Source: Syntrophaceae bacterium
GTDB taxonomy: Bacteria; Desulfobacterota; BSN033; UBA1163
Assembly (NCBI GenBank): GCA_013388635.1
Contig: JACAEX010000001.1
Coordinates: 1-64,000 of the forward strand
Length of the DNA: 64,000 nt
Reading direction: 5' to 3'
Positions 1-64,000 of this stretch are shown piece after piece. A program made the position numbers and the translations under genes. The notes beneath the pieces were generated by a model. It worked only from the letters and a program-made list of their open reading frames with translations. It did not search any database and was not told where the DNA came from. Each line of letters starts with the position of its first letter. The stretch's first letter is position 1.

Positions 1-137
1 CTTTTAGTGACCGAACTAGTATGGAACGAATCCTCTTTTCGGTCTTTACGCACGAGAACCTTAAACAACGAACAGCTACCCCATTTCCTTTGCTGACACA
101 AAATAATTGACATTACCTTCTGGTATAAAAATTTTTC

Positions 138-166
138 TTGTTTTACTTTCCAGTTAATGTTATAAA
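138..166 (+). promoter_or_regulatory. putative sigma-70 promoter for the bacterioferritin gene
   Basis: A TTGTTT box at 138-143 is followed after 17 bases by TATAAA at 161-166. It lies in an AT-rich stretch just upstream of the ribosome binding site at 190-197. A TTGACA at 107-112 has no well-spaced -10 box, so the downstream pair is preferred. This is consensus matching only. Confidence 0.4.
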
Positions 167-201
167 AATAAGAAAAATTTATTGGGTTGAAAGGAGGCTA
201 T

Positions 202-660
202 ATGAGCAAGAAGGTGATCGATTTGCTGAACGAGGCGCGTTCAAGGGAGCTGACGGCCATCTCTCAGTACATGGCCCAACATTATGAACTGGAGGATAGC
301 GATTTTGGGAAATTAGCCTCAAAGTTCAAGGAGATTGCGATTGCTGAGATGAAACATGCGGAGAGACTGGCGGAGCGGATTTTATTCCTGAAAGGAGAGC
401 CCACTTCGAAGCCCGATGCGGTCCCCAAGAAGGGGCAGTCAATTCCGGAGATGTTGAAGACCAACATGGCCCTTGAATCGCAGGCGGTCAAAATGTATAA
501 CGACGCCTCGGTGGTCTGCGCTGCCGAAAAGGATCAGATCTCAAAAGAGCTCTTCGAGTCCCTCCTTGCGGAAGAGGAGGATCATTTAAACTATTTCGAT
601 AACATCAAGGATCACGTCGACAAGCTCGGCGCAGCCTACCTTGCCACACTCACAGGCTAA
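202..660 (+). CDS. bfr: bacterioferritin-like ferroxidase
   Basis: This 152-residue protein has the length and four-helix pattern of bacterioferritin, which oxidises Fe(II) and stores it as a mineral in a cytoplasmic cage. The di-iron ligands are all visible: E16, E49, H52, E92, E125 and H128. M50 in the EMKHAE motif matches the haem-ligating methionine (Met52) of E. coli bacterioferritin. The frame opens at a TTG at 187, but an AAAGGAGG ribosome binding site at 190-197 places the start at the ATG at 202. It appears to be transcribed alone, with a hairpin just downstream. Iron storage or peroxide protection is the likely role. A rubrerythrin-like or Dps-like protein is less likely given the EMKHAE motif. 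Confidence 0.9.
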   Translation: MSKKVIDLLNEARSRELTAISQYMAQHYELEDSDFGKLASKFKEIAIAEMKHAERLAERILFLKGEPTSKPDAVPKKGQSIPEMLKTNMALESQAVKMYNDASVVCAAEKDQISKELFESLLAEEEDHLNYFDNIKDHVDKLGAAYLATLTG

Positions 661-670
661 CCCTTTTGTC

Positions 671-702
671 CCTCATCCCTGCCTTCGCTGGCAGGGATGA
701 GG
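671..702 (+). terminator. strong hairpin downstream of the bacterioferritin gene
   Basis: A perfect 13-bp stem (671-683 with 690-702) closes a six-base TTCGCT loop 10 bases after the stop codon. No run of T follows, so it may block exonucleases or be a dispersed palindrome rather than a classical intrinsic terminator. Confidence 0.55.
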
Positions 703-854
703 AGATAGCATCTTCAGCCTATTATTCGAGTTCATCCCGGGATGCGGTAATTTTCTTGAATAAATACAGACTTCACCCCATTGTCTTCCTTGACCCTCTT
801 GAGAGAGAATAGAATGCATAAATGCAGAATCCATGGAAAGGAGGACGATGATCG

Positions 855-1676
855 ATGTACTTCATAACGGTTTCAGAGATGCTTGGTACAGGCGGTGAAG
901 AGATCGCAAGAGGAGTGGCTGAGACACTGCACTACAGCTATTGCGGGGAAGAGGAACTGTTTCGGGCGGCGGACGAAATGGGCTTTCTTTCCGACGTCAA
1001 AAGATTGGATGAAAAGGGCCCTCACTTCTTCGAAAGGTTTTTCACTGAAAAACCCAGGGTCTATCTCGACCGATTGCAATCTCTCATTTACGAACTGGCC
1101 AAGAAAGGGGATGCGGTATTTTTTGGGAGAGGAAGCCAGCTTCTTCTCCACTCATTCCACTGTGCTCTTCATGTCCTCGTCACAGGTTCGCTCCAGAAGA
1201 GGGTAGAGAGGGTGATCAAGGAGAAGGGGGTGGGAAGGGAGATTGCCGAGAAGATGATCCGCAGGTCCGATCATGACAAAGAAGGATTTATCAGGTATGC
1301 CTTTGACGAGGACTGGCTCAATCCAAATCTTTATGATCTCATCTTGAACACGGATAAGCTGAGCATCCCTTCTGCGATCAAGAGCATCGTCGAATCGGCG
1401 AGGTCTGACGAAATCAAGGCATGCGGGGTCGATTCTGTGAAGATCCTCGGAAAGCTCTCTCTCCATCGGAGGATCGAGTCGGCCCTTCTTGAAGCAGGCT
1501 TTATGCCCTCCCGTCTCTTTTTTGAGGTGGAAGATGAGGAGTGGGTCCGCCTTTATGGCGTTGCCAATTCTTCAGAGGAGAAAGAAGAAATAGAGAGGAT
1601 TGTGAAAGGAATGAAGGGTGTGAAACGTGTAACCAACGATTTGATCGTCATGAAGGCAGCGATGGGCGGGGCATAG
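855..1676 (+). CDS. cytidylate kinase-like protein with C-terminal BON-like domain
   Basis: The first ~190 residues resemble the cytidylate-kinase-like family, P-loop proteins of uncertain substrate. The usual P-loop position near the N-terminus reads GTGGEEIARGVAE. A conserved FFGRG segment follows near residue 97, then a helical lid with paired arginines near 141. The last ~60 residues (VRLYGVANS to the end) resemble a BON domain, a small alpha/beta module usually found in periplasmic or membrane-contacting proteins. No signal peptide is present. A GGAAAGGAGG ribosome binding site at 836-845 supports the ATG at 855. The kinase activity is inferred from the family and the real phosphate acceptor is unknown. 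Confidence 0.75.
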   Translation: MYFITVSEMLGTGGEEIARGVAETLHYSYCGEEELFRAADEMGFLSDVKRLDEKGPHFFERFFTEKPRVYLDRLQSLIYELAKKGDAVFFGRGSQLLLHSFHCALHVLVTGSLQKRVERVIKEKGVGREIAEKMIRRSDHDKEGFIRYAFDEDWLNPNLYDLILNTDKLSIPSAIKSIVESARSDEIKACGVDSVKILGKLSLHRRIESALLEAGFMPSRLFFEVEDEEWVRLYGVANSSEEKEEIERIVKGMKGVKRVTNDLIVMKAAMGGA

Positions 1677-1767
1677 CGATTTAGAAAACCCTGCACGCGG
1701 GAAAATCATTTTCAGCCCTGAAAGCACTCGGGAGTCAGGAGGTTCACTCCGGGCTGAGGTCTTTACT

Positions 1768-2057
1768 ATGAATCTTGAACCCCTGTTCAAACCTAAGACA
1801 GTGGCCGTAGTCGGCATCTCCGGAGGATTTGCTGAGAGGGGGCGATATGTAGGCACTTTTTTCATTCCGAGCGAACGGATGGTTAAGCCTGAGAAGGGAA
1901 AGGTTGCCCTGGTCAGTTAGAGAGGCTACTCCTCAGCTTCTCCAGTTTGGTGATGGAGATCGAGGGTTTCATTGAATCGGTTGATCTCAATCCGGTGGTC
2001 TGCTCACAAGAGAGGTGTGTCGTAGCCGACGCCAGAATCATCCTCAAAACCTCCTAA
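1768..2057 (+). pseudogene. remnant of an ADP-forming acyl-CoA synthetase
   Basis: Translating from the ATG at 1768 gives MNLEPLFKPKTVAVVGIS, the start of the CoA-binding domain of NDP-forming acyl-CoA synthetases. The same frame then jumps to a piece ending PEKGKVALVS, where the family's next glutamine codon is TAG here. A third piece in another frame, from about 1950, reads DLNPVVCSQERCVVADARIIL, matching the family C-terminus, and ends with TAA at 2055-2057. About 95 codons remain of a gene that usually has several hundred. It has therefore lost most of its length through internal deletions, a nonsense change and frame shifts. It cannot make a working enzyme. Confidence 0.75.
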
Positions 2058-2442
2058 AACCTCCTAAAACCTCCACAACCCCTTCTCCTGAGGATCTGTG
2101 AAAGAATGGCCCAGTCCCCTGTTGAATAATTCTTGCCTTCTGGCCGAATAGAAACCAAACTTTCATTTTCATGCTCATCAATATCTTGACATGATCTCCA
2201 AAAAGAATTTAAATTGAAATTGCTCAGAAAATAAAGTCCATAACCCCCCTTCATCCCCCCTTAACTTAAGGGGGGAATAGTGGGGGGGGGTTACAAGGCG
2301 AAACCATTTTCATCCTTCGTCGGTGACGCTCCGTCATGAAGGATTGCTTACAAAATAACCCCAAAGACCTCCTCTCCTTGGTGGGAGAGGATTGAATTAT
2401 GGACTGATTAGTAAATTAAACCTAAATGGTTGAACTGGAAAG
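2058..2442. other. non-coding stretch rich in repeat fragments
   Basis: No credible gene is visible. The stretch holds a tandem CCTCCTAAAA motif near 2048-2070, the G/C hairpin repeat at 2243-2292, a fragment of the CTCTCC/GGAGAG repeat at 2371-2394, and a solo inverted-repeat end (AATTATGGACTGA) at 2395-2414 that matches the repeat at 21436-21578. Confidence 0.6.
2243..2292. repeat. G/C-run hairpin repeat, copy 1
   Basis: The CCCCCCTT and AAGGGGGG arms can fold back on each other. The same arrangement with related spacers occurs at 5538-5604, so this is a dispersed palindromic repeat. It may act as a terminator or RNA-processing site, but no function can be read from the sequence. Confidence 0.6.
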
Positions 2443-3033
2443 ATGTCAGGGGTCTCAGCAATTCTTCTTGCCGCAGGTGAGTCGAGACGAATGGGAGTGG
2501 ATAAACTCTCCCTTCCCTGGGGAAAGAAGACGATCTTCGAACACTGTCTCGATACCCTGCTCCGGTCGAAAGTGAGGGAAGTCATCGTTGTACTCAAGGA
2601 TCGAAGGGAGGGCAGAAGAAAGGATTTCAAAGATAGGAGAGTCAAGGTGGTGATCAATCCGGAGTACAGGAAAGGCATGAGTACCTCTATCCGGAAGGGG
2701 ATTCTGGCTGTTGATCCGAGGAGCCATGGAATTCTGATCGCCCTGGGAGATCAACCTCTCCTCAGAACGAGGACGATCAATGCCTTAATCGATGCCTTCG
2801 CCCGGAGAGGAAAAGGGATTGTCGTCCCTTCGTTTCGAGGGAAAAGAGGTCACCCTGTGATCTTTCATCGTGACTTCGAAAGAGAGTTACGAAGGCTCAG
2901 GGGCGATGTGGGAGGAAGATCGATTATTGAGAGGTATTCAGAAGAGGTATGGACTCTCCCCGTGAAATCCGAAGGGGTGGTCAAGGACATCGATACAAGG
3001 AAGGACTATGAAGGAGCCAATGATGAACAATGA
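2443..3033 (+). CDS. mocA: molybdenum cofactor cytidylyltransferase (MobA-like NTP transferase)
   Basis: The protein (196 aa) starts with the nucleotide-binding signature LLAAGESRRMG at residues 8-18. It also has the metal-binding GDQP motif (ALGDQPLL) and the GHPVIF segment typical of MocA/CoxI-type enzymes. These transfer CMP to molybdopterin to make the cytosine dinucleotide cofactor used by molybdenum hydroxylases. The next two genes belong to the same maturation set, and the three likely form an operon with short spacers (17 and about 50 bases). The ribosome binding site is weak. The cytidylyl rather than guanylyl preference is inferred from context. Confidence 0.85.
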   Translation: MSGVSAILLAAGESRRMGVDKLSLPWGKKTIFEHCLDTLLRSKVREVIVVLKDRREGRRKDFKDRRVKVVINPEYRKGMSTSIRKGILAVDPRSHGILIALGDQPLLRTRTINALIDAFARRGKGIVVPSFRGKRGHPVIFHRDFERELRRLRGDVGGRSIIERYSEEVWTLPVKSEGVVKDIDTRKDYEGANDEQ

Positions 3034-3050
3034 ACAAAGAGGATATGTAG

Positions 3051-3866
3051 ATGAAGTCGGGAAAGAGGACGGATGAATTAATCATTCTGATCAGGGGAGC
3101 GGGTGAGATGGCCAGTGGTGTGGCCCACCGGCTTCACCAGTCCCATTTTAAGATCTGCATGGTTGAGATCGCTCAGCCTCTCGCGGTCAGAAGAGAGGTC
3201 TCTTTCTGCGAAGCCATCTACGATGGCGAGAAAGAGGTGGAGGGAGTTCGCGCGAAACTGATTTCAAAGCCCGAACAGATCCAGGCGGTATGGAGAGAAG
3301 GGAAGATACCTCTTCTTATAGACCCTGACCTGAAGAAGACAAAAGAATTTTTGAAACCCGATGTGTTGATTGACGCCATCATGGCGAAGAGGAACCTGGG
3401 AACTCGAATCCATGACGCTTCCCTGGTGATCGGACTGGGCCCGGGGTTTACGGCAGGAAAGGACGTCCATTTTGTCATCGAAACCAACCGCGGCCATTTC
3501 CTCGGAAAGGTGATTCAAAATGGTTCTGCTGAAGCGAACACGGGTGTTCCTGGAGAGATCGGAGGATACACCGTTGAAAGGGTTCTGAGAACATTGAAGA
3601 AAGGGGTATTCCACCCCCAGAAGTCAATCGGCGATCGCATAACCAAAGGTTCTGTAGTGGCTGTCGTGGACGACTTTCCGGTGATCGCAGGGATCAGCGG
3701 TGTAGTGAGAGGGCTTCTCCGTGAAGGTGTGGAGGTGAAGAAGGGGATGAAGGTGGGTGATATCGATCCGAGGGGAAGGAGGGAGTTCTGTTTTACGATC
3801 TCGGAAAAGGCGAGGGCGATTGGGGGAGGAGTGCTTGAAGCTATACTCAACAGGTTTAATCGATGA
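3051..3866 (+). CDS. yqeB: selenium-dependent molybdenum hydroxylase system protein YqeB (EF2563 family)
   Basis: This 271-residue protein matches the EF2563/YqeB family, found almost only beside genes for selenium-dependent molybdenum hydroxylases. Diagnostic segments are the Rossmann-like RGAGEMASGVAHRL near residue 15, then VSFCEAIYDGE, AKRNLGT, VIGLGPGF and ETNRGHFLG in family order. The biochemical step is not established; a role in handling selenium or the labile sulfur/selenium ligand of the cofactor is proposed for the family. It follows mocA by 17 bases and precedes yqeC, the typical arrangement. Confidence 0.85.
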   Translation: MKSGKRTDELIILIRGAGEMASGVAHRLHQSHFKICMVEIAQPLAVRREVSFCEAIYDGEKEVEGVRAKLISKPEQIQAVWREGKIPLLIDPDLKKTKEFLKPDVLIDAIMAKRNLGTRIHDASLVIGLGPGFTAGKDVHFVIETNRGHFLGKVIQNGSAEANTGVPGEIGGYTVERVLRTLKKGVFHPQKSIGDRITKGSVVAVVDDFPVIAGISGVVRGLLREGVEVKKGMKVGDIDPRGRREFCFTISEKARAIGGGVLEAILNRFNR

Positions 3867-3877
3867 ATCATTAAAAA

Positions 3878-3909
3878 ACGCCAAGCGCTTGGCGCCATGC
3901 GCACAGCGT
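3878..3909. repeat. palindromic element with GCCAAGCGCTTGGC core, copy 1
   Basis: A perfect 16-bp palindrome at 3879-3894 is followed by TGCGCA and AGCG. A 32-bp copy in reverse orientation lies at 62079-62110 and shares the palindrome and flank. The copies sit in the short gap before yqeC and in the gap just upstream of the endonuclease V start. Confidence 0.65.
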
Positions 3910-3917
3910 TAAGAAGT

Positions 3918-4763
3918 ATGGATCCTGATCAAAAGGCCGTCTGTTCAATCATCGAGAAGGTTGTGAAGAGCGACAGAGAGGAGAGGGTGACCACGGTTCT
4001 GAGGAGTGCCTTGGGGTTAAAGAATAGAGAGGTGATCAGCTTAGCCGGGGCGGGCGGAAAGACGACGTTGATGTTTCGTCTTGCCAGAGAGTTGTTCCTG
4101 GAGGGGAAGAAAGTCATCACGACCACGACGACTAAGATATTCGAACCCGCTTCAGGAGAGACAGCCTTTCTTTTTATCCATCCGAGAGAGGAAGAGATCA
4201 GAAAGTTTGTGGGGCAACATATCAATGAATATAGGCATCTCACGATTGCCTCGGAGAGGCTTGGATCGGGCAAGTTAAAAGGGATTTCATCGGATCTGGT
4301 CGATAGCCTCTGGGGTTTAAAAGAGATTGACTTTATCATTGTGGAGGCTGATGGTGCTGCAGGCCGTCCGGTCAAAGCCCCGAGGCAGGGAGAACCTGTC
4401 ATCCCCTCGGTTACAACATTGGTCGTGGCCATCCTGGGAGTGGATGGGCTTGGGATGAAGGTCAATGGCGAGAACATGTTTCAGGCGGAACGGGTTTCAA
4501 GATTGACTGGAATTCCGGAGGGAAGTGAGATGACAGAAGAGGGGATGGCTGTTTTGATGACTCACCCTGAAGGGATTTTTAAGGGAGCGCCATCCTCGTC
4601 AAGGGTGATCGCTTTTCTCAACAAGGTGGATATTCCGGATGGAGCGGCAAAGGGAAGGGGCGTAGCGCAGAAGATCATCGAGAGAAGAGAGCCCCGGATT
4701 GAGAGAATCGTTTTGGGTCAGTTAAGAAGTGAAGCGGCTGTGTCAGAGGTGATATTTCCGTAA
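3918..4763 (+). CDS. yqeC: selenium-dependent hydroxylase accessory protein YqeC
   Basis: A P-loop GAGGKTT lies about 45 residues from the start, followed by TTTTKI and the VEADGAAGRP segment characteristic of YqeC. The family is a putative NTPase that co-occurs with YqeB and molybdenum hydroxylases, and its exact reaction is unknown. The frame is open from an ATG at 3897, but that codon lies inside the dispersed palindrome. The ATG at 3918 and a GTG at 3987, preceded by AGAGGAG, are better starts, and the GTG form would match the usual family length. It is the third gene of the mocA-yqeB-yqeC unit. Confidence 0.8.
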   Translation: MDPDQKAVCSIIEKVVKSDREERVTTVLRSALGLKNREVISLAGAGGKTTLMFRLARELFLEGKKVITTTTTKIFEPASGETAFLFIHPREEEIRKFVGQHINEYRHLTIASERLGSGKLKGISSDLVDSLWGLKEIDFIIVEADGAAGRPVKAPRQGEPVIPSVTTLVVAILGVDGLGMKVNGENMFQAERVSRLTGIPEGSEMTEEGMAVLMTHPEGIFKGAPSSSRVIAFLNKVDIPDGAAKGRGVAQKIIERREPRIERIVLGQLRSEAAVSEVIFP

Positions 4764-4784
4764 GAATCACGAGAACGGTCCTTT

Positions 4785-4905
4785 GGCCAGGGTTAAGGTT
4801 ACGAAGCCAGTTTGGGCAAAGTTAAAGGGCCAAGTGAATGAAAGCTTTGAGAGCAATGACCTTACCCATCCTACTAAACTGGCGTCTTTACCTTAACCTT
4901 TGCCG
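4785..4905. repeat. miniature inverted-repeat element, B type, copy 1
   Basis: The left end (CCAGGGTTAAGGTTACGAAG) and the right end are inverted copies of each other over about 27 bp, enclosing a ~120-bp unit with no coding capacity. A related unit lies at 43319-43469. The AAGCCAGTTTGGGCAAAGT segment is shared by both. Confidence 0.7.
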
Positions 4906-4941
4906 AAGACATATTACGTACGTAGGTTGAAGGGGAAAATC

Positions 4942-5520
4942 ATGGGATATCGAAAGATATTTTTGGGATTGGTCATTTTGCTCTTCACATGGGCCTCTGT
5001 TGTCATGGCCGAAGATTACAATTTGCAATATTTTTTGGCAAAGGCTTCATCTGAAAAAGGTGAGCTTTCCAAGAGTGAGAGTAAAGAACTGATAAACCGG
5101 ATTAATGAGGTGGTGGAAAAGGCCCGGAAGATTCATACGAAATTGACCCATGCCATTCAAACAGGAGAGGTGGAGATTCTATATCAGGACGGAAGGTTCT
5201 GGATGTCGAAACTCGAAGAGGATCAGAGATCGATCGAAGAGGGGATTCAGCAAATCAAGTTATTGAGAGAGAGGCCGACCCATCTCATGGCCTCGATCAG
5301 ACTTTATAAGTCTCTGAAAGATCTCTCATCCAATTTTAATGCCTATAACAATATGCCTTTATTTTCAGGCCTTGTAGGCGATCTTGCGCCTGAGATGGAA
5401 CTGTGGGTTGATCCGGTCTTCTATAAACTTCATCTCCTTCCGCTTGCTAAGTTGAAAGATGTGGAGAAGGCTCCTCCGCAGAGAGAGAAGAAACCGATTC
5501 CCAAGACCAAAAAACCTTAA
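4942..5520 (+). CDS. exported protein of unknown function
   Basis: I do not recognise a family. The protein (192 aa) begins with a signal peptide: GYRK, a hydrophobic core and a VVMA cleavage site near residue 23. The mature part is mostly charged helix (residues ~25-125), then a stretch with LVGDLAPEMELWVDPVFYK and a lysine/proline-rich tail. The TTG at 4900 lies in the neighbouring repeat, so the ATG at 4942 with GAAGGGG upstream is taken as the start. It sits between the cofactor-maturation genes and xdhC, but nothing in it suggests a link to molybdenum. A periplasmic location is inferred. Confidence 0.7.
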   Translation: MGYRKIFLGLVILLFTWASVVMAEDYNLQYFLAKASSEKGELSKSESKELINRINEVVEKARKIHTKLTHAIQTGEVEILYQDGRFWMSKLEEDQRSIEEGIQQIKLLRERPTHLMASIRLYKSLKDLSSNFNAYNNMPLFSGLVGDLAPEMELWVDPVFYKLHLLPLAKLKDVEKAPPQREKKPIPKTKKP

Positions 5521-5537
5521 AGTGTATTGATGCCTTA

Positions 5538-5604
5538 CCTTAAGGGGGGAGGAAAGTAACCCCCTCTATTCCCCCCTTAGATTAAGGGGGGATGAAGGGG
5601 GGTT
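5538..5604. repeat. G/C-run hairpin repeat, copy 2
   Basis: TTAAGGGGGG and CCCCCCTTAG arms alternate and can form more than one hairpin. It matches the repeat at 2243-2292. The rest of the 254-base gap up to xdhC holds a TTTGACAGGCTCAGGATGAT fragment and no gene. Confidence 0.6.
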
Positions 5605-5774
5605 TGGGGCTTGACCCAAGGGGAGGTTATCCATTGAATATCCGGATGAGCCTTAAATGAAGAACGGGATAAAGTTGTTCAGTATTCAAGCTCGAACAAG
5701 GCGCATCCTTTGACAGGCTCAGGATGATATCCTTGATTTTGGAAAGAAATGACTTATAGAGGAGAAGGAACATT

Positions 5775-6857
5775 ATGGAAGATATCTACGCTGAAATTGT
5801 GAAGGCGTTGAGCAGGAGAGAGAAGCTGACCCTGGCCACGCTGATCACACGCGTCGGTTCTGCTCCGAGAGGGATAGGCGCGAAGTATTTGATCAGAGAA
5901 GACGGAAGCTCTCTCGGCTCCATTGGAGGGGGATGTGTCGAGGCCGAGGTGTGGCAAGAGGCTCAAATGGTGATGGCGAAAGGCGAGGGGAAGGTCCTCC
6001 GATTCAATCTCACCTCCGAGCAATTAGCTGAGGGCGGCCTGATCTGTGGAGGAAATATAGAGATCTTTTTGGAACCCCTTAAAGAAGAGTTCTTAAATAT
6101 CTATCAGGAAGTAACAAAGATTAAACAGAAAGGCGGCTCAGCGGTTTTGATTAGCTTGGTCTCCGTGGACGATGCTTTTCCCAGGGATGTGGGATCTAAG
6201 GTATTGATCAAACCTTCGGGTGAGAGAATCGGTTCCCTTTCAATACAAGGGGTTGAAGATAGGATTTTGAAGGAAGGGGAGGCCACGCTAAGGGAAATGA
6301 GACCAAAGGTTGTGGTCTTGAATGCTGAGGCTGAGCCTTCCTCCTGGCAAAAAATAGAGGTGTTATTAGAACCACTTTATTCTGAGCCCACGGTCTATAT
6401 CTTTGGAGGTGGCCACATCTCTCAGCATCTGGCGCCTCTTGTCAAGAAGGTCTCCTTTAAAGTAGTGATCATCGATGATCGAGAGATGTTTGCCAACCGG
6501 CAGCGCTTTCCGGAGGCAGACAGGGTGATTGTCTCAGATTTTGAGAGGTGCTTTGATCAACTCAATATCGATGAATCGAGCTACATCGTCATCGTCACCC
6601 GGGGGCATCTCTACGACGGTTTTGTTTTGGAGCAAGCGGTTAAGACCAATGCTCGTTACATTGGAATGATCGGTTCTAAGAAGAAGATCCATACCCTTTA
6701 CCAGAGTTTAATAGGGAAGGGGATTGAGAAAGAAAGGCTTGATCAGGTCTATGCACCCATCGGAATCGATATCAATTCTGAGACACCGGAGGAGATCGCG
6801 GTCAGCATCACGGCCCAGTTGATCAAGGTGAGAGGAGAACCGATGCCCAGGTCTTGA
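5775..6857 (+). CDS. xdhC: XdhC/CoxI family molybdenum hydroxylase maturation factor
   Basis: XdhC proteins bind the molybdenum cofactor, help insert its terminal sulfido ligand and hand it to the apo-hydroxylase. The N-terminal domain shows TLITRVGSAPRG and GSIGGGCVEAEV; the C-terminal half is a Rossmann domain with IFGGGHIS near residue 210 and VIIDDRE. The end has YIGMIGSKKK and PIGIDINSETPEEIAVSI, all standard. The length (360 aa) is normal for a two-domain member. GAGGAGAAGGAA precedes the ATG. It is the fourth maturation gene, separated from yqeC by an exported protein and two repeats. The likely client is the hydroxylase encoded at 30.6-35.0 kb. Confidence 0.88.
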   Translation: MEDIYAEIVKALSRREKLTLATLITRVGSAPRGIGAKYLIREDGSSLGSIGGGCVEAEVWQEAQMVMAKGEGKVLRFNLTSEQLAEGGLICGGNIEIFLEPLKEEFLNIYQEVTKIKQKGGSAVLISLVSVDDAFPRDVGSKVLIKPSGERIGSLSIQGVEDRILKEGEATLREMRPKVVVLNAEAEPSSWQKIEVLLEPLYSEPTVYIFGGGHISQHLAPLVKKVSFKVVIIDDREMFANRQRFPEADRVIVSDFERCFDQLNIDESSYIVIVTRGHLYDGFVLEQAVKTNARYIGMIGSKKKIHTLYQSLIGKGIEKERLDQVYAPIGIDINSETPEEIAVSITAQLIKVRGEPMPRS

Positions 6858-7029
6858 TCCCCACAGGTTACTTTCCGACCAACGACTGACAAAAATTGTA
6901 CGTTCTTTTGATTCAAATAGAGCCATTTCCGGTAAAATGGCGTGTTAATGATCTTTTTACGATTAGTTAAGTATTTAAATTTATTTGTTTTTTTTTGAGA
7001 TGCAGAATTTTTTAATCGTCGTTTTCTGT

Positions 7030-7045
7030 TGGCATAGATATTGTA
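7030..7045 (+). promoter_or_regulatory. putative sigma-54 promoter of the pilin gene
   Basis: TGGCATAGATATTGTA carries GG at 7031-7032 and TTG ending at 7043, spaced as the -24/-12 elements of sigma-54 promoters (consensus TGGCAC-N5-TTGCW). Transcription would start near 7056, leaving an ~80-base leader before the ATG at 7139. A TTGACA at 7069 with a weak -10 is an alternative. Sigma-54 control is common for pilin genes. Confidence 0.4.
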
Positions 7046-7138
7046 TTTACCTAATCTCATTCAAAAACTTGACAGGATGTTAAGATCTTGTAAGAATATT
7101 CGGGAGTTTTCAAACATTTCAAAAAGGAGGAGAAGAAA

Positions 7139-7522
7139 ATGCTTAGAAGTCAGAAGGGTTTTACATTGATCGAGTTGGTGATTATCATTGTGATTCTTGG
7201 AATCTTAGCGGCTGTGGCGATTCCGACCTATATCGATTTGAAGACGGATGCGGCAAATGCTACAGCAAAGGGTGTATTGGGTGCTCTGAGCAGTGCGAAT
7301 GCAATTCTGTTTGCGGAGCGCATCGTCCGCCCCACTCTCGGCACTACCTATAGTTACACTGATATTGTGGGTTCTGCCAATATTTCTGGCGTTGATGCAA
7401 CCGGAATAGGTACCAATACTTTTACCTGTAGTGTAGGTGGGAGGACTTACACATATACTTTAAGTACACAGACTGTATACGTACCAACAACCCCGGCAAC
7501 AATTACTGGAAGCGGATGGTAA
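7139..7522 (+). CDS. mshA: type IV major pilin, MshA-like
   Basis: The short leader MLRSQKG is followed by FTLIELV, the prepilin peptidase site, with cleavage after G7 and a conserved E5 in the mature protein. The hydrophobic helix (IIIVILGILAAVAIPTY) runs into AKGVLGALSSANAI, which resembles MSHA pilin. The 127-residue length is short to normal. The C-terminal half is rich in Thr, Ser, Tyr and Gly and has a single pair of cysteines or fewer, so the D-region disulfide is not obvious. An AAAAGGAGG site precedes the ATG. The pilin stands apart from its assembly genes, which lie on the other strand from 10.4 kb onward. Confidence 0.85.
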   Translation: MLRSQKGFTLIELVIIIVILGILAAVAIPTYIDLKTDAANATAKGVLGALSSANAILFAERIVRPTLGTTYSYTDIVGSANISGVDATGIGTNTFTCSVGGRTYTYTLSTQTVYVPTTPATITGSGW

Positions 7523-7625
7523 TAAAGAGCCGAGGTCCTAATTTCCGCCTTCGCTTGGGAATGTTGGTAAACTCAGAGTTGGATTGTCTGAGACCATATA
7601 AAAAAAAGATCAGAATTAGATTAAT

Positions 7626-10277
7626 GTGACGGATAGAGAAGACGCCAAAAGAAGATGGGTCAGGTCAACCGGTTTCCTGGCTGGCCTGACCCTTTTTATT
7701 TCCTTGATCATCTTTTTTCATGGTCTCCTCCCCGGAAGATATATTTTCTTCGAAAGGGATCTTGGACCGTATTTCATTCCTCCGAGATTCTTCTGGGTGG
7801 AGAGCATAAAGAGCGGTCATTTTCCTTTATGGAACCCTTACCAATTTACCGGTCATCCCTTCTTTGCCAATCCCCAGTATGGTGTCCTTTACCCTCTGAA
7901 TAGCCTCTTTTTTCTCCTTCCATTCGATATAGCCTTCAATGCCATTATCGTCCTCCATTTCCTCCTCGGCGGACTATTTACATACTTCCTTCTTAGAGAA
8001 TTAAAGACAGATGTAACAGGCTCCCTTATCTCAGGCCTCATATTCATGCTTAGCGGTTACCTCCTCTCTGTCCACAGTCTTCTCACCATTCTTCTCTCCG
8101 TCATCTGGACACCTCTAATTATGATCTTTTTCAGAAGGGCGATTGCCAACCCCGGGTTTAAGAATGAAGTCCTGACTGCTATCCTTGTCACTTTCTCTTT
8201 CTTAGGCGGAGGGATAGAAATAGTCTATGGGAATTTCTTTGTGCTTTTAATTATGCTGATTTCTTTCCCGTCTTCCCATTCGTCCCCATTACATGGCGTC
8301 ATTCCCGGGGAAGCGGGAACCCAGACGACGTTCCTGCGAAGGCAGGAAACCATCGCTCAGGAATCTGGATTCCCCCGTAACAAGTACGGGGCAGGCTTGG
8401 TCTTGCCCGGAATGACAAAGTATATAAGACTTGTGTCACCATACATAAAAGGAATGAGGAGTTTGATCGTTGTATCCATCCTTTTCTTATTTTTATCTGC
8501 AATTCAACTCCTTCCTTTCCTTGAATTGTTTCATCATTCGATCAGAGGGAAAGGAGTTTCCTATCAGGAGGCAACGATCTGGAGCTTTGCGCCAAAAGAT
8601 GTCTTGCTCTTCTTCTTACCAGATGCCTACGGATACTGGTTGGATATGAAGAAGTACTGGGTAAACCAGTGCTGGTTCAAGACGCTCTATACAGGTGGAT
8701 TACCATTTATTTTAAGTCTGATCTTCTTCCTCACCCCTCATCCCCGCCCTCTCCCACAATGTGGAGAGGGGAATAAAAACAATTTTCCCTTCTCCCCCGT
8801 TGGAGAGAGTGAAGCAGAGGGGAGGGGCAAGAAATTCTTCCTTTTTCTAATGCTTTTCTCACTCTTTCTGTCCTTTGGCAAATACAACCCGCTTTATCCA
8901 TATTTATTTAAGTATTTGCCTTTTTTAAATGGGATCCGATATCCGGTAAAATTTCTCTCCATCTTTATAATTGTTCTCTCCATTACTGCAGGTTTAGGAT
9001 TCCAGAGATTGACAGAGTTTTCAAAAGAGGCCGAAAAGAAGAGATTTAAGAATCTCCTCATCATCTTTTCTCTTGTCTTTGGCCTTTTTCTTCTGTTTTT
9101 GGTCGTCAACCATAAAGGGGTGGAGGAGTTTCTTAAATTGAGAGGGATTGATTTGCCCGATTTTAATCGCCTCTCGGTAAACCTCCATCATGCCAAGAGG
9201 TTTCTTTTTTACCTGACGCTTTTCTTTCTCCTGCTCAGGGTTGGCCATGAGGTGAAGTGGAAGTGGTGGACAAAGGTCTTGTTGGTCTTCTTTCTCACGG
9301 CAGACCTCTTCGGGAATATGGGTTTTTATGGGAAGGTGAAAACTCAGGATTACTTCAAGAAGACCGAGACTGTGGAAATAATCTCTTCAGATAAGGACCG
9401 TTTCAGGATATTTTCAACGCCTAAAACCATCTCCTTCGATATTCCCATTTTGATTGCAAATGCGTCTTCTCTTAACATTTTTAAGGAAAAACATTTCCCC
9501 GCGCCAAATTTGCTTTACCGGCTGTATGATATCTGGGGGGTTGACGTGGTTCGATTAAAAAGGGTCGATGATCTTTATATAGCATTTGTCAATTCCCCAT
9601 CCATTTCCGCAACCAACCTTGTCGACCTCTATGGTATTAAATATGTGATCTCCGTCACTCTTCTTGAGAAAGAGCCCCGGTTTGAACTTATTTATTCAAG
9701 ACTTGAAGGCCTGGAAGGCAAGAAAGAAGATCTTCTTAAAGAGAATACGGTTAAGTTATACAGGGTTCGGTACCCATTCCCGAGAGCATGGCTTGTTAAG
9801 AACTTTAAAGTCATGGATGACGATGCAGTCCTTTCGAGAATGATTAGCAAGGAATTTCATCCCGGTGACGAGGTGCTCCTCGAAGAAGAGCCGATTCAAT
9901 TTCGGAATGCGAAATTAGGAGTTGAAAATCCGAAATCCGAAACCCGAAATCCGAAACCGTCAAAAAGGCTGGTGGGCAAAGTGGAATTTACTTCGGAGAC
10001 CAACAATGAACTGTGTCTCCGGGTAGAAGCAAAAGAAGATGCGATACTGGTTTTGAGCGACACCTATTATACAGGATGGAAAGTTTTTGTAAGTGGGGCA
10101 AGGGAGAAGATTTACAGGGCCAACTACAACTTCAGGGCGGTTCCTCTCAAAGCCGGTGAGCGCGAGGTCAGATTTGTTTACGATCCGTTAAGTTTCAAAA
10201 TTGGCGAGTTGGTGAGTATCTTTACTCTGGTTGGAATCGGTGTCTATTTTGCAAAAAGGAAACGGCACGTTACTTAG
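7626..10277 (+). CDS. YfhO-like multispanning membrane protein carrying repeat-derived insertions
   Basis: The protein (883 aa, GTG start) has a dozen or so hydrophobic segments in its first ~570 residues and a soluble C-terminal part, the architecture of the YfhO/GT-C-like family. Members are thought to act on lipid-linked or cell-envelope glycans. Family features seen are FERDLGPYF near residue 43, WNPYQFTGHPF near residue 63 and a final transmembrane segment. Three stretches (about 8295-8420, 8729-8832 and 9904-9965) are translations of dispersed intergenic repeats, and the frame stays open through all three. A glycosylation role for the pilus is only suggested by position. The N-terminal half is better supported than the exact function. 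Confidence 0.7.
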   Translation: MTDREDAKRRWVRSTGFLAGLTLFISLIIFFHGLLPGRYIFFERDLGPYFIPPRFFWVESIKSGHFPLWNPYQFTGHPFFANPQYGVLYPLNSLFFLLPFDIAFNAIIVLHFLLGGLFTYFLLRELKTDVTGSLISGLIFMLSGYLLSVHSLLTILLSVIWTPLIMIFFRRAIANPGFKNEVLTAILVTFSFLGGGIEIVYGNFFVLLIMLISFPSSHSSPLHGVIPGEAGTQTTFLRRQETIAQESGFPRNKYGAGLVLPGMTKYIRLVSPYIKGMRSLIVVSILFLFLSAIQLLPFLELFHHSIRGKGVSYQEATIWSFAPKDVLLFFLPDAYGYWLDMKKYWVNQCWFKTLYTGGLPFILSLIFFLTPHPRPLPQCGEGNKNNFPFSPVGESEAEGRGKKFFLFLMLFSLFLSFGKYNPLYPYLFKYLPFLNGIRYPVKFLSIFIIVLSITAGLGFQRLTEFSKEAEKKRFKNLLIIFSLVFGLFLLFLVVNHKGVEEFLKLRGIDLPDFNRLSVNLHHAKRFLFYLTLFFLLLRVGHEVKWKWWTKVLLVFFLTADLFGNMGFYGKVKTQDYFKKTETVEIISSDKDRFRIFSTPKTISFDIPILIANASSLNIFKEKHFPAPNLLYRLYDIWGVDVVRLKRVDDLYIAFVNSPSISATNLVDLYGIKYVISVTLLEKEPRFELIYSRLEGLEGKKEDLLKENTVKLYRVRYPFPRAWLVKNFKVMDDDAVLSRMISKEFHPGDEVLLEEEPIQFRNAKLGVENPKSETRNPKPSKRLVGKVEFTSETNNELCLRVEAKEDAILVLSDTYYTGWKVFVSGAREKIYRANYNFRAVPLKAGEREVRFVYDPLSFKIGELVSIFTLVGIGVYFAKRKRHVT
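8295..8420. repeat. GTCATTCCCG repeat inserted in the YfhO-like frame
   Basis: The segment carries GTCATTCCCGGGGAAGCGGG at one end and CCCGGAATGACA at the other, with GAATCTGGATTCC inside. It is the same repeat type found intergenically at 12275-12366, 21474-21545 and 24068-24150. Here it adds about 42 residues to the protein. Confidence 0.75.
8729..8832. repeat. CTCTCC/GGAGAG repeat inserted in the YfhO-like frame
   Basis: The stretch encodes a run beginning TPHPRPLPQCGEG, a typical translation of the pyrimidine-rich repeat also seen at 17006-17110 and 22512-22625. It lies between two predicted membrane segments, where an added loop could be tolerated. Confidence 0.7.
9904..9965. repeat. 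AATCCGAAA-type repeat fragment inserted in the YfhO-like frame
   Basis: AATCCGAAATCCGAAACCCG is a fragment of the ATTCGAA/ATCCGAAA family seen whole at 47851-48022 and 51003-51160. It is read in frame as GVENPKSETRNPKPS in the soluble C-terminal part of the protein. Confidence 0.7.
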
Positions 10278-10300
10278 AGAATAAGAAGGGTTCGTCCATT

Positions 10301-10456
10301 GGCAGCGGTAACGATGCCCGTATCGTCCAAAAATCGATAAGGAAATGAGGGGTTGAGGAGACGGGGAGAAAAAGATTTTTCTCCTCATCATCTCATCTCG
10401 GATGCTCCTCATCAGAACTTACGAAACGGGCCTCGTAGCCGTAACCCTAACCCTTC
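10301..10456. repeat. miniature inverted-repeat element, A type, copy 1
   Basis: A ~155-bp unit opens with GGTAACGATGCCCGTATCGTCC and ends with ACGAAACGGGCCTCGTAGCC followed by TAACCCTAACCC. It is nearly identical to 26442-26588. The ends are inverted repeats. It fills the convergent gap between the YfhO-like gene and the assembly ATPase. Confidence 0.8.
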
Positions 10457-10467
10457 AAGAGCAAGAA

Positions 10468-12189
10468 TTAGTAGGTCACCCGGTCGACTTCTTCGAGCGT
10501 GGTGATGCCTTTTAAAACCTTTCTTAAGCCGTCCTCTCTCAAAGAGACCATTCCCACGGTCTTCTTTGCTGTCTCCCGAATCGACTGGGTTGAGGCCTTC
10601 TCTGAGATCAGTTGCTTGATCCGGTCGTTGATCACGAGGAGCTCGAAGATGCCGGTCCTGCCCCGATATCCTGACTGTTTGCAGTTTGCACAACCCTTGC
10701 CGCGGTAGAGGGTGATCGGCCCTTTGACTTTCGAAACCTCGTCACCCAATTCGGCCAGCACACTGGGGTCCTCCTGATAGGAGGTCTTGCACTGGGGACA
10801 GATCGTTCGAACCAGGCGTTGAGCGAGGACTCCGATGACAGAGGAAGAGATCAAATAGGGTTCGACTCCGATATCCATCAACCGGCTGACCGCCTCCGGC
10901 GCATCATTGGTATGCAGTGTGCTCAGGACCAGGTGGCCTGTCAGGGCTGCCTGATGGGCGATTTCTGAGGTCTCCCGATCCCTGATCTCGCCGATCATGA
11001 TGACATCCGGATCCTGCCGGAGAATCGATCTCAGACCTGCGGCAAAGGTGATCCCGGCTTTTGGATTGACCTGGGTCTGCCTGATCAAAGGCAATCGATA
11101 CTCCACAGGGTCTTCGATGGTGATGATGTTCTTGTCCTTGGTGTTGATAAGATTCAGGAAGGCATAAAGCGTAGTGGTCTTTCCACTCCCCGTAGGTCCT
11201 GTGACCAAAACGATCCCATTCGGCCTTCGGATTAACTGTTTGCAGAGATTGAGCATCTCCTCGGAGAAGCCCAGATCTTCCAGGGTGAAGAGGGGGCTGG
11301 TCTGATCGAGGATTCGGAGAACGACATTCTCACCGTAGATCGTGGGAAAGGTTGAGACCCTGATCTCAAAACCCCGTTTCTCCATTCTAACGTTGAAATT
11401 TCCATCCTGGGGTAGCCTGGTCTCAGCAATATCCATCTCTGCGAGAATCTTGATCCTCGATGTAATGGAGGGATGGACCTGCTTGGGAAGAGAGAGGGAT
11501 TCGTATAAGAAGCCGTCGATTCGAAACCGGACCCGCAATCCCCTTTCGTCCGGCTCGAGGTGGATGTCGCTTGCCCTGTCACGAATCGCCTGGATCATGA
11601 TCAGATCGAACATCCGAGCAGCATCCTCTACCGTTCCGGGTTGAACCTCTTTGACCACGAGGTCATGTGTCTTCCTGTAATCTTGAGATACGGGAGAAGG
11701 TCCACCTGTGCTTCCTCCCAAAAACTGCTGGAGCGTGTTCTCTACGATTGGGCTTGCAGCTCCGTAGTGCTGGTCAATCGCCTTCTTGATCTTCGTCTCG
11801 GTGCTGACCGCTATCTCCAGATCGGTCTTCACCTTGTTCCTTATCTCGTCCAGGGCAATGATATTGAGGGGATTGTCCATGGCGATGGTCAGGGTCTCTC
11901 CGATCTTAAAGAGGGGAATGACTGTATGACGCCGGACTATCTCCTCGGGGATCATTTCTATCACCTTCTCATCGATCAGATATGTATCGAGATCGACAAA
12001 AGGCAGATCGAAGTAATCGGCGAGGAGCTGAAGGGCTACCTCCTCTTTCACATACCCCAGCCGGACCATGGTCTGTTCCAGCCTTTCTCCAGCCTTTTTC
12101 TGTTCTTGCGTGATCTTTCTCAATTGATCCGGGCTGATGATCCCAAGGCCGACCAGAAAATCACCAAAACTTTTCTTCTCCTCAGGCAT
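10468..12189 (-). CDS. mshE: type IV pilus assembly ATPase, MshE/PilB/GspE family
   Basis: This hexameric ATPase powers pilin insertion at the inner membrane. An N-terminal MshEN domain (residues ~10-150, FGDFLVGLGIISPDQL) is followed by the ATPase core with Walker A GPTGSGKTT, the Asp box ITIEDPVEY, Walker B GEIRDRET, the His box LTGHLVLSTLHTND and a tetracysteine zinc site (CPQCK, CANCK). A TTG at 12201 opens the frame, but GGAG six bases before the ATG at 12189 fixes a 573-residue product. It is the last gene of the minus-strand pilus cluster, after the mshM-mshN pair. No retraction ATPase (PilT) is present in the window, as in MSHA systems. Confidence 0.92.
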   Translation of the reverse strand: MPEEKKSFGDFLVGLGIISPDQLRKITQEQKKAGERLEQTMVRLGYVKEEVALQLLADYFDLPFVDLDTYLIDEKVIEMIPEEIVRRHTVIPLFKIGETLTIAMDNPLNIIALDEIRNKVKTDLEIAVSTETKIKKAIDQHYGAASPIVENTLQQFLGGSTGGPSPVSQDYRKTHDLVVKEVQPGTVEDAARMFDLIMIQAIRDRASDIHLEPDERGLRVRFRIDGFLYESLSLPKQVHPSITSRIKILAEMDIAETRLPQDGNFNVRMEKRGFEIRVSTFPTIYGENVVLRILDQTSPLFTLEDLGFSEEMLNLCKQLIRRPNGIVLVTGPTGSGKTTTLYAFLNLINTKDKNIITIEDPVEYRLPLIRQTQVNPKAGITFAAGLRSILRQDPDVIMIGEIRDRETSEIAHQAALTGHLVLSTLHTNDAPEAVSRLMDIGVEPYLISSSVIGVLAQRLVRTICPQCKTSYQEDPSVLAELGDEVSKVKGPITLYRGKGCANCKQSGYRGRTGIFELLVINDRIKQLISEKASTQSIRETAKKTVGMVSLREDGLRKVLKGITTLEEVDRVTY

Positions 12190-12274
12190 ACTGAACTCCA
12201 ATCACCGATCGACAAGAATTTGTGAAGTGTGACCTATTGTAGTGTGTCCAACACTTCTTAACTTTTGGTTGGCA

Positions 12275-12366
12275 TGTCATGCTGCACTTGATGCGGCATC
12301 CAGTATATGTCCTTCTGGATTCCTGCTGGAGTTTATCCCGATGAAAATCGGGACAGGAATGACAAA
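12275..12366. repeat. GTCATTCCCG-type repeat
   Basis: A degenerate copy with TGTCATGCTGCACTTGATG at one end, TTCTGGATTCCTGC inside and GGGACAGGAATGACA at the other. It occupies the gap between the assembly ATPase and the TPR gene. Confidence 0.6.
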
Positions 12367-12403
12367 CAAAGTAAATGGATTTATGACGCACTACACTATT
12401 TAT

Positions 12404-12441
12404 CCCGTTAGAAAGAATGCCCCGCTGGAATTCCTAACGGG
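12404..12441. repeat. CCCGTTAG...CTAACGGG inverted repeat overlapping a stop codon
   Basis: The 8-bp arms CCCGTTAG and CTAACGGG enclose GAATGCCCCGCTGGAATTC. On the minus strand the right arm supplies the last codons and the TAG of the TPR protein ending at 12434, and it could also fold as its terminator. Confidence 0.6.
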
Positions 12442-13585
12442 GTTTACTTTTTCCCTCTCCTTTTATCTTCCAGAGATAATCCAGATGCCTCTGTACTTTT
12501 GAAACTAATTCCGGATGAGATTGGGAGGCAAGTTTGATAAATTGTTGGTAATGGCCGATCGCAAATTCGATATCTCCCAACTGCTCGTAAAGCAATGCGA
12601 CGTTATAGTGGATCTCCCTATGAGAGGGGTCAATGTTGAGAGCCCTCTGGTAGCACTCGATCGCCTTGGCCAATTCTCCCTTTTTTTTGAAAAGGACGCC
12701 CAGGTTGATGTGGCTTTCGATGTTATTCGAATTGATGGCGAGGGCTTTCTGGAAAGATTCCAATGCCTCTTCATGGCGGCCCATGAGGTAGAGGAGGACT
12801 CCTAAGTTGTTATGGCCTTTCTCATATCCGGGATTGATCTTCACCGATTTCTGATAGGCTTCAAATGCCTTGTCCAGGTCTCCTGTCTCCTGGTAGATCA
12901 TACCTAAATTATTATGAGCTTCGACGTAAGTGGGATCCAATCTTAGTACGTTCTGGTAAGCTTCGATGGCCTTTGAAAATTCTCTACGGTTCTGGAACTG
13001 GACGCCGAGATTGAAATGGTTGAGAATCTCCGAAACCAGCCGATGTTGCCTGTCATCGTCTCGCTTCACTTCAAGGGACTTAGAAGGAGGCTTTTCTTTC
13101 AAAGAGGGAAGGGCAGGCGCAGGCTTTTCGAGCCCCCCCTTCGGCAAGGCCAGGACGGTCTTCTGTAAGGCAGCGACGGGCTTCGGCTTTTCGATGGACC
13201 CGTAGCTGACCACGTTCTTCTTTGGGATCAGGGTATCCTTCGGCGAGCTCGGGGTGTCCTTCAACGAACTCAGGATCTCCTCTGGCGAGATATGGATCTC
13301 CTTGGGCATTTCCTCAGGTTTCTTCTCCGGTATTGAAACCGGAGGTTTTTTTACCACCCGAACCGGTTGAGGGAGCGGCACATAAGGAGGCGACGAGAGA
13401 GACCTCCAGCAGAGGATGGCAAAGACGAGAAAACTAAGAATGCCGATGCCAGCCACCATCCATCGTCCACCTGACCGCCTCCGGCCTTTGTTGCCGGTGC
13501 CTGGCTGTGCAGGAGATGATGTCTCCTGCCTCTCTTTGAAACGGAGTTGCTGGGCCTTTTTTAGGGCATCAATAATCAAGCTCAT
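12434..13585 (-). CDS. mshN: MshN-like inner-membrane TPR protein
   Basis: The N-terminus MSLIIDALKKAQQLR is the short motif shared by MshN and GspB-type proteins. One transmembrane helix (~44-63) follows, then a Pro/Lys-rich linker (~75-175) suited to crossing the periplasm. At least five TPR repeats (~185-360) carry NLGVxxxxxG signatures. In MSHA systems MshN works with MshM and the secretin MshL, probably positioning or stabilising the secretin. It overlaps the preceding ATPase gene by 17 bases, so the two are translationally coupled. The last codons and stop lie in a dispersed inverted repeat. Confidence 0.82.
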   Translation of the reverse strand: MSLIIDALKKAQQLRFKERQETSSPAQPGTGNKGRRRSGGRWMVAGIGILSFLVFAILCWRSLSSPPYVPLPQPVRVVKKPPVSIPEKKPEEMPKEIHISPEEILSSLKDTPSSPKDTLIPKKNVVSYGSIEKPKPVAALQKTVLALPKGGLEKPAPALPSLKEKPPSKSLEVKRDDDRQHRLVSEILNHFNLGVQFQNRREFSKAIEAYQNVLRLDPTYVEAHNNLGMIYQETGDLDKAFEAYQKSVKINPGYEKGHNNLGVLLYLMGRHEEALESFQKALAINSNNIESHINLGVLFKKKGELAKAIECYQRALNIDPSHREIHYNVALLYEQLGDIEFAIGHYQQFIKLASQSHPELVSKVQRHLDYLWKIKGEGKSKPR

Positions 13586-14669
13586 TCTCTTCCTTCCTTA
13601 AGTTCTCCTCCCGGCCATCTGAGGGTACCTTCTTAAGATCTTGAACCCGTTTTTTACCCGAAAAGATAGCTGGAATCGATCGGTCATCCATGCCGGAGAG
13701 ATACGGCCAGACTCCATCCAACCCTCCGGTTTGGCGAAAGGAGAAATGGTCCTGGCGGATCAGTATCGCGCAGACAAACATGAGAGAGATCGTCAGGAGA
13801 AGGATCCGCAGAGGGGTGAAGAATCTCAGCAAGGCCCATGCCCGGGAAGGGGCGTTCTGTCCCTCTTCTCCTAAGAGGCTTTTTTCGGCTTTCTTGACGA
13901 TTCCCTTATCGATATGATGCGTCTGGTCGACGAAACCACCCAGCAGGGATCGATCGCAAAGAAGGTTGATCAGCCTGGGAATGCCCTTTGAAAATTTGTA
14001 GGTTTCGTCGAGGGCAGACTTTGAAAAGGTAATGTTTCCGTTCGCGCCCGCCACCTGTAAACGCTGGTAGATGTAGGATTCCATCTCAGCCCGGGTGAGC
14101 GGCTGGAGGTGATGCCGGATCGCAATTCGTTGATTCAGCTGCTTCAACTCAGGAGATCGGAGCTTCTGATCAAGTTCCAGTTGTCCCACCAGAATGATTT
14201 GAATCATCTTCTCCTTCTCCGTCTCCAAATTTGAGAGCATGCGAATCTGCTCCAGGACAGGGATGGAAAGGTGCTGGGCTTCGTCGATGATCAAAAGAGC
14301 ATTTTTGTTATGGGTGAGGTAGTGGAGGAGTAGTTTGTTCAAGGCATCGATTCGCTCTTTTCTCGACCTCCCCTTAGAAGGAAATCCATACTCCTGGAGG
14401 ATCGATTCCAGCAGCTCCTCCTCAGTGAGAAATGAGTTGAAGATCAGAGCGGTCTTAACCCCCTCATCCAGTTTTTCTAAGAGGGTCCGGATGATCGTCG
14501 TCTTGCCGGTTCCGATATCACCGATGATGACCATGAATCCCTCCCTGTGACGGATTCCATAAAGGAGGGATTCGATGGCCGTACGATGTCCCTCGCTCAG
14601 GTAGAGGAACTGAGGATCAGGAGTCAGGACAAATGGTCTTTCCTTTAATCCATAAAATTCTTCATACAT
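13569..14669 (-). CDS. mshM: ExeA/MshM-like AAA+ ATPase
   Basis: MYEEFYGLKERPFVLTPDP is the canonical start of GspA/ExeA/MshM ATPases. Walker A is GDIGTGKTT (~45-53), Walker B is ALLIIDEAQHL (~125), and sensor-type arginines follow in GIPRLINLLCDRSLLGG. A transmembrane helix lies near residue 290, so the ATPase faces the cytoplasm. The frame is open upstream to 14753, but those 28 codons come from the ATCCGAAA repeat. AAGGA before the ATG at 14669 gives a 366-residue protein. The family uses ATP to help place the secretin through the peptidoglycan layer. It is coupled to mshN downstream and preceded by the secretin gene. Confidence 0.85.
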   Translation of the reverse strand: MYEEFYGLKERPFVLTPDPQFLYLSEGHRTAIESLLYGIRHREGFMVIIGDIGTGKTTIIRTLLEKLDEGVKTALIFNSFLTEEELLESILQEYGFPSKGRSRKERIDALNKLLLHYLTHNKNALLIIDEAQHLSIPVLEQIRMLSNLETEKEKMIQIILVGQLELDQKLRSPELKQLNQRIAIRHHLQPLTRAEMESYIYQRLQVAGANGNITFSKSALDETYKFSKGIPRLINLLCDRSLLGGFVDQTHHIDKGIVKKAEKSLLGEEGQNAPSRAWALLRFFTPLRILLLTISLMFVCAILIRQDHFSFRQTGGLDGVWPYLSGMDDRSIPAIFSGKKRVQDLKKVPSDGREENLRKEENELDY

Positions 14670-14680
14670 CTCGGATTCCT

Positions 14681-14845
14681 TCAAATCCAAAACCCGAATA
14701 TCGTCATGCCCAAGGCAGATCCGCCTCTGGCGGAAAATCCGAAACAAATTCAAAATTCAAATTTTCCAAATTCTAACACTCTGTTTCAGTCATTTGCATT
14801 TTGGAAATTCGTGCTTGTTTCGAATTTCGTACTTTGAATTTAGGA
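14681..14845. repeat. ATTCGAA/ATCCGAAA miniature element
   Basis: A full-length minus-orientation copy of the family found at 47851-48022 and 51003-51160. The outer ends and the internal CAAATGAC motif are visible. It separates the secretin gene from mshM inside the pilus operon, leaving the gene order intact. Confidence 0.7.
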
Positions 14846-14847
14846 TT

Positions 14848-16500
14848 TTATTTGTTCGTGAGATCTTCCACCTTCTTTCCAACCTGTATGGTAGGGGTGA
14901 TCATGATCACCAGCTCTGAATTCCTTTTCTTCTCGGTCTTATATCGAAACAGCCCCCCTAACAGGGGAACTGATTGCAAAACAGGGAGGCCGACATAGCT
15001 CTCCTCTTTCTTCTCCTGCATCAGACCAGCGATGATGATCGTCTGACCGTCCTTGACCTTTACCGTTGTATCGGTTTCCCTCACGCTCAAAAGAGGGAAG
15101 GTGGTTTTTCCATCAGGCGTGGCCTTCTCGCCGGTCTTCTCAGTGATGCTCGGGTGGATGTTCATGATGATCGTGCCGTCCTCAGCGATCTGAGGGGTCA
15201 CATCCAGGATGATCCCGACATCGATTGTCATGGGTTGAATGATCTGGGTCACAGTGGTCTGGGTGGACACGGCTCCGGTGATGAAGAAGACATCCTGATT
15301 TCCGACGCGGATGATCGCCTTCTGATTATTGAGCGTGGAGATCGTTGGGCTGGAGAGGACCTTAACGTCTCCCTGTTCTGAGATGGCTGCCATGATGTCT
15401 GAGAGGACTATCTCCGCACCTCCTGCGCCAACCGCAAGAACGCCTCCGTAGGGTTTGATCTTGAAAACGCCAGGGGTTGAGATCGAAGTGGCTCCGCTTC
15501 CACCGGTGGAATCAACGGAGAGGTAACCGCTTGTCCCTCCCGGGTATCCGGTTGTTCCAGCCCTGTTCGTGAGACCCCATGCTAAGTTGACGGATCTGGG
15601 CAGACCCTGGATCACCTTCCAGTTTATGCCCTCCCGGTACTCATCAGAGAGGATCACCTCCAGGATCTTTGCCTGGATGGTGACCTGCCTCTGAGAGGTT
15701 CCTTCAATCGCTTCGAGAAAGGAGGCGACCTTGTGCACATTGGCAGGGTAGTCGGTCACCATGATCACTCCTGTGGACTTATTGATGATCAGTTTCTTGC
15801 CCTTTGCATCCACTTTTGACCAGGTCGTCTTTTCTTTCTCAGAGCCTGGATCCTTCTCATCAATCGATCCAAAAATGATTGCTTCCAATCCTTTTTGGAT
15901 CTCTTTCCAGAGGTCCATCTCATCCACGCTCACAAGGTCGCTGTATCCTGTCCTGGCACCCGTGCCGGTGGTCACCTGTTGCCCGGCAAGCGCTCCGGTC
16001 TGTAGCCCTCCGCCAGTGCTCGCATAGATCTCCCTTTTTCCGGTTCGTTTAGTGGCGATATAATTGAGCGTGAAGAAGCGGGTCTCCATCTGGGCTCTTG
16101 AGATCTTGATAAATTTCCCATCGACACTGTAGGTCCATCCGAGAGGAGACAGGATAGCGTCGAGGGCCTCTTTTAAGGTGACTCGCTTCAAATCGATGGT
16201 GACTTTGCCACTCAACCCTGGATCCATGACAATGTTGAGTTCGCTCTCCCTTGAGAAGGCTAGGAGTACGTCATGGACGCTGGCATCCCTGGCGAAGAAG
16301 GAGTAGAGTTTTTCCGGAACCTTTTTGACCTCCTCCCTTTGAGGGATCACCAGCTCTTCGAGTTTCTCCTTAGCAGGGGGCTGGGGTTTTTCAGGCTCCC
16401 CGATCTGAGAAGGCAGCTTCATCCTCTCCTTCGGAGGAGAGGCACAACCCACAGCAAATGAGAGGCAGATCAGAAATGTGATGAGGATTTTTATTTTCAT
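14848..16500 (-). CDS. mshL: type II/IV secretin, MshL-like
   Basis: A lipoprotein signal (SFAVGCA, lipobox cysteine near residue 19) begins this 550-residue outer-membrane secretin, the channel through which the pilus fibre emerges. A secretin N0/STN-type domain (~65-150, SVHDVLLAFSRESELNIVMDP) and an N1-like region precede the secretin core. The core shows VTIQAKILEVILSDEYREGINW, VKVLSSPTISTLNNQKA, and the final GLPVLQSVPLLGGLF and ELVIMITPTI motifs. It overlaps the upstream MshK-like gene by four bases (ATGA). Length and domain order suit MshL rather than the longer PilQ with AMIN domains. Confidence 0.92.
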   Translation of the reverse strand: MKIKILITFLICLSFAVGCASPPKERMKLPSQIGEPEKPQPPAKEKLEELVIPQREEVKKVPEKLYSFFARDASVHDVLLAFSRESELNIVMDPGLSGKVTIDLKRVTLKEALDAILSPLGWTYSVDGKFIKISRAQMETRFFTLNYIATKRTGKREIYASTGGGLQTGALAGQQVTTGTGARTGYSDLVSVDEMDLWKEIQKGLEAIIFGSIDEKDPGSEKEKTTWSKVDAKGKKLIINKSTGVIMVTDYPANVHKVASFLEAIEGTSQRQVTIQAKILEVILSDEYREGINWKVIQGLPRSVNLAWGLTNRAGTTGYPGGTSGYLSVDSTGGSGATSISTPGVFKIKPYGGVLAVGAGGAEIVLSDIMAAISEQGDVKVLSSPTISTLNNQKAIIRVGNQDVFFITGAVSTQTTVTQIIQPMTIDVGIILDVTPQIAEDGTIIMNIHPSITEKTGEKATPDGKTTFPLLSVRETDTTVKVKDGQTIIIAGLMQEKKEESYVGLPVLQSVPLLGGLFRYKTEKKRNSELVIMITPTIQVGKKVEDLTNK

Positions 16501-16934
16501 CGCCTTTCTCCTTGTTCTTCCTCGACCCTTAATGAAATCGCACCTTGAAATAGATAGAGGGTCCTTTTCTTGTCTCCTTTTCCTAAGATCACCCTGTCGT
16601 TTTCAATCTCCAGGATCCTTTCACCCTGAATCGAATCGCCCACAGTGACGATATGTCGGTCGATCGAGGCCAGACGAATGTGATCGCTGATCAGGATTGC
16701 CTTCACCCTTAGAGGGGAGGATGAAAGAGACGCAGGCCCGCGCTCTGAGGTTTGAAGTGGACCTTTAGTCGCAGGGGCAGAGTCCCCCTTCGAGAGCAGA
16801 CGGACACCCGGAGGCAGGGAGAAGGGATCCCTCATCTCTCCATAAACCCTCGCTGATTCAATCAGACCTGTTGCCACAAGAAGAGAGATGATCGTGAAGG
16901 ACACCACAATAATAATTTTTTGAGACTGTTTCAT
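16497..16934 (-). CDS. MshK/PilP-like pilus assembly protein
   Basis: A short protein (145 aa) with one N-terminal hydrophobic segment (IIIVVSFTIISLLVATGL), the motif RDPFSLPPGV, and a compact beta domain (LRVKAILISDHIRLASID to TLYLFQG). This is the layout of PilP/MshK, which links the inner-membrane PilMNO platform to the secretin. Sequence conservation in this family is low, so the call rests on length, domain shape and position between the PilO-like and secretin genes. It ends inside the start codon of the secretin gene. Confidence 0.7.
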   Translation of the reverse strand: MKQSQKIIIVVSFTIISLLVATGLIESARVYGEMRDPFSLPPGVRLLSKGDSAPATKGPLQTSERGPASLSSSPLRVKAILISDHIRLASIDRHIVTVGDSIQGERILEIENDRVILGKGDKKRTLYLFQGAISLRVEEEQGERR

Positions 16935-16942
16935 TGGAACCT

Positions 16943-17110
16943 CTCCATGAAATGCGAATTTCGGATTGCGGATTTTTACTTATCAGTCCATAATTGTACG
17001 AACATTCCCTCCTCCGTCTGATGGGGGAGGGCGAGGGTGAGGGTGGACAAGATGAAGACCTTTTGGGTCCCCCCTCCCCTTCATCCCCTCCCACCGTGGG
17101 GCGGGGAGAT
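16943..17110. repeat. composite repeat block in the pilus operon
   Basis: Three repeat types are stacked: an ATTTCGGATTGCGGATTT fragment near 16950, a TCAGTCCATAATT inverted-repeat end at 16983-16995, and the GGGGAGGG...CCCTCCCC palindromic block at 17006-17110. No gene is present in this gap. Confidence 0.65.
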
Positions 17111-17167
17111 TTTGTGTGGATTCCTAAATTGAGATATTCCTCGGCCACTCTGCTCCTCGAATCCTTG

Positions 17168-17734
17168 CTATAAGGATATGATATGGATATTTAAGCCCAT
17201 CGTCACCCTTAGCAGGGGCAAAATCTCTTCGCTCCTTTCGATCTGAAGGCTCTCGATATTGATAAGGAACGGAAGTTCGTTGATCCCCTTTATATAATCC
17301 GCAAGTTTAGAGTAAGTGGAATGAAGCACGATCTGGACAGCGACCCTCCTGTACTGGAAAGGAGAAGATTCCTTCTTACCATCGGGCAGGGAAGCTCTCT
17401 CTTCCTGAGGGGTAAGGGAGACGACCTTGATCTGGGGAGAATCGCTCTCCTTCGCCAAATGTTTCAAGAAGGTTCTAAATTCTTCGCCTTTCAGGGTCCG
17501 CTCACTCAGAGCCTTGAGCTCTCTTTCAAGACGGCTGACCTCAGCCTCTACTGTTCCCATTCCCTTTGTCAGCAGGAGATATTGATCTATTTTTTGGTCT
17601 GCTGCCTTAATCTCCTGTTTCAATTGCAAAATCCTTCGGCTCTGAGGAGCATAATAGAGCCGATGGAAGCCCAGGATGGCGATGGCAATGGCTGCGAAGA
17701 TAACCAGTAGCTTCTCCCTCTTTTTTAGCGCCAT
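17168..17734 (-). CDS. PilO/MshJ-like inner-membrane platform protein
   Basis: One transmembrane helix (~9-27) is followed by a coiled coil (QLKQEIKAADQKIDQYLLL, then EAEVSRLERELKAL) and a ferredoxin-like domain (RRVAVQIVLHSTYSKLADYIKGI). This is the standard PilO plan. The protein pairs with the PilN-like half of the PilM-PilN fusion encoded just upstream to form the periplasmic platform ring. GAGGAGATC precedes the ATG. A 230-base repeat-containing gap separates it from the fusion gene. Confidence 0.82.
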   Translation of the reverse strand: MALKKREKLLVIFAAIAIAILGFHRLYYAPQSRRILQLKQEIKAADQKIDQYLLLTKGMGTVEAEVSRLERELKALSERTLKGEEFRTFLKHLAKESDSPQIKVVSLTPQEERASLPDGKKESSPFQYRRVAVQIVLHSTYSKLADYIKGINELPFLINIESLQIERSEEILPLLRVTMGLNIHIISL

Positions 17735-17964
17735 GATCTCCTCAAACTCTGATTCGTGAATGCGAAATCCTGAAAACTTCGAATGGCATAGAAAGTAACA
17801 TCCCGGGAGATTCTCTCCCCTTACTCATTTGCTCAGCCTCACCTTTACCCTGTGGGCTATGTTTCACTGCTCCACAGGGCAGGCCCTCCCCCATCAAGAG
17901 AGAAGGGTATCGGTTTAGATTTTCATGGTTCGTTTGCAAAAAACTCTTCATAGAGAGCTCCGTC
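17735..17964. other. repeat-bearing gap within the pilus operon
   Basis: No gene is seen. The middle (about 17815-17910) holds a CTCCCC...GAGAG repeat with a CCCTGTGG/CCACAGGG hairpin. Its presence in an otherwise compact operon indicates later insertion. Confidence 0.5.
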
Positions 17965-19680
17965 TTAGAGACGTGAGGCTTTCTCTGTTATGATGTCGCA
18001 GACGATCTCAAACTGCGATCCCGGCCGGTTGTATTCCTTCTGTTCGTCTGCCGAGATCAGTTTTGCATTCTTAAAGAGTGGAGACCTTTCAAGCCTCTCG
18101 ATGATCTGAGCCAGGGCATTAAGACACTGCAAATCAGTACCAAAGGCGATGCCTGTGATATGGAGCTCCCTCTCCTCGTCCTGTGGAGATTCTCCCTCTT
18201 TGGGTTTTGAAGTTTGGATTTGCTTTTTTAACGGTTTTCCCCTGGCCTGCACCGAGAGAACGGTCAATGTCGTATTCTCTGGCAGAAGCTGGCTCACTTC
18301 TCTCAAGATTTCACCAAATGGCACAGAGACCATCACAGACGACGGAAATAGAGAAAGCTTCTGTTTAATGTTTATCTCCTTCTCTTTTAGGAGAGTGAGT
18401 TTTGCCTGGAGCGTTTCAAGATCCTTCACCTTTGCTACCTTTGCATCCCGTTCTCTTTTGAGCGAAGCAACCTGGCCGCTCGTCCTCCAGATCATCGCAG
18501 AGAAGATAAGGAGAACGATCAAAGGAACCAGGAGAGGAATTGATTTGATAATACGGGCCTTGCTTAAAAAAGGTTCCTCAGCCGGCAGAAATTCGATCCT
18601 TTTCGGTTGAGCAAGGGCAAGACCTGCTGCGATCGTGAATCGTGAGCCCATTTGGTCGAGCATTTCAGCATCTATCTTTTTTGAATCGAATAACGTCCCT
18701 CTTATGGGATTGAAATGTTCAACCGGCAACCGGAGTTCCCTTTGCAGGTAAGAGGAGAAATTTCTCAGATGGGCGCCTCCACCGGTCAGAAGGATCCGAT
18801 CGATTCGATCCACATTAAACTGGTTTCTGTAGTAGTCCAGAGAACGACCGATCTCTCCTGCCATCTTCTCTAAAACAGACCTTACGAGAAAGTTTATCTT
18901 TGGCAGGTCGGTCGATTTATCCTGAGGCTTTTTATCATAAGTGCTCTCTGAAGGCGCTCCGACCTTTGGCTTCAGGCTCTCAGCTTTTTCATAAAGGAGA
19001 TCGGTCTCTTCCGCTGGACCGATTCCTTCCATAATCGCTCGGGTGATGTCAGTTCCAGAAGGGGTGACCACTCGAGAGAATTGCAGAGTCCTGCCCCTGA
19101 AGAGGTGAATGGAAGTTTTCTCTGCTCCGAGGTCGATCAGGGCGATCTCCTCTTCTTCTTTAATCCCGCCCCAGGTCAGAAGGGCATCCCAGAGGGCAAA
19201 GGGTTCAACATCGAGATGAACAGGTTCGAGTCCTGTCCCCTGGAGAATGGAGAGCGTCCGGTCGATGAAGGGATTCGGACAGGAGACCACCATCAGATCG
19301 AGTTTCTTGACATTGGCTTCAATCTTCTCTCCAAGAATATGAAAGTCAATCTGGGCTGTCTCAACAGGGAAGGGGAGACGCGCCTTGATCTCCCAGCGGA
19401 CTGCCTCTTTCAGTTCGGCCTTGGGCATATGGGGAATGGCGATCCGCTGGATATTGATCCCAGGGCCAGAGACAGCAAGCCTCACCTTTGCTCTTTTAAT
19501 TCCAACGTCTCTCAGAAGGGCCTTCAGGGCTTCGGACAGGTATCCTGTGCCCTCGCGATCCGTTTTAGGAAGAATTTTTTTAATTCCCAGACGAGTGAGG
19601 AAAGGCCCTTTGGAAGTCATTTTCAGGCCAATCAATTTAATTGAATGGGAACCAATGTCCAAACCAATCGTTTCAGGCAT
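17965..19680 (-). CDS. PilM-PilN fusion (MshI-like pilus platform protein)
   Basis: Residues 1-~350 are an actin-like PilM domain: IGLDIGSHSIKLI at the start, VRLAVSGPG, ALIDLGAEKTSIHLF and ILLTGGGAHLRNF. A transmembrane helix at ~375-397 (PLLVPLIVLLIFSAMIW) is followed by a coiled coil and a PilN-type domain (LREVSQLLPENTTLTVL). Separate PilM and PilN proteins normally interact through the short cytoplasmic tail of PilN. Here they are covalently joined in 571 residues, which would fix their 1:1 ratio. AGGAGATAGAT precedes the ATG. The PilO-like gene is directly downstream. Confidence 0.88.
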   Translation of the reverse strand: MPETIGLDIGSHSIKLIGLKMTSKGPFLTRLGIKKILPKTDREGTGYLSEALKALLRDVGIKRAKVRLAVSGPGINIQRIAIPHMPKAELKEAVRWEIKARLPFPVETAQIDFHILGEKIEANVKKLDLMVVSCPNPFIDRTLSILQGTGLEPVHLDVEPFALWDALLTWGGIKEEEEIALIDLGAEKTSIHLFRGRTLQFSRVVTPSGTDITRAIMEGIGPAEETDLLYEKAESLKPKVGAPSESTYDKKPQDKSTDLPKINFLVRSVLEKMAGEIGRSLDYYRNQFNVDRIDRILLTGGGAHLRNFSSYLQRELRLPVEHFNPIRGTLFDSKKIDAEMLDQMGSRFTIAAGLALAQPKRIEFLPAEEPFLSKARIIKSIPLLVPLIVLLIFSAMIWRTSGQVASLKRERDAKVAKVKDLETLQAKLTLLKEKEINIKQKLSLFPSSVMVSVPFGEILREVSQLLPENTTLTVLSVQARGKPLKKQIQTSKPKEGESPQDEERELHITGIAFGTDLQCLNALAQIIERLERSPLFKNAKLISADEQKEYNRPGSQFEIVCDIITEKASRL

Positions 19681-19751
19681 ATCTATCTCCTAAATGCGAA
19701 ACGAATACAAAATTGACAGATTAAGACTCATAATTCTGAACTCGGAACCCC

Positions 19752-19780
19752 GTAGGGAACGGTTTTAAACCGTTCCCTAC
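19752..19780. repeat. GTAGGGAACGG palindrome, copy 1
   Basis: A near-perfect 29-base palindrome with 14-bp arms. A variant with the same GTAG-GAAC ends is at 41112-41139. It lies 5 bases from the end of the MshP-like gene and could end its transcript. Confidence 0.6.
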
Positions 19781-19785
19781 CGAAC

Positions 19786-20862
19786 TCATATTACTCTTGC
19801 CCTGAAGGCAATGATCAAATAGACTCCGGGTTCGTATCTTCCTCCTCCAGACCCCGTCTCGTCTTTGCTGACGTTTCCGGTAGCCCCCGCAATCGTCATG
19901 ACCCTGTACGCATGTGTTTGGGATTGATCATTGCCCGATGAGTTTCGGTATTGAGCCGAACCAGGAGTAGTCCACCCAGCCGTTAGATTTCCCCAGGTAT
20001 TGTTATCCCGAGAGGCCCACGTTGCAAAAACGAGGGCTCCGTCCGTGATCGTGGTGATCCCTGGAATGGTGACGGTGTGGTTGGGTGCAGGGGGAGCGGG
20101 GAAGGTATTGGAAACCTGTGCTACATCTACCTCCCACACACTGCTTGTGTTGGAGGGCCTAAAAACGTGCATGACGACGATATGGGGATTGGTGTTACCG
20201 AAGGAAACGCTTGGATTGGCAGTCCATGTGCCATTGAACCTGCACCAGAATAGCCTTAACCGGCAGGTGTTCCCATTTTGCTGAGCCTCTGATGTCCAGC
20301 TCTGGCCTCCGGCGTTAGATATGGCGAGTGTTGCCGTATTGTCGCGAGATAAACCTATCATCAGGACAAGATCGCCTGCCTGCATACCCGCGGGAGGAGT
20401 TACCGCAGTTGGATTGGCGGTATTAAACCCGCCATCGATAGGAGTTGACGCTGATGCAAAATAAGAAATTGACATCAAGGAGCTGGTAAAGTTGGAGACA
20501 ACAATCCTTCTTCTTTCAGTGCCAGTAGGGACTTCTCCAACACAGATGAGTCTGTTATTAACAGAATCATAATCCAGAACGAACCTCCCTGCACCGAAGG
20601 ACCTTGTCATACTGTCCAAGCCGTTTAGTAGTGCAGGTGTTGTCCATGGTGGCGTTCGCGTGCAGGCATATTTTACAGCGAATTCGACTCCGGATTGGGC
20701 AATGAAGTATGCCTGGGTGGACTGGATCGGAAAAATATCGGATTTCTGCTTGCCTGAGATCAAATAGGAGAAGACGTATCCGATCGCCACCATTAAGAGC
20801 ATGGCAATGACCAGGAAGAGCACGGAAATACCTTTGGAATTTCTTACTGCTATATTTTTCAT
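19786..20862 (-). CDS. MshP/PilX-like minor pilin with large C-terminal domain
   Basis: The N-terminus (KGISVLFLVIAMLLMVAIGYVFSYLISG) is the membrane helix of PilX/MshP-class minor pilins, which often lack the usual Glu5. The region to ~130 continues as a pilin-like domain (AYFIAQSGVEFAVKYA). From ~135 to the end (358 aa) a separate beta-rich, Ser/Thr/Asn/Gly-rich domain begins SYFASASTPIDGG and contains PPAGMQAGDLVLMIGLSRD. This recalls domains on phage and surface proteins. MshP is usually about 150 residues, so this member carries some 200 extra. An adhesive or carbohydrate-binding tip role is inferred. It overlaps the preceding pilin gene by four bases. Confidence 0.7.
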   Translation of the reverse strand: MKNIAVRNSKGISVLFLVIAMLLMVAIGYVFSYLISGKQKSDIFPIQSTQAYFIAQSGVEFAVKYACTRTPPWTTPALLNGLDSMTRSFGAGRFVLDYDSVNNRLICVGEVPTGTERRRIVVSNFTSSLMSISYFASASTPIDGGFNTANPTAVTPPAGMQAGDLVLMIGLSRDNTATLAISNAGGQSWTSEAQQNGNTCRLRLFWCRFNGTWTANPSVSFGNTNPHIVVMHVFRPSNTSSVWEVDVAQVSNTFPAPPAPNHTVTIPGITTITDGALVFATWASRDNNTWGNLTAGWTTPGSAQYRNSSGNDQSQTHAYRVMTIAGATGNVSKDETGSGGGRYEPGVYLIIAFRARVI

Positions 20863-21584
20863 GTGCTCTCTTCCTCTTCCCAGTAGTTCTTAAAGTTCTT
20901 ATAGGTTGTATCTATTGCAGGGTTTTTTGGATGCACCTTTGTCTGTAAAGTCACGCTTGCCCCTGTTGCCGGATTGTCGAGCGTCAATTGAAGTTGAACC
21001 TCGCTTGAGGAGTAGCTGACAGCAAATGCAGATACGTTCTCAGCCATCGTGGTGGTGCGGGAAGGTGAAGCCTTGACCTTTTCAAGGGTCCTTGCGCCTG
21101 CGTTTCTTTGAAAAGTGATGCTTTCACTCGCAACGTCTTGCCCTGTTGCATGGACTCTTGTGAAAGTGATCGAGGATGCTGTGGTTCCTGTGATGGTATT
21201 CGCATCCCGGATATCCCTGCACATTCTCTCCATCGCCAATCTCCCTTCCTCCAAAAGGGCCTTCTGATCTTTGGTCATGGTGTATACTCTCATACTATCG
21301 GATACGAAGTGGATAGTAATCGCTGAGACGACCGACAAGATGACGATTACCGCGAGAATTTCAATCAGGGTAAAACCCCTTTCCAGTTCGGAGTTCGCCT
21401 GCCTGCCGGACAGGCATGGAGTTCGGAGTTCAGAGTTACTAGTCAGTCCATAATTGTGTGGACACTCGCCTTGCTTTGTCATTCCTGGCTCGACCAGGAA
21501 TCCAGTCTTTTCTCCTGGATTCCCGCCTTCGCGGGAATGGCGGCATGTCTTGTGAATTATGGACTCCTCAGTAAGATTCCGCAT
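20859..21584 (-). CDS. MshO-like minor pilin with repeat-derived leader
   Basis: The prepilin site ERGFTLIEI is intact and followed by a hydrophobic helix and a soluble domain (TKDQKALLEEGRLAMERMCRDIRDAN), the pattern of PilW/MshO minor pilins. Upstream of the cleavage site the frame runs through about 69 codons of repeat DNA: a 21436-21578 element with a GTCATTCCCG core, then GAACTCCGAACTC units. There is no ATG close to the processing site. In-frame ATGs are at 21584 and 21482, and both would give unusually long leaders (69 or 35 residues). The true start is uncertain. Whether prepilin peptidase accepts such a leader cannot be told. Confidence 0.7.
   Translation of the reverse strand: MRNLTEESIIHKTCRHSREGGNPGEKTGFLVEPGMTKQGECPHNYGLTSNSELRTPCLSGRQANSELERGFTLIEILAVIVILSVVSAITIHFVSDSMRVYTMTKDQKALLEEGRLAMERMCRDIRDANTITGTTASSITFTRVHATGQDVASESITFQRNAGARTLEKVKASPSRTTTMAENVSAFAVSYSSSEVQLQLTLDNPATGASVTLQTKVHPKNPAIDTTYKNFKNYWEEEEST
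21436..21578. repeat. inverted-repeat element with AGTCCATAATT ends
   Basis: ACTAGTCAGTCCATAATTGTG at the left end and AATTATGGACTCCTCAGTAAG at the right end are inverted copies. They enclose a GTCATTCCTGG...CGCGGGAATGGC core. The whole unit lies inside the 5' end of the MshO-like frame. Single ends of the same type are at 2395-2414 and 16978-16995. Confidence 0.75.
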
Positions 21585-21599
21585 TTCTTACTCTTTCAA

Positions 21600-22016
21600 T
21601 TACGGGAAAAACGTAACCACTGAATAGACGTCATACTCAGTACCTTCAGGGTCTCTCACACGAACCAGAATTCTTTTGTATCCCCTGTGATTCGTCGCCA
21701 GTATGCCATCGCCAACGACATTGAAGTCGCTGTCCACATAAAGTATCTCCCACCGCCATTGGTAGCCAGAGAATCCCGGAATGTCGGCGTACGCAGTCAT
21801 CGCAGTGGGGTCGAGGGCCGAGTTACGGTATTGATATTTCATTAATTCTTCCATCCGTTGATGGGCGAGAAACATCGCTGTGGTTGCCATCTCTGGCTTT
21901 CCACTCCCTTTCACGCCCGTTGCAAATGGAATGATGATCGCAGGCAGAAGAACGGCTGCCATGACAATCAGGATGATGATTTCAATAAGAGTAAAACCCC
22001 TGTTATTCATTCTCAT
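21600..22016 (-). CDS. MshD/PilV-like minor pilin
   Basis: A six-residue leader (MRMNNRG) precedes FTLIEIIILIV, with cleavage after G7 and Glu5 present. The 138-residue size and the segment FLAHQRMEELMKYQYRN after the helix resemble PilV/GspI/MshD minor pilins, which prime fibre assembly. The ATG is preceded by GGGGGAGGTA, which is the tail of the neighbouring repeat at 22019-22089. It sits between the GspH-like and MshO-like pilin genes, as in other MSHA minor-pilin clusters. Confidence 0.8.
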   Translation of the reverse strand: MRMNNRGFTLIEIIILIVMAAVLLPAIIIPFATGVKGSGKPEMATTAMFLAHQRMEELMKYQYRNSALDPTAMTAYADIPGFSGYQWRWEILYVDSDFNVVGDGILATNHRGYKRILVRVRDPEGTEYDVYSVVTFFP

Positions 22017-22018
22017 TA

Positions 22019-22089
22019 CCTCCCCCTCCCTTTATCCCTCCCCACCTGTGCCTGCCTGTCGGCAGACAGGGGGGAGGAAGGGGTGGGGG
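22019..22089. repeat. purine/pyrimidine-run repeat between two pilin genes
   Basis: A CCTCCCC...GGGGAGG block with an internal CCTGTCTGCCGACAGG hairpin fills the whole gap. On the minus strand its G-rich end forms the ribosome binding site of the next pilin gene. Confidence 0.6.
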
Positions 22090-22527
22090 TTATAAAATCT
22101 CGACTTTGCCGGTAAAGTTCCATATTCTGATCGTTTTCGATGTAGTTCCATCAGAAACTGTGACATCCACATACGAATCTGCAACCGGAATGGAAATCGG
22201 TTCTCCCACAGAGTTGAATCTCAGAGTGTAAGTGGAGCTGCTGATCCTCACCCCTTCCGGGAGTTGCCCCGAAGGGTCAAGACCGCTGGAAGGGGTGAAC
22301 GTATAAGTGGATGAGCTCTGAGTGAAATTTATCTCCTTTGTCACCCGATTGGCCATTGCATATTCCTGGGCATATCGAATGTCGGAGGCGACGATATAGG
22401 CCGCCCCATCCACGGAAACCGGGCCGGAGATGGTAAAATCAATTCTTGGCACTACCATCACGGCCAGAATCCCGATGATAATCATGATGAAGATCAGCTC
22501 GATTAAGGTGAACCCCCTCACCCCCAC
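22090..22527 (-). CDS. GspH/MshC-like minor pilin
   Basis: The processing site VRGFTLIEL is followed by a membrane helix (IFIMIIIGILAVMVVPRI) and a GspH-type beta domain (ASDIRYAQEYAMANRVTKEINF). A longer frame reaches 22674, but residues upstream of the leader are repeat translations. A GTG at 22525-22527 with GGGGAGAG just upstream would give a five-residue leader MGVRG and a 145-residue prepilin, the family norm. If so, the repeat at 22512-22625 itself provides both ribosome binding site and start codon. The upstream alternative would give a 54-residue leader. Confidence 0.75.
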   Translation of the reverse strand: MGVRGFTLIELIFIMIIIGILAVMVVPRIDFTISGPVSVDGAAYIVASDIRYAQEYAMANRVTKEINFTQSSSTYTFTPSSGLDPSGQLPEGVRISSSTYTLRFNSVGEPISIPVADSYVDVTVSDGTTSKTIRIWNFTGKVEIL

Positions 22528-22625
22528 ACTCTCCCCTGTGGGGAGAGGGGAAGAGGGAGGGGTGTTCGGGGTTCGGAGTCCCGCCCACCCTTTCCCTCCC
22601 CCTCGAGGGAGGAGGGTGGGAGAGA
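22512..22625. repeat. CTCTCCCC/GGGGAGAG repeat at the 5' end of the MshC-like pilin gene
   Basis: ACTCTCCCCTGTGGGGAGAGG is a palindrome core. Related blocks occur at 8729-8832 and 17006-17110. It overlaps the pilin start region. Confidence 0.65.
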
Positions 22626-22712
22626 GGGTGCAACCTAATTCTCCTGGGTTCACTGTCCGCCGTTTATCGTTCATCGTCTATCGTCCATCGTTCATTCTTT
22701 CCATTTGGATTC

Positions 22713-23930
22713 TCACTTAAAAATCTTTACTAAGTTCCACCAGGGCAAAAAGACTGCCAGTGCGAGGAAGAGAACTGCGACTCCCAAAAAGAGTGTCAAA
22801 AATGGCTCGATATAAGTAGAAAGTTTTTTGATCGTATTATCCGCCTCGATGTCATAGTATTCCGTCACCCTCGTCAGCATGGAATCCAGAGTCCCAGAGG
22901 ATTCACCCACGGAGACCATCTGGATGACGAGAGGGGTAAACATTTGTGTCTCCCTCATCGAATCAGTCAGGCTCTTTCCTTGCCTCACGTATTGACGGAT
23001 CTCTTCAATCGCCTTGGAAATCCTGACATTGTTGATCGTGGTCGAGGTGATTTCAAGCGTGTCAAGGATCGGAATGCCGCTCCGGTTGAGCATGACAAAG
23101 ATGAAGGTGAACCGGGAGAGGGCGATCTTTAAGAAGAGGGGTCCGAAGACCGGGATTCTCATTTTAAAGCTATCCCAGAGGTATCTGCCGTTCTCCGTAT
23201 TGAGATAACGCTTGAGAAGGATTGGAACTCCAATACCCACAGCCAGCAGAACGTACCAGTAATGCTGAAAGAGATCGTTGATCCCGATCATGATCCGGGT
23301 CGGAAGGGGGAGGGGGGTCTTGAACTGGGCAAAGACCTGGGCAAACCGAGGGATGATAAACATGACCAGAACCGCAAATGCAATAGCCAATGAAAGGATG
23401 ACGATCTTTGGATAACGGGTCGCCTCTTTCACCCTCTGCCGGGTTCTCAACTCCCTTTCTGAAAGGGTGACAAAACGATCCAGTGATTCGCCTAACATAC
23501 CGGAGGTCTCACCCGCACGAACCATATTGACATAGATGGTTGAAAAGACATCAGGGTATTTTGCCATGGCCCCATGAAGCGTGCTGCCGCTCTCGATCTG
23601 TTTGTGAACCTCCTCAAGGACCTTTTTGAATTTCTTATTCTTCGTCTGTTCCGCAATGCTCTGCAATCCGAGGAGGATGGGCAGCCCAGCCTTATAGAGT
23701 GTTGAGAGCTGCTGGCTGAAGACGATCAGCTCCTCCAGCTTGACCTTCTGAAACCGTGTCCATAAGTCCGAAAGGTCAAGGGATGCCGCCTGTTCTGCCT
23801 TTTCAATGGAGATCGGGAAGTACCCGAGTGCATGGAGTTGATCCCCTGCGAGTTGAACGTTGGGGGCATCGATCGTTCCAACCGCTGCGTTTCCAGATCT
23901 GTCTCTCACTCGATATTTGAAAATTGGCAT
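22713..23930 (-). CDS. mshG: type IV pilus inner-membrane platform protein, MshG/PilC/GspF family
   Basis: This polytopic protein (405 aa) is the rotor-like platform driven by the assembly ATPase. Two GspF repeats are clear. The first (~70-190) contains FSQQLSTLYKAGLPILLGL and PDVFSTIYVNMVRAGETSGML; the second (~275-395) contains FTFIFVMLNRSGIPILDTLEIT and MVSVGESSGTLDSML. Transmembrane helices lie at ~170-190, ~225-240 and ~375-395. The start MPIFKYRVRDRSGN is canonical. It opens the minus-strand pilus cluster, with the GspH-like pilin gene about 185 bases downstream across a repeat. Confidence 0.93.
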   Translation of the reverse strand: MPIFKYRVRDRSGNAAVGTIDAPNVQLAGDQLHALGYFPISIEKAEQAASLDLSDLWTRFQKVKLEELIVFSQQLSTLYKAGLPILLGLQSIAEQTKNKKFKKVLEEVHKQIESGSTLHGAMAKYPDVFSTIYVNMVRAGETSGMLGESLDRFVTLSERELRTRQRVKEATRYPKIVILSLAIAFAVLVMFIIPRFAQVFAQFKTPLPLPTRIMIGINDLFQHYWYVLLAVGIGVPILLKRYLNTENGRYLWDSFKMRIPVFGPLFLKIALSRFTFIFVMLNRSGIPILDTLEITSTTINNVRISKAIEEIRQYVRQGKSLTDSMRETQMFTPLVIQMVSVGESSGTLDSMLTRVTEYYDIEADNTIKKLSTYIEPFLTLFLGVAVLFLALAVFLPWWNLVKIFK

Positions 23931-24067
23931 GGGTTAATCCCGGTTGTCCTGTTTTCAGAAAAAGCTTTAGCCCGTCCCGCAGAAAGCCCCATAATTTATC
24001 ACGGGGATGAATGCTGTAAATCCGGGGAAGCCCCATGAGCCCCTTTTTAACGCGAAGACGGTGTTTA

Positions 24068-24150
24068 CACGTTTTGTCATTCCGGACTTGATCCGGAATC
24101 CAGTGTTCTTGCTCTGGATTCCCGCTTTCGCGGGAATGACACCTCTTGGA
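24068..24150. repeat. GTCATTCCGG...CGGGAATGACA repeat
   Basis: The left arm (TTTTGTCATTCCGGACTTGA) and right arm (CGCTTTCGCGGGAATGACA) flank GGAATCCAG...CTGGATTCC, giving nested inverted repeats. It is the clearest intergenic copy of the family inserted in the YfhO-like gene. The rest of the 290-base gap between the response regulator and mshG has no gene. Confidence 0.7.
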
Positions 24151-24220
24151 TCATTGTAAAGAAGTATTAGAAACATGGCATCAGTTTTTAGTTCGAACTG
24201 TTTAATTCAATCTCTCCGAA

Positions 24221-24592
24221 CTATTTGTTCAGATATTGCTTCACCTTTTTCATCAGTTCATCCATGTCGAAGGGTTTGGTGACGTACTCATCCGCGCCTG
24301 TCTCCATTCCGAGAACCTTATCCTTCTCCTGGGTCTTGGCCGTCAGCATGATGATGGGGATATGCTTATACTTTTCATCAAATTTCAAGAGCCGGCATAC
24401 CTTGTACCCGTCCAGTTTTGGGAGCATGAGGTCGAGGAGGATCAGATCGGGATTCTCCTTTCGAGCCAGATTCAAGGCGTCCTCACCGTTATAGCTGACC
24501 AGGACATTGAAGCCCTCAATCTCCAATGGGAAACGGACGGTTTCCACGAGATCAGGTTCATCATCGACGACCAGTATCTTCTTCTTGCTCAT
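24221..24592 (-). CDS. single-domain response regulator (CheY/PleD-type receiver)
   Basis: A stand-alone receiver domain of 123 residues with the acidic pair D10-D11, phosphoacceptor D54, T84 and K106 all present. It therefore looks phosphorylation-competent and, lacking an output domain, should act by binding a partner. The hybrid kinase gene ends two bases upstream of its start, so the two are probably one transcript and a kinase-regulator pair. Its position just before the pilus genes suggests control of pilus function, but this is only positional. Confidence 0.88.
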   Translation of the reverse strand: MSKKKILVVDDEPDLVETVRFPLEIEGFNVLVSYNGEDALNLARKENPDLILLDLMLPKLDGYKVCRLLKFDEKYKHIPIIMLTAKTQEKDKVLGMETGADEYVTKPFDMDELMKKVKQYLNK

Positions 24593-24594
24593 TT

Positions 24595-26133
24595 TTACCC
24601 CCTTAAACGTTCTTGCGCTAACTTGTAGAGCTCCCTTTCGGAAACAGCCTCTTCAGGGTAAGTGGCTGCTCCCACTTTGATCGCAGGTGGTGGATCGACA
24701 TTTTTCCTGAAGTATTGAAGAACCTCCTCTTCGATCCTCTTCTGAATTACCTGGGCGCCCTCCAGGTCTGCCTCGCATATCGCAGCCACTATTTTTTCAT
24801 ACGCCCGCCTCAATGTGACATCCGAAGTTCGCCAGAGGCATTGCTTCACCCTTTCTTCCAGTGGGTCTAAAAGGGCTTCTTTTATTCCCTCCCTTTCATC
24901 CGCCACCTCAATCAGGAAGAGGGTGAGGTGCAGACTGTTCTTCTGAGCCCGGCGAAACTCCCGGTCAAGGATGAGCCGGAAGTGAAGATCTCTCTTTTCT
25001 CCCTTGGAGACAGGAAGGGTGAAGGTGAAGGTACTCCCTTTGCCGACCTCGCTTTCCACCCATATCCTTCCATAATGGGCCTCGACCAATCCTTTAGTGA
25101 TCGCAAGGCCCAGTCCTGTTCCAGCGATTGATCGTCGGAGGGAGTCTTCCACCTGGTGAAACTTTTCGAAGACTTTCTCAAGTTGATCTTTTGGAATCCC
25201 GATGCCTGAATCCCTGACCGAGATCGCCACCATGTTCTCATCTTCGTCACAGATTTTGGCCGAGATGGAGATCTCTCCATTTTCCGGAGTGAATTTGAGG
25301 GCATTCCCCAAGAGGTTTGCCAGGATCTGTTCCACCTTCTCCCGATCTGCATACACAGGTGGAAGGTCCTCCTGAATATCCATCTTCAGTTGAATGGACT
25401 TGAGATCAGCCTGGGGCTTGAACGATAGAATCGCGAACTCGATGGAGGGTTTGGGATCCATCTCCTCAAATTTTATAGCGAGCTTCCTGGATTCGATTTT
25501 CGAAAGGTCCAGAAGGTTGTTCAGGATGCTGGTCAGGCGATTGATGTTTCTCTCTGCCATAGAGAGAAACTTCATCTGGTTTTCGTTGATCTCACCGGTC
25601 TTCCCCTGGAGCATGAGCTGCACCGCATTCTTGATCGCAGCAAGGGGAGTTCTCAACTCGTGAGAGGCCACTGAAACGAATTCGGATTTCATTTCGTCAA
25701 TCTTTCTCAGCTCCTCATTGGCCCTTTCCAGTTCGGCGGCATAGTGTTTCAGGCTGACAAAACGTTGTTTTTCCTCCAGGACTTTGCGGAGCCGCATCAG
25801 CAATTCGTCCAGATTGATCGGTTTGGTGAGATAGTCGCTTGCTCCCCGCTTCATCGCTTCCAGGGCGGAGTCAATGGTTCCGTGGCCGGTCAGCAGGATC
25901 ATCAGGATTTCGGGTTTCTCTTTAGCGATCTCAGAGATCAATTGCAGACCGTCCAGGTTGGGCATCTTCATATCGGTCAGAACAAGATCAAAATTCTCTT
26001 TTCCGATCTTTTTCAGGGCCTCCACCCCATCCTCGGCCAGTTGCACATCGAAACCGCCGAGCTTGGTCAATGCCTCGAAGAGGAAGCTCCGAATCGCCTT
26101 TTCGTCATCAACGACTAAGATCCTGGTTCCCAT
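24595..26133 (-). CDS. receiver-histidine kinase with degenerate GGDEF-like C-terminus
   Basis: Domains in order: receiver (1-120; D9, D10, D54, K104), coiled coil (~125-150), HisKA with SHELRTP (H158), HATPase (~260-375; N box NLLGNALKFTP, G boxes DSGIGIP and GTGLGLAI), then ~120 residues to the end. The tail (LHLTLFLIEVADEREG ... IKVGAATYPEEA) resembles a GGDEF domain in its first and last strands, but the GGDEF signature itself is absent. It could be a sensing or protein-contact relic rather than a cyclase. The protein has no membrane helix, so it is a soluble kinase driven by an upstream kinase through its receiver. The excisionase-like gene ends three bases before it. Confidence 0.82.
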   Translation of the reverse strand: MGTRILVVDDEKAIRSFLFEALTKLGGFDVQLAEDGVEALKKIGKENFDLVLTDMKMPNLDGLQLISEIAKEKPEILMILLTGHGTIDSALEAMKRGASDYLTKPINLDELLMRLRKVLEEKQRFVSLKHYAAELERANEELRKIDEMKSEFVSVASHELRTPLAAIKNAVQLMLQGKTGEINENQMKFLSMAERNINRLTSILNNLLDLSKIESRKLAIKFEEMDPKPSIEFAILSFKPQADLKSIQLKMDIQEDLPPVYADREKVEQILANLLGNALKFTPENGEISISAKICDEDENMVAISVRDSGIGIPKDQLEKVFEKFHQVEDSLRRSIAGTGLGLAITKGLVEAHYGRIWVESEVGKGSTFTFTLPVSKGEKRDLHFRLILDREFRRAQKNSLHLTLFLIEVADEREGIKEALLDPLEERVKQCLWRTSDVTLRRAYEKIVAAICEADLEGAQVIQKRIEEEVLQYFRKNVDPPPAIKVGAATYPEEAVSERELYKLAQERLRG

Positions 26134-26136
26134 CGG

Positions 26137-26370
26137 TCATCCCTTTTCCTTGATCGAGGGGTTCTCCCTTAGCGAAAGCCATTCGTCCAGCGCATCCTTC
26201 TTGAACCTCCAGCTTCCTCCCACCTTGCGGCCGGGAATCTCCCGATTCTTGGCCAGGCGATAGATGGTCCGCACGTGGACGCTCAGATATTCAGCCGCCT
26301 CCTTTGGCGTTAATATCTCTTTCATCCGCATGTCGGAATTTGAAAACCGGAAGTTCGGATCTCTATTCAT
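26137..26370 (-). CDS. excisionase-family (MerR-like helix-turn-helix) DNA-binding protein
   Basis: A 77-residue protein whose core (ILTPKEAAEYLSVHVRTIYRLAKNREIPGRKVGGSWRF) is the HTH_17/excisionase fold; the KVGGSWRF strand-wing is diagnostic. Such proteins often pair with a histidine kinase or regulator downstream, as here. AAGGAG eight bases before the ATG at 26370 supports this start over one seven codons upstream. Its DNA target is unknown. No integrase is nearby, so a phage-type excision role is unlikely. Confidence 0.8.
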   Translation of the reverse strand: MNRDPNFRFSNSDMRMKEILTPKEAAEYLSVHVRTIYRLAKNREIPGRKVGGSWRFKKDALDEWLSLRENPSIKEKG

Positions 26371-26441
26371 TTTCGATTCTCCTTGCCGCACTTAAGTTGT
26401 GACCGAACAATTGCGTAGAAAATAATAAAGAATTCTTCTCC

Positions 26442-26588
26442 CGTTAAGGGTAACGATGCCCGTATCGTCCAGAAATCGATAAGGAGATAAGGGCTTGAGG
26501 AGATAGGGAAAAAGATTTTTCTCCTCATCACCTCCGATGCTCCTAATGAGAACTTACGAAACGGCCCTCCTACCCTTAACCTTAACCA
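26442..26588. repeat. miniature inverted-repeat element, A type, copy 2
   Basis: It starts GTTAAGGGTAACGATGCCCG and ends CTACCCTTAACCTTAACC. Over ~145 bases it matches 10301-10456 almost base for base (CGTATCGTCC, AATCGATAAGGA, AAAAGATTTTTCTCCTCATCA, GAACTTACGAAACGG). It separates two signalling units. Confidence 0.8.
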
Positions 26589-26600
26589 TTAGATCTCGTG

Positions 26601-27626
26601 TCATTGAGAGATCAGATATATCTTTTCGTCGAAGAAGATCTGTAAGATATGAGGATCCAATTTTTTCCCTCGCTCCCCCTCCATCTCCATCAGGACATCC
26701 GTAACGATCATCCCTTTGCGACCGGGTCTTCCGCTGGTCAGGACATCGAACGTATCGGCCACGGCAATGATTCTTGCTTCGAGGGGAATGGCTTCTCCGA
26801 CCAATCCGTCCGGATAACCACTGCCGTCGAAGTGTTCATGATGCTGGCGGATCATGGGAATCTTGTCCTTAAAGAATTCGATTTCCTTCACGATCTTGAC
26901 ACCGATCAAAGGGTGTTTCTGAATGTTCTGATAGTCCTCAGGGCTGAGGGGGCCCCGTTTCTGAAGAACCTCATCCCTGATACCGATCTTCCCGATATCA
27001 TGGAGGAGCGCTCCGTACTCCAGGCTCTCCAGTCTCTTTTCATCAAAGCCCAGCTTCGACCCGATGCTCACACTCATCCTTCTCACCCTATCCGAATGCC
27101 CCCGGGTGTAGGGATCTTTTGCATCAATGGCGCCGACCAGGACGTTGACTGAGGCGAGATGGGCATTTTTAAGCACATGATAGGCTTCCTCGATCTTGGC
27201 CGTCCTCTCACTTACCAATCTCTCGAGGCGGTTCTGGTAGAGCTCTACCTCCTCTTCCAGCCTCTTCCTCTCCAGTGCCCTTCTTACACTCAGAACGACC
27301 ATGTCCAGTTCAACCGGCTTGATGATGAAGTCGAAAGCTCCCAGACGCATGGCCTGCACGGCCAGATCGATCTCTGGATAGGAGGTCATCATTATCACCA
27401 TCATCTTCCGGTCCACGCCTTTCACTTTTTTCAGGAGTTCGATCCCGTCCATCTGGGGCATTCTGACATCAGAGATGATGAGCGAAAGGCCATCGTTATA
27501 GAAATGCGTCAGGGCCTCTTTTCCATTGTTGGCTGTGACGCAGGCGTAGCCTTCCCTGTTCAGTCGCTTTGCAAGTATGGAGCAGATTAACTGCTCATCA
27601 TCGACAATAAGTATTTGATCGTCCAG
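26601..27626 (-). CDS. HD-GYP response regulator (cyclic di-GMP phosphodiesterase), non-canonical start
   Basis: The receiver domain is complete: IVDDEQ at the start, phosphoacceptor D in SLIISDVRMP, lysine in IIKPVEL. It is followed by a helix and an HD-GYP domain with GHSDRV, HDIGKIGI, HHEHFDGSGYPDG. These are hallmarks of c-di-GMP hydrolases. However, between the TAG at 27627-27629 and the ATG of MPQMDG (27461) there is no in-frame ATG, GTG or TTG. The natural start appears to be CTG at 27624-27626, preceded by GGAGGGAAGG, giving 341 residues. Starting at 27461 would remove the phosphoacceptor Asp. A sequence error or a rare start codon are both possible. Confidence 0.8.
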   Translation of the reverse strand: MDDQILIVDDEQLICSILAKRLNREGYACVTANNGKEALTHFYNDGLSLIISDVRMPQMDGIELLKKVKGVDRKMMVIMMTSYPEIDLAVQAMRLGAFDFIIKPVELDMVVLSVRRALERKRLEEEVELYQNRLERLVSERTAKIEEAYHVLKNAHLASVNVLVGAIDAKDPYTRGHSDRVRRMSVSIGSKLGFDEKRLESLEYGALLHDIGKIGIRDEVLQKRGPLSPEDYQNIQKHPLIGVKIVKEIEFFKDKIPMIRQHHEHFDGSGYPDGLVGEAIPLEARIIAVADTFDVLTSGRPGRKGMIVTDVLMEMEGERGKKLDPHILQIFFDEKIYLISQ

Positions 27627-27888
27627 CTATCCTTCCCTCCACAGGATAAATTTCGTCCGGCCATTGAGAGAGAAGCGAAATTCCCAAAATTGAATGGTTT
27701 GCAAACTTTATTCCAATATGTTCCAAATCTTCATAAATAGTTACTCAATTCTTCTTATCTATTTGTAATTTAAAGCTTTTTCACATTTTTCCAGACAGTT
27801 AAAATTGGTATAGTAGACGCAAAATGGCCATGCCCGCTGGATAATTTGTGAAAAAAAATGGAACAGTGGGACATTTTTGACCTGGCCT

Positions 27889-30231
27889 TCATCGATCCAG
27901 GGCTTCTCGAACCCTGCGCAATAGGGTCTCTGGAGAGAAAGGCTTTTGTAAAAAGAGGATACCAGGATCGAGCACTCCATGGTGGACAATGGTGTTGTCT
28001 GTATACCCGGAGGTAAAAAGCACTTTAAGCTGAGGATGCAGGGCTTTAACTCGATCGGCCAGCTCCTTGCCTCCCATCTGAGGCATCACCACATCGGTCA
28101 GGAGGAGATCGATCTTGCCAGCATATTCTTGAGCGATGCGAAATGCCTCATGTCCATTGGCTGCCTCCAGCAAGTGATATCCGCTCTCGCTCAGCACTCG
28201 AGCTGCGAAACCCTTTACAGACGGTTCATCCTCCACAAGAAGGATGGTCTCCTTTCCAGAGGGTAGAGACGCTTTGGCATCTTGCTCGAGCAGAAGATCT
28301 GCCTCTTCTTCCACCTCTGGCAGATAAATCTTAATGGTCGTGCCCTGGTTTAGCTCACTATAGACCCAGATATCGCCTCCGCTCTGTTTGACAATTCCAT
28401 AGACAGTCGATAGACCAAGGCCAGTTCCCTTACCCCACTCCTTGGTGGTGAAGAAGGGTTCGAAGAGATGTTCTTTTACCTCAGGGGACATCCCGCAACC
28501 TGTATCGCTCACGGAGAGCATGACGTAGCGACCCGGCTTCATCCCGATATGGCCGCGGGTGTGCGCCTCATCCAGTTCCACATTGGCGGTCTCAATTGTA
28601 AGTTTGCCTCCGGAGGGCATTGCATCTCTGGCATTGACTGTTAGATTGAGAACCACCTGTTCGATCTGACCGGAATCGGTCCTGATCTTTCCCAGATGAT
28701 CGGAGAGTCGATAAACCAGTTCGATGTCTTCGCCGATCAGACGACGAAGCATATTCTCCATATTTCGTAAGATGCTGTTGAGATCGAGAACCTTAAATTC
28801 GAGGATCTGGCGCCGGCTGAAGGCCAGAAGTTGCCGTGTCAGATCCGCAGCCCGCTGGGACGCCTTTCGTATCTCTTCGATACTGCTTCTCAAAGGGTCT
28901 TCTGCTTTGAGTTTGAAGAGCAGGAGTTCGCTGTAGCCTTTGATGACGGTCAGGAGGTTATTGAAATCGTGGGCAATGCCACCCGCCAGCCGGCCAATCG
29001 CTTCGATTCTCTGGGACTGACGGAGCTGTTCTTCAAGGGCCCTTGCTTTTTGCTCGGCCTTCATCCGCTCGGTGAAAAGTTGGGCATTGGCAATGGCACC
29101 TGCGATCTGATTGGCAACCCTCTCAGTAAGTCTCAGGTCTTCTTCTGCATAGGCGTTTAGCTTGATCGATCGTAAGGAGAGGACGCCAATCACCTGGTCT
29201 TTTGAGATCAAGGGAACAAATATCATTGATCGAAGTCCTGTTTTAAAAGATGGAAGAAGGCCGGGAAACCTATTTGCCACCTCATCCATGCTCTCTGTTT
29301 GGAAGAGAAAACTCTTCCGGGTGCGCATACACTCGCCAGTAGCTGTGCCAGCCAAGGGAACGATAGCCCCGGAACGGCGACTTTCTACGTCAATCCCTGA
29401 GGTGTAGGAAAGGGTCTGGGTATCGTCGTGCGGGTTAAGGATGTTGATAATGATCCTGTCGAAGGAGATGAGTTTGCGGACCTCTTGTGCAAATCGCTCA
29501 TATACTTCCTCGATGTTCAGCGTTGAGCTGATGATCCTTCCGATCTCGGCCATGGCCGCATTCTCTTGAGCCAGACGTCTTGCCTCCTCCTCACTCCTTT
29601 GAACTGCTTGCTCCGCTCGCCTGCGTTCGGTTATTTCCTTTGAAAGCGTCCGCTGGTTATGGAGCAATCTTTCTTGATCCCGGGCTACCATATAGGCAGA
29701 GAGAAAGGACCCGACGGAGACGAATGAAAAGGTGATGAAGAATCTTAGCTTTAGGTCTGTTAGGGATATCGATTGAAAATCGGAATAGAAGAGCGAGAAG
29801 ACTATGCCAGCATAGAAGACGATGGTGCATATCAACCCCTCCCTCAATCTCACGAGAAAGAAGATCAGCATGGGGAAGAGGTAGCACCAGTACGTTGAGA
29901 AGAACGTCCTCTGGACGAGGACTTCATAGACAAACTTGATCACAAAGAGTAGGATGAACCAGTACAACCAGAAACGACAAAGGACGTATTTCCTTTTTTC
30001 CGGGGCAGGTCTGACTAAGGCGATCAAGAGACCGACAAGGACAATAAACATTAGACACTGAAGATAGTCCAAGCCGCTCTTTTCTATAAAAAGATCATTA
30101 ATGGCAAAGTAGATTATTGTAGGAAAGCCTAAAGATAACAGTACCTTGGAGACAAATCTCTGACGTGATGCTTCAAGTTTAAATTCCTCTTCGTTTCTAT
30201 CATCCGGAATCTTGAAATCGATTATCCCCAC
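27889..30231 (-). CDS. membrane-bound hybrid histidine kinase (GAF-HisKA-HATPase-receiver)
   Basis: Five or six transmembrane helices (~30-190) lead into a coiled coil, a GAF domain (~230-385), HisKA with [14 protein letters not shown] (phospho-His), HATPase ([29 protein letters not shown]) and a C-terminal receiver ([28 protein letters not shown]). The HDFNN type is common in hybrid kinases that report to a separate regulator. The HD-GYP regulator gene lies directly downstream and is a possible partner. The start is unclear: a TTG at 30246 or, with GGGGA just upstream, the GTG at 30231 used here. The 262-base gap downstream (27627-27888) has no gene. Confidence 0.88.
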
Positions 30232-30246
30232 CTTGTGATTCCCCAA

Positions 30247-30568
30247 AAGATCTCACATTAGCAAAAATTGTTCCAAAATGTTCAAAATTTTATGTAAAAA
30301 GGTATATTTCAGTTCTATCTATTTAAAACCTATAGAGTTTTTACATTTCAAAGGGCCTGGAACAATTGATATGGCAGGGAGAGGCAATGCACAGGAGTAT
30401 GACAATTTATGAAAAATTTAGATAAATCATGACACTTTTGGACAAAAGGGAAGGTAAAGGCAATGGAATTATGGAATGGTGGAGTATTGGAATAATGGGC
30501 TTGGAAAATTAGGTGAGGAGATTTATCAAGGCAACGAGTACGCAATATTCCATTATTCCAACATTCCA
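30247..30568. other. intergenic region upstream of the hybrid kinase
   Basis: About 320 bases, AT-rich, with no credible gene. The part to ~30440 probably carries the kinase promoter, but no convincing -35/-10 pair stands out. The rest is the inverted-repeat element at 30470-30577. Confidence 0.5.
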
Positions 30569-30577
30569 CTATTGTGG
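30470..30577. repeat. TGGAATG-type inverted-repeat element
   Basis: ATGGAATGGTGGAGTATTGG at the left and CCATTATTCCAACATTCCAC at the right are inverted copies, enclosing about 50 bases. The right end overlaps the hydroxylase gene and provides its last codons and the TAG at 30569-30571. Confidence 0.7.
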
Positions 30578-32869
30578 TTTAGTCTTCTGTTTGAGTGCCG
30601 CCAGGACCTTTTCCGGCGTGATCGGCAGATCCTTAATCCTCACGCCCAGGGCATCATAGATGGCGTTGGCAATCGCAGGTGCTGTGGGAACGAGTCCGGG
30701 TTCGCCAATGCCCTTCGCACCAAAAGGGCCAAATGGGTCGTTCGTCTCGATCACGATCGGATCAACATTGGGAACATCCTTGGCGGTCAGCATCTTATAG
30801 TCAAGGAAGTTCGGATTCATCACCTTTCCATTCTGCGAAATCAGCCTTTCGGTCAGGGCATAACCGATCCCCATGGCCACTCCTCCATAGACCTGACCCT
30901 CAAGGAGCATGGGGTTGATCGCCTTTCCGACATCGTGAGCCGCAACATATTTGAGAATCTTCACCTGACCTGTCTCCTTATCGACTTCCACCTCCACCCC
31001 ATGTGTTCCATAGCTATAGGTGACGGAGAGGTTTCCTTTGAACTCTCTGTCCAAGTTCTCATTGGCAGGGTCATAGAAATATTCGGCCATCACCATTCTT
31101 CCCCCTGTTGTGTAATGAGCAGCTCTCAAGACCTTTCCCAGCGGAGATTTCTTCTCAGGGTCTCTCTTTGAGAAGACAGTCCGGTCGCGAATATCTAAAT
31201 TCTCAGGACTTTCGCCTAAGGTTTGGCCTGCCACTTCGAGAAGGAGTTGTTTTACCTTCTTGGCAGCACCCAGGGCTGAATTGCCTGCCACGAAGGTCGT
31301 CCGGCTGGCATGCGCGCCCACGTCCCAGGGACAGACATCGGTATCGGTGTGGATGACGACCACGTCCTCGGTTCTAACTCCCAGTTCCTCCGCAACGATT
31401 TGAGCGATCACCGTGTCCGCTCCCTGTCCCATATCGGTTGCACCGGTGAAGACGTTGACCGTACCAAAATCGTCGATCTTAATAATGGTTCCGCAGCCAT
31501 CCGATTTATAGACCCGGGCTCCCCCTCCGACATGGATCAGGGAGGCCATTCCCACACCCCTTCCGTCCCTCCTTCCCCGATTCTGTCTCCAGTCAAGCTT
31601 CTGCGCGACCGCATCAATACACTCCCTCAGACCGCACGTGATGATCTTGAAATTCTGCGGGGTGATCTCGCCTGGTGTGTTGGCATTTCGCAATCTGAAG
31701 TCAAGGGGGTCGATCCCGGCCATCTCCGCAAGGATATCGATTTGAGAATCGATGGCAAAGGTAGCCTGAGGGTTTCCATAGCCCCTCATGGCCTGCGAGT
31801 AGGTATTGTTGGTATAGACGCACTTGGCCACGTAGCGGACGTTTGGGACTTTATAGAGAGAGGAGATGGGCATCATCATCACGGAAGGGGTGGTAGCCCC
31901 CCATGAGGTGTAGGCCCCATTGTCGAGAATCATTCGGACATCCCGGAAGGTCAATCGGCCATCGCGGGTACATCCCTGAGCGATATCGATGATCGCAGGT
32001 TGTCTGGGCGAGGTGGCGAAAAACTCCTCTTCACGGCTGAAGACGATCTTAACCGGTTTATGGGTCTTATGGGCGAGAAGGATGGCAATGTATTCGAACG
32101 CATAAGTATCAAGCTTACTTCCAAATCCGCCTCCGATCATCGTTTTGATCACCCGGACCTTCTTTCCCTGTAACCCCATTGCCGAAAGGGCCTCTGTGAA
32201 GTCTCTCTGGGCGAGGGAGGGGATCTGGGTGATGCTGTAGATCGTCAGATTGTTCTTCAGATCGAACTGGGCGAGGCATCCACTCGTGCCCATGCAGCAG
32301 TGGGTGACCCAGGTCACCCGAAAACGATCTTCGGCAACATAGGCGGACTGTCTTCTTGCCTCATCCACGTCTCCGGCGATAAGCCTCCAGGGAAGGTTGA
32401 GGACATTGGTCGGTCTTTTCTCTTTGCCCCCTACATGTTCGTCATGAACAAGGGGCGCCCCTTCTTTCATCGCCTCTTCCGGATCGAAGACAGAAGGAAG
32501 GATTTCATAGTCAACCCTGATCAGATCGAGCGCCTCTTCCGCGATGTCAGGATCTGTAGCGGCCACTGCAGCCACCTCGTCACGGCAAGACCTGACCTTT
32601 CCTGCTTTGAGCGGGACGTTATCTTTATAGAAACCAAATTTGATAGAGGGGATATTGTAGCCGGTCAGGATGGCCTTAACACCCAAGAGCCTTTCTGCTC
32701 GGGACGTATCGATATTCAATATCTTCGCATGGGCATGAGGGCTGTAGAGAATCTTTCCAAAAAGCATTCCCGGGACTTTGAGGTCATGGATATAGACGGC
32801 CCTGCCAGTGACTTTCTCCTCTGCATCCGTCTTGGGGATCCGCTTTCCGATATTGATAAATTCTTCCAT
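30569..32869 (-). CDS. molybdenum hydroxylase, molybdopterin-binding large subunit (xanthine dehydrogenase family)
   Basis: The catalytic subunit (766 aa) hydroxylates a carbon beside a ring nitrogen or carbonyl using water, with electrons leaving through FeS and FAD subunits. Family motifs are IGGGFGSK (~250), SQAMRGYGNPQA (~365), TDMGQGADTVIAQ, and GAKGIGEPGLVPTAPA near the C-terminus. The last contains the catalytic glutamate. AAGGAG precedes the ATG. Usual order here would be FAD, FeS, Mo subunit, and that order holds except that a four-helix-bundle element lies between FeS and Mo genes. The substrate cannot be named. Given yqeB/yqeC in the genome it may be a selenium-dependent enzyme. 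Confidence 0.88.
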   Translation of the reverse strand: MEEFINIGKRIPKTDAEEKVTGRAVYIHDLKVPGMLFGKILYSPHAHAKILNIDTSRAERLLGVKAILTGYNIPSIKFGFYKDNVPLKAGKVRSCRDEVAAVAATDPDIAEEALDLIRVDYEILPSVFDPEEAMKEGAPLVHDEHVGGKEKRPTNVLNLPWRLIAGDVDEARRQSAYVAEDRFRVTWVTHCCMGTSGCLAQFDLKNNLTIYSITQIPSLAQRDFTEALSAMGLQGKKVRVIKTMIGGGFGSKLDTYAFEYIAILLAHKTHKPVKIVFSREEEFFATSPRQPAIIDIAQGCTRDGRLTFRDVRMILDNGAYTSWGATTPSVMMMPISSLYKVPNVRYVAKCVYTNNTYSQAMRGYGNPQATFAIDSQIDILAEMAGIDPLDFRLRNANTPGEITPQNFKIITCGLRECIDAVAQKLDWRQNRGRRDGRGVGMASLIHVGGGARVYKSDGCGTIIKIDDFGTVNVFTGATDMGQGADTVIAQIVAEELGVRTEDVVVIHTDTDVCPWDVGAHASRTTFVAGNSALGAAKKVKQLLLEVAGQTLGESPENLDIRDRTVFSKRDPEKKSPLGKVLRAAHYTTGGRMVMAEYFYDPANENLDREFKGNLSVTYSYGTHGVEVEVDKETGQVKILKYVAAHDVGKAINPMLLEGQVYGGVAMGIGYALTERLISQNGKVMNPNFLDYKMLTAKDVPNVDPIVIETNDPFGPFGAKGIGEPGLVPTAPAIANAIYDALGVRIKDLPITPEKVLAALKQKTKPQ

Positions 32870-32880
32870 GAGAGCTCCTT

Positions 32881-33350
32881 TTCAAATCCGAAATTCGAAA
32901 TCCGAAACAAATTCCAAACTCGAATTATCGAATTTCCAAAACATTATTCACTCTTTCGCAAAATGGATCCAAAAATATTCATAAGTTCCGAAGCTTCATT
33001 TTCTAACACCTTTCGTTCATTTTCCTGAACCTGTTCATCACAAGTGTCGATTAATCTTAACCAGTATCGGCTTTCTTTAGCTTCTTTACGACAGATCTTT
33101 ATCCTCATAATAAAATCTTTTTTGCTTAACGCTTCATTGGCTTCAATGTAATTTGACCCGATTGAACCAGACGCCCTGATAAGCTGCTTGCCATCTTCAA
33201 TATTGGCTACCGTTTTAGATAATGTTTTTATAAAAGCTCTAACCTTTTTTGCGAAGTTAAGTGTGCGTTCCTCCAAGTCATATGTTCTTAGATTTTGAAT
33301 TTTGGTCATTTGAAATTGTTTCGTATTTCGGATTTCGTGCTTCGAATTTA
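32881..33350 (-). mobile_element. four-helix-bundle gene bracketed by ATCCGAAA/ATTCGAA inverted ends
   Basis: A 470-base unit starts AAATCCGAAATTCGAAATCC and ends GGATTTCGTGCTTCGAATTT, with the four-helix-bundle gene filling its interior. Its outer ~50 bases on each side are the same as the two halves of the gene-less repeats at 47851-48022 and 51003-51160. Even the CAAATGACCAAAA start-codon context is conserved in those short copies. The unit abuts the stop codon of the FeS-subunit gene and separates it from the Mo-subunit gene. Mobility is inferred from the copy distribution; no transposase is encoded. Confidence 0.65.
32944..33309 (-). CDS. four helix bundle protein (S23/IVS-type)
   Basis: The 121-residue product matches the short four-helix-bundle family first seen in intervening sequences of 23S rRNA genes: NLRTYDLEERTLNFAKKVR at the start, LIRASGSIGSNYIEAN in the middle and KEAKESRYWLRLI near the end. 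The members form pentameric bundles of unknown function. A longer frame exists to 33411, but its first 34 codons belong to repeat and FeS-gene DNA; the ATG at 33309 matches the family start. It lies between two hydroxylase subunit genes with which it has no known functional link. Confidence 0.88.
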   Translation of the reverse strand: MTKIQNLRTYDLEERTLNFAKKVRAFIKTLSKTVANIEDGKQLIRASGSIGSNYIEANEALSKKDFIMRIKICRKEAKESRYWLRLIDTCDEQVQENERKVLENEASELMNIFGSILRKSE

Positions 33351-33815
33351 TTACTGGTTGCTGGCTGCTTTGATCGCCTGAACAATTTGAAGGTAACCCG
33401 TGCAGCGACACAGGTTTCCAGCAATTGCGTTTCGAATCTCCTCCTCTGTCGGTTTTGGATTCTCATCGAGAAGGGCCTTTGCAGAAAGGACCATCCCGGG
33501 TGTGCAGAAGCCACACTGGATCGCTCCGTGTTCGATGAAGGCCTTCTGAATGGGATGAAGATTGCCCTGGGCGTCTATCAGTCCTTCGATGGTGGTCACG
33601 TTCTTTCCATCGACCTCCATCGCAGGGAGGATACAGGAGTTGACCGGTCTCCCGTCCAGAAGAACGGTGCAGGCTCCGCATTCTCCCATGCCGCATCCCT
33701 CCTTCGTACCGGTGAGCTCCAGTTCATCCCTTAAGAGGTGCAGGAGGGTCAGATGAGGTTCAATCTCTGCCCGAACGGGTTCGCCATTCAAAACAAAACT
33801 GATGCTCTTCTTCAT
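33351..33815 (-). CDS. molybdenum hydroxylase, [2Fe-2S] small subunit
   Basis: Both iron-sulfur sites are present in this 154-residue subunit: the plant-ferredoxin type CGMGECGACTVLLDG...C around residues 40-60, and the helical type CGFCTPG...CRCTGY around residues 100-140. It passes electrons from the molybdenum centre to the FAD subunit. GGGAG precedes the ATG at 33815; the frame continues upstream to 33896 through repeat DNA. It lies downstream of the FAD gene in the same transcript, separated by the inverted-repeat element at 33842-33972. Confidence 0.93.
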   Translation of the reverse strand: MKKSISFVLNGEPVRAEIEPHLTLLHLLRDELELTGTKEGCGMGECGACTVLLDGRPVNSCILPAMEVDGKNVTTIEGLIDAQGNLHPIQKAFIEHGAIQCGFCTPGMVLSAKALLDENPKPTEEEIRNAIAGNLCRCTGYLQIVQAIKAASNQ

Positions 33816-33841
33816 CGTCGAATCTCCCTTAGCCTTGCATC

Positions 33842-33972
33842 CAGATCCAATAATCAAATCCCAAACTCCAAATAATTCCGGATAATCAGTTACCAAATAA
33901 CCAAATTAACACTTAGGGCTTTCAGAAATTTGGTCATTGGAGTTTCGGTCATTATTTGATTATTGATGCTTG
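33842..33972. repeat. AATAATCAAAT inverted-repeat element
   Basis: CCAATAATCAAATCCCAAAC at one end and GGTCATTATTTGATTATTGA at the other form inverted ends of about 28 bp around a ~75-base core. It is distinct from the ATTCGAA family. It lies between the FeS and FAD subunit genes. Confidence 0.7.
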
Positions 33973-33996
33973 GAAACTGGTTATTACTATATCTGA

Positions 33997-34968
33997 TTAC
34001 CACGCCCTCGTTGGGAAAACGGTCTCTTCCGGTCGGATCACTCTCTCAATAGATCGCATCGCCATCCGCCTTACCAGAACCCTGATCATCTCTCTTCGAT
34101 ACCAGGCTTCGGCCCGGATGGTGTCCCTGGGCTGGGCCTCGTTGGAAGCGGTCTCTGCCACCTCCTGCAAAAGTTCATCGCTGATCCTCTTTCCTCGCAA
34201 AAGCCCTTCTGCTTTTATGGCCCTCATGGGTGTGGGAGCAGCCACGCCCAGGCCGATCCTCACTTCTTTACAGACAAGCCCCTCCTGTTCCATCGCATGG
34301 AGGACCGTCGAAATCGGGGAGGTGGCGCAGAGTATGTCAGGACAGGAGATTCTGTTTCTATCCAGGGAGAGAAGGACAGATACGCCGAGGATAGGGAGAT
34401 CCAAGGCGAGGCGTCTCTGGTGTTTCCAATAGGCAGATCCCGTGAAGGGCAGGGGTTTCGGGATGATCAGTTCTGTGACCAGCTCTCCCTCCTCTAAAAC
34501 GGTTTCACCCGGACCTTTGAAGAACGATTCGATCGAAACGGTCCTCTCCCCTTTTAGGCCTTTTATTTTGACCTGGGCGCCAAGGACCAGGAGAGGGGTA
34601 GCCGTGTCCGCCGAAGGTGCGGCGTTACAGATATTGCCGGCGATGGTTGCCACATTTCGGATTTGGATAGAACCTAATACATCAACGGCGTCGGCCAAGG
34701 CAGAGAACTCTTTTCGTATTACTTGGGATTTCTCAATCTGCCGGTGAGTGACCATCGGACCGATCCTCAAAGCTCCGTCGTACTGGATTTGATCCAATCC
34801 GGTTATTCCGGAAAGGGAGATGAGGACATCCGGCGAGATCCTCTTCTGTTTGATCATCACCATGACGTCCGTCCCACCAGCAACCAGTTTCGCCCTTTTG
34901 CCGTATTGATTGAGAAGCGACAGGGCCTCATCGATGGTTCTGGGCTTGAGATAATCAAACTTCTTCAT
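33997..34968 (-). CDS. molybdenum hydroxylase, FAD-binding medium subunit
   Basis: A 323-residue CoxM/XdhB-type subunit that binds FAD and delivers electrons to the final acceptor. The FAD-contacting motifs are AKLVAGGTDVM (~32-42) and IRNVATIAGNICNAAPSADTATPLL (~102-126, split by the usual spacing). The C-terminal domain (ATSPISTVLHAMEQEG, LGVAAPTPMRA) is normal. No extra cysteine-rich insert for a [4Fe-4S] cluster, as in 4-hydroxybenzoyl-CoA reductase, is seen. AAGGAG precedes the ATG at 34968. It follows dctM by about 50 bases and starts the FAD-FeS-Mo series. Confidence 0.92.
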   Translation of the reverse strand: MKKFDYLKPRTIDEALSLLNQYGKRAKLVAGGTDVMVMIKQKRISPDVLISLSGITGLDQIQYDGALRIGPMVTHRQIEKSQVIRKEFSALADAVDVLGSIQIRNVATIAGNICNAAPSADTATPLLVLGAQVKIKGLKGERTVSIESFFKGPGETVLEEGELVTELIIPKPLPFTGSAYWKHQRRLALDLPILGVSVLLSLDRNRISCPDILCATSPISTVLHAMEQEGLVCKEVRIGLGVAAPTPMRAIKAEGLLRGKRISDELLQEVAETASNEAQPRDTIRAEAWYRREMIRVLVRRMAMRSIERVIRPEETVFPTRAW

Positions 34969-35019
34969 AGAGCTCTCCTTCCCCCTGCCGGCCATTCCCT
35001 CACAGGGAGAGGCTGGAGA

Positions 35020-36315
35020 TCATCTGACCAGGCTTGGAAGAAAGAGCGCCACCTGGGGAAAGATGATCATCGCTGCCATCGTGATACAATAAGCAGGAAT
35101 AAACCAGAGGACACCCTTGAATACGGTGGCAAGAGGGATATCCTCTGCCATTCCAGAGACGACGTAAGCACATATTCCCACCGGAGGGGTGACAGCTCCC
35201 ATGGTGGTCACCACCGTGAGAATGCAGCCGAACCAGATCGGATCGTAACCCAGTTGCATCGCCATCGGGAAGAAGATAGGAATGGAGATCAGAAGAAAAC
35301 CCAAGGCATCCATCACCATCCCTGCTATGGCATAGATGACCAGGATGCAAACCATAATCATGTAGGGAGGTATCTGAAGGCCGGAGACGAAATCGACGGC
35401 CATAAAAGGGAGTCGGCTGATCGTCAGAAACCGGCCGAAGATGACAGCTCCCCAGACGATGACGATCACCATACAGGTCACCCTTAGGGCGTCGATGATC
35501 GCTGAGACAAACCCCTTCCATGAAAGCCTTCTTCGGATCGCTGAAGCGATGAGAAGGGCGAAGAAGGCGCCGGCAGCCCCTGCTTCGGTGGGTGTATAGG
35601 TTCCCGTATAGAGCCCGCCCATGACGAGGCCAAAGAGGATGACCATCTCCGTCATCCCGGGAGCGGCTTTGATCTTATCGATCAAATCGACCTTGGGTCC
35701 TCCAGGGCCCCATTCGGGATGCCTGACACAGATCACGTAGATGGTCAGAACGAAGAGCAGAGCCATCAAAATTCCGGGTAATGTGGACCCCCAGAAGAGT
35801 TTCCCAATGGACTGTCCGGTCTGGATGCCATAGACGATCAAGACCACGCTCGGCGGGATGACGACCCCAAGGGTTGAGCCACAGGCGATGGAGCCTGAAG
35901 AAAGGGCCTTGTGATAGTTATATTTCTTCATCTCAGGCAGGGCTACCGTGGTCATCGTCGCAGCCGTGGCGTTGTTCGAGCCACAGATCGCAGAAAAACC
36001 TGCACAGGCCATGATCGTGGCCATGGCGATTCCACCCCTTGTCCGGCCGAACCATTTGTAAGCCGCCTCATAGAGATTCTTGTTAACCCCGGAATAGAAA
36101 CAGACCGTGCCCATCAGGATGAAGAGGGGGATGACCGTGAGGCTGTAAGAGGAGAAGTTTGACCACGTCTCAGTCCCGATCATGGAGAGGGCCGAATCCA
36201 GGCCTGTGACGTACCAGAGCCCGAGGAACCCTACTATCGCCATGGAGAAACCGACAGGCATCTGGAGGAAGATCATCACTGCGAGGAGGATAAGGATTCC
36301 GATGATGCCGACCAA
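35020..36315 (-). CDS. dctM: TRAP transporter large permease
   Basis: A DctM/SiaM-type membrane protein of 431 residues with about 12 hydrophobic segments, using the sodium gradient to import an organic acid delivered by the binding protein. Family segments: PVGFSMAIVGFLGLW near the start, ACAGFSAICGSNNATAATM (~115-135), GVVIPPSVVLIVYG, and TPTEAGAAGAFFALL. The start is a TTG two bases after the dctQ stop with GGAG seven bases upstream; a later ATG is possible. It is encoded directly upstream of the hydroxylase genes, so the imported compound may be the hydroxylase substrate. Confidence 0.9.
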   Translation of the reverse strand: MVGIIGILILLAVMIFLQMPVGFSMAIVGFLGLWYVTGLDSALSMIGTETWSNFSSYSLTVIPLFILMGTVCFYSGVNKNLYEAAYKWFGRTRGGIAMATIMACAGFSAICGSNNATAATMTTVALPEMKKYNYHKALSSGSIACGSTLGVVIPPSVVLIVYGIQTGQSIGKLFWGSTLPGILMALLFVLTIYVICVRHPEWGPGGPKVDLIDKIKAAPGMTEMVILFGLVMGGLYTGTYTPTEAGAAGAFFALLIASAIRRRLSWKGFVSAIIDALRVTCMVIVIVWGAVIFGRFLTISRLPFMAVDFVSGLQIPPYMIMVCILVIYAIAGMVMDALGFLLISIPIFFPMAMQLGYDPIWFGCILTVVTTMGAVTPPVGICAYVVSGMAEDIPLATVFKGVLWFIPAYCITMAAMIIFPQVALFLPSLVR

Positions 36316-36316
36316 C

Positions 36317-36808
36317 TTACTTCTCTCCTTTTATGAGGACAAAGGATTTCAAAAAATCGATAAACAGGATCAGAGCAAGGAAAAAGCAGCAGAAGGCTAC
36401 CACATAGACAAAGGGGTGATAGATGATCCTTAAGGTCTCTGACGTTTCGCCCCTCTTCCAGATGGCAGTGGCATAAACCGCACTCCGCCAGGCCACCAGG
36501 ATGAAGAAGATCGTGCATACAAAGGAGTTGACCGCATTGATGATCCGTTGGGTCCGTTTTGAATATCGGGTTGATAGGATGTCGACGAATATATGAGCAC
36601 GAGTGATCTGAGCATATCCGAGGGGTAAGGCGACGACCAGCGCGCCGAAGAATCCGACCAGCTCATAAGACCCCTTGAGAGGGGCTCCAAAAGGCCGCAT
36701 CAGCATATTGGCACAGGCAATGGCTGTCAGGATTAAAAGGGCGACTCCACCGATCCAGCCGAACCATTGACTCAGCTTTTTGCTAATCTCATCGAGCACG
36801 GATATCAT
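36317..36808 (-). CDS. dctQ: TRAP transporter small permease
   Basis: A 163-residue DctQ-type protein with four hydrophobic helices; it scaffolds the large permease. Typical segments are ANMLMRPFGAPLKGSYELVGFFGALVVA (middle part) and AQITRAHIFVDIL. The stop codon is directly before the dctM start. It is separated from the binding-protein gene by a strong hairpin. Confidence 0.88.
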   Translation of the reverse strand: MISVLDEISKKLSQWFGWIGGVALLILTAIACANMLMRPFGAPLKGSYELVGFFGALVVALPLGYAQITRAHIFVDILSTRYSKRTQRIINAVNSFVCTIFFILVAWRSAVYATAIWKRGETSETLRIIYHPFVYVVAFCCFFLALILFIDFLKSFVLIKGEK

Positions 36809-36851
36809 CAGTCAGCTCGTCGATCTGATGGGAACTGGATCACCCAGAAAG

Positions 36852-36877
36852 ACAGGGGAGGCTTTAACCTCCCCTGT
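36852..36877 (-). terminator. intercistronic hairpin between dctP and dctQ
   Basis: A perfect 10-bp stem (ACAGGGGAGG with CCTCCCCTGT) and a six-base loop lie 22 bases after the dctP stop. Partial termination or 3' protection here would make the binding protein more abundant than the permeases, a common arrangement. Confidence 0.65.
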
Positions 36878-36898
36878 TTGTGAGCGATGCCGAAAAAC

Positions 36899-37939
36899 TC
36901 AGTCAGGATATTGCTTGCTATATTTTTCCTTAAGCTTTGTGACCTCATCAAGGATTTTTTTGGCAGGTAACCCCTTGGCCTCAACATCTTTGATATATTT
37001 TTCTCTCATCGGCTTCAGCAAGGCGTACCATCTCGAGATCTCTTTCGGCGAGAGCTGGTAGACCTGGACCGTTGGGTTCTTGTATGTCTGGATAGACCAT
37101 TTGATGGCCTCTTTCACATGGTTGTCCACATACTGTCCTGTCCAGATCGCCTGTTCTTTGCTGAGATCGTCGATCACCTTTTTCACATCCGAAGGGAGAG
37201 ATTCCCATTTCCCTTTATTCATCACCACGGCAAAGGAGACGACGAAAAGGTTGACGTTGCCTGTCACATGGCGGCAGTGTTCCGCATATTTGAAATCTTT
37301 CATCACTTCGAGGGAGGAAACATTACCCTTGATCACTCCCTTTTGAAGCGCTTCGGGGACATCGGATTGTGGCATGGCCACAGGCGCTGCTCCGAGAAGT
37401 TCAAGGATCTTCGCGCCGGTCCCGGAGGCCCTTAACTCATACCCTTTGAGATCTTCCAGAGAGAGAATCGGTTTCATGGACATGATGTTGGCAGGCGGGC
37501 AGGTGAACATCGTAATGATCTTAAATCTTTCAAGTTCCTTGGGTTTATATTTCTCGACAAGATCCCAGAGGGAGGCGCTCGCCACCGTGGCGCTCGGCCA
37601 GGCCAGAGGTAAGTCTACGGCCTCCACCACAGGAAACATTCCCGGGAAATAGGAAGTACAGGTATTGCCAATATCAGCCGTTCCGGCAGCGACTCCATCA
37701 AACATATTCTTCGCATGAAGAAGGGTGCTGCCCGGATAGGTATCGACCTTCACCTTGCCCTGGGTCCTCTTCTCCACCTCCTGTTTCCACCTCTCCATCT
37801 GAACGCAGGGGAATGTCGGAGCAGGAGGAAAATTTGCGTAGCTCAGTTTAATCTGAGCCTGTGCAGCCGGAGGAAGGAAACTCAACAAGAGGATCGCCGC
37901 CAACCCGACAAAAATAACTAATAAAACCTTTCGTCCCAT
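36899..37939 (-). CDS. dctP: TRAP transporter substrate-binding protein
   Basis: The signal peptide (hydrophobic core, PPAAQA cleavage near residue 28) is followed by a DctP fold. Seen are IKLSYANFPPAPTFPC, the TADIGNTCTSYFPGMFP segment, and LRASGTGAKILELLGAAPVAMPQSDVPEAL (contiguous in the protein; the conserved Arg that grips the substrate carboxylate is in LRASG). It should capture a carboxylate in the periplasm and pass it to DctQM. AAGGAGG precedes the ATG and a TTGACA-type promoter lies ~85 bases upstream, so it may also be transcribed separately from the genes before it. Confidence 0.92.
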   Translation of the reverse strand: MGRKVLLVIFVGLAAILLLSFLPPAAQAQIKLSYANFPPAPTFPCVQMERWKQEVEKRTQGKVKVDTYPGSTLLHAKNMFDGVAAGTADIGNTCTSYFPGMFPVVEAVDLPLAWPSATVASASLWDLVEKYKPKELERFKIITMFTCPPANIMSMKPILSLEDLKGYELRASGTGAKILELLGAAPVAMPQSDVPEALQKGVIKGNVSSLEVMKDFKYAEHCRHVTGNVNLFVVSFAVVMNKGKWESLPSDVKKVIDDLSKEQAIWTGQYVDNHVKEAIKWSIQTYKNPTVQVYQLSPKEISRWYALLKPMREKYIKDVEAKGLPAKKILDEVTKLKEKYSKQYPD

Positions 37940-38019
37940 TTTTAACCCTCCTTTCTAACTTGATCGTCCGGTTTGAGGGCCCAAAGAGAGGCTCCTCCCC
38001 GAATCTCTTATTTCAGAAT

Positions 38020-38047
38020 ACTGTATAGAGAGGCAATGGTTTGTCAA
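38020..38047 (-). promoter_or_regulatory. putative sigma-70 promoter upstream of dctP
   Basis: On the minus strand TTGACA (38042-38047) and TACAGT (38020-38025) are spaced by 16 bases. The following leader of ~75 bases ends in an AAGGAGG site before dctP. This internal promoter would give the transport and hydroxylase genes their own expression level. Confidence 0.5.
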
Positions 38048-38074
38048 GCCTTTTCTTCCCATCTCCATCACCCC

Positions 38075-39367
38075 TCAGTCTCCCCGGTTATCAAAGACCC
38101 GTTTACTCTTTCGCTCGGATCTCGGGAGGGTTCCGTAGTTCACGATCTCCACCCTGGCGCTGACCAGGATCTGCTTCTTGATCTCCTCCTCGATCCTACT
38201 GGCCAGGGCCTGATCTCGTGCTGGATCAGCTCCCTCTGACCTTTCGACCCTTACGGTCATATAGTCCCTGCCATCCTCTTTCCGGTCGAGAAGGATCTGG
38301 TATTCACTCCCCACGCCTTCTGTGTTTGAAAGGACGTGGTCGATCTGGCCGGGATAAATATTGACCGCCCTGAAGATAAACATGTCATCCGACCGGCCTA
38401 ATAATCGATCGTGCATGGGCAGGATCGATCCACAGGAGCAGCGCTTGGGTATGAGCTTGGTAAGGTCTCTTGTCCGGTAACGAATGAGAGGGGAGGCCTC
38501 TTTCCGAAGGGTCGTGACCACCATCTCGCCGATCTCGCCGGGCGGGACGGGTTCGAGCGTCTCCGGATCGAGAAGCTCGAGGATATAGTAGTCGGCCCAA
38601 TAATGGATGCCTTCGTGGTAGACACAATCAAGCCCCGTTCCAGGGCCATAAAGTTCTGTAAGACCGGGGATATCGAAGACATGCTCCACACCCAAGAGGT
38701 CCTTCATCTTAGCTCTCATCGAATCGCTGGACCGCTCTGAACCCATGATCACCTTTTTCAGCGCGATCCGGTTTCTCAGACCTCTTTTCTGAACCTCTTC
38801 GCCCATCAAGAGGGCCATGGAGGCTGTGGCGCAAAGAGCGGTCGGCTGGAAGTCCTCTAAGAACTGGCACTGCATATCGAGATTTCCAGGACCCACAGGA
38901 ATGGCCAGGGCGCCGAATCGTTCGCATCCCAATTGAAACCCTACCCCAGCTGTCCAGACTCCATACCCCACGGCAATCTGGACCCGATCCGTTTTCGTCA
39001 GGCCAGCCATCTCATAACACCGGGCAAACATATTGGCCCAATCGTCAATATCCTTCTGGGTATAGCACAGGACTTTTCGCTTTCCTGTCGTTCCTGAAGA
39101 GGCGTGAATGCGGACGATCCTTTCAAAGGGAGCAGATCTCAGAGGGAATGGGTATCCATCCCGAAGATCGTCCGCGGTCGTAAAGGGAAGCTTCGCAATA
39201 TCTTTAAGAGATTTGATGTGTCGGGGATGCACCCCTGCCTCATCCAATCGCCTTCGATAGAATTCCGAGTTCTTGTAGGCATGCTGGACCGTCCACTGCA
39301 GTCCTTCCAATTGAATCCTTTTCAATTCTCTCTCCGTCCTTATCTTGGGCATGAAACTTCTTCCCAT
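38075..39367 (-). CDS. phenylacetate-CoA ligase-like (AMP-forming) acyl-CoA ligase
   Basis: The 430-residue protein belongs to the PaaK family. The P-loop is HASSGTTGKR (~88-97), the adenylate motif is around GLTELYGPG, YRTRDLTKL is the conserved Asp/Arg segment, and the C-terminal domain carries GRSDDMFIFRAVNIYP. It activates a carboxylic acid, often aromatic, to its CoA thioester. Many PaaK-like ligases work on other acids, so phenylacetate itself is not assumed. The ATG is two bases after the hyuB stop with GGAGG upstream, so it is coupled to HyuAB, suggesting that it activates their product. Confidence 0.85.
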   Translation of the reverse strand: MGRSFMPKIRTERELKRIQLEGLQWTVQHAYKNSEFYRRRLDEAGVHPRHIKSLKDIAKLPFTTADDLRDGYPFPLRSAPFERIVRIHASSGTTGKRKVLCYTQKDIDDWANMFARCYEMAGLTKTDRVQIAVGYGVWTAGVGFQLGCERFGALAIPVGPGNLDMQCQFLEDFQPTALCATASMALLMGEEVQKRGLRNRIALKKVIMGSERSSDSMRAKMKDLLGVEHVFDIPGLTELYGPGTGLDCVYHEGIHYWADYYILELLDPETLEPVPPGEIGEMVVTTLRKEASPLIRYRTRDLTKLIPKRCSCGSILPMHDRLLGRSDDMFIFRAVNIYPGQIDHVLSNTEGVGSEYQILLDRKEDGRDYMTVRVERSEGADPARDQALASRIEEEIKKQILVSARVEIVNYGTLPRSERKSKRVFDNRGD

Positions 39368-39369
39368 TC

Positions 39370-41091
39370 CTATCCTCCGATCCTCTCACGAAGTTTTCTC
39401 GTCGCTTCCATGTCGACCTTGGATGTCTTAGGATCGATCACCACTCCGTAGTCTTCTTTAGCCCTCTCGAGGCTGACATATCCTTCGATCACATCTCTCT
39501 CTACCATTTCAGGGTCGCGCTCCAAAGGATTTCCATAACCCCCTCCACCCGCAGCATCGATGGTCACCACATCCCCTGGTTTGAGCTGGGTGAGTCCGTA
39601 AGGATTTCCAGGCTCTTCGTTAACCAGAAACCGGGCCCGGGCTCCGGGCCTACCGCCAAAGAGTCCTTCTGGAGGATGGAGATGCCTTCCTGCCTGTATT
39701 CCTAAGTTAATGGGCGGGATGGGGGCGTACTGATCGTCAGGGATTCTGAAAACCTCTCTCTGGCCAAGACCTCCTTTCATCTTTCCGGGACCTCCTGAAT
39801 CGATCAAAAGCTCCCTCTTCTCTACGATGAGGGGGGTATCGCTTTCAAATATCTCCACAGGCGTATTGGCGCCATTGGCAGGAAAGATGTAGACATAATT
39901 GCCATCGCTCAAGGAACTGGCTCCCATCCCGCCTCCCCGAATGATCACGGAATGCCACGGCCTCCCGTCATTTCTTTTTCCGTAGAAGACATTCATCTGC
40001 GCAGGCGTGCCGCCGCTCGATGCGATCACCCTGTCCGGTACAACCACGGAGAGGGCCCGGTAGATAATTTCGGTTAAAAAGTGGCCGATCACGAGCCGGG
40101 CAGCCACGGCTGCAGGGAACCGGCAGTTTACGACGCTACCCTCCGGAGCCTTCAGTTTGATCGGTCTTGCACAGCCATCATTGTTGGGGATGTCCGGGTC
40201 GAACATGCTTTTGATGGCCATAAAGACATAGGCATAGGTGAAGTTATAGACGACATTGCCACCCCAGTTCACCTGGGGAGAGGATCCGTCGAGGTCCACA
40301 ACGATGTCGCTTCCCTTGACCTCCACCGCAGCCTTGATCACCACATCCTCTTTGCCTTTCATCTGCTCCACGACCCCCTGAGCCCTGTAAATGCCGTCCG
40401 GGATCTTCTCAATCTGTTCTCTCATGCTCTTCTCTGTCCGATCCGTGATCTGGTCTGCCAGATCGTCCAGGCCATCGAGTTCATTCTCGTTGAGCATCTG
40501 ACATATCTTCTCGCCGCACACATGATTGGCTGCGATCTGAGAGCGGATATCTCCAATCACCTCATCAGGGGTCCGTACGTTCCAGCGGATCATGTCGATC
40601 ACAGACTGATTGAGCACTCCAGCGTCGTAAAGCTTGACAAGGGGGATGAAAAGGCCTTCCTCGAAGACGTCGTGGTTGTCTGACGAGACCCGGCCGCCGA
40701 TATCCGAATGGTGAAAGACGCAGGCTGTAAAAGCGGTCAACTGACCCTTGTAGAAGATGGGGCTGATCAGACAGACGTCGTTCAGATGGCCTGCCAGTGC
40801 CCAGGGGTCATTGGTGATGAATATGTCGCCGGGTTTATAAGTTTCCGGCGGAAGCTTGTTGACGAGATTCTTAATTCCCAAGGCCATGGCCCCGGACTGG
40901 CCAGGGGTGGCAAAGGTCCCCTGGGCCAGTTCCCGACCCTTTCGGTCGGTGAACATGCAGGTATAGTCATGCGCATCCCTGAGCAGGCTCGAAAATGCTG
41001 TGCGAGAAACTGCGCTGTCTGCTTCATCCACAATGGAGATCAATCTCCGCCACAGGATCTCCAGGGTAATGGGATCGAAAGTCTTTCGCAT
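39370..41091 (-). CDS. hyuB: hydantoinase B/oxoprolinase family subunit
   Basis: The 573-residue protein shows the HyuB pattern: DPITLEILWRRLISIVDEAD at the start, CMFTDRKGRELAQGTFATPGQ, FITNDPWALAGHLNDVCLI, and the glycine-rich GGPGKMKGGLGQRE. HyuB partners HyuA in ATP-dependent opening of cyclic amides (5-oxoproline, N-methylhydantoin) or in ATP-dependent carboxylation of ketones (acetone and acetophenone carboxylases). A third small zinc-type subunit, as in acetone carboxylase, is absent. It begins 12 bases after the hyuA stop. Confidence 0.88.
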   Translation of the reverse strand: MRKTFDPITLEILWRRLISIVDEADSAVSRTAFSSLLRDAHDYTCMFTDRKGRELAQGTFATPGQSGAMALGIKNLVNKLPPETYKPGDIFITNDPWALAGHLNDVCLISPIFYKGQLTAFTACVFHHSDIGGRVSSDNHDVFEEGLFIPLVKLYDAGVLNQSVIDMIRWNVRTPDEVIGDIRSQIAANHVCGEKICQMLNENELDGLDDLADQITDRTEKSMREQIEKIPDGIYRAQGVVEQMKGKEDVVIKAAVEVKGSDIVVDLDGSSPQVNWGGNVVYNFTYAYVFMAIKSMFDPDIPNNDGCARPIKLKAPEGSVVNCRFPAAVAARLVIGHFLTEIIYRALSVVVPDRVIASSGGTPAQMNVFYGKRNDGRPWHSVIIRGGGMGASSLSDGNYVYIFPANGANTPVEIFESDTPLIVEKRELLIDSGGPGKMKGGLGQREVFRIPDDQYAPIPPINLGIQAGRHLHPPEGLFGGRPGARARFLVNEEPGNPYGLTQLKPGDVVTIDAAGGGGYGNPLERDPEMVERDVIEGYVSLERAKEDYGVVIDPKTSKVDMEATRKLRERIGG

Positions 41092-41103
41092 TACTGATAC
41101 CTC

Positions 41104-43257
41104 TTAAGCCTGTAGAGAACGCAGATCTGCGTTCCCTACGAGATCGATCCATAAGAATCCAAACTCGTCGACCGAAACCGAGGCGTCCTCACCAACAATG
41201 ACCGTTGACTCCCTCTCTTCAATGATCGCGGGGCCCTGAAATTTTGTACCCGGTGAAAGCCTGTATCGGTCGTAAACCGTATAGGGAATGAAATCTCCGG
41301 CCATGGGAGAGTAGGCCTGACGTCTCCCCTTGGTCGCCTGACCTGGGGAACGCTTCTTTTTTTCAAGCCTTGGAAGTTGCAGGAGTCGTACCGGCAGACT
41401 GGCCCTCACCTTGAAATTGATGAACTCCACCTCGGACTCGGGATAGGTTCTTCCATACAACTTCTCGTAGATCTCGTCAAATCGGCGTCGGACCTCATCC
41501 TTTTTGATCTTTGAAAAGTCTCTTTCCGAGATCGGGACGTTCGTCTCAGCTCCCTGGCCGATAAAACGCATATCCAGAGATCTTTCAAATTTAATCTCCT
41601 GGATGGCGTCTGAGCCCTGTTCGGGGTAAGCATCTTCCTCTGTCGTTTCCCTCTTCAGTATTTTTGCTGCTTCCGCTTCAAGCTCCTGGAATATCTCCTC
41701 GATCTCGTCAAAGTCAGCCTTGGCCAGAGCGACCTTGTGACTCCTGAGAAGGTCAAAGGATCGAGGAGCTGTGAAGAAGCCGAGGGCTGAGCCGACTCCG
41801 GCATTGGGCGGGACGAGCAGACGAGGGGCTCCCAATTTCTTGGCCAGACCGTAACCATGGACCGGTCCTGCACCGCCGAATGCAACGATCGTTACAATCT
41901 TTGGATTCCCCCCTTTCTCCGCGATATGCGTCTTGGCTGCTGCGGCCATGGTCTCGTTGATCAGATCATGAATTCCCCATATCGCCTGGAGGAATGAGAC
42001 TCCTAAGGGCTTTGCCACCTTCTCCTCCACACCCCGCCTGGCGGCCTCTTTGTCGAGTTTCATCTCACCGCCCAGAAAGTAGTTGGGATCGAGATAGCCC
42101 AATAAGAGATCAGCATCTGTGACACAGGGATCGGTCCCTCCCCGACCATAACAGATCGGTCCAGGATCCGCTCCAGAGCTTTCTGGTCCGACCTGGAGTG
42201 TACCCAGCCGGCTGACCCTGGCAATGCTGCCACCTCCTGCTCCGATCTCCATCAGATCGACCACAGGGACCTGAATGGTCAGGCCGCTGCCCTTCATAAA
42301 TCTCTGAACACGGCCGACCTCAAAGGTCGGGACGACGCCAGCCACCCCTTTCTGAATGAGGCAGGATTTGGCTGTGGTCCCGCCCATGTCAAAGCAGAAG
42401 ATCTCCGAAATATTGAAGAGCTTCCCGTAGTACTGACCTGCGATCACAGCGGCCGTCGGACCTGACTCGATGATCCTCACCGGAAACTGGGCTGCGGTCT
42501 CGACCGAGGTCACGCCCCCGCTTGAAAGCATGATAAAGAGCTTTCCCCTGAAACCGATCGACCCGAGCCGACCGGCAAGCCTGGAGAGATATCTTCCTGT
42601 CAGAGGCTTGACGTAAGCATTGGTCACGGTGGTGCTGGTTCTTTCGTACTCCTTAATCTGAGGCAGGACCTGATAGGAAATGGAGACCGATATTCCAGGT
42701 GCCTCCTCTTCAATGATCTCCTTGAGCATCCACTCATGGGTCGGATTTTCAAACGAATTGATCAGACAGACCGCAATCGATTCGACGCCGAGATCGAGAA
42801 GCGTGCGGACCGCTCGCCTTGCCTCCTCACGGCTTAAGGGCTTCAGGACGCTTCCGTCACTGCGGATCCTCTCGTCCACCTCAAGACGAAGTCTTCTCGG
42901 AATGAGAGGTTTGGGGAATTCGGCGAACACGTCGTAGGGCGCGTACCGGATCCCCCTTCCGATCTCTAAGACGTCCCTGAAACCCTTTGTGGTGATCAGA
43001 CCTGTCTTCGCCCCCTTTCTCTCTATGATCGAATTGATCACCAGAGTCGTCCCGTGGATCACCTCGTCCAGTTTCTCCACAAACCCAGGGGTATGGATCT
43101 CCATCTCCCGAATCCCTTGCTCCACTGCATCAGAGGGGTCCTGGGGGGTGGTCAGGCACTTATAGATCTTCACCTCCCCGGTTTGATCGTTGAGCAGGAC
43201 GAAGTCGGTGAAGGTGCCCCCGATGTCACAACCCAGCCGGTAGAACTTGTCAGGCAT
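41104..43257 (-). CDS. hyuA: hydantoinase A/oxoprolinase family subunit
   Basis: An ASKHA-fold ATPase subunit of 717 residues. The phosphate-1 motif is CDIGGTFTDFVLL at residues 9-21, then HGTTLVINSIIERKGAKTGL, the phosphate-2 region FCFDMGGTTAKSCLI, and AFGGAGPVHGYGLAKKLG. ATP is used to phosphorylate the amide or substrate enol. GGAAGGA precedes the ATG at 43257. Its final codons (GNADLRSLQA) are encoded by a dispersed palindrome, so the C-terminal tail was probably rewritten by repeat insertion. It precedes hyuB in the same transcript. Confidence 0.88.
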   Translation of the reverse strand: MPDKFYRLGCDIGGTFTDFVLLNDQTGEVKIYKCLTTPQDPSDAVEQGIREMEIHTPGFVEKLDEVIHGTTLVINSIIERKGAKTGLITTKGFRDVLEIGRGIRYAPYDVFAEFPKPLIPRRLRLEVDERIRSDGSVLKPLSREEARRAVRTLLDLGVESIAVCLINSFENPTHEWMLKEIIEEEAPGISVSISYQVLPQIKEYERTSTTVTNAYVKPLTGRYLSRLAGRLGSIGFRGKLFIMLSSGGVTSVETAAQFPVRIIESGPTAAVIAGQYYGKLFNISEIFCFDMGGTTAKSCLIQKGVAGVVPTFEVGRVQRFMKGSGLTIQVPVVDLMEIGAGGGSIARVSRLGTLQVGPESSGADPGPICYGRGGTDPCVTDADLLLGYLDPNYFLGGEMKLDKEAARRGVEEKVAKPLGVSFLQAIWGIHDLINETMAAAAKTHIAEKGGNPKIVTIVAFGGAGPVHGYGLAKKLGAPRLLVPPNAGVGSALGFFTAPRSFDLLRSHKVALAKADFDEIEEIFQELEAEAAKILKRETTEEDAYPEQGSDAIQEIKFERSLDMRFIGQGAETNVPISERDFSKIKKDEVRRRFDEIYEKLYGRTYPESEVEFINFKVRASLPVRLLQLPRLEKKKRSPGQATKGRRQAYSPMAGDFIPYTVYDRYRLSPGTKFQGPAIIEERESTVIVGEDASVSVDEFGFLWIDLVGNADLRSLQA
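41112..41139. repeat. GTAG-GAAC palindrome, copy 2, inside the hyuA 3' end
   Basis: GTAGAGAACGCAGATCTGCG followed by TTCCCTAC forms a 28-base palindrome with the same outer ends as 19752-19780. It encodes the last residues of HyuA before the TAA at 41104-41106. Confidence 0.6.
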
Positions 43258-43318
43258 CGATCCTTCCATACGCAGCTAACATCGAACTCAGAACTCGCTT
43301 GGAAAATAAAGTTTCTGG

Positions 43319-43469
43319 GCTAAGGTAAGGGTAAGGATGCCGGTTTTGTCCTTGGGTTAGGTCATTGGCCTGCCTGCGCGTAGTCCCGCCCTGCGAAGGC
43401 AGATCTTAAATCTCTCACTTTACCCTTCCACTTTGCCCAAACTGGCTTCCTAACCCTAGCCTTAACCTA
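43319..43469. repeat. miniature inverted-repeat element, B type, copy 2
   Basis: The left end GCTAAGGTAAGGGTAAGGAT and the right end CTTCCTAACCCTAGCCTTAA are inverted relatives. The AACTGGCTTC and ACTTTGCCCAAACTGG segments match the element at 4785-4905 in reverse. It lies between hyuA and the dehydrogenase gene. Confidence 0.7.
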
Positions 43470-43515
43470 AATACAATTTTCATGGTTCGCGGGTGACGAA
43501 CCCGTCATGTAGGAT

Positions 43516-45537
43516 TTATTCATGGACGAAGTTCGCGTTGACCTTGGGTCCGTTCTTTATAAAATTCTCCATTCCAATTCTCATATCCTTGGTCAATAAA
43601 CATTCGCCGAAGATCTTGGCTTCCAGTTTCAGTCCCTTTTGAAGGGTCATCTTTGCCCCTTCCAATACGGCTCGCTGAAGCAATGAGTCAATCTTCCGGC
43701 TGAGATGGCCAATATCGACCTCTGGAAGGGTAGGGGGGATCGGGATCGGACCCTTTGGAATCGAAGGGATCCGGACCTTCTTCGAACGGATCTTCTTCAA
43801 CCAGTCGAAAGCCTTTTCGATCAGGTCTCCTTCCACCTCCTGGTGAATCAGGCCGATCTCTTTTGCCTGGGCTGATGAGATCGGATTGGCGTTTCGAAGA
43901 ATGGGCCAAGCCTTCTCCACTCCCACCAGCCTCGGGAGCCTCTGGGTTCCCCCATTTCCGGGGATGATGCCAAGTCTTGGCTCGGGCTGTGCGACAAAGA
44001 CCCTCTGGCCTTTTTTCGCAATTCGGGCAGTGCAGGCCATGGCGATCTCATTCCCTCCACCAAAGGCTAAACCGTTCAATGCACAGACGACAGGCTTGCC
44101 CAGGTTCTCAATCAGATTCAGTACACCCTGGCTCTTCAGGCACAAGGCCTCTGCCTCTTGAGGGGTCTTTAAGGAGGCCAGCATTCCAATGTCTGCCCCT
44201 GAGACAAAGGCCCTGGTTCCGAATCCTGTCAGCACCACTCCCTTGATCTTTGGGTCCCTCTTGATTTTTGTGAAGATCTGCCTTAATTGGTCGAAGACCT
44301 CCTGGTTCAGGGCGTTGAGCACCCTTGGCCTTCGGATCTTGACAATGGCCACATCTTTCTTCTCCTCCCTGAATACCACGGGAATCTTCCAAGGTTTATT
44401 AGAGGCGGCCTGTTTCACAAGAATCCTGGCCACTCTGAAGCCGGAGTTCTCCTTGGCATAGGCCTCCACCAGCTCGAGGGCCTTCTTCACTCCAATCCGA
44501 TTCATCATGGCGAATGGGGGGCTCATGACCAGGCCTACCTCCAATGCCATTTCCAGATCGCCTATGTTTGTGATCCCGCTCTCCACAATTTCACAGGCCA
44601 TCCCGAAGTAAGCTCCCATCACCCGGTTGGAGACGGCTTCATAAATCTCCGGGCTGTATTCGACCGATTCGCCTCTGGCAGCGGTCTCCCAGGGGTTGCC
44701 CGATCTCACCTGGTCGTCCAGTATCTTTGGCGACCTGTACCAGGGCATGATCCTGGTGTTCATCTCTGAGAGGCCATGTTGTGTAATGGGGTTCCCGCCT
44801 GCAAGATTATGGGCGGTGAAAGGGCCGACTCCCATACCGAGGACCTTTTGAGCGATCACATCTGCCTGCTTGATGCTGGCCAGGCCGTTCTCAACCGTCA
44901 AGGCCGTCGCAAGGAAAAGACCTTCAAAGATGGGGTCGACTGCGTAACCGTAACGGCTCTTCACTTTGATCGGGGCCTTGCCCATGAATTCGTAGAGTTT
45001 CATCAGATATTCGACGAGGGCAGGGTCCGTGTCCTTGCCCGGAACGATTTCAACCAATATATTTCTCTCCGCAGGATAGAAATAGTGGATCACCAGGGAG
45101 CGCTTCTTGTTCTTCAGTCTCTGGAAGATCTCCTCAGGCACCATATGTGAGGAGTTGGAGGCGAAGATCGCTGTTCTGGAACAGACTTGCTGGCACTGGT
45201 CGAAGATTTTATGCTTCACCTCCATTCTCTCAAACGCAGCCTCGACAATAAGATCCGCATCCGCGATCTTCCCGTAGTCTGTGGTGAAGAGCATGTTTCT
45301 GAAGATGGCATCGGCCTCATCCTTCTTGAAAACACCCTTTTCGGCAGCCTTGGCCATCTTGGTCTCAGCCTTCTTGGAGCCTGCTTCGAGAGCGGTCTCA
45401 ACGATATCCACCACCACTACAGGGACGCCATAAGAATAAAGGTTCTGGCTGAAATGGAGTGCAATGTCAGGGCCGATGTTGCCCGACCCGATCACCCCCA
45501 CCTTCCGAATGGTTTTCCCGAACATCTTAAATGCCAT
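43516..45537 (-). CDS. 3-hydroxyacyl-CoA dehydrogenase/enoyl-CoA hydratase fusion (dehydrogenase first)
   Basis: The NAD-binding dehydrogenase half comes first (VGVIGSGNIGPDIALHF at ~14-30; catalytic His in SLVIHYFYPAERN). The crotonase half follows from ~400 (VVLTGFGTRAFVSGADI, GGGNEIAMAC and EPRLGIIPGNGGTQRLP, with both catalytic glutamates kept). This order is opposite to FadB/FadJ and is seen in archaeal and some anaerobic bacterial enzymes. It would hydrate an enoyl-CoA and oxidise the 3-hydroxyacyl-CoA. GGAGG precedes the ATG at 45537; the 23 codons upstream come from repeat DNA. The 673-residue length is normal. Confidence 0.9.
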   Translation of the reverse strand: MAFKMFGKTIRKVGVIGSGNIGPDIALHFSQNLYSYGVPVVVVDIVETALEAGSKKAETKMAKAAEKGVFKKDEADAIFRNMLFTTDYGKIADADLIVEAAFERMEVKHKIFDQCQQVCSRTAIFASNSSHMVPEEIFQRLKNKKRSLVIHYFYPAERNILVEIVPGKDTDPALVEYLMKLYEFMGKAPIKVKSRYGYAVDPIFEGLFLATALTVENGLASIKQADVIAQKVLGMGVGPFTAHNLAGGNPITQHGLSEMNTRIMPWYRSPKILDDQVRSGNPWETAARGESVEYSPEIYEAVSNRVMGAYFGMACEIVESGITNIGDLEMALEVGLVMSPPFAMMNRIGVKKALELVEAYAKENSGFRVARILVKQAASNKPWKIPVVFREEKKDVAIVKIRRPRVLNALNQEVFDQLRQIFTKIKRDPKIKGVVLTGFGTRAFVSGADIGMLASLKTPQEAEALCLKSQGVLNLIENLGKPVVCALNGLAFGGGNEIAMACTARIAKKGQRVFVAQPEPRLGIIPGNGGTQRLPRLVGVEKAWPILRNANPISSAQAKEIGLIHQEVEGDLIEKAFDWLKKIRSKKVRIPSIPKGPIPIPPTLPEVDIGHLSRKIDSLLQRAVLEGAKMTLQKGLKLEAKIFGECLLTKDMRIGMENFIKNGPKVNANFVHE

Positions 45538-45549
45538 AGGCACCTCCTC

Positions 45550-45652
45550 CTTGAAATCCGAAATTCGAATGTCGAAATCCGAAACAAAGTGAAGCTCCTC
45601 GCTCACAGGGCGGGGCTTCCCGGCTTTGTGCTTCGGATCTCGAGTTTAACGT
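45550..45652. repeat. ATTCGAA/ATCCGAAA miniature element, shortened
   Basis: GAAATCCGAAATTCGAATGT at one end and GTGCTTCGGATCTCGAGTTT at the other flank a CGGGGCTTCC core. It fills the gap between the mutase stop and the dehydrogenase start. Confidence 0.65.
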
Positions 45653-45653
45653 C

Positions 45654-47282
45654 TTAAAAGATGGATGGTTCTTTGAATTCTCCGTACACCTCCTTAAAGA
45701 CCTTTGTCATCTCGCCTACGGTCGCATAGGCCTTACAGCATTCGAGAAGATAGGGCATCACATTCTTTTCCTGTCTTGCAGCCTTTTCAAGCTCCCTCAA
45801 TAGCTGGCCGACCTTTCGATTGTCTCTCTCCCTTTTGACCTCCTGGAGCCGTTTGATCTGCTCTTCGGCCGATTCCTGACGGTATTCGTGAAGTTCGACC
45901 TCCATCTCTTCGCCCTCTGTATACTTGTTCACCCCCACCTTAATCAGTTCGCCCTTTTGAACACCCTTCTCGAACTCGTAGGCCTGCCTTGCGACCTCGC
46001 GCTGCACATAGCCCGTCTCAACCGCCTTGATCATGCCGCCCATTTCGTCGATCCTCTTCATCTCTTCAAGGATCTTCTCTTCCATCTGCTTGGTCAGGGT
46101 TTCGATGAAATAGGATCCGGCCAGAGGGTCAACCGTATCCCTCAAACCGATCTCTTCCATCAGGATCTGGAATGTCCTGAGGGAGAGAAGGGCAGCCCTC
46201 GGAGTGGGGATCGTATAGGCCTCATCAAAGGAACAGAGCGCTGTGGTCTGCGCACCGCCTAAAGCAGCGGCAAGAGCATAGTAAGCCCCGCGGATGATAT
46301 TATTCTCAGGCTGGGCCTTGGTCATTCCGTATCCACCCCCTCCGAAGATTCCCCGGAGGAGAAGGGATCGGCTCTCTTTGGCCCCGTAGCGTTCTTTTAG
46401 ATTGATCGCCCACAGCTTCCTTGCCGCACGGAACTTGGCCACCTGCTCCCAGAGGTTTCCAAAGACATTGAGGTTAAAGGTGAAGCCTCGAACAAAGTCG
46501 TCGACGTGGTAGCCGCGATGGAGAACCTCTTCGATATAGGTGTTAGCGATCTGAAAGGCATAGGCGATTTCCTGGACCGGAGAACAGCCCGACTCCCGAA
46601 TGTGATACCCGCAGACACTGACCGGGTTGCTTCGAGGAAGCTCTTTCATGGCATATTCGATGGTATCACCGATCAGGCGTACCGCCGGCTTCACTGGGAA
46701 GATCCATGCACCCCGGCCGATCATCTCTTTCAGGATATCGTTTTGAGGGGTGGCGCTGATCCGATCCTTCGAATATCCGAAATTTTCAGCCGTCACCTGG
46801 AACATGGCCAGGATGATGCTGGCCACTGCATTGATGGTCAGACCCACGCCTATCCGGTCGAGGGGGATGCCTTCAAAGGCGATCTCAAAGTCGCGAAGGG
46901 TGTCGACAGCCATGCCGACCCTTCCCACCTCACCCTCTGCCAGAGGATCATCCGAGTCGAGACCCATCTGCGTCGGAAGATCAAAGGCCACATTGAGACC
47001 GGTCTGTCCGTGGGAGATCATCAGTTTGAAACGTTCGTTGGTCTCCTTGGGTGTTCCAAAGCCTGTGTACTGCCTGGTCGTCCATTGCCGGCTCCTGTAG
47101 CCCAGCGGATGGATTCCCCGGGTATACGGATACATGCCCGGAAGGGCGAGATCTTTTTCGGGGTCAAAGCCCACCTCCTCAAGGTCTCTTGCTGTATAGA
47201 GGGGTTTCACATGGATGCCAGACTGCAGGATGACATCCTCCACTTCGTCCCTTTCGTTCTTTATATACTTCGCAACGCCCAT
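45654..47282 (-). CDS. B12-dependent acyl-CoA mutase, catalytic subunit (methylmalonyl-CoA mutase family)
   Basis: A 542-residue TIM-barrel subunit with no B12 domain of its own. In TRQYTGFGT the Tyr aligns with Tyr89 of Propionibacterium methylmalonyl-CoA mutase, and in QNDILKEMIGRGAW the Arg aligns with Arg207, the pair that recognises a free carboxylate; isobutyryl-CoA mutase has Phe and Gln there. HIRESG carries the conserved His near 240. The usual SLTAQQPxNN loop reads GYGMTKAQPENN, a clear departure, so the natural substrate may not be methylmalonyl-CoA. The start codon context is repeat-rich, but the MGVAKY start aligns with the family. Its partner B12 subunit is encoded just upstream. 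Confidence 0.88.
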   Translation of the reverse strand: MGVAKYIKNERDEVEDVILQSGIHVKPLYTARDLEEVGFDPEKDLALPGMYPYTRGIHPLGYRSRQWTTRQYTGFGTPKETNERFKLMISHGQTGLNVAFDLPTQMGLDSDDPLAEGEVGRVGMAVDTLRDFEIAFEGIPLDRIGVGLTINAVASIILAMFQVTAENFGYSKDRISATPQNDILKEMIGRGAWIFPVKPAVRLIGDTIEYAMKELPRSNPVSVCGYHIRESGCSPVQEIAYAFQIANTYIEEVLHRGYHVDDFVRGFTFNLNVFGNLWEQVAKFRAARKLWAINLKERYGAKESRSLLLRGIFGGGGYGMTKAQPENNIIRGAYYALAAALGGAQTTALCSFDEAYTIPTPRAALLSLRTFQILMEEIGLRDTVDPLAGSYFIETLTKQMEEKILEEMKRIDEMGGMIKAVETGYVQREVARQAYEFEKGVQKGELIKVGVNKYTEGEEMEVELHEYRQESAEEQIKRLQEVKRERDNRKVGQLLRELEKAARQEKNVMPYLLECCKAYATVGEMTKVFKEVYGEFKEPSIF

Positions 47283-47284
47283 AC

Positions 47285-47432
47285 ATTACCCCTCAAATCC
47301 GAAATCCGAACATCAAAATCCCAAATTGTTTAAGCACGAAACACTAAATCCTAAACAAAATATTTTCGAAGTCATGCGGTTTAACATCTCTGTTTCGGAT
47401 TTCGTGCTTCGAATTTCGAATTTCCCCGATCA
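47285..47432. repeat. ATTCGAA/ATCCGAAA miniature element
   Basis: CTCAAATCCGAAATCCGAAC at one end and GGATTTCGTGCTTCGAATTT at the other, with an AT-rich core. It lies between the two mutase subunit genes and reaches the end of the B12-subunit gene. Confidence 0.65.
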
Positions 47433-47831
47433 GGGTCGGGGCTTGATGTGTTCTTGGATCCAGCGGATCAGCTCACTGAAAGGAGTTCCTCCAGGGAAAA
47501 TCCCATGAATTCCCATTCTCTGAAGGATCGGGATATCCCTTTTGGGAATGACCCCACCGACGATGACTGAGATATCGTCGATCTTTTTCTCCTCCATCTT
47601 CTTCATCAATTTTTCACAGATCGGCAGGTGCGCACCAGACATGATGGAGAGCCCGATCACATCCACGCCCTCTTGGATAGCGGTATTGATGATCTGATCG
47701 ATGGTCTGATGAAGGCCGGTGTAGATCACCTCCATTCCGGCATCCCGGAGGGCCTGGGCCACGACCTTGGCCCCCCGATCGTGGCCATCGAGGCCAGGCT
47801 TTGCGATCAGGACGCGGACTTTCTTCTCCAC
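47430..47831 (-). CDS. B12-dependent acyl-CoA mutase, cobalamin-binding subunit
   Basis: A stand-alone B12-binding domain of 133 residues. The DxHxxG signature is LDGHDRG (~15-21, the His that ligates cobalt), followed by the phosphate-cradling GLSIMSGAH and the GG loop VIVGGVIP. Such small subunits pair with separate catalytic subunits in isobutyryl- and 2-hydroxyisobutyryl-CoA mutases and some methylmalonyl-CoA mutases. The GTG at 47831 follows AAAGGAGG; the frame opens at a TTG six codons upstream. It is the first catabolic gene after the regulator. Confidence 0.9.
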   Translation of the reverse strand: MEKKVRVLIAKPGLDGHDRGAKVVAQALRDAGMEVIYTGLHQTIDQIINTAIQEGVDVIGLSIMSGAHLPICEKLMKKMEEKKIDDISVIVGGVIPKRDIPILQRMGIHGIFPGGTPFSELIRWIQEHIKPRP

Positions 47832-47850
47832 CCCTCCTCCTTTTAGCAAT

Positions 47851-48022
47851 AAAAATTTCGAATTTCGAAATCCGAATACCGGGCGAAGCGTCCGTTAAGG
47901 ACCGATCCCAAACAGATTCGAATTTTCAAAATTCAAACTTCTCGTGAGGAACGCATTATTTGTTTGGGACATTTTGAAATTTGGTCATTTGAGATTGTTT
48001 CGAATTTCGTACTTCGAATTTA
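47851..48022. repeat. ATTCGAA/ATCCGAAA miniature element, full length
   Basis: A ~170-base copy reading, on the minus strand, AAATTCGAAGTACGAAATTC, then CAAATGACCAAA, then a tail ending CGGATTTCGAAATTCG. The GGTCCTTAACGGACGCTTCG part is shared with 51003-51160. It separates the regulator from the mutase genes. Confidence 0.75.
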
Positions 48023-48028
48023 AAGTTC

Positions 48029-48715
48029 TTACGGAACCATCCTTCCCCGATTGATCTCCTTCAGGATGATCTCCTTCCCTCTTTCCAGGTGCTTTCGGAC
48101 AAGCCTTTCGACCAACCTCGGATCTCTCTTCTTCATGGCTTCTACCATGCGTCGGTGGCCTTCCATGGAGGCATGGATGCCATAGCGGGTCTTAAGCAGG
48201 GCGGAACGATAACGATAAAAATAGTCTCGGAAATTGTTGATCATCTCGGTAAGCTTCTTGCTCTGGCAGGACTGGTAGAGGAGGTCGTGAAATTCGGTAT
48301 GGAGCTCTACGACCTTCTCCTCCTCTCCATTCCGGAGGGCCTTTTCTGTCTCCTGAATCTTCTTCTCCAAAGCAGAGAGCTTATCCGGCGTCATGTGAAG
48401 AGTGGCCAGGTAAGCGGCGTAACTTTCAAGGGCGATCCGGATTCCGAAGATCTCCTCCACATCTTCCACAGTAAATTCTCTGACTACAAAGCCTCCCTGG
48501 GGACGGTGCATGGCCAGACCGTCGCGTTCAAGTTTGTAGAACGCCTCTCTCACGGGAGTACGGCTGATGCCGGTTTGATCAGCCAGTTGTTCTTCGATGA
48601 GGCGTTGGCCTCCTTTCAGTTTTCCGTGGAGGATAGACCTTTTTAGCGCATCATAGACCTCCTCACGCAAGGGTTTTCTCTTAGCCACCCGCATCCCTCC
48701 CAGTATCTTTTTCAC
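48029..48715 (-). CDS. GntR family (FadR/FCD-type) transcriptional regulator
   Basis: An N-terminal winged helix (residues ~10-75: LREEVYDALKRSILHGKLKGG, QTGISRTPVREAFYKLE, GGFVVREFTVED) is followed by an all-helical FCD ligand domain with the metal-binding pattern D/H...H...H (ELHTEFHDLLY, SMEGHRRMVEA). It probably represses the downstream catabolic genes until an acid or acyl-CoA ligand binds. GGAGG five bases before the GTG at 48715 sets the start, giving 228 residues. Palindromic half-sites lie just upstream. It is the first gene of the long minus-strand unit. Confidence 0.88.
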   Translation of the reverse strand: MKKILGGMRVAKRKPLREEVYDALKRSILHGKLKGGQRLIEEQLADQTGISRTPVREAFYKLERDGLAMHRPQGGFVVREFTVEDVEEIFGIRIALESYAAYLATLHMTPDKLSALEKKIQETEKALRNGEEEKVVELHTEFHDLLYQSCQSKKLTEMINNFRDYFYRYRSALLKTRYGIHASMEGHRRMVEAMKKRDPRLVERLVRKHLERGKEIILKEINRGRMVP

Positions 48716-48747
48716 GACAACCTCCTTTTTTGGAAAGATATATTTTG

Positions 48748-48784
48748 TATACCGTATCCAAACCTCATGGCCCTTTATACGGTA
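48748..48784. promoter_or_regulatory. putative operator of the GntR regulator
   Basis: TATACCGTA (48748-48756) and TATACGGTA (48776-48784) contain a perfect inverted TACCGTA/TACGGTA pair, about 28 bp apart centre to centre. They lie 33 and 61 bases upstream of the GTG. FadR-type regulators often bind such sites near their own promoter. This is inference from the pattern. Confidence 0.4.
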
Positions 48785-48850
48785 GGGGTACGCACTTGTC
48801 AAGGACTTTTTTCACCCGAATTCGGTCAGCCTTTTCGGCAGATTCAATCT

Positions 48851-49579
48851 TCAGCACTTCGTCCTGCCGCCCCTTTCTCCCCTCCAGCAAATGAGATTTG
48901 GCGGATGGATGCTTCTTATGATATGACCGGCCAAATCAAAGACCTCTTGGGATTGATCGATGATCGCAGTATCACTGGTGGCCACCACCCCTGGGAACCC
49001 GATAAGGATCTTTTCCGGAACCTTCACCGCCTTGGCATCGCCTAAGAGTCTCTCCTTTTCCAGACAGGCCCTTACCTGATGGGCCAAATTTCCACTCATG
49101 CTGATTGGTGCATCAAAGAGGAAGAGGGTTTGGCGGGGTCTTATCCTTCTTATCACTTCAACGATCAACCGAAGTGCCTCCTCGGTCTTCTCCGTCTTTC
49201 TAAAATTCCCAGAAAGACCAGAGATATCTCTGATCACACCGTCATCTGCAAGGACAAGAGGTCTGGCCGAGAGGCCGGCTTCAATGGTGATGATGACGTT
49301 GTAGCCATCGATCACGAGGTCCTTGCCCTGAATTCTTTTGGCAGGGACTATTTTCTCACGCCTCGATGCTGAATCAGGGTCTGAAAAGACGCCTCGATGG
49401 AGAAGATGGCGATGATCGGAAGTGAGCTGGTAGCGGTTTCCTACCAGTTCCAGCGCAGCCCTCCTCGGATACCCTCGATTGAGGAGGTAACGGAAATCCT
49501 CAGCAGCCTTTTGGAGGTCCTGGGAATTGGTCGTTCTAACAGAGGTTAGTTTTCGCGTCGAAGGATTCACGGGGGACAT
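48851..49579 (-). CDS. DUF434 domain protein with PIN-like C-terminal region
   Basis: The first half (DFRYLLNRGYPRRAALELVGNRYQL, RHLLHRGVFS) matches DUF434, and the second half (LVIDGYNVIITIEAGL, TLFLFDAPISMSGNLAH, GVVATSDTAIID) is a DUF5616-type domain. Its spaced acidic residues recall PIN/NYN nucleases. The family is found in archaea and anaerobes and has no defined job; an RNA- or DNA-processing nuclease is a reasonable guess. The ATG at 49579 is preferred over one 13 codons upstream that lies in an AT-rich non-coding segment. The gene is apparently monocistronic. Confidence 0.75.
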   Translation of the reverse strand: MSPVNPSTRKLTSVRTTNSQDLQKAAEDFRYLLNRGYPRRAALELVGNRYQLTSDHRHLLHRGVFSDPDSASRREKIVPAKRIQGKDLVIDGYNVIITIEAGLSARPLVLADDGVIRDISGLSGNFRKTEKTEEALRLIVEVIRRIRPRQTLFLFDAPISMSGNLAHQVRACLEKERLLGDAKAVKVPEKILIGFPGVVATSDTAIIDQSQEVFDLAGHIIRSIHPPNLICWRGERGGRTKC

Positions 49580-49688
49580 TATACCTAAATTCTGATCAAA
49601 AAAATATAGCAAACCCATTTTTGAATTTTATCCGCCCACGCAGAAGGCCACGGGCTTGGCCTGTCGGGTTCCATTGATAAAAAATAAC

Positions 49689-49724
49689 TTGACGCTGAAA
49701 ATTAAACTGTGATACATATATCAC
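49689..49724 (+). promoter_or_regulatory. promoter with overlapping palindromic operator
   Basis: TTGACG (49689-49694) is followed after 16 bases by GATACA (49711-49716). A perfect inverted repeat GTGATA-CATA-TATCAC (49709-49724) covers the -10 box and ends one base before the ATG at 49726. This is the layout of an autoregulated repressor with a leaderless message. Confidence 0.6.
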
Positions 49725-49725
49725 T

Positions 49726-49944
49726 ATGTCTGCCAAAGAACAATCCATTGAAGCGATCTTGAGAGGACTGGTTAAAAAAGAAGGCTTAACAAAAGTAGCT
49801 CGTGATCTCGGTATTGACCATGCAAGTCTTCATAGGTCTCTTCGGGATGGCTCTAACCTTAAATGGGAGAGAATTAAGAAGTTACTGGACTATTTTGGGT
49901 ATGAGTTTAGAATTGTGAAAAAAAAGAGTGAATCACAGATCTGA
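49726..49944 (+). CDS. small helix-turn-helix protein, likely autorepressor/antitoxin
   Basis: A 72-residue protein whose middle (LTKVARDLGIDHASLHRSLRDG) is a helix-turn-helix, followed by a short basic end (FRIVKKKSE). No ribosome binding site precedes the ATG; the palindrome at 49709-49724 directly abuts it. The nucleotidyltransferase-like gene begins within or just after its end, so the pair is co-transcribed. The arrangement (small DNA binder first, larger partner second, operator on the promoter) is that of toxin-antitoxin-like modules. No specific family name is justified. Confidence 0.7.
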   Translation: MSAKEQSIEAILRGLVKKEGLTKVARDLGIDHASLHRSLRDGSNLKWERIKKLLDYFGYEFRIVKKKSESQI

Positions 49945-49951
49945 CAGGGGC

Positions 49952-50458
49952 ATGGAAGAAAAAGTTATCCGGAGGTTGAATAGGTTAAAGGAGAGAGGAG
50001 TTATTGAGGATTACGCCATTGGTGGCGCCCACGCAGCGGCTTATTATCTCGAACCTGTCAAAGCTCTTGATCTTGCTATTTTTGTATTTGTAGGGTCAGA
50101 ACAGGATTTTTATATTTTTCGCTCTTATCTCAAGAAAGCAGGTTTTAAAATCAGGGGAACTCATGTGATCATTGACGATATACCCGTCCATTTTCTACCT
50201 GGTTCACTGCATCCATTTATCAATGAGGCAGTTAGAAAGGCAAAAAGGATCAGAGTAAGAAATATTCGTACAAAGGTTCTAAGCGTAGAATATTTGATCG
50301 CTTCACTTCTCATGGCTTTTCGGTTGAAAGATAAGATGGCAATCCCTGATCTGTTAGAACTGGCAGATATGGGTAAGTTAAATAAGATTATAGAGAGGTT
50401 TGCTGATGAAGAGACTCCTTTGGATAAAAGACTACAAAGAATTCTGGAAAGTTTTTAA
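49952..50458 (+). CDS. nucleotidyltransferase-like protein with altered catalytic acids
   Basis: The fold signature IGGAHAAAYYLEP (~22-34) followed by ALDLAIFVF resembles the AbiEii/MNT-type nucleotidyltransferase fold. In active members the DxD pair sits at this point; here it reads D-L-A, and the third acid of the usual V-D-F-L strand is a His (IPVHFLPG). The 168-residue protein may therefore bind nucleotide or RNA without transfer, or use other residues. The ATG at 49952 is eight bases after the HTH stop; a GTG at 49928 that overlaps the HTH gene is an alternative. Its partner is the upstream HTH protein. Confidence 0.65.
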   Translation: MEEKVIRRLNRLKERGVIEDYAIGGAHAAAYYLEPVKALDLAIFVFVGSEQDFYIFRSYLKKAGFKIRGTHVIIDDIPVHFLPGSLHPFINEAVRKAKRIRVRNIRTKVLSVEYLIASLLMAFRLKDKMAIPDLLELADMGKLNKIIERFADEETPLDKRLQRILESF

Positions 50459-50921
50459 TCAACAAAGGATGAAAGAAAGAAATTAAGGTCTCTCTCCTTT
50501 AGAAAAAAACTCGAAGTGATGCGAATAAAACCATCTGAAGAGAGGAGATGATAAAGAATCGGTTTCTGCCCTTAGAGGTAGGAGCTGGTAGATCGATTTC
50601 TATTATGAAGGGAAGCGTTATACAGAGGGAGTGGGGAAGGTGAGCAAAAGCCTCTCTGAATAGAGGAATGATGAAAGGGATAATCCTAAATCTGAAATGG
50701 TCGAATGGGGATTTCAAAAACAGGTCATTATCGTTGGGGGAACGAAGAACGGAGAGATTCGAAAAGTCCCCAAGAATCATAAATTGACAGTCATCGTGGA
50801 AAGTGCTAAAAAGGTGTCTAAAAGGGAGGTCGAAATCCTGGGTCGAGTCACATCAATTTTTACAACGCAGACAAATCCGGATAGGAGTATAAAAGTCCTA
50901 ACTATTGGAAATTGTTAAGAC
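50459..50921 (+). other. intergenic region with a doubtful short open frame
   Basis: A 73-codon frame at 50697-50918 (MVEWGFQKQV ... TIGNC) has no recognised family and no good ribosome binding site. It ends just before the tRNA. A further fragment near 50549-50640 reads MIKNRFLPLEVGAGRS with no recognised match. Both may be decayed gene pieces. No terminator is obvious after the nucleotidyltransferase-like gene. Confidence 0.35.
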
Positions 50922-50998
50922 GGGCGATTAGCTCAGCTGGATAGAGCGTTGGTCTCCGGAACCAAAGGCCGTGGGTTCAACTCCCGCATCGCCCACCA
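50922..50998 (+). tRNA. tRNA-Arg (anticodon CCG)
   Basis: A complete 77-base cloverleaf with encoded CCA: acceptor GGGCGAT pairs with ATCGCCC, D-arm AGCTCAGCTGGATAGAGC, anticodon loop CTCCGGA between TTGGT and ACCAA (anticodon CCG, reading CGG), and T-arm GTGGGTTCAACTCCCGC. A T-run follows directly. An ATTCGAA element starts five bases after the CCA. Confidence 0.95.
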
Positions 50999-51002
50999 TT
51001 TT

Positions 51003-51160
51003 TTAGAAAATTCGAAATTCGAAGCACGAAATCCAAAGCAGATTCAAATGACCAAAATACATCGTTCGAAGCTCTTAAGTTTTGGAAATTCGAATTTGGA
51101 GTTTGTTTCGAATTGGTCCTTAACGGACGCTTCGCCGGATATTCGTGGTTCGAGTTTCTA
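51003..51160. repeat. ATTCGAA/ATCCGAAA miniature element, full length
   Basis: Plus-orientation copy: AAATTCGAAATTCGAAGCAC, CAAATGACCAAAAT, TTTTGGAAATTCGAATTTGG and a tail TTAACGGACGCTTCGCCGG. The first and last thirds match the flanks of the four-helix-bundle gene at 32881-33350; the gene itself is missing here. It sits directly downstream of the tRNA. Confidence 0.75.
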
Positions 51161-51202
51161 ACAAACTGATGCTTGTTCCTTCAATCGATGAAGGGCAGGT
51201 GA

Positions 51203-51634
51203 ATGATAAAGAAATCAACCCTTCTTCTCGTAACCTTCCTTCTCATCATCGTATTGAGCCAAACATTTACTTTCTCCATCCCCCTCAAGCAGACCCCTGA
51301 GAAGGAAGGGGTGGAGAGGATTCATCCACTTTATATCCAGGATAGGGAGGATGAAGAGAAAGGAGGAGAGGATACCTATTATATTACGCTCCTGAAGCAG
51401 ATAAGAGAAAAGGTGGATGGGTGGTTAAAATCACTTAATGAAAAGATCGAGAAGGAGGATATCACCCGGCTGAAGGTTCGGTTTTATGAAGTGATAAGAG
51501 GTATCCTGGAATGGGTTAAAGGGAAGCTTGATAGGAAGATCGAGTCTTTAGAAGAAAGGCCAAAAAAGAAGGAGAAAAGAGGGCTGTTCCGAGAGGCCCA
51601 CCAGAGGGTTTCTGGGCGATTTGGGAAAGGATGA
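51203..51634 (+). CDS. exported helical protein of unknown function
   Basis: I do not recognise a family. The 143-residue protein has a signal peptide (MIKKSTLLLVTFLLIIVL, cleavage near residue 25) and a charged, mostly helical mature part (LKQIREKVDGWLKSLNEKI) ending in a basic tail. AGGTGA precedes the ATG. Its last four bases overlap the start of the alpha/beta hydrolase gene (ATGA), so the two are translationally coupled. This implies a shared role, but the hydrolase is cytoplasmic and the link is unclear. Confidence 0.65.
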   Translation: MIKKSTLLLVTFLLIIVLSQTFTFSIPLKQTPEKEGVERIHPLYIQDREDEEKGGEDTYYITLLKQIREKVDGWLKSLNEKIEKEDITRLKVRFYEVIRGILEWVKGKLDRKIESLEERPKKKEKRGLFREAHQRVSGRFGKG

Positions 51635-52302
51635 GCGAGGAGAGGATTTTCATTTCCTGCGGCAGGATTGAGTTGGAGGGCCTCATCCATACTCAAGAGG
51701 CCCTTTCTTCTCGGACCGGTGTGATTTTTTGTCATCCCCACCCTCAGTACGGGGGAAACATGCATAACCTCGTCATTTCTTCGGCCGTGGAGGCAGCGTG
51801 CGAAGAGGGGTTCTCCACGCTCCGGTTCAATTTCAGAGGGGTCGGCCGGAGCAGCGGGGAGTACGCAGAGGGCGTTGGAGAAAGGGAGGATGTAGCTGCC
51901 GTGATCGGATATTTCAGTTCGAGGCTGAAGGATGATCGTCCTTTGCTGATTGTCTTAGGGTATTCGTTCGGCGCCTGGGCGGGTCTTCCGCTTGCCGTGG
52001 AAGACAAGAGGGTTTTCGGGACAGTGGCCATTGCGCCACCTCTTGAAATGTACGATTTTGATTTTTTAAAAGGATGTCAGAAGAGCAAGCTTTTCATCGC
52101 AGGAGATCAGGACATCTTCTGTCCGGCATCCCGATTGGAGAAATGGTATCAGACGCTTGAAGAGCCAAAATCGATGGTTATCATTCCAGGAGCAGATCAT
52201 TTCTTCTTTTCTCATCATCGTCTCCTCATCCAGCCTCTCAGAGAATTCTTCAGAATGATAAAATCAAAGGCCGCGGGCTCCGAACTGACCACTCCCAACT
52301 AA
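51631..52302 (+). CDS. alpha/beta hydrolase
   Basis: The 223-residue protein has an oxyanion-type HPHPQYGGNMHN segment at ~35-46, FNFRGVGRSSG at ~70, the nucleophile elbow GYSFGAW (~110), an acid in GDQDIFCP (~165) and the catalytic His in GADHFF (~190). This is the COG2945-type pattern of small cytoplasmic esterase-like hydrolases of unknown natural substrate. The gene starts inside the stop of the upstream exported-protein gene. Its 3' end overlaps the convergent Kdo-kinase-like gene by 39 bases. Confidence 0.85.
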   Translation: MSEERIFISCGRIELEGLIHTQEALSSRTGVIFCHPHPQYGGNMHNLVISSAVEAACEEGFSTLRFNFRGVGRSSGEYAEGVGEREDVAAVIGYFSSRLKDDRPLLIVLGYSFGAWAGLPLAVEDKRVFGTVAIAPPLEMYDFDFLKGCQKSKLFIAGDQDIFCPASRLEKWYQTLEEPKSMVIIPGADHFFFSHHRLLIQPLREFFRMIKSKAAGSELTTPN

Positions 52303-53157
52303 ATCCTCGATGGTCCAGGCACACCGATGGAAGAGATGGCGGACGGCACAGGTTTGGATTGCCGTTTGCATCGCCGTTCGGATCGATCTGTCCTCACCCG
52401 CATAGGCCAGAAAGAAGCGCCATCGATCTGTCCGGCTGATCGGCACTCCCATGCGTCTCCACTTTTCTACGGAGCGATTAAGGCGAAGGAGGTTTTTCAT
52501 CCTCTCCTTGATCGAGAGGACTTCTTTTCGATAGGAGCGATCGAAATCGATCAGCAGGGGTTCATCTCCGAGGACCAGAATGTTTTTGAGCTGGAGGTCG
52601 CCATGAAAGAATCCGGACCGGTGGAACCTTTGAAGGAGAAGCCCTGCCGACCGAGCCATTTTTCGTTTCAAAAGGAGCTTTTGAGGAGAGGGATGAGATC
52701 CGAATTGTTGAAGATACTGAATTAAATTGACCGCATCAGGAAGTTCCAGGGTGAGAAGGCAGGCCCGGTAGAGAGGGCCGAGAACCGATTGATGAATGGC
52801 GGCAATGGGTTGAAGGGTCGGAATTCCGCAGGAGCGGATCTCCTCTGTGATAGCCAACTCCTCGAAGGACCTTGAACCGAGCAGGTAGAGGTTTTGGGTA
52901 AGGGCTCGGAGAAGGCCGCCGTGGACGTACTGGCGGATGACGACCCTTTCTCCTTCCCGGATCGGGATGGAGGGGTGAGGGGTCCTCCCATGGAAAAAGG
53001 TGGGTGGGAAGGTCCTTACATCTGCCCTGAGATAATTTTGAAAATCCTCGACCCTCTTTCTTAGAAGGAGGTCTTTGTAATCCTCTCTGACCAGAAGAGA
53101 AGCCTTACCCCTCTGGATCAGAGCAAAGCCATGGGGGATCTGGATGCGGGTTGGCAT
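52264..53157 (-). CDS. kdkA: LPS kinase-like protein (Kdo kinase family)
   Basis: A eukaryotic-type small-molecule kinase fold of 297 residues. The catalytic loop reads FHGDLQLKNIL (~185-195, the HxDxxxxN pattern) and the metal-binding DFD follows in LLIDFDRSY. The N-terminal half contains VIRQYVHGGLLRALT and the segment RSFEELAI, both like KdkA/RfaP-type kinases. The family phosphorylates Kdo in lipid A-core, strengthening the outer membrane by binding divalent cations. This supports a Gram-negative envelope. The upstream site is weak. It converges on the hydrolase gene. Confidence 0.8.
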   Translation of the reverse strand: MPTRIQIPHGFALIQRGKASLLVREDYKDLLLRKRVEDFQNYLRADVRTFPPTFFHGRTPHPSIPIREGERVVIRQYVHGGLLRALTQNLYLLGSRSFEELAITEEIRSCGIPTLQPIAAIHQSVLGPLYRACLLTLELPDAVNLIQYLQQFGSHPSPQKLLLKRKMARSAGLLLQRFHRSGFFHGDLQLKNILVLGDEPLLIDFDRSYRKEVLSIKERMKNLLRLNRSVEKWRRMGVPISRTDRWRFFLAYAGEDRSIRTAMQTAIQTCAVRHLFHRCAWTIEDLVGSGQFGARGL

Positions 53158-53219
53158 TGGGTTTTAAGTTAAAGGAATCGATCGGGTTTGTCAATCTCAT
53201 GATGGACCTCAGAAGAGAT

Positions 53220-53248
53220 TTGACACAGGTCGGTCTTTATTATATTTT
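53220..53248 (+). promoter_or_regulatory. putative promoter of the gatB operon
   Basis: TTGACA at 53220-53225 is followed after 17 bases by TATTTT at 53243-53248. An imperfect hairpin CGGTCT...AGACCG (53231-53255) spans the -10 region and could be a regulatory site. The gatB start lies ~35 bases downstream. Confidence 0.45.
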
Positions 53249-53283
53249 TAGACCGGCGATCTTTGAGAAGAGGGGAGACGCAG

Positions 53284-54723
53284 ATGGAGTACGAGCCTGT
53301 CATCGGCCTTGAAGTACACGCTCAGCTGCTTACGAAATCCAAGATGTTTTGCGGATGTTCGACCGCCTTTGGAGCGGAGCCCAATACATTGACCTGTCCA
53401 GTTTGCACCGGACAGCCCGGCTCTCTGCCGGTTGTGAATCGAAAGGCCGTGGAGTTTGCGATCCGGTTGGGACTTGCCACCAACTGTCGAATCGCCCCCT
53501 ACAGCCTGTTTGCGAGGAAGAACTATTTCTATCCCGATCTCCCGAAGGGGTACCAGATCTCCATGTATGAGCATCCCTTGGCCGTCGATGGTTTTATTGA
53601 AATCATCAATCGAGGAGAGAAGAGGCGGATTCGGATCATCCGGATCCATATGGAAGAGGATGCGGGAAAACTGAAGCACGGTGAGACTCCTGAAACCGCA
53701 CCGTTCAGTTATGTCGATTTCAATCGGACGGGGGTTCCTTTGGTTGAGATCGTCAGCGGGCCGGACATCCGGTCTCCTCAGGAGGCAGGGGATTACCTGA
53801 GGGAATTGAGGGCCATCCTCCAGTACCTGGAGGTCTCCACAGGAAATATGGAGGAGGGAAATTTCCGTTGCGACGCCAATGTCTCGGTGCGGAGAAGAGG
53901 CCAGAAGGAGTTCGGCACGAGGACAGAGCTGAAGAATATGAACTCCTTCCGCCACGTGGAAAAGGCACTGGAGTATGAGATCAGACGTCAAATTGCAGTA
54001 TTAGAGGAGGGGGACGAGGTGGTTCAGGAGACCAGGCTCTGGGATGCGGACAGGGAGATCACGGTCTCGATGCGAGGGAAGGAGGAGGCTCATGACTACC
54101 GTTATTTCCCGGATCCAGATCTTCTCCCCTTGCATATCGATGAGGCGTGGATCGAAGAGATCCGAAAAGGCCTCCCTGAACTGCCCATCGAAAAGAGGGC
54201 CCGGTTCGTCAGGGAGTATGGAATCCCCGAATACGATGCCCAGATCCTCACCTCTACGAAGCCGCTGTCAGTTTTCTTTGAGAAAACGGCCCAGCTTTTC
54301 CCAGAGCCCAAGACGGTGAGCAACTGGATCATGGGAGACCTTCTCAGAGAGTTGAAAAAGGATGAAAGAGAGGTCGATCAATGTCCGATCACTCCCGACC
54401 ATCTGGCCGAGATGCTCGGGATGATCAAAGAAGGAACGATCAGCGGAAAGATCGCCAAGGATGTTTTTGAGGAGATGTACCGAAGCGGTGAGCGACCCGC
54501 CAAGATTGTGAGAGAGAAAGGCTGGATCCAGATCGTCGATGAGGATGAGATTGCAGAGGCGGTCCAGAGGGTGATCGATGCCAACCCGAAACAGGTGGAG
54601 GATTTCCAAAAGGGGAAGGAGAAGGTCTTTGGCTTCTTCGTCGGAGAGGTGATGAAGGTGACCAAGGGAAAGGCCAACCCGAAATTGGTGAACGAATGGC
54701 TCAGGAAGAAGTTGATGCGATGA
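53284..54723 (+). CDS. gatB: aspartyl/glutamyl-tRNA amidotransferase subunit B
   Basis: The 479-residue protein opens with the family signature [23 protein letters not shown] and has the zinc cysteines CGC and CPVC (~20-45), [11 protein letters not shown], and the helical YqeY-like tail (residues ~330-479). GatB holds misacylated Glu-tRNA-Gln or Asp-tRNA-Asn while GatA supplies ammonia. Here gatA and gatC are not next to it. GGGGAG before the ATG at 53284 decides the start over a TTG at 53263. It overlaps mtnA by four bases. Confidence 0.95.
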
Positions 54724-55760
54724 AATTCAAAACGATCGAGTGGAGAGGGGATTGTGTGAGGCTCCTCGATCAGAGGGCGCTTCCCAGAAGAGCTTGCTAC
54801 ATCGTTTGCAAAGATGCCTCTTCGGTGGCGGAGGCGATTCAAAAGATGGCAATCCGCGGCGCCCCGGCGATCGGGGTGGCTGCGGCCATGGGAGTTGCCC
54901 TAGCTGCAAAGAGATCGCGCACCCTCCGGCCTGCTCTCTTTCGTCAAGAGATGGAGAGGGTCTGCGAAAGGATGAGACAGACCCGGCCCACTGCGGTCAA
55001 TCTCTTCTGGGCTCTGGATCGGATGAAGAAGGTATGGGATCAGAGGTTGAATTTTGATGTCGAAGAGATGAAGGAGAGGCTCGAGGCAGAGGCGATTCGA
55101 ATCTTCGAGGAGGACAGGGAGGTCAATCAGAAGATCGGTGAGAACGGAAAGGTCCTGATCCACGAGGGAGACGGCGTGCTTACCCACTGCAATGCCGGCG
55201 GATTAGCCACAGCCGGATACGGAACTGCCCTGGGAGTGATCTATGCGGCTTGGACCGAAGGAAAGCGATTTCGAGTCTTTGTGGATGAGACCAGGCCCCT
55301 TCTCCAGGGGTCGAGGTTGACGGCCTGGGAGCTCTCTCGCGAAGGAATCCCCACAACCATCTTGACCGATAACATGGCCGGATGGTTGATGAGCAAGAGG
55401 GAGGTGACGCTGGTACTGGTGGGTGCGGACCGGATCGCTCGCAACGGAGATACGGCGAATAAGATCGGCACCTACGGCTTGGCCGTTCTCTCAAAGTGGC
55501 ACGGCATCCCCTTTTATGTTGCTGCTCCTACCTCCACGCTCGATCTCTCTTTAGTCTCTGGAAAGGGTATCCCTGTTGAAGAGAGGGAGCCCGAAGAGGT
55601 GACTCGCTTCGCAGGAGTGAGGGTCGCTCCGAAGGCATGCCGGGCCATCAACCCTGCCTTCGATATCACTCCCCATTCTTTGATTCATGGTATCATTACG
55701 GAAAAAGGGATTATCCGGAGACCCTTCGGAAAGAGATTGAAAAGGATGAAGGAGGAATGA
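54720..55760 (+). CDS. mtnA: S-methyl-5-thioribose-1-phosphate isomerase
   Basis: MtnA converts methylthioribose-1-phosphate to methylthioribulose-1-phosphate in methionine salvage. The 346-residue protein has the catalytic cysteine in [14 protein letters not shown] (~158), [14 protein letters not shown] (~45), and the catalytic aspartate in [17 protein letters not shown] (~240). The ATG overlaps the gatB stop (ATGA) and its own stop overlaps the next start, so all three genes are coupled. Related eIF2B-like paralogs share the fold, but the cysteine/aspartate pair supports MtnA. Confidence 0.93.
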
Positions 55761-56569
55761 AAAATTCCATCATCACTCTCCTTAGCGATTTCGGAACAAA
55801 GGACCATTATGTCGCTTCGATGAAGGGGACGATCTTACGGATCAACCCCGGCTGTACGCTGGTCGATATCACCCATCACGTCAATGCGCACGATGTCGAG
55901 GAAGGGGCCTTTCTCCTGGGCAATGCCTATTGCTCTTTCCCAAAGGGAACGGTCCATCTCGCTGTGGTCGATCCAGGGGTCGGGGGTCCGAGGAGACCTC
56001 TTCTTCTTGTGACGCCAGATCATTTCTTTGTGGGCCCTGACAACGGCCTCTTCACCCTCGTTCTGATGAGAGAGAAACTGAGAATGGCGGTGACCCCGAC
56101 CGATCAGAAGTTCTTTCTCCCTCGCGTCAGCCACACCTTTCATGGAAGGGATCTCTTCGCTCCGGTGGCTGCTCACCTCTCCCTGGGAGTTAAACCCGAG
56201 GCCTTTGGTCCTCAAATCGATTCATGGTTTGAACTCGATTTTCCGAAACCCATAATTGAGAGAGGAAGGCTGTCAGGAGAGGTGATCCATATCGATCGCT
56301 TTGGGAATCTCATCACAAACGTCACGGAGAAGGAGCTTGCTCGTTTTTCAAAGGGCCGTTCTTTAACCGTCACGATTGGGAGACGAAAGATCCAAAGTCT
56401 GAAGAAGGGATACTGGGAAGGGAAAAGGAATGAGGCGATGGCCCTGGTCGGAAGCGGGGGGTTTTTGGAGATCTCGGTGAAAGAAGGAAGCGCTCAAAAA
56501 CTCTTAAAGATTAACCGAGGAGATCCCGTTCAAGTAAGCCCCAGATCCCAAGCAGCAAATTCCAAATAA
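55757..56569 (+). CDS. SAM hydroxide adenosyltransferase (DUF62 family)
   Basis: This family splits S-adenosylmethionine with water into adenosine and methionine. The 270-residue protein has LLSDFGTKDHYVASMKG (~5-22), HHVNAHDVEEGAFLLGNAY (~35), VVDPGVGG (~72), and GPDNGLFTLV (~98). The triad-type residues are in place and the chlorinase loop is not apparent. The ATG overlaps the mtnA stop with GGAGG before it. Following mtnA, it suggests a unit recycling SAM-derived sulfur compounds. A longer upstream frame is discarded. Confidence 0.88.
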   Translation: MKNSIITLLSDFGTKDHYVASMKGTILRINPGCTLVDITHHVNAHDVEEGAFLLGNAYCSFPKGTVHLAVVDPGVGGPRRPLLLVTPDHFFVGPDNGLFTLVLMREKLRMAVTPTDQKFFLPRVSHTFHGRDLFAPVAAHLSLGVKPEAFGPQIDSWFELDFPKPIIERGRLSGEVIHIDRFGNLITNVTEKELARFSKGRSLTVTIGRRKIQSLKKGYWEGKRNEAMALVGSGGFLEISVKEGSAQKLLKINRGDPVQVSPRSQAANSK

Positions 56570-56709
56570 GCCCCCGTCTACCGGCGGGCAGGAATGACCA
56601 ACATCGAAAACAGAACCGTTTCGATCATTGAAAACTGGAGATTGAAATCTCCAGACTTCCCATGACCGATTCACGTATCGCAAAACTCAAGAGGAGGTTG
56701 GGGTAGGAT

Positions 56710-57855
56710 ATGATAGCCAAAAGGGCACAGGAGATCCCTCCATTTATTGTTATGGATGTCTTGGAAAAGGCCCAGGAGTTTGAGAGAAAGGGAGAACGGG
56801 TCATCCATCTCGAGGTGGGAGAACCGGATTTTGACACGCCTCAGTGTATTAACGAAGCCGGCTACCGTGCGATCTGTGAGGGCAAGACGCACTACACGCA
56901 CAGCCTGGGCTTGATCGAGCTGAGGGAGGCGATCGCTGAACATTACTGGACGAAGTATGGGGTCAAGGTCTCTCCGGAGCAGGTCCTGGTCGCCTCTGGA
57001 ACCTCTCCGGCTCTGCTTCTGCTCTTCGCCGCTCTTCTGGAGCCTGGCGAGGAGGTGATCCTCTCCAATCCTTACTACCCGTGCTATCCCAACATCATCC
57101 GATTTGTGGGCGGAGTTCCGCTCTTCGTTGACGTCTTCGAGGAAGAGGGTTTCCAGTACCTTCCTGAGATGATCGAAGAGAAACTGAGCCCGAGGGTGAA
57201 AGCGATCATGGTCAATTCACCTTCTAATCCGACTGGAAATGTGATGCCTCCGGAGAGGATGGCGAAGATTGCCCAGTTCTCTCCTTTTGTCGTCTCGGAC
57301 GAGATCTACCATGGTCTGGTCTACGAGGGGAAGGCCCATTCGATACTTGAGTTTACAGACCATGCCTTCGTGATCAATGGGTTTTCAAAACTTTATGCGA
57401 TGACCGGGTGGAGGCTGGGGTACCTGATCGCGCCGAAGGAGTTCATCAGACCCATGCAGAAGTTGCAGCAGAACCTCTTCATCTCGGCAAGCTCCTTTGC
57501 CCAATGGGGAGCTCTGATCGGCCTAAAAGAGGCTGAGCAGGATGTGGAGAGGATGAGACAAACCTATGACAGGCGGCGCCGGTTTCTGATTCCGAGGCTG
57601 AGGGAGTTGGGGTTTGGGATCAGGGTAGAGCCGACCGGTGCCTTCTATGTCCTGGCCAATGCCAAACGGTTTTCAAAGGACTCTTATCGCCTGGCCTTCG
57701 ACATACTGAAAGAGGCCAAGGTCGGGGTCGCACCAGGGATCGACTTTGGATCGAATGCGGAAGGTTACCTCCGTTTCTCTTACGCCAATTCGATGGAGAA
57801 TATCGAGGAGGCGATGAACCGTTTGGAGCGGTATCTAAAAAGATATCGGAAGTGA
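56710..57855 (+). CDS. pyridoxal-phosphate aminotransferase, class I/II
   Basis: A 381-residue fold-type I aminotransferase. Seen are LEVGEPDFDTP (~35), ASGTSPALLLLF (~96), NSPSNPTGN (~170, PLP-contact Asn), VSDEIYHG (~195, Asp/Tyr) and NGFSKLYAMTGWRLGY with the Schiff-base lysine (~228). The arginine in YLRFSYANS binds the substrate carboxylate. Aspartate or aromatic amino acids are usual substrates. The adjoining methionine-salvage genes allow 2-oxo-4-methylthiobutyrate transamination as another possibility. It is about 140 bases downstream of the SAM hydrolase gene and may be read from the same transcript. Confidence 0.9.
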   Translation: MIAKRAQEIPPFIVMDVLEKAQEFERKGERVIHLEVGEPDFDTPQCINEAGYRAICEGKTHYTHSLGLIELREAIAEHYWTKYGVKVSPEQVLVASGTSPALLLLFAALLEPGEEVILSNPYYPCYPNIIRFVGGVPLFVDVFEEEGFQYLPEMIEEKLSPRVKAIMVNSPSNPTGNVMPPERMAKIAQFSPFVVSDEIYHGLVYEGKAHSILEFTDHAFVINGFSKLYAMTGWRLGYLIAPKEFIRPMQKLQQNLFISASSFAQWGALIGLKEAEQDVERMRQTYDRRRRFLIPRLRELGFGIRVEPTGAFYVLANAKRFSKDSYRLAFDILKEAKVGVAPGIDFGSNAEGYLRFSYANSMENIEEAMNRLERYLKRYRK

Positions 57856-57906
57856 ATTCAGACAGAATCCCCGTCCGTTAGAATGCTGATCTGACTGCTC
57901 TGCCCT

Positions 57907-58788
57907 CTATTTCTGCTGCTGCGAAGATGGGTCAGAGGGTTTCCATAGATACCAACCTGTCTCGTTCAAAGGCATGGCCCTGCTTGCTCGAACAGCACCC
58001 CAGGTGCTCAGACTGACTTTTCTCCCGCGGCTGTAAGAGTGTTCATTGCCATCCCGAACCAATGGTCCGCTATCGCTCTTATCGCCAAATGTGAGCAGAT
58101 CTGTGTCGGGTGGCATGGGGACGACCACGGCAAGATGTCCGTAATTTCTGCCACGCCCGGGATCTGCTCTCAGCCCGCCAATGACGATCGCTCCTTCATT
58201 GCTCTTATTTTGGGCCTCTATCCAGTTGCTGAGCTTTTTCCATTTTCCGGCGGTCCTATGAGCATTCTCCATGGCCGCTACAATTCCGTCAGCCATGGGG
58301 TTACCCAGTTCTTTTAAGGGGAAGGAGAGATTCCATGATTCCAGTTTTCGCCTTGAGAGTTCCTCTCCCAGCGCCCGGAAAAAGGTTTGGCAGTTCTTAT
58401 GCAGAAGCACTCGATCCACCGGTCTGCCCTTCGGTAAGGGACCCCTTTCGGTCTCTTCTGAATCCGGTCTTGGAACCTCGAAGATCGGCATGGCTGAAAT
58501 CGTGTTTAATGCAGCGACGAGCTCAGCGGAGCGAGCCGTAAACTCCTTTGTCGGCCTGCCAATTCTTTTCCAGACGATTTCTTCGTTCTCGCAGCCACCC
58601 TCGAACTTGACATACCCTTTTTTGCACCTGCAATGCACGGTGATCTGGCCTCCGGATATCTCTTCCTTATAAGGTTCCGAGTTTGGTGGACATTGGGCAA
58701 CTGCGGTCTGAACCGTTGTCAGAGCAAAGTAGCCTATCAGCATCCCTATCCGGATCGCCCCATAGATCCCCAAGGATTTGTGATTCAT
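57907..58788 (-). CDS. secreted protein with Cys-rich N-terminus and NlpC-like Cys/His pattern
   Basis: No family is firmly recognised. A signal peptide (cleavage in TAVAQ near residue 31) is followed by a small cysteine-rich module (CPPNSEP ... HCRCKKGY ... GGCEN, ~33-68). In the main domain KNCQTFFRALGEEL (~130) and NYGHLAVVVP (~220) place a Cys and a His as in papain-like NlpC/P60 or CHAP peptidases. The third polar residue of such a triad is unclear. A peptidoglycan or peptide hydrolase is a guess. AAGGAGGAG precedes the ATG. It is the last gene of a minus-strand group of exported TPR proteins. Confidence 0.6.
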   Translation of the reverse strand: MNHKSLGIYGAIRIGMLIGYFALTTVQTAVAQCPPNSEPYKEEISGGQITVHCRCKKGYVKFEGGCENEEIVWKRIGRPTKEFTARSAELVAALNTISAMPIFEVPRPDSEETERGPLPKGRPVDRVLLHKNCQTFFRALGEELSRRKLESWNLSFPLKELGNPMADGIVAAMENAHRTAGKWKKLSNWIEAQNKSNEGAIVIGGLRADPGRGRNYGHLAVVVPMPPDTDLLTFGDKSDSGPLVRDGNEHSYSRGRKVSLSTWGAVRASRAMPLNETGWYLWKPSDPSSQQQK

Positions 58789-58800
58789 CGCTCCTCCTTT

Positions 58801-59940
58801 TCAGTCGAGAATATATTTCTTCTTTATCGTCTCGGTCTGGATCTCATTCACCCGCTGCTCGCTTTTCAGTTCTGAGAGCCTTTGCCTCTGTTCCACGATC
58901 AGGATATCGAGGACCGCTTTGTCGCCCTGGCCACGATCCCTCTTCGACCATAGCTCTTGTAACGCATCGAATCTTTCTCTGTACTCCTGGTCGATCCTCT
59001 GTTGGTTACGCTCCAGCTTAATAAATTCAGGGTCCTTCTTCAGCTCGGCAGGAAGCGGTTTGCTCGGGCTGCTGCTTCTGACATTGGGCGGGGCAAATAC
59101 TGTCAGCTCCACCGAATGGTCTTTTGAATAGGTGCAACCCCTGCTGTCATCGAAACAGACCATGGACCTCCCTTTCATTCCTTCCATCGTCAGTTCTTTT
59201 GCAATCCGTCCTTGCTCCTTGGCGGCTTTTAACTCTTCGAGGGCCTTCCCGTGTTCGACACTGCCCATCAAGTGGTTCAGGTTATTCTTATAGAGGGAGT
59301 TATTGGGGTTCAACTGGAGTGCCTTGCGGTAGGCGGCCTCCGCGGCTAAGTAATGGCCCTGCTCTTTAAGGGCAACCCCGATGTTGTTCCAGGCCCCGGA
59401 ATCCTCTGGCTCAACCAGGAGATATTTTCTCCACAGGGCCTCTGCCTTTTGGCTGTTCTTTTCAGTGCGGGCCTTTTGAAACGCACTGTTTAAAGAGTTT
59501 TCTCGCACCTGATTCACCGTTCCGATGAGATAGTCTTTTGCTGCTGAATTCCCCAGGCGAACCGCGGTAATGAATTCTGCTTCGGCTTCGGCATACCGAT
59601 TTACCTTGGTGAGCACATATCCGAGGTGAAGATGACTGTAGTCATGCTTGGGGTTGATCGCGAGGGTCTGTCGCAAACTTTGTATCGCCTCATCCCAGCG
59701 ATTCTGGTGATGAAGTGCAAGACCTAACGCATAGTGCCAGAAATACCAGTTGGGATTGTAGCTGATAGCAGTTCGAAGCTCTTTTTCTGCTGCCTGGTAG
59801 TTACCGGCGTTCAAATATTTCCACCCGATATCCCCATGCCGGTTGGATATGGTAATATTGCTTTCGGGTTCCGCTCGTCTCCGTTCCCTTGGTTCTCTTG
59901 GTTCCCTGGTGCCACCACCTGATGGCTCTTCTGGTATCAC
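58801..59940 (-). CDS. TPR-repeat protein separated from its signal peptide by an in-frame TGA
   Basis: The 379-residue frame has six or more TPR repeats (~35-230; YLNAGNYQAAEKELRTAI, NNIGVALKEQGHYLAA) and a helical, charged C-terminus. It begins with GTG at 59940 directly after the TGA that ends a 35-residue signal-peptide frame in the same phase. GGAG four bases before the GTG would allow restart, but the product would lack a signal. The region after the GTG (PEEPSGGGTREPREPRE) looks like the linker following a cleaved signal peptide. Either the gene is interrupted, or the TGA is read through. Confidence 0.7.
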   Translation of the reverse strand: MIPEEPSGGGTREPREPRERRRAEPESNITISNRHGDIGWKYLNAGNYQAAEKELRTAISYNPNWYFWHYALGLALHHQNRWDEAIQSLRQTLAINPKHDYSHLHLGYVLTKVNRYAEAEAEFITAVRLGNSAAKDYLIGTVNQVRENSLNSAFQKARTEKNSQKAEALWRKYLLVEPEDSGAWNNIGVALKEQGHYLAAEAAYRKALQLNPNNSLYKNNLNHLMGSVEHGKALEELKAAKEQGRIAKELTMEGMKGRSMVCFDDSRGCTYSKDHSVELTVFAPPNVRSSSPSKPLPAELKKDPEFIKLERNQQRIDQEYRERFDALQELWSKRDRGQGDKAVLDILIVEQRQRLSELKSEQRVNEIQTETIKKKYILD

Positions 59941-60048
59941 TCAACTCCTCTTTAGACACCAGGCCAGCGCAGCAGTCGGATCATGCAGAGCAGTCACCGT
60001 AGCCAAAAAGATGGCGGTTGAAAACAGAACGATCATGAATCTCCTCAT
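59941..60048 (-). CDS. signal-peptide frame in phase with the downstream TPR protein
   Basis: A strong AAAGGAG site precedes the ATG at 60048. The 35 codons encode MRRFMIVLFSTAIFLATVT and ALHDPTAALAWCLKRS, a full signal peptide with an AALA cleavage site, then stop with TGA at 59941-59943. The next codon in the same frame is the GTG of the TPR gene. It is most likely the true start of that gene, cut off by a nonsense codon. A separate micropeptide is less likely. Confidence 0.6.
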   Translation of the reverse strand: MRRFMIVLFSTAIFLATVTALHDPTAALAWCLKRS

Positions 60049-60122
60049 CTCTTTTCTCCTTTGTCCGTTTAGCAACAGATCGTCGCTTCTCGTAATGACG
60101 GATGTTACCATTTTGGGCCCCT

Positions 60123-60788
60123 TCAATCATTGAAGAAACATGGCCTCTTTCCTCCCTGATCTCCGTTCAGCCATTGAAGAACCCTCCGGGCAGGTCCAAA
60201 ATTCGGATCCAGAAGAAGTACTTTCTCGCAGTCCTCTCTGGCTAAGTCCTTAAGACCCTTCCGATCATAGGCATCACAACGATTGTAGTAGGCCCACATG
60301 AGATCTGGTTTAAGGGAGATCGCCTGACTATAATCCAGGATAGCGCAATCATACAGACCTTTGTCAAAGTACGCATTGCCGCGCTTCAGATATGTATTGC
60401 CGTTATTCGGATCGAGCTGTATCGATCGGGTGAAGTCCAGGATCGCCTGGTCGTACCGTTCGCTCTTAGCATAGGCTAAACCACGGTTGCTGTAGGCTAT
60501 GGCAAAATCTGGTTTCAGTTTGATGGCCTGGGTATAATCCGCGATGGCCAGATCGTACAGGCCTTTCAGCCGGTAAGCGATGCCTCGGTCGTTTAAAGCA
60601 AAAGCCAGCTCTTCCGTATTCCATTCGCTTACGCCGATCGTACTAAGAGAAAATGTCTTTATGCTGGTGCCTGGGTCCTCTCTTTCGGCTTTTGGACCAG
60701 AAGCAACACCTTCATTCGAATCGGCATAAGCGCGAAAGACCGACATCACAACAAAGATGATGAGGAGTGCCACCTTCAAAGCTTTCAT
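60123..60788 (-). CDS. exported TPR-repeat protein
   Basis: A signal peptide (LKVALLIIFVVMSVFRAYA, cleavage near residue 22) precedes five TPR units of the NRGLAY and RGNAYF kind (~65-205). The protein is 221 residues, ends CFFND and has no enzyme domain. TPR proteins of this size usually act as periplasmic scaffolds. It sits between two other TPR proteins in the same orientation with short gaps. The TPR motifs (KPDFAIAYSNRGLAYAKSERY) are close to those in the lipoprotein upstream, suggesting duplication. Confidence 0.75.
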   Translation of the reverse strand: MKALKVALLIIFVVMSVFRAYADSNEGVASGPKAEREDPGTSIKTFSLSTIGVSEWNTEELAFALNDRGIAYRLKGLYDLAIADYTQAIKLKPDFAIAYSNRGLAYAKSERYDQAILDFTRSIQLDPNNGNTYLKRGNAYFDKGLYDCAILDYSQAISLKPDLMWAYYNRCDAYDRKGLKDLAREDCEKVLLLDPNFGPARRVLQWLNGDQGGKRPCFFND

Positions 60789-60800
60789 ATCCCCTCTCCT

Positions 60801-61382
60801 TCAAGGGCAGCATTTCTTCGCTATCGCATCGATCACCGAGCCATTTCTGATACCTTCCCAATCACCAACTGGTCTGGAATCCTCCATCCACCGACGTCGC
60901 TTTGTCCGACAGTCAATCTCTCCCTGAATCGTGTCGCAATCCCCTCCGGGTCGATCGACCCGAACGAGGAAGGAAAAGATATCGCCCGATGTCCTCACTG
61001 AATCTGTTTCGAGATAGAATTTCATCTCCTCATCTCCGCCAGCAAACCACCAGCGGGTTGGACCTTCGCGTACTAAAAATGGCTTCAGGATCTTTTTCAG
61101 GTCTGGGTTCAGAGAGACCGCCTTATTAAAATCTCCACGGGCCGCTCCTGCCTCTCCCTTTTTTAAATAGGCAAGCCCCCGGGCCACGTACAGGTCCGCA
61201 TCTTTCGGGTTGAACTCAATGGCTTTTGTAAAGTCATCGATCGCCCCCTCGTAATTCTCGTCCAGAACAAGCTTGACCTTGCCCCGATCATGATAAGCTT
61301 TGGAAACTTCTGGCAGGGGCGTGACCGTTGCACAGGATATCAGAAAAAGATAGAAACCCAAAAGCCATATAATTTGATGCAT
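60801..61382 (-). CDS. TPR-repeat lipoprotein
   Basis: A lipoprotein signal with lipobox LISC (Cys at ~17) begins this 193-residue protein. Two TPR units follow (KAYHDRGKVKLVLDENYEGAI; DADLYVARGLAYLKKGEA), then a ~90-residue C-terminal domain (TRWWFAGGDEEMKFYLETDSV ... CDTIQGEIDCRTKRRRW) that resembles small surface-exposed domains with two to four cysteines. The 52 upstream codons of the open frame lie in the endonuclease V gene, so the ATG at 61382 with GGAGAGGA is the start. It is one base from the end of the endonuclease V gene. Confidence 0.75.
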   Translation of the reverse strand: MHQIIWLLGFYLFLISCATVTPLPEVSKAYHDRGKVKLVLDENYEGAIDDFTKAIEFNPKDADLYVARGLAYLKKGEAGAARGDFNKAVSLNPDLKKILKPFLVREGPTRWWFAGGDEEMKFYLETDSVRTSGDIFSFLVRVDRPGGDCDTIQGEIDCRTKRRRWMEDSRPVGDWEGIRNGSVIDAIAKKCCP

Positions 61383-61383
61383 T

Positions 61384-62073
61384 TTATCCTCTCCTCCTTT
61401 GTTCACCTTCTCCATGCAGGAGATTTCGGGTAGCATGGTGAGCCTTTCGCAAAGGCTCAGGGGTTCGGTATCCCCGGCAGGTTTGGAGAACGAGTTGGAC
61501 ACTTGTCTGAAGGCCGATCCGGTGGCCCGGGGATACAAAGAGAGGCTTCACCCTCTCTTTTGTCCTGAGGACCGCTCCCACTTCTCTTCCCTCTTTCCAG
61601 ACCCATTCAAAGCTTCCCTTGGAAGGTCCTGGATTCCTGAAATCACGGAATAGGGGTGTCTTCGTACAGCCCATAGAGGGAAGGTCTAACCATAAACCCA
61701 GATGAGAGGCGAGACCAAATCCTCTCGGATGGGCAATGCCCTGACCCTCGAAGATCGTCACGTCGGGTTTGATCTTCAATTTTTCAAATGCCTTGATCAG
61801 GACCGGACCCTCTCGAAAACTCAAAAGACCTGGGATGTAAGGAAAAGAAATCTCTCCCTCAGATGTGGCGATATCCAGGATATCGAGATCTGGAAAAGAA
61901 AGGACGACAACGGCGCCGAAAAGAGGACCTTTCTCCTTTGAATAAGCGACATCTGCTCCGCCGATCGTCCTCACCTCAGAAAATGTATTTTCCAGGATGA
62001 GGTGGCCTTTCAAACCCTCCTGAATTCGAATCGCCTCCTCGATACTCACTTTCCAGGGATGCAGAGGTTTCAT
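61384..62073 (-). CDS. nfi: endonuclease V with Asp-to-Glu change at a catalytic site
   Basis: Endonuclease V nicks DNA near deaminated adenine (inosine). The 229-residue protein has the family order: catalytic D41 in GGADVAY, E88 in PYIPGLLSFRE, and HPRGFGLASHLGLWLDLPSMGCTKT. In place of the invariant Asp (D110 in E. coli) the sequence reads FEGQGIAHPR, i.e. E109. The codon is GAG, and a single base could give GAC or GAT. C-terminal LFVSPGHRIG retains the conserved His. Either the metal site tolerates Glu or activity is reduced. The ATG follows a dispersed palindrome that lies just upstream. Confidence 0.88.
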   Translation of the reverse strand: MKPLHPWKVSIEEAIRIQEGLKGHLILENTFSEVRTIGGADVAYSKEKGPLFGAVVVLSFPDLDILDIATSEGEISFPYIPGLLSFREGPVLIKAFEKLKIKPDVTIFEGQGIAHPRGFGLASHLGLWLDLPSMGCTKTPLFRDFRNPGPSKGSFEWVWKEGREVGAVLRTKERVKPLFVSPGHRIGLQTSVQLVLQTCRGYRTPEPLRKAHHATRNLLHGEGEQRRRG

Positions 62074-62078
62074 ATTAT

Positions 62079-62110
62079 CGCTATGCGCAGAGGGCCAAGC
62101 GCTTGGCGTC
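62079..62110. repeat. palindromic element with GCCAAGCGCTTGGC core, copy 2
   Basis: Read on the minus strand this is ACGCCAAGCGCTTGGC, a short variable part, then TGCGCA and AGCG, matching 3878-3909. It separates endonuclease V from the periplasmic-binding-protein gene. Confidence 0.65.
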
Positions 62111-62115
62111 TTTCA

Positions 62116-63918
62116 TTACGGTGCGACCTGTTCGATCTTGCCCTTTTTTACCTGGAGGATGGAGAGGGTTCGAATCGTCTTTCCATCTTCTCCAAATCCC
62201 TTCAGGCCCGAGACCCCCTGAAAATTCTGGATCCGGCGAAGCTCTTCCCTCATCTGGATAGGGGACGAGACGGACTTCGAAGTCAGAATTTCCAGCAGGA
62301 TCTTTGCTCCGTCGTAACCGAGGGCCTCAAGGGTTTCTGGATCTCGCTGGTAGGCCTTTTGAAATCCTTTGACGAAACGGCTGACCCGGGAAGAAGAGGC
62401 TCCCTTATAGAAGGCGTCGACAAAGATCGCACCCTCTGCAGACTTCCCTGCGATTCGAATAAGCTCCGGGCCATTCCAGGCATTGGTTCCGAGGAAGACC
62501 GGTCCTGTGACATCGAAATAGGCCAACTGCGAAAGAATCAGACCCACGCGATCATGAGTGTCAGGTATGAAAAGTCCATCGACCAGAAGGCCAACCTCAA
62601 ACTCTTCTCCCAACGTTCTCTTGGAGGTCTCTTTTTTGATGGGGGTCACCTTGAAAAAGCTTCTGATCTCACGGCTGAAATCGGTCTGTCCTTCGTGGTA
62701 GGCCACCGTGGCCAGAAGCCTTCCACCCATCCGAGCCAGCTCTTGAGCGAAGAGGCCCTTGAAATGTTGTCCGTAGGGAGAGTTGGGATAAAAGACGGCG
62801 AAGGTTTGGAGTCCTAATTCCTTGACTGCATAAGCGACAAGGGCCCGAACCTGTTCCGAAGGGGTGATGGAGTTCTGGAAGACGAAATCTCCGAGCCCCT
62901 CAACCAGCTCTTTCTGGCTGAGGGTGAGAAGGGGCACTTGCAGCTGCCGGGCCTTCTTTGCGGCCTTCTCAGCGGTGATCGAGAGAAGGGGACCGATGAT
63001 CCCAAGAACTCCCTCTTTGGTCACCAGATCCTCCACGGCCTTTTCAGCTTCAGACGGGTCTCCTTTCGAGTCTCGGATCAACAATGAAAGAACAGGTGCC
63101 TTTATTCCCGACTCCGCCTCTTTGATCGCGAACTGAATGCCTTGCAGAGCTCTCTCTCCAAAATGTTGATAGTCTCCGCTCAGAGGAAGGATGACTCCAA
63201 TCGGATGCTTGGGTTTGAAAGTGAGATGGAGGGATTCATAGACCTCTCTGGCCTCAGGTTCATAATCCCTGGTCTTATACTCCTTCTCCCATTCCGTCAG
63301 GATGCTTTTCGCCTGGGAATCATTCCCACGGCTCTTCATCCATTGGGCCAGCTTTAATTTCGCATAACCTCCTCCGTAGGCCCCGCGGTAAAGGGACTCC
63401 ACCCGGGTCAGCTCTTCCTCGGTCTTAAACGTGTCGATGACCGACCTTACCTTTTTCCTCAACTCCTCTCGAGGCTGTCCGGGAATGAGGAGCCCCTTGC
63501 CGTACCAGTGGAGGGCGCCAAACGGATCTTTGAGTTGAAGATGGTTATCTCCGAGAAGGGTGAAGATCTGAACCATCCTCGAGGGAGAGAGAAAGGTGGA
63601 TAAAAGCTCGGTCAGAGTTGAAATGGCCTCATTCGGTTTCCTAAGCTGGGTGTAACAGATCCCCATCCTGAACTTGGCGTCGTTGGCGAGGGGGCTTTTG
63701 GGGAACTCTGTAACCAATTTCTTAAAACGCCAGAGGGCCTTTTCCGATTCGCCCTTTGAAAGGAATATCTCTCCCTCCCTGAAAAGGAGCGTATCCTCTG
63801 GCTGAGCTTGAGCAAAGAGATGGACATGACTGAAGAGGAGAAGACAGAGCGTCAAACTCCACCAGATTTTTGATTGCAAATTTATTGCGGGTCTTAAAAC
63901 GTGAGAGATGGAATGCAA
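62116..63918 (-). CDS. LpoA-like protein: TPR-type N-terminus plus periplasmic ligand-binding domain
   Basis: The N-terminal 200 residues are helical repeats (EDTLLFREGEIFLSKGESEKALWRFKK, here in part, then FRMGICYTQLRKPNEAI). The remaining ~350 form a type I periplasmic binding fold: GVILPLSGDYQHFGERALQGI, VEDLVTKEGVLGIIGP, FYPNSPYGQHF and FLGTNAWNGPELI. This combination matches LpoA, the activator of the peptidoglycan synthase PBP1A, and related proteins in deltaproteobacteria. A signal anchor (WWSLTLCLLLFSHVHLFA) lies near residue 20-37. The frame starts with TTG at 63918, and the exact start is uncertain. Confidence 0.75.
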   Translation of the reverse strand: MHSISHVLRPAINLQSKIWWSLTLCLLLFSHVHLFAQAQPEDTLLFREGEIFLSKGESEKALWRFKKLVTEFPKSPLANDAKFRMGICYTQLRKPNEAISTLTELLSTFLSPSRMVQIFTLLGDNHLQLKDPFGALHWYGKGLLIPGQPREELRKKVRSVIDTFKTEEELTRVESLYRGAYGGGYAKLKLAQWMKSRGNDSQAKSILTEWEKEYKTRDYEPEAREVYESLHLTFKPKHPIGVILPLSGDYQHFGERALQGIQFAIKEAESGIKAPVLSLLIRDSKGDPSEAEKAVEDLVTKEGVLGIIGPLLSITAEKAAKKARQLQVPLLTLSQKELVEGLGDFVFQNSITPSEQVRALVAYAVKELGLQTFAVFYPNSPYGQHFKGLFAQELARMGGRLLATVAYHEGQTDFSREIRSFFKVTPIKKETSKRTLGEEFEVGLLVDGLFIPDTHDRVGLILSQLAYFDVTGPVFLGTNAWNGPELIRIAGKSAEGAIFVDAFYKGASSSRVSRFVKGFQKAYQRDPETLEALGYDGAKILLEILTSKSVSSPIQMREELRRIQNFQGVSGLKGFGEDGKTIRTLSILQVKKGKIEQVAP

Positions 63919-63958
63919 TTCTATCTTAACCTTTAATCCTTTTGCTGATCGACAGGGG

Positions 63959-63967
63959 TGATATAAT
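63959..63967 (+). promoter_or_regulatory. putative extended -10 promoter of a gene beyond the window
   Basis: TGATATAAT at 63959-63967 contains the TGN extension plus a perfect TATAAT. A GGGAGG site follows at 63976-63981. It points to a plus-strand gene starting near or past the end of the window, divergent from the LpoA-like gene. Confidence 0.4.
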
Positions 63968-64000
63968 AGATTTCAGGGAGGTAGCGGTAAGCTTCGTTAA

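Follow-up and report, generated by a model that had tools for sequence, protein, structure and literature searches.

The IVP/S23 gene in the window (the whole stretch of 64,000 nucleotides that was analysed) is framed by inverted arrays of short degenerate repeats, and this observation, made in an earlier note on the same DNA, is real, above chance and one case of a wider phenomenon. IVP genes of many phyla typically possess their own inverted arms of 7- or 8-nt repeats, and the arm type tracks the protein lineage. The open-access literature yielded no account in which IVP genes are paired with lineage-matched heptamer arms. We consider it likely that the window unit belongs to a large group of small elements that are mobile or have at least been inserted repeatedly and by horizontal transfer. 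Their common design is an IVP gene flanked by two inverted arms made of degenerate 7- or 8-nt repeats. This reading builds on an architecture confined to IVP genes, on arms that follow the protein lineage, on polymorphic sites and copies at unrelated loci, as well as on discordance with flanking genes, purifying selection and gene-less relatives with the same ends.

The IVP/S23 family is best known from, and named after, intervening sequences (IVS) of 23S rRNA genes, and structures of its proteins have been available since 2006. The four-helix-bundle gene in the window (32944..33309, minus strand, 121 aa) is one of eight IVP genes in this genome. Its product matches PF05635 (E=4.9e-14) and TIGR02436 (E=5.8e-20), and its structure model (pLDDT 92) has 2RLD as the top PDB match and also matches 2GSC, followed by Avd (4DWL) and a ribonucleoprotein of diversity-generating retroelements (DGR; 8UB7) with TM ~0.65-0.69. 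The solved IVP structures 2GSC and 2RLD comprise five chains each, and PMC4990558 describes the Xanthomonas S23p as forming a homopentameric toroid. The host site lies between subunit genes of a molybdenum-hydroxylase-like enzyme (xdh site); an Rfam scan of 32000-52000 recovered no family apart from one tRNA, and a 23S rRNA location of the window unit was not found. In two loci of other genomes, L196 (G109:C7) and L195, the IVP domain is part of far longer ORFs (548 and 310 codons, respectively), which are perhaps fusions.

Read in the sense of the gene, the element extends from about 33349 to 32884 (AAATTCGAAGCACGAAATCC...CAAATGACC, gene, TTTTGG...GTTTCGGATTTCG...CGGATTT). The 5' arm (33301..33349, minus strand) is composed of CGAANNN heptamers (AAATTCGAAGCACGAAATCCGAAATACGAAACAATTTCAAATGACC) that adjoin the ORF start, and the start codon lies inside its CAAATGACC segment, which agrees with the context that had been noticed at the gene start. 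The 3' arm (32884..32943, minus strand) reads TTTTGGAAATTCG...GTTTCGGATTTCGAATTTCGGATTT. Gene-less copies with the same arms are located at 47851..48022 (minus strand), where the palindrome GGTCCTTAACGGACGCTTCGCCC is nested in the 3' arm, and directly behind a tRNA gene at 51003..51160 (plus strand), which has the same nested palindrome and is near-symmetric, so that its orientation call is uncertain. Only a few bases separate this copy from the tRNA gene (50922-51160). Two more copies, absent from the earlier note, lie at 14672..14842 (minus strand) and between two mutase subunit genes at 47284..47424 (minus strand), while fragmentary CGAANNN arrays without a strand call occur at 9894..9957 and 45543..45590.

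The summed alignment scores of both ends against these repeats are 101 (47851-48022), 90 (51003-51160), 89 (14672-14842) and 80 (47284-47424), compared with 47 for the best of 1411 random pieces of the window. Chance likeness of AT-rich DNA was rejected as the source of the similarity on account of this random maximum, and the claim that the gene is framed by ends matching the gene-less repeats is thus borne out. As a minor correction, the segment said to be kept where the gene would end reads TTTTGAAAATTCG in 47851-48022 instead of TTTTGGAAATTCG. The arms of five gene-bearing and 12 gene-less copies align column by column, and an asymmetric mark distinguishes each side, GCAC on the 5' and GATATTC on the 3' arm; the order of the ends relative to the gene is therefore not random. 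The RNA of the window element folds with 38 pairs between its two ends, the terminal inverted repeats forming the single stem for which a folding test had been proposed, and the whole element reaches -106.4 kcal/mol vs -92.2 +/- 4.3 kcal/mol for shuffles. We do not claim a conserved functional RNA in the gene-less copies, as stem covariation is absent; their RNAalifold consensus has only 11 pairs because the inner arms are out of register, and R1, the model built for the gene-less unit, served mostly as a model of sequence.

Small unrelated palindromes (GGTCCTTAACGGACGCTTCGCCC, CCTGCCGGTAGGCAGG and a hairpin containing GGGATGCTT) are nested at one arm point beside GTTTCG in the gene-less copies at 47851-48022 and 51003-51160 and in L012, L019, L023, L024, L027 and L031-L034. 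This point behaves as if it were an insertion target for small palindromes.

The arms of IVP genes are inverted heptamer arrays, in which about four letters of each heptamer are fixed and three vary, and their median length is 37 nt or about five heptamers. Within this genome the arm sequence differs for each gene (e.g., GTTCANN, GTCTNNN, CTCTNNN, TTGAATN); as exceptions among the eight genes, L003 has an ambiguous upstream side and the repeats of L005 are ~8 nt long. Over 100 IVP loci of the family, the median own-arm complementarity is 33, whereas mismatched arms reach 16 and a set of 44 ordinary genes 15, with about a fifth of the loci at background level, and the flank autocorrelation at lags 7, 14 and 21 is 0.379, 0.356 and 0.335 vs ~0.28. 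Public genomes were searched for IVP loci with a single-protein query. The pattern recurs in 27 loci across the phylum (own-arm 35 vs 16; lag 7 0.423), in 10 loci on cyanobacterial plasmids (lag 7 0.449), in 23 further loci, mostly of Bacteroidota (lag 7 0.400), and in 69 loci of ~17 phyla (own-arm 30 vs 16; lag 7 or 8, as some lineages use 8 nt).

Arm type follows the protein. At unrelated loci, protein pairs with a normalised score of at least 0.8 have the arm type in common in 15/15 cases, and below a similarity of 0.4 it is shared in 0-1%. The two arms of one element also match each other better than they match a relative's arms (34.9 vs 30.8 at a protein similarity of 0.7-0.8; 31.6 vs 25.7 at 0.6-0.7). 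The arms of gene-less copies have no better own match (own 35.5, other 37.6; 1903 of 2000 permutations reach it). We infer from these comparisons that gene-bearing lineages keep their arms matched and that gene-less copies drift. The IVP protein probably recognises its own arms, although arm type and protein lineage could likewise be linked because they travel together, without recognition.

Gene-less units are numerous in this genome and in some of the relatives; the genomes compared are draft metagenome assemblies, and their start-codon and strand calls are heuristic. The 137-nt consensus occurs at at least 150 sites, and its model detects at least 150 copies each in this genome (G000), G016 and G006, 148 in G012, 7 in G002 and 1 in G001. 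Full CGAANNN elements with the gene are present at several loci of G016 and in G012, and a single contig of G008 contains two copies of a 539-bp IVP element that are 98.1% identical, sharply bounded and set in unrelated flanking sequence. Copies with the gene at unrelated loci, as well as matching empty or gene-less sites in relatives, had been named as support for an insertion element, and both were found. A target-site duplication was not seen in the one clean pair (L185/L186); the empty sites are too diverged to fix boundaries.

The occupation of individual sites varies considerably. At the xdh site, G000 and G016 have the gene with CGAANNN arms, G005, G008 and G012 the gene with CAATAAC-type arms, G001 and G011 a decayed gene, G007 and G010 other gene-less hairpins, and G017 and G022 only 11 bp. 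The orthologous site of G015 (L077, G015:C188) contains a RAYT-like transposase gene accompanied by GGTCTCCTGACC repeats of its own, and we therefore regard this gap as a recurrent insertion site for unrelated elements. The mcm site at 47283-47429 is occupied by a gene-less CGAANNN unit in G000, G012, G013 and G016, by an IVP gene with GAGG/CTTGAGG arms in four genomes (G005-G008), by a gene-less unit with the same arms in three (G009-G011), and by other types in G014 and G015. At 47850-48028 the gene-less CGAANNN unit is found in G000, G006, G007 and G010; the site is almost empty in G008, G009, G012 and G014 and holds nothing in G005. In G013 and G016 the place of the unit of G000 is occupied by a repeat that shares the core of another dispersed repeat (GGTAACGATGCCCGTATCGTC), which lies in the window at 10307-10455 and 26449-26590.

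At the mcm/epimerase site G000 has a gene-less unit (L024) and G016 a gene-bearing one, and in L004 (G000:C23) a gene-less GTTCANN copy with ~36 nt resembling the gene start stands in tandem with a full copy. Given that one arm type occurs with and without its gene at the mcm site, and given the tandem, deletion products, as proposed in the earlier note, are a good reading of the gene-less copies, although the direction may have been loss or gain. The miniature family of more than 150 gene-less copies may derive from one deletion followed by amplification. The tandem in L004 is flanked by CRISPR-like or REP-like repeats (GACGACCTGATGAATAAGGGATTG).

The same-site IVP genes of G008 and G005 have a dS of 0.46, compared with 3.1-4.2 for the flanking genes. 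IVP genes that are far closer between genera than their flanks indicate horizontal movement. At the xdh site, identity between the two IVP lineages is only 53-57%, compared with 71-83% for the flanks, and these lineages probably arrived separately.

One may suppose that Y1 transposases (IS200/IS605, RAYT) move the units in trans by cutting the hairpin ends, with the IVP gene as a passenger or accessory. The copy number of gene-less units correlates with the Y1_Tnp count in 17 genomes (rho 0.69, p 0.002), and the RAYT-like gene in G015 demonstrates the presence of such an element, with its own repeats, at the xdh site. However, the correlation rests on lower-bound counts and related genomes, genomes rich in one kind of mobile DNA tend to be rich in the others, and G013, with 103 copies and one Y1 gene, leans against it. 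Y1_Tnp loci in the same genomes also lack heptamer arms (lag 7 at the background value of 0.284), and their neighbours have no orientation bias (same to opposite strand 9:12 and 13:9). We consider this explanation unlikely. The units resemble REP/RAYT systems as dispersed palindromes tied to one gene family, but IVP is not a nuclease family and no Y1 gene lies between the repeats. They resemble MITEs in that the gene-less copies are short, multicopy and intergenic, with inverted ends and no ORF, but their ends are short degenerate repeats, no parent transposase was found, and no target-site duplication was seen in the one clean pair. An autonomous transposase sharing the ends was not found in the comparison with the Y1_Tnp family; only the IVP gene was found to share them.

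IVP genes lie nearly always in sense within operons: of the neighbours with a strand call, 91 of 93 upstream (91:2) and 88 of 93 downstream (88:5) have the same strand as the IVP gene. Pairs of IVP genes have a dN/dS of 0.04-0.12, which also holds for copies that reside at a single site, and their products are basic, with a median pI of 9.1. The sense bias and purifying selection imply that IVP expression matters, either to the element or to the host. The term "cargo", formerly applied to the gene, undersells it: the gene shows conservation, lies in sense and carries arms that fit its own lineage. The same data may suit an operon element serving the host, in which the hairpin is a site of mRNA processing or stability, the basic protein with its Avd-like fold a regulator, and the gene-less copies, which are placed between co-directional genes in a ratio of 16:2, its regulon. 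Long residence at fixed sites under purifying selection could indeed reflect a host function. Against this stand the frequent presence/absence and change of element type at one site, the unrepaired arm pairing of gene-less copies, their occurrence in both orientations (32:11, less certain for near-symmetric units) and an IVP divergence that disagrees with the flanks, and we regard such a regulon as rather improbable.

The fold shared with Avd and the sense orientation raise the alternative of retro-mobility, in which the IVP protein would, like Avd, serve a reverse transcriptase (RT) that copies operon RNA. We find this hard to favour, as the only RT found in this genome is a truncated one at a contig end and the gene-less copies are less strictly in sense, so the sense bias of IVP genes can reflect selection for expression. 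Joint mobility with an RT received no support, and neither a DGR reverse transcriptase nor template/variable repeats were found, which distinguishes the unit from diversity-generating retroelements. Hardly credible is that no element exists and that ordinary slippage repeats collect in intergenic gaps beside IVP genes: many bacterial genomes do contain an unexplained excess of heptameric repeats (PMC4692102), but the arms here are inverted, lineage-matched and confined to IVP genes as opposed to ordinary genes or transposases, and the protein/arm link, the asymmetric marks, the consensus recurring at so many sites and the 98% identical copy at a second locus contradict it.

We therefore return to the small inserted element as the preferred reading. 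In such an element, the basic and probably pentameric IVP protein would bind its own arm heptamers, in the form of RNA or single-stranded DNA and perhaps with one heptamer per subunit, which is a guess, and would deliver the unit to an enzyme of the host or of another element. Placed between co-directional genes, the unit would share the transcription and translation of the host operon. Gene-less copies whose arms are intact would use the same machinery in trans and subsequently decay. The mobilising enzyme had been described as missing from the window, and none was found; no nuclease, integrase or reverse transcriptase was found to travel with the IVP element. Four genomes (G007, G013, G014 and G015) keep 85-114 gene-less CGAANNN copies and have no CGAANNN-type gene among the IVP genes examined, which speaks against the preferred reading.

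The 23S rRNA IVS share with the window unit an IVP-family ORF, terminal inverted repeats in one stem and heptamers by the ORF start, the last feature being reported for Coxiella only and not a formal IVS criterion. The IVS of Coxiella burnetii, which was called a selfish element, has a 28-bp terminal-repeat stem and three tandem GACAGAT plus one GACAGAA just before the S23p start codon (PMC4990558), and these heptamers vary among strains. It is of the same design as the window unit, set in an rRNA gene. The window unit differs in its location in a protein-gene operon, in far more varied arms and in large gene-less families. The 23S intervening sequences are best read as one habitat of a mobile element class, as the same kind of unit that would have landed in an rRNA gene.

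Intergenic heptamers are also known from cyanobacteria and Xanthomonas (GGGAATC, GGGGATT; in Xanthomonas with 70-75 inverted pairs), and the work on Xanthomonas and Nostoc reports that a general link to mobile elements was not found (PMC4692102). Beggiatoaceae have arrays of TAACTGA (PMC4679880). Neither source is known to tie these repeats to IVP genes. Xanthomonas encodes the solved IVP XCC0516. Our own examination of heptamer arrays as IVP-element arms covered cyanobacterial plasmids. As a tentative generalisation, which we hold somewhat short of probable, there may be a bacteria-wide class of elements built around a pentameric four-helix-bundle protein that reads arrays of its own heptamers, with joint change of protein and repeat from lineage to lineage. 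Such elements would spread in sense via operons and rRNA genes with no transposase or integrase that can be recognised; many unexplained intergenic heptamer repeats would be their gene-less remains. The role of S23/IVP proteins and the origin of intergenic heptamers would thereby be joined in one testable hypothesis. If IVP proteins recognise their own heptamers, they would represent a new sequence-reading nucleic-acid binder with a code readable from genomes.

IVP genes have been reported in cas loci. On Pseudanabaena and Anabaena plasmids (L379, L384) the IVP gene, enclosed by repeat arms of its own, is situated between cas6 and cas4. This framing offers a reason for the presence of IVP genes in cas operons, as apparent hitchhikers, and the reported CRISPR links of the family may be hitchhiking.

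Two further repeats were observed in the window. A CGTTCAT/CGTCCAT heptamer array at 22641-22712, beside which no IVP gene was found in the window, is possibly a remnant of another element type. The segments 3874-3912 and 62075-62113 form an inverted pair (AAAAACGCCAAGCGCTTGGCG) that is 85% complementary over a distance of 58 kb.
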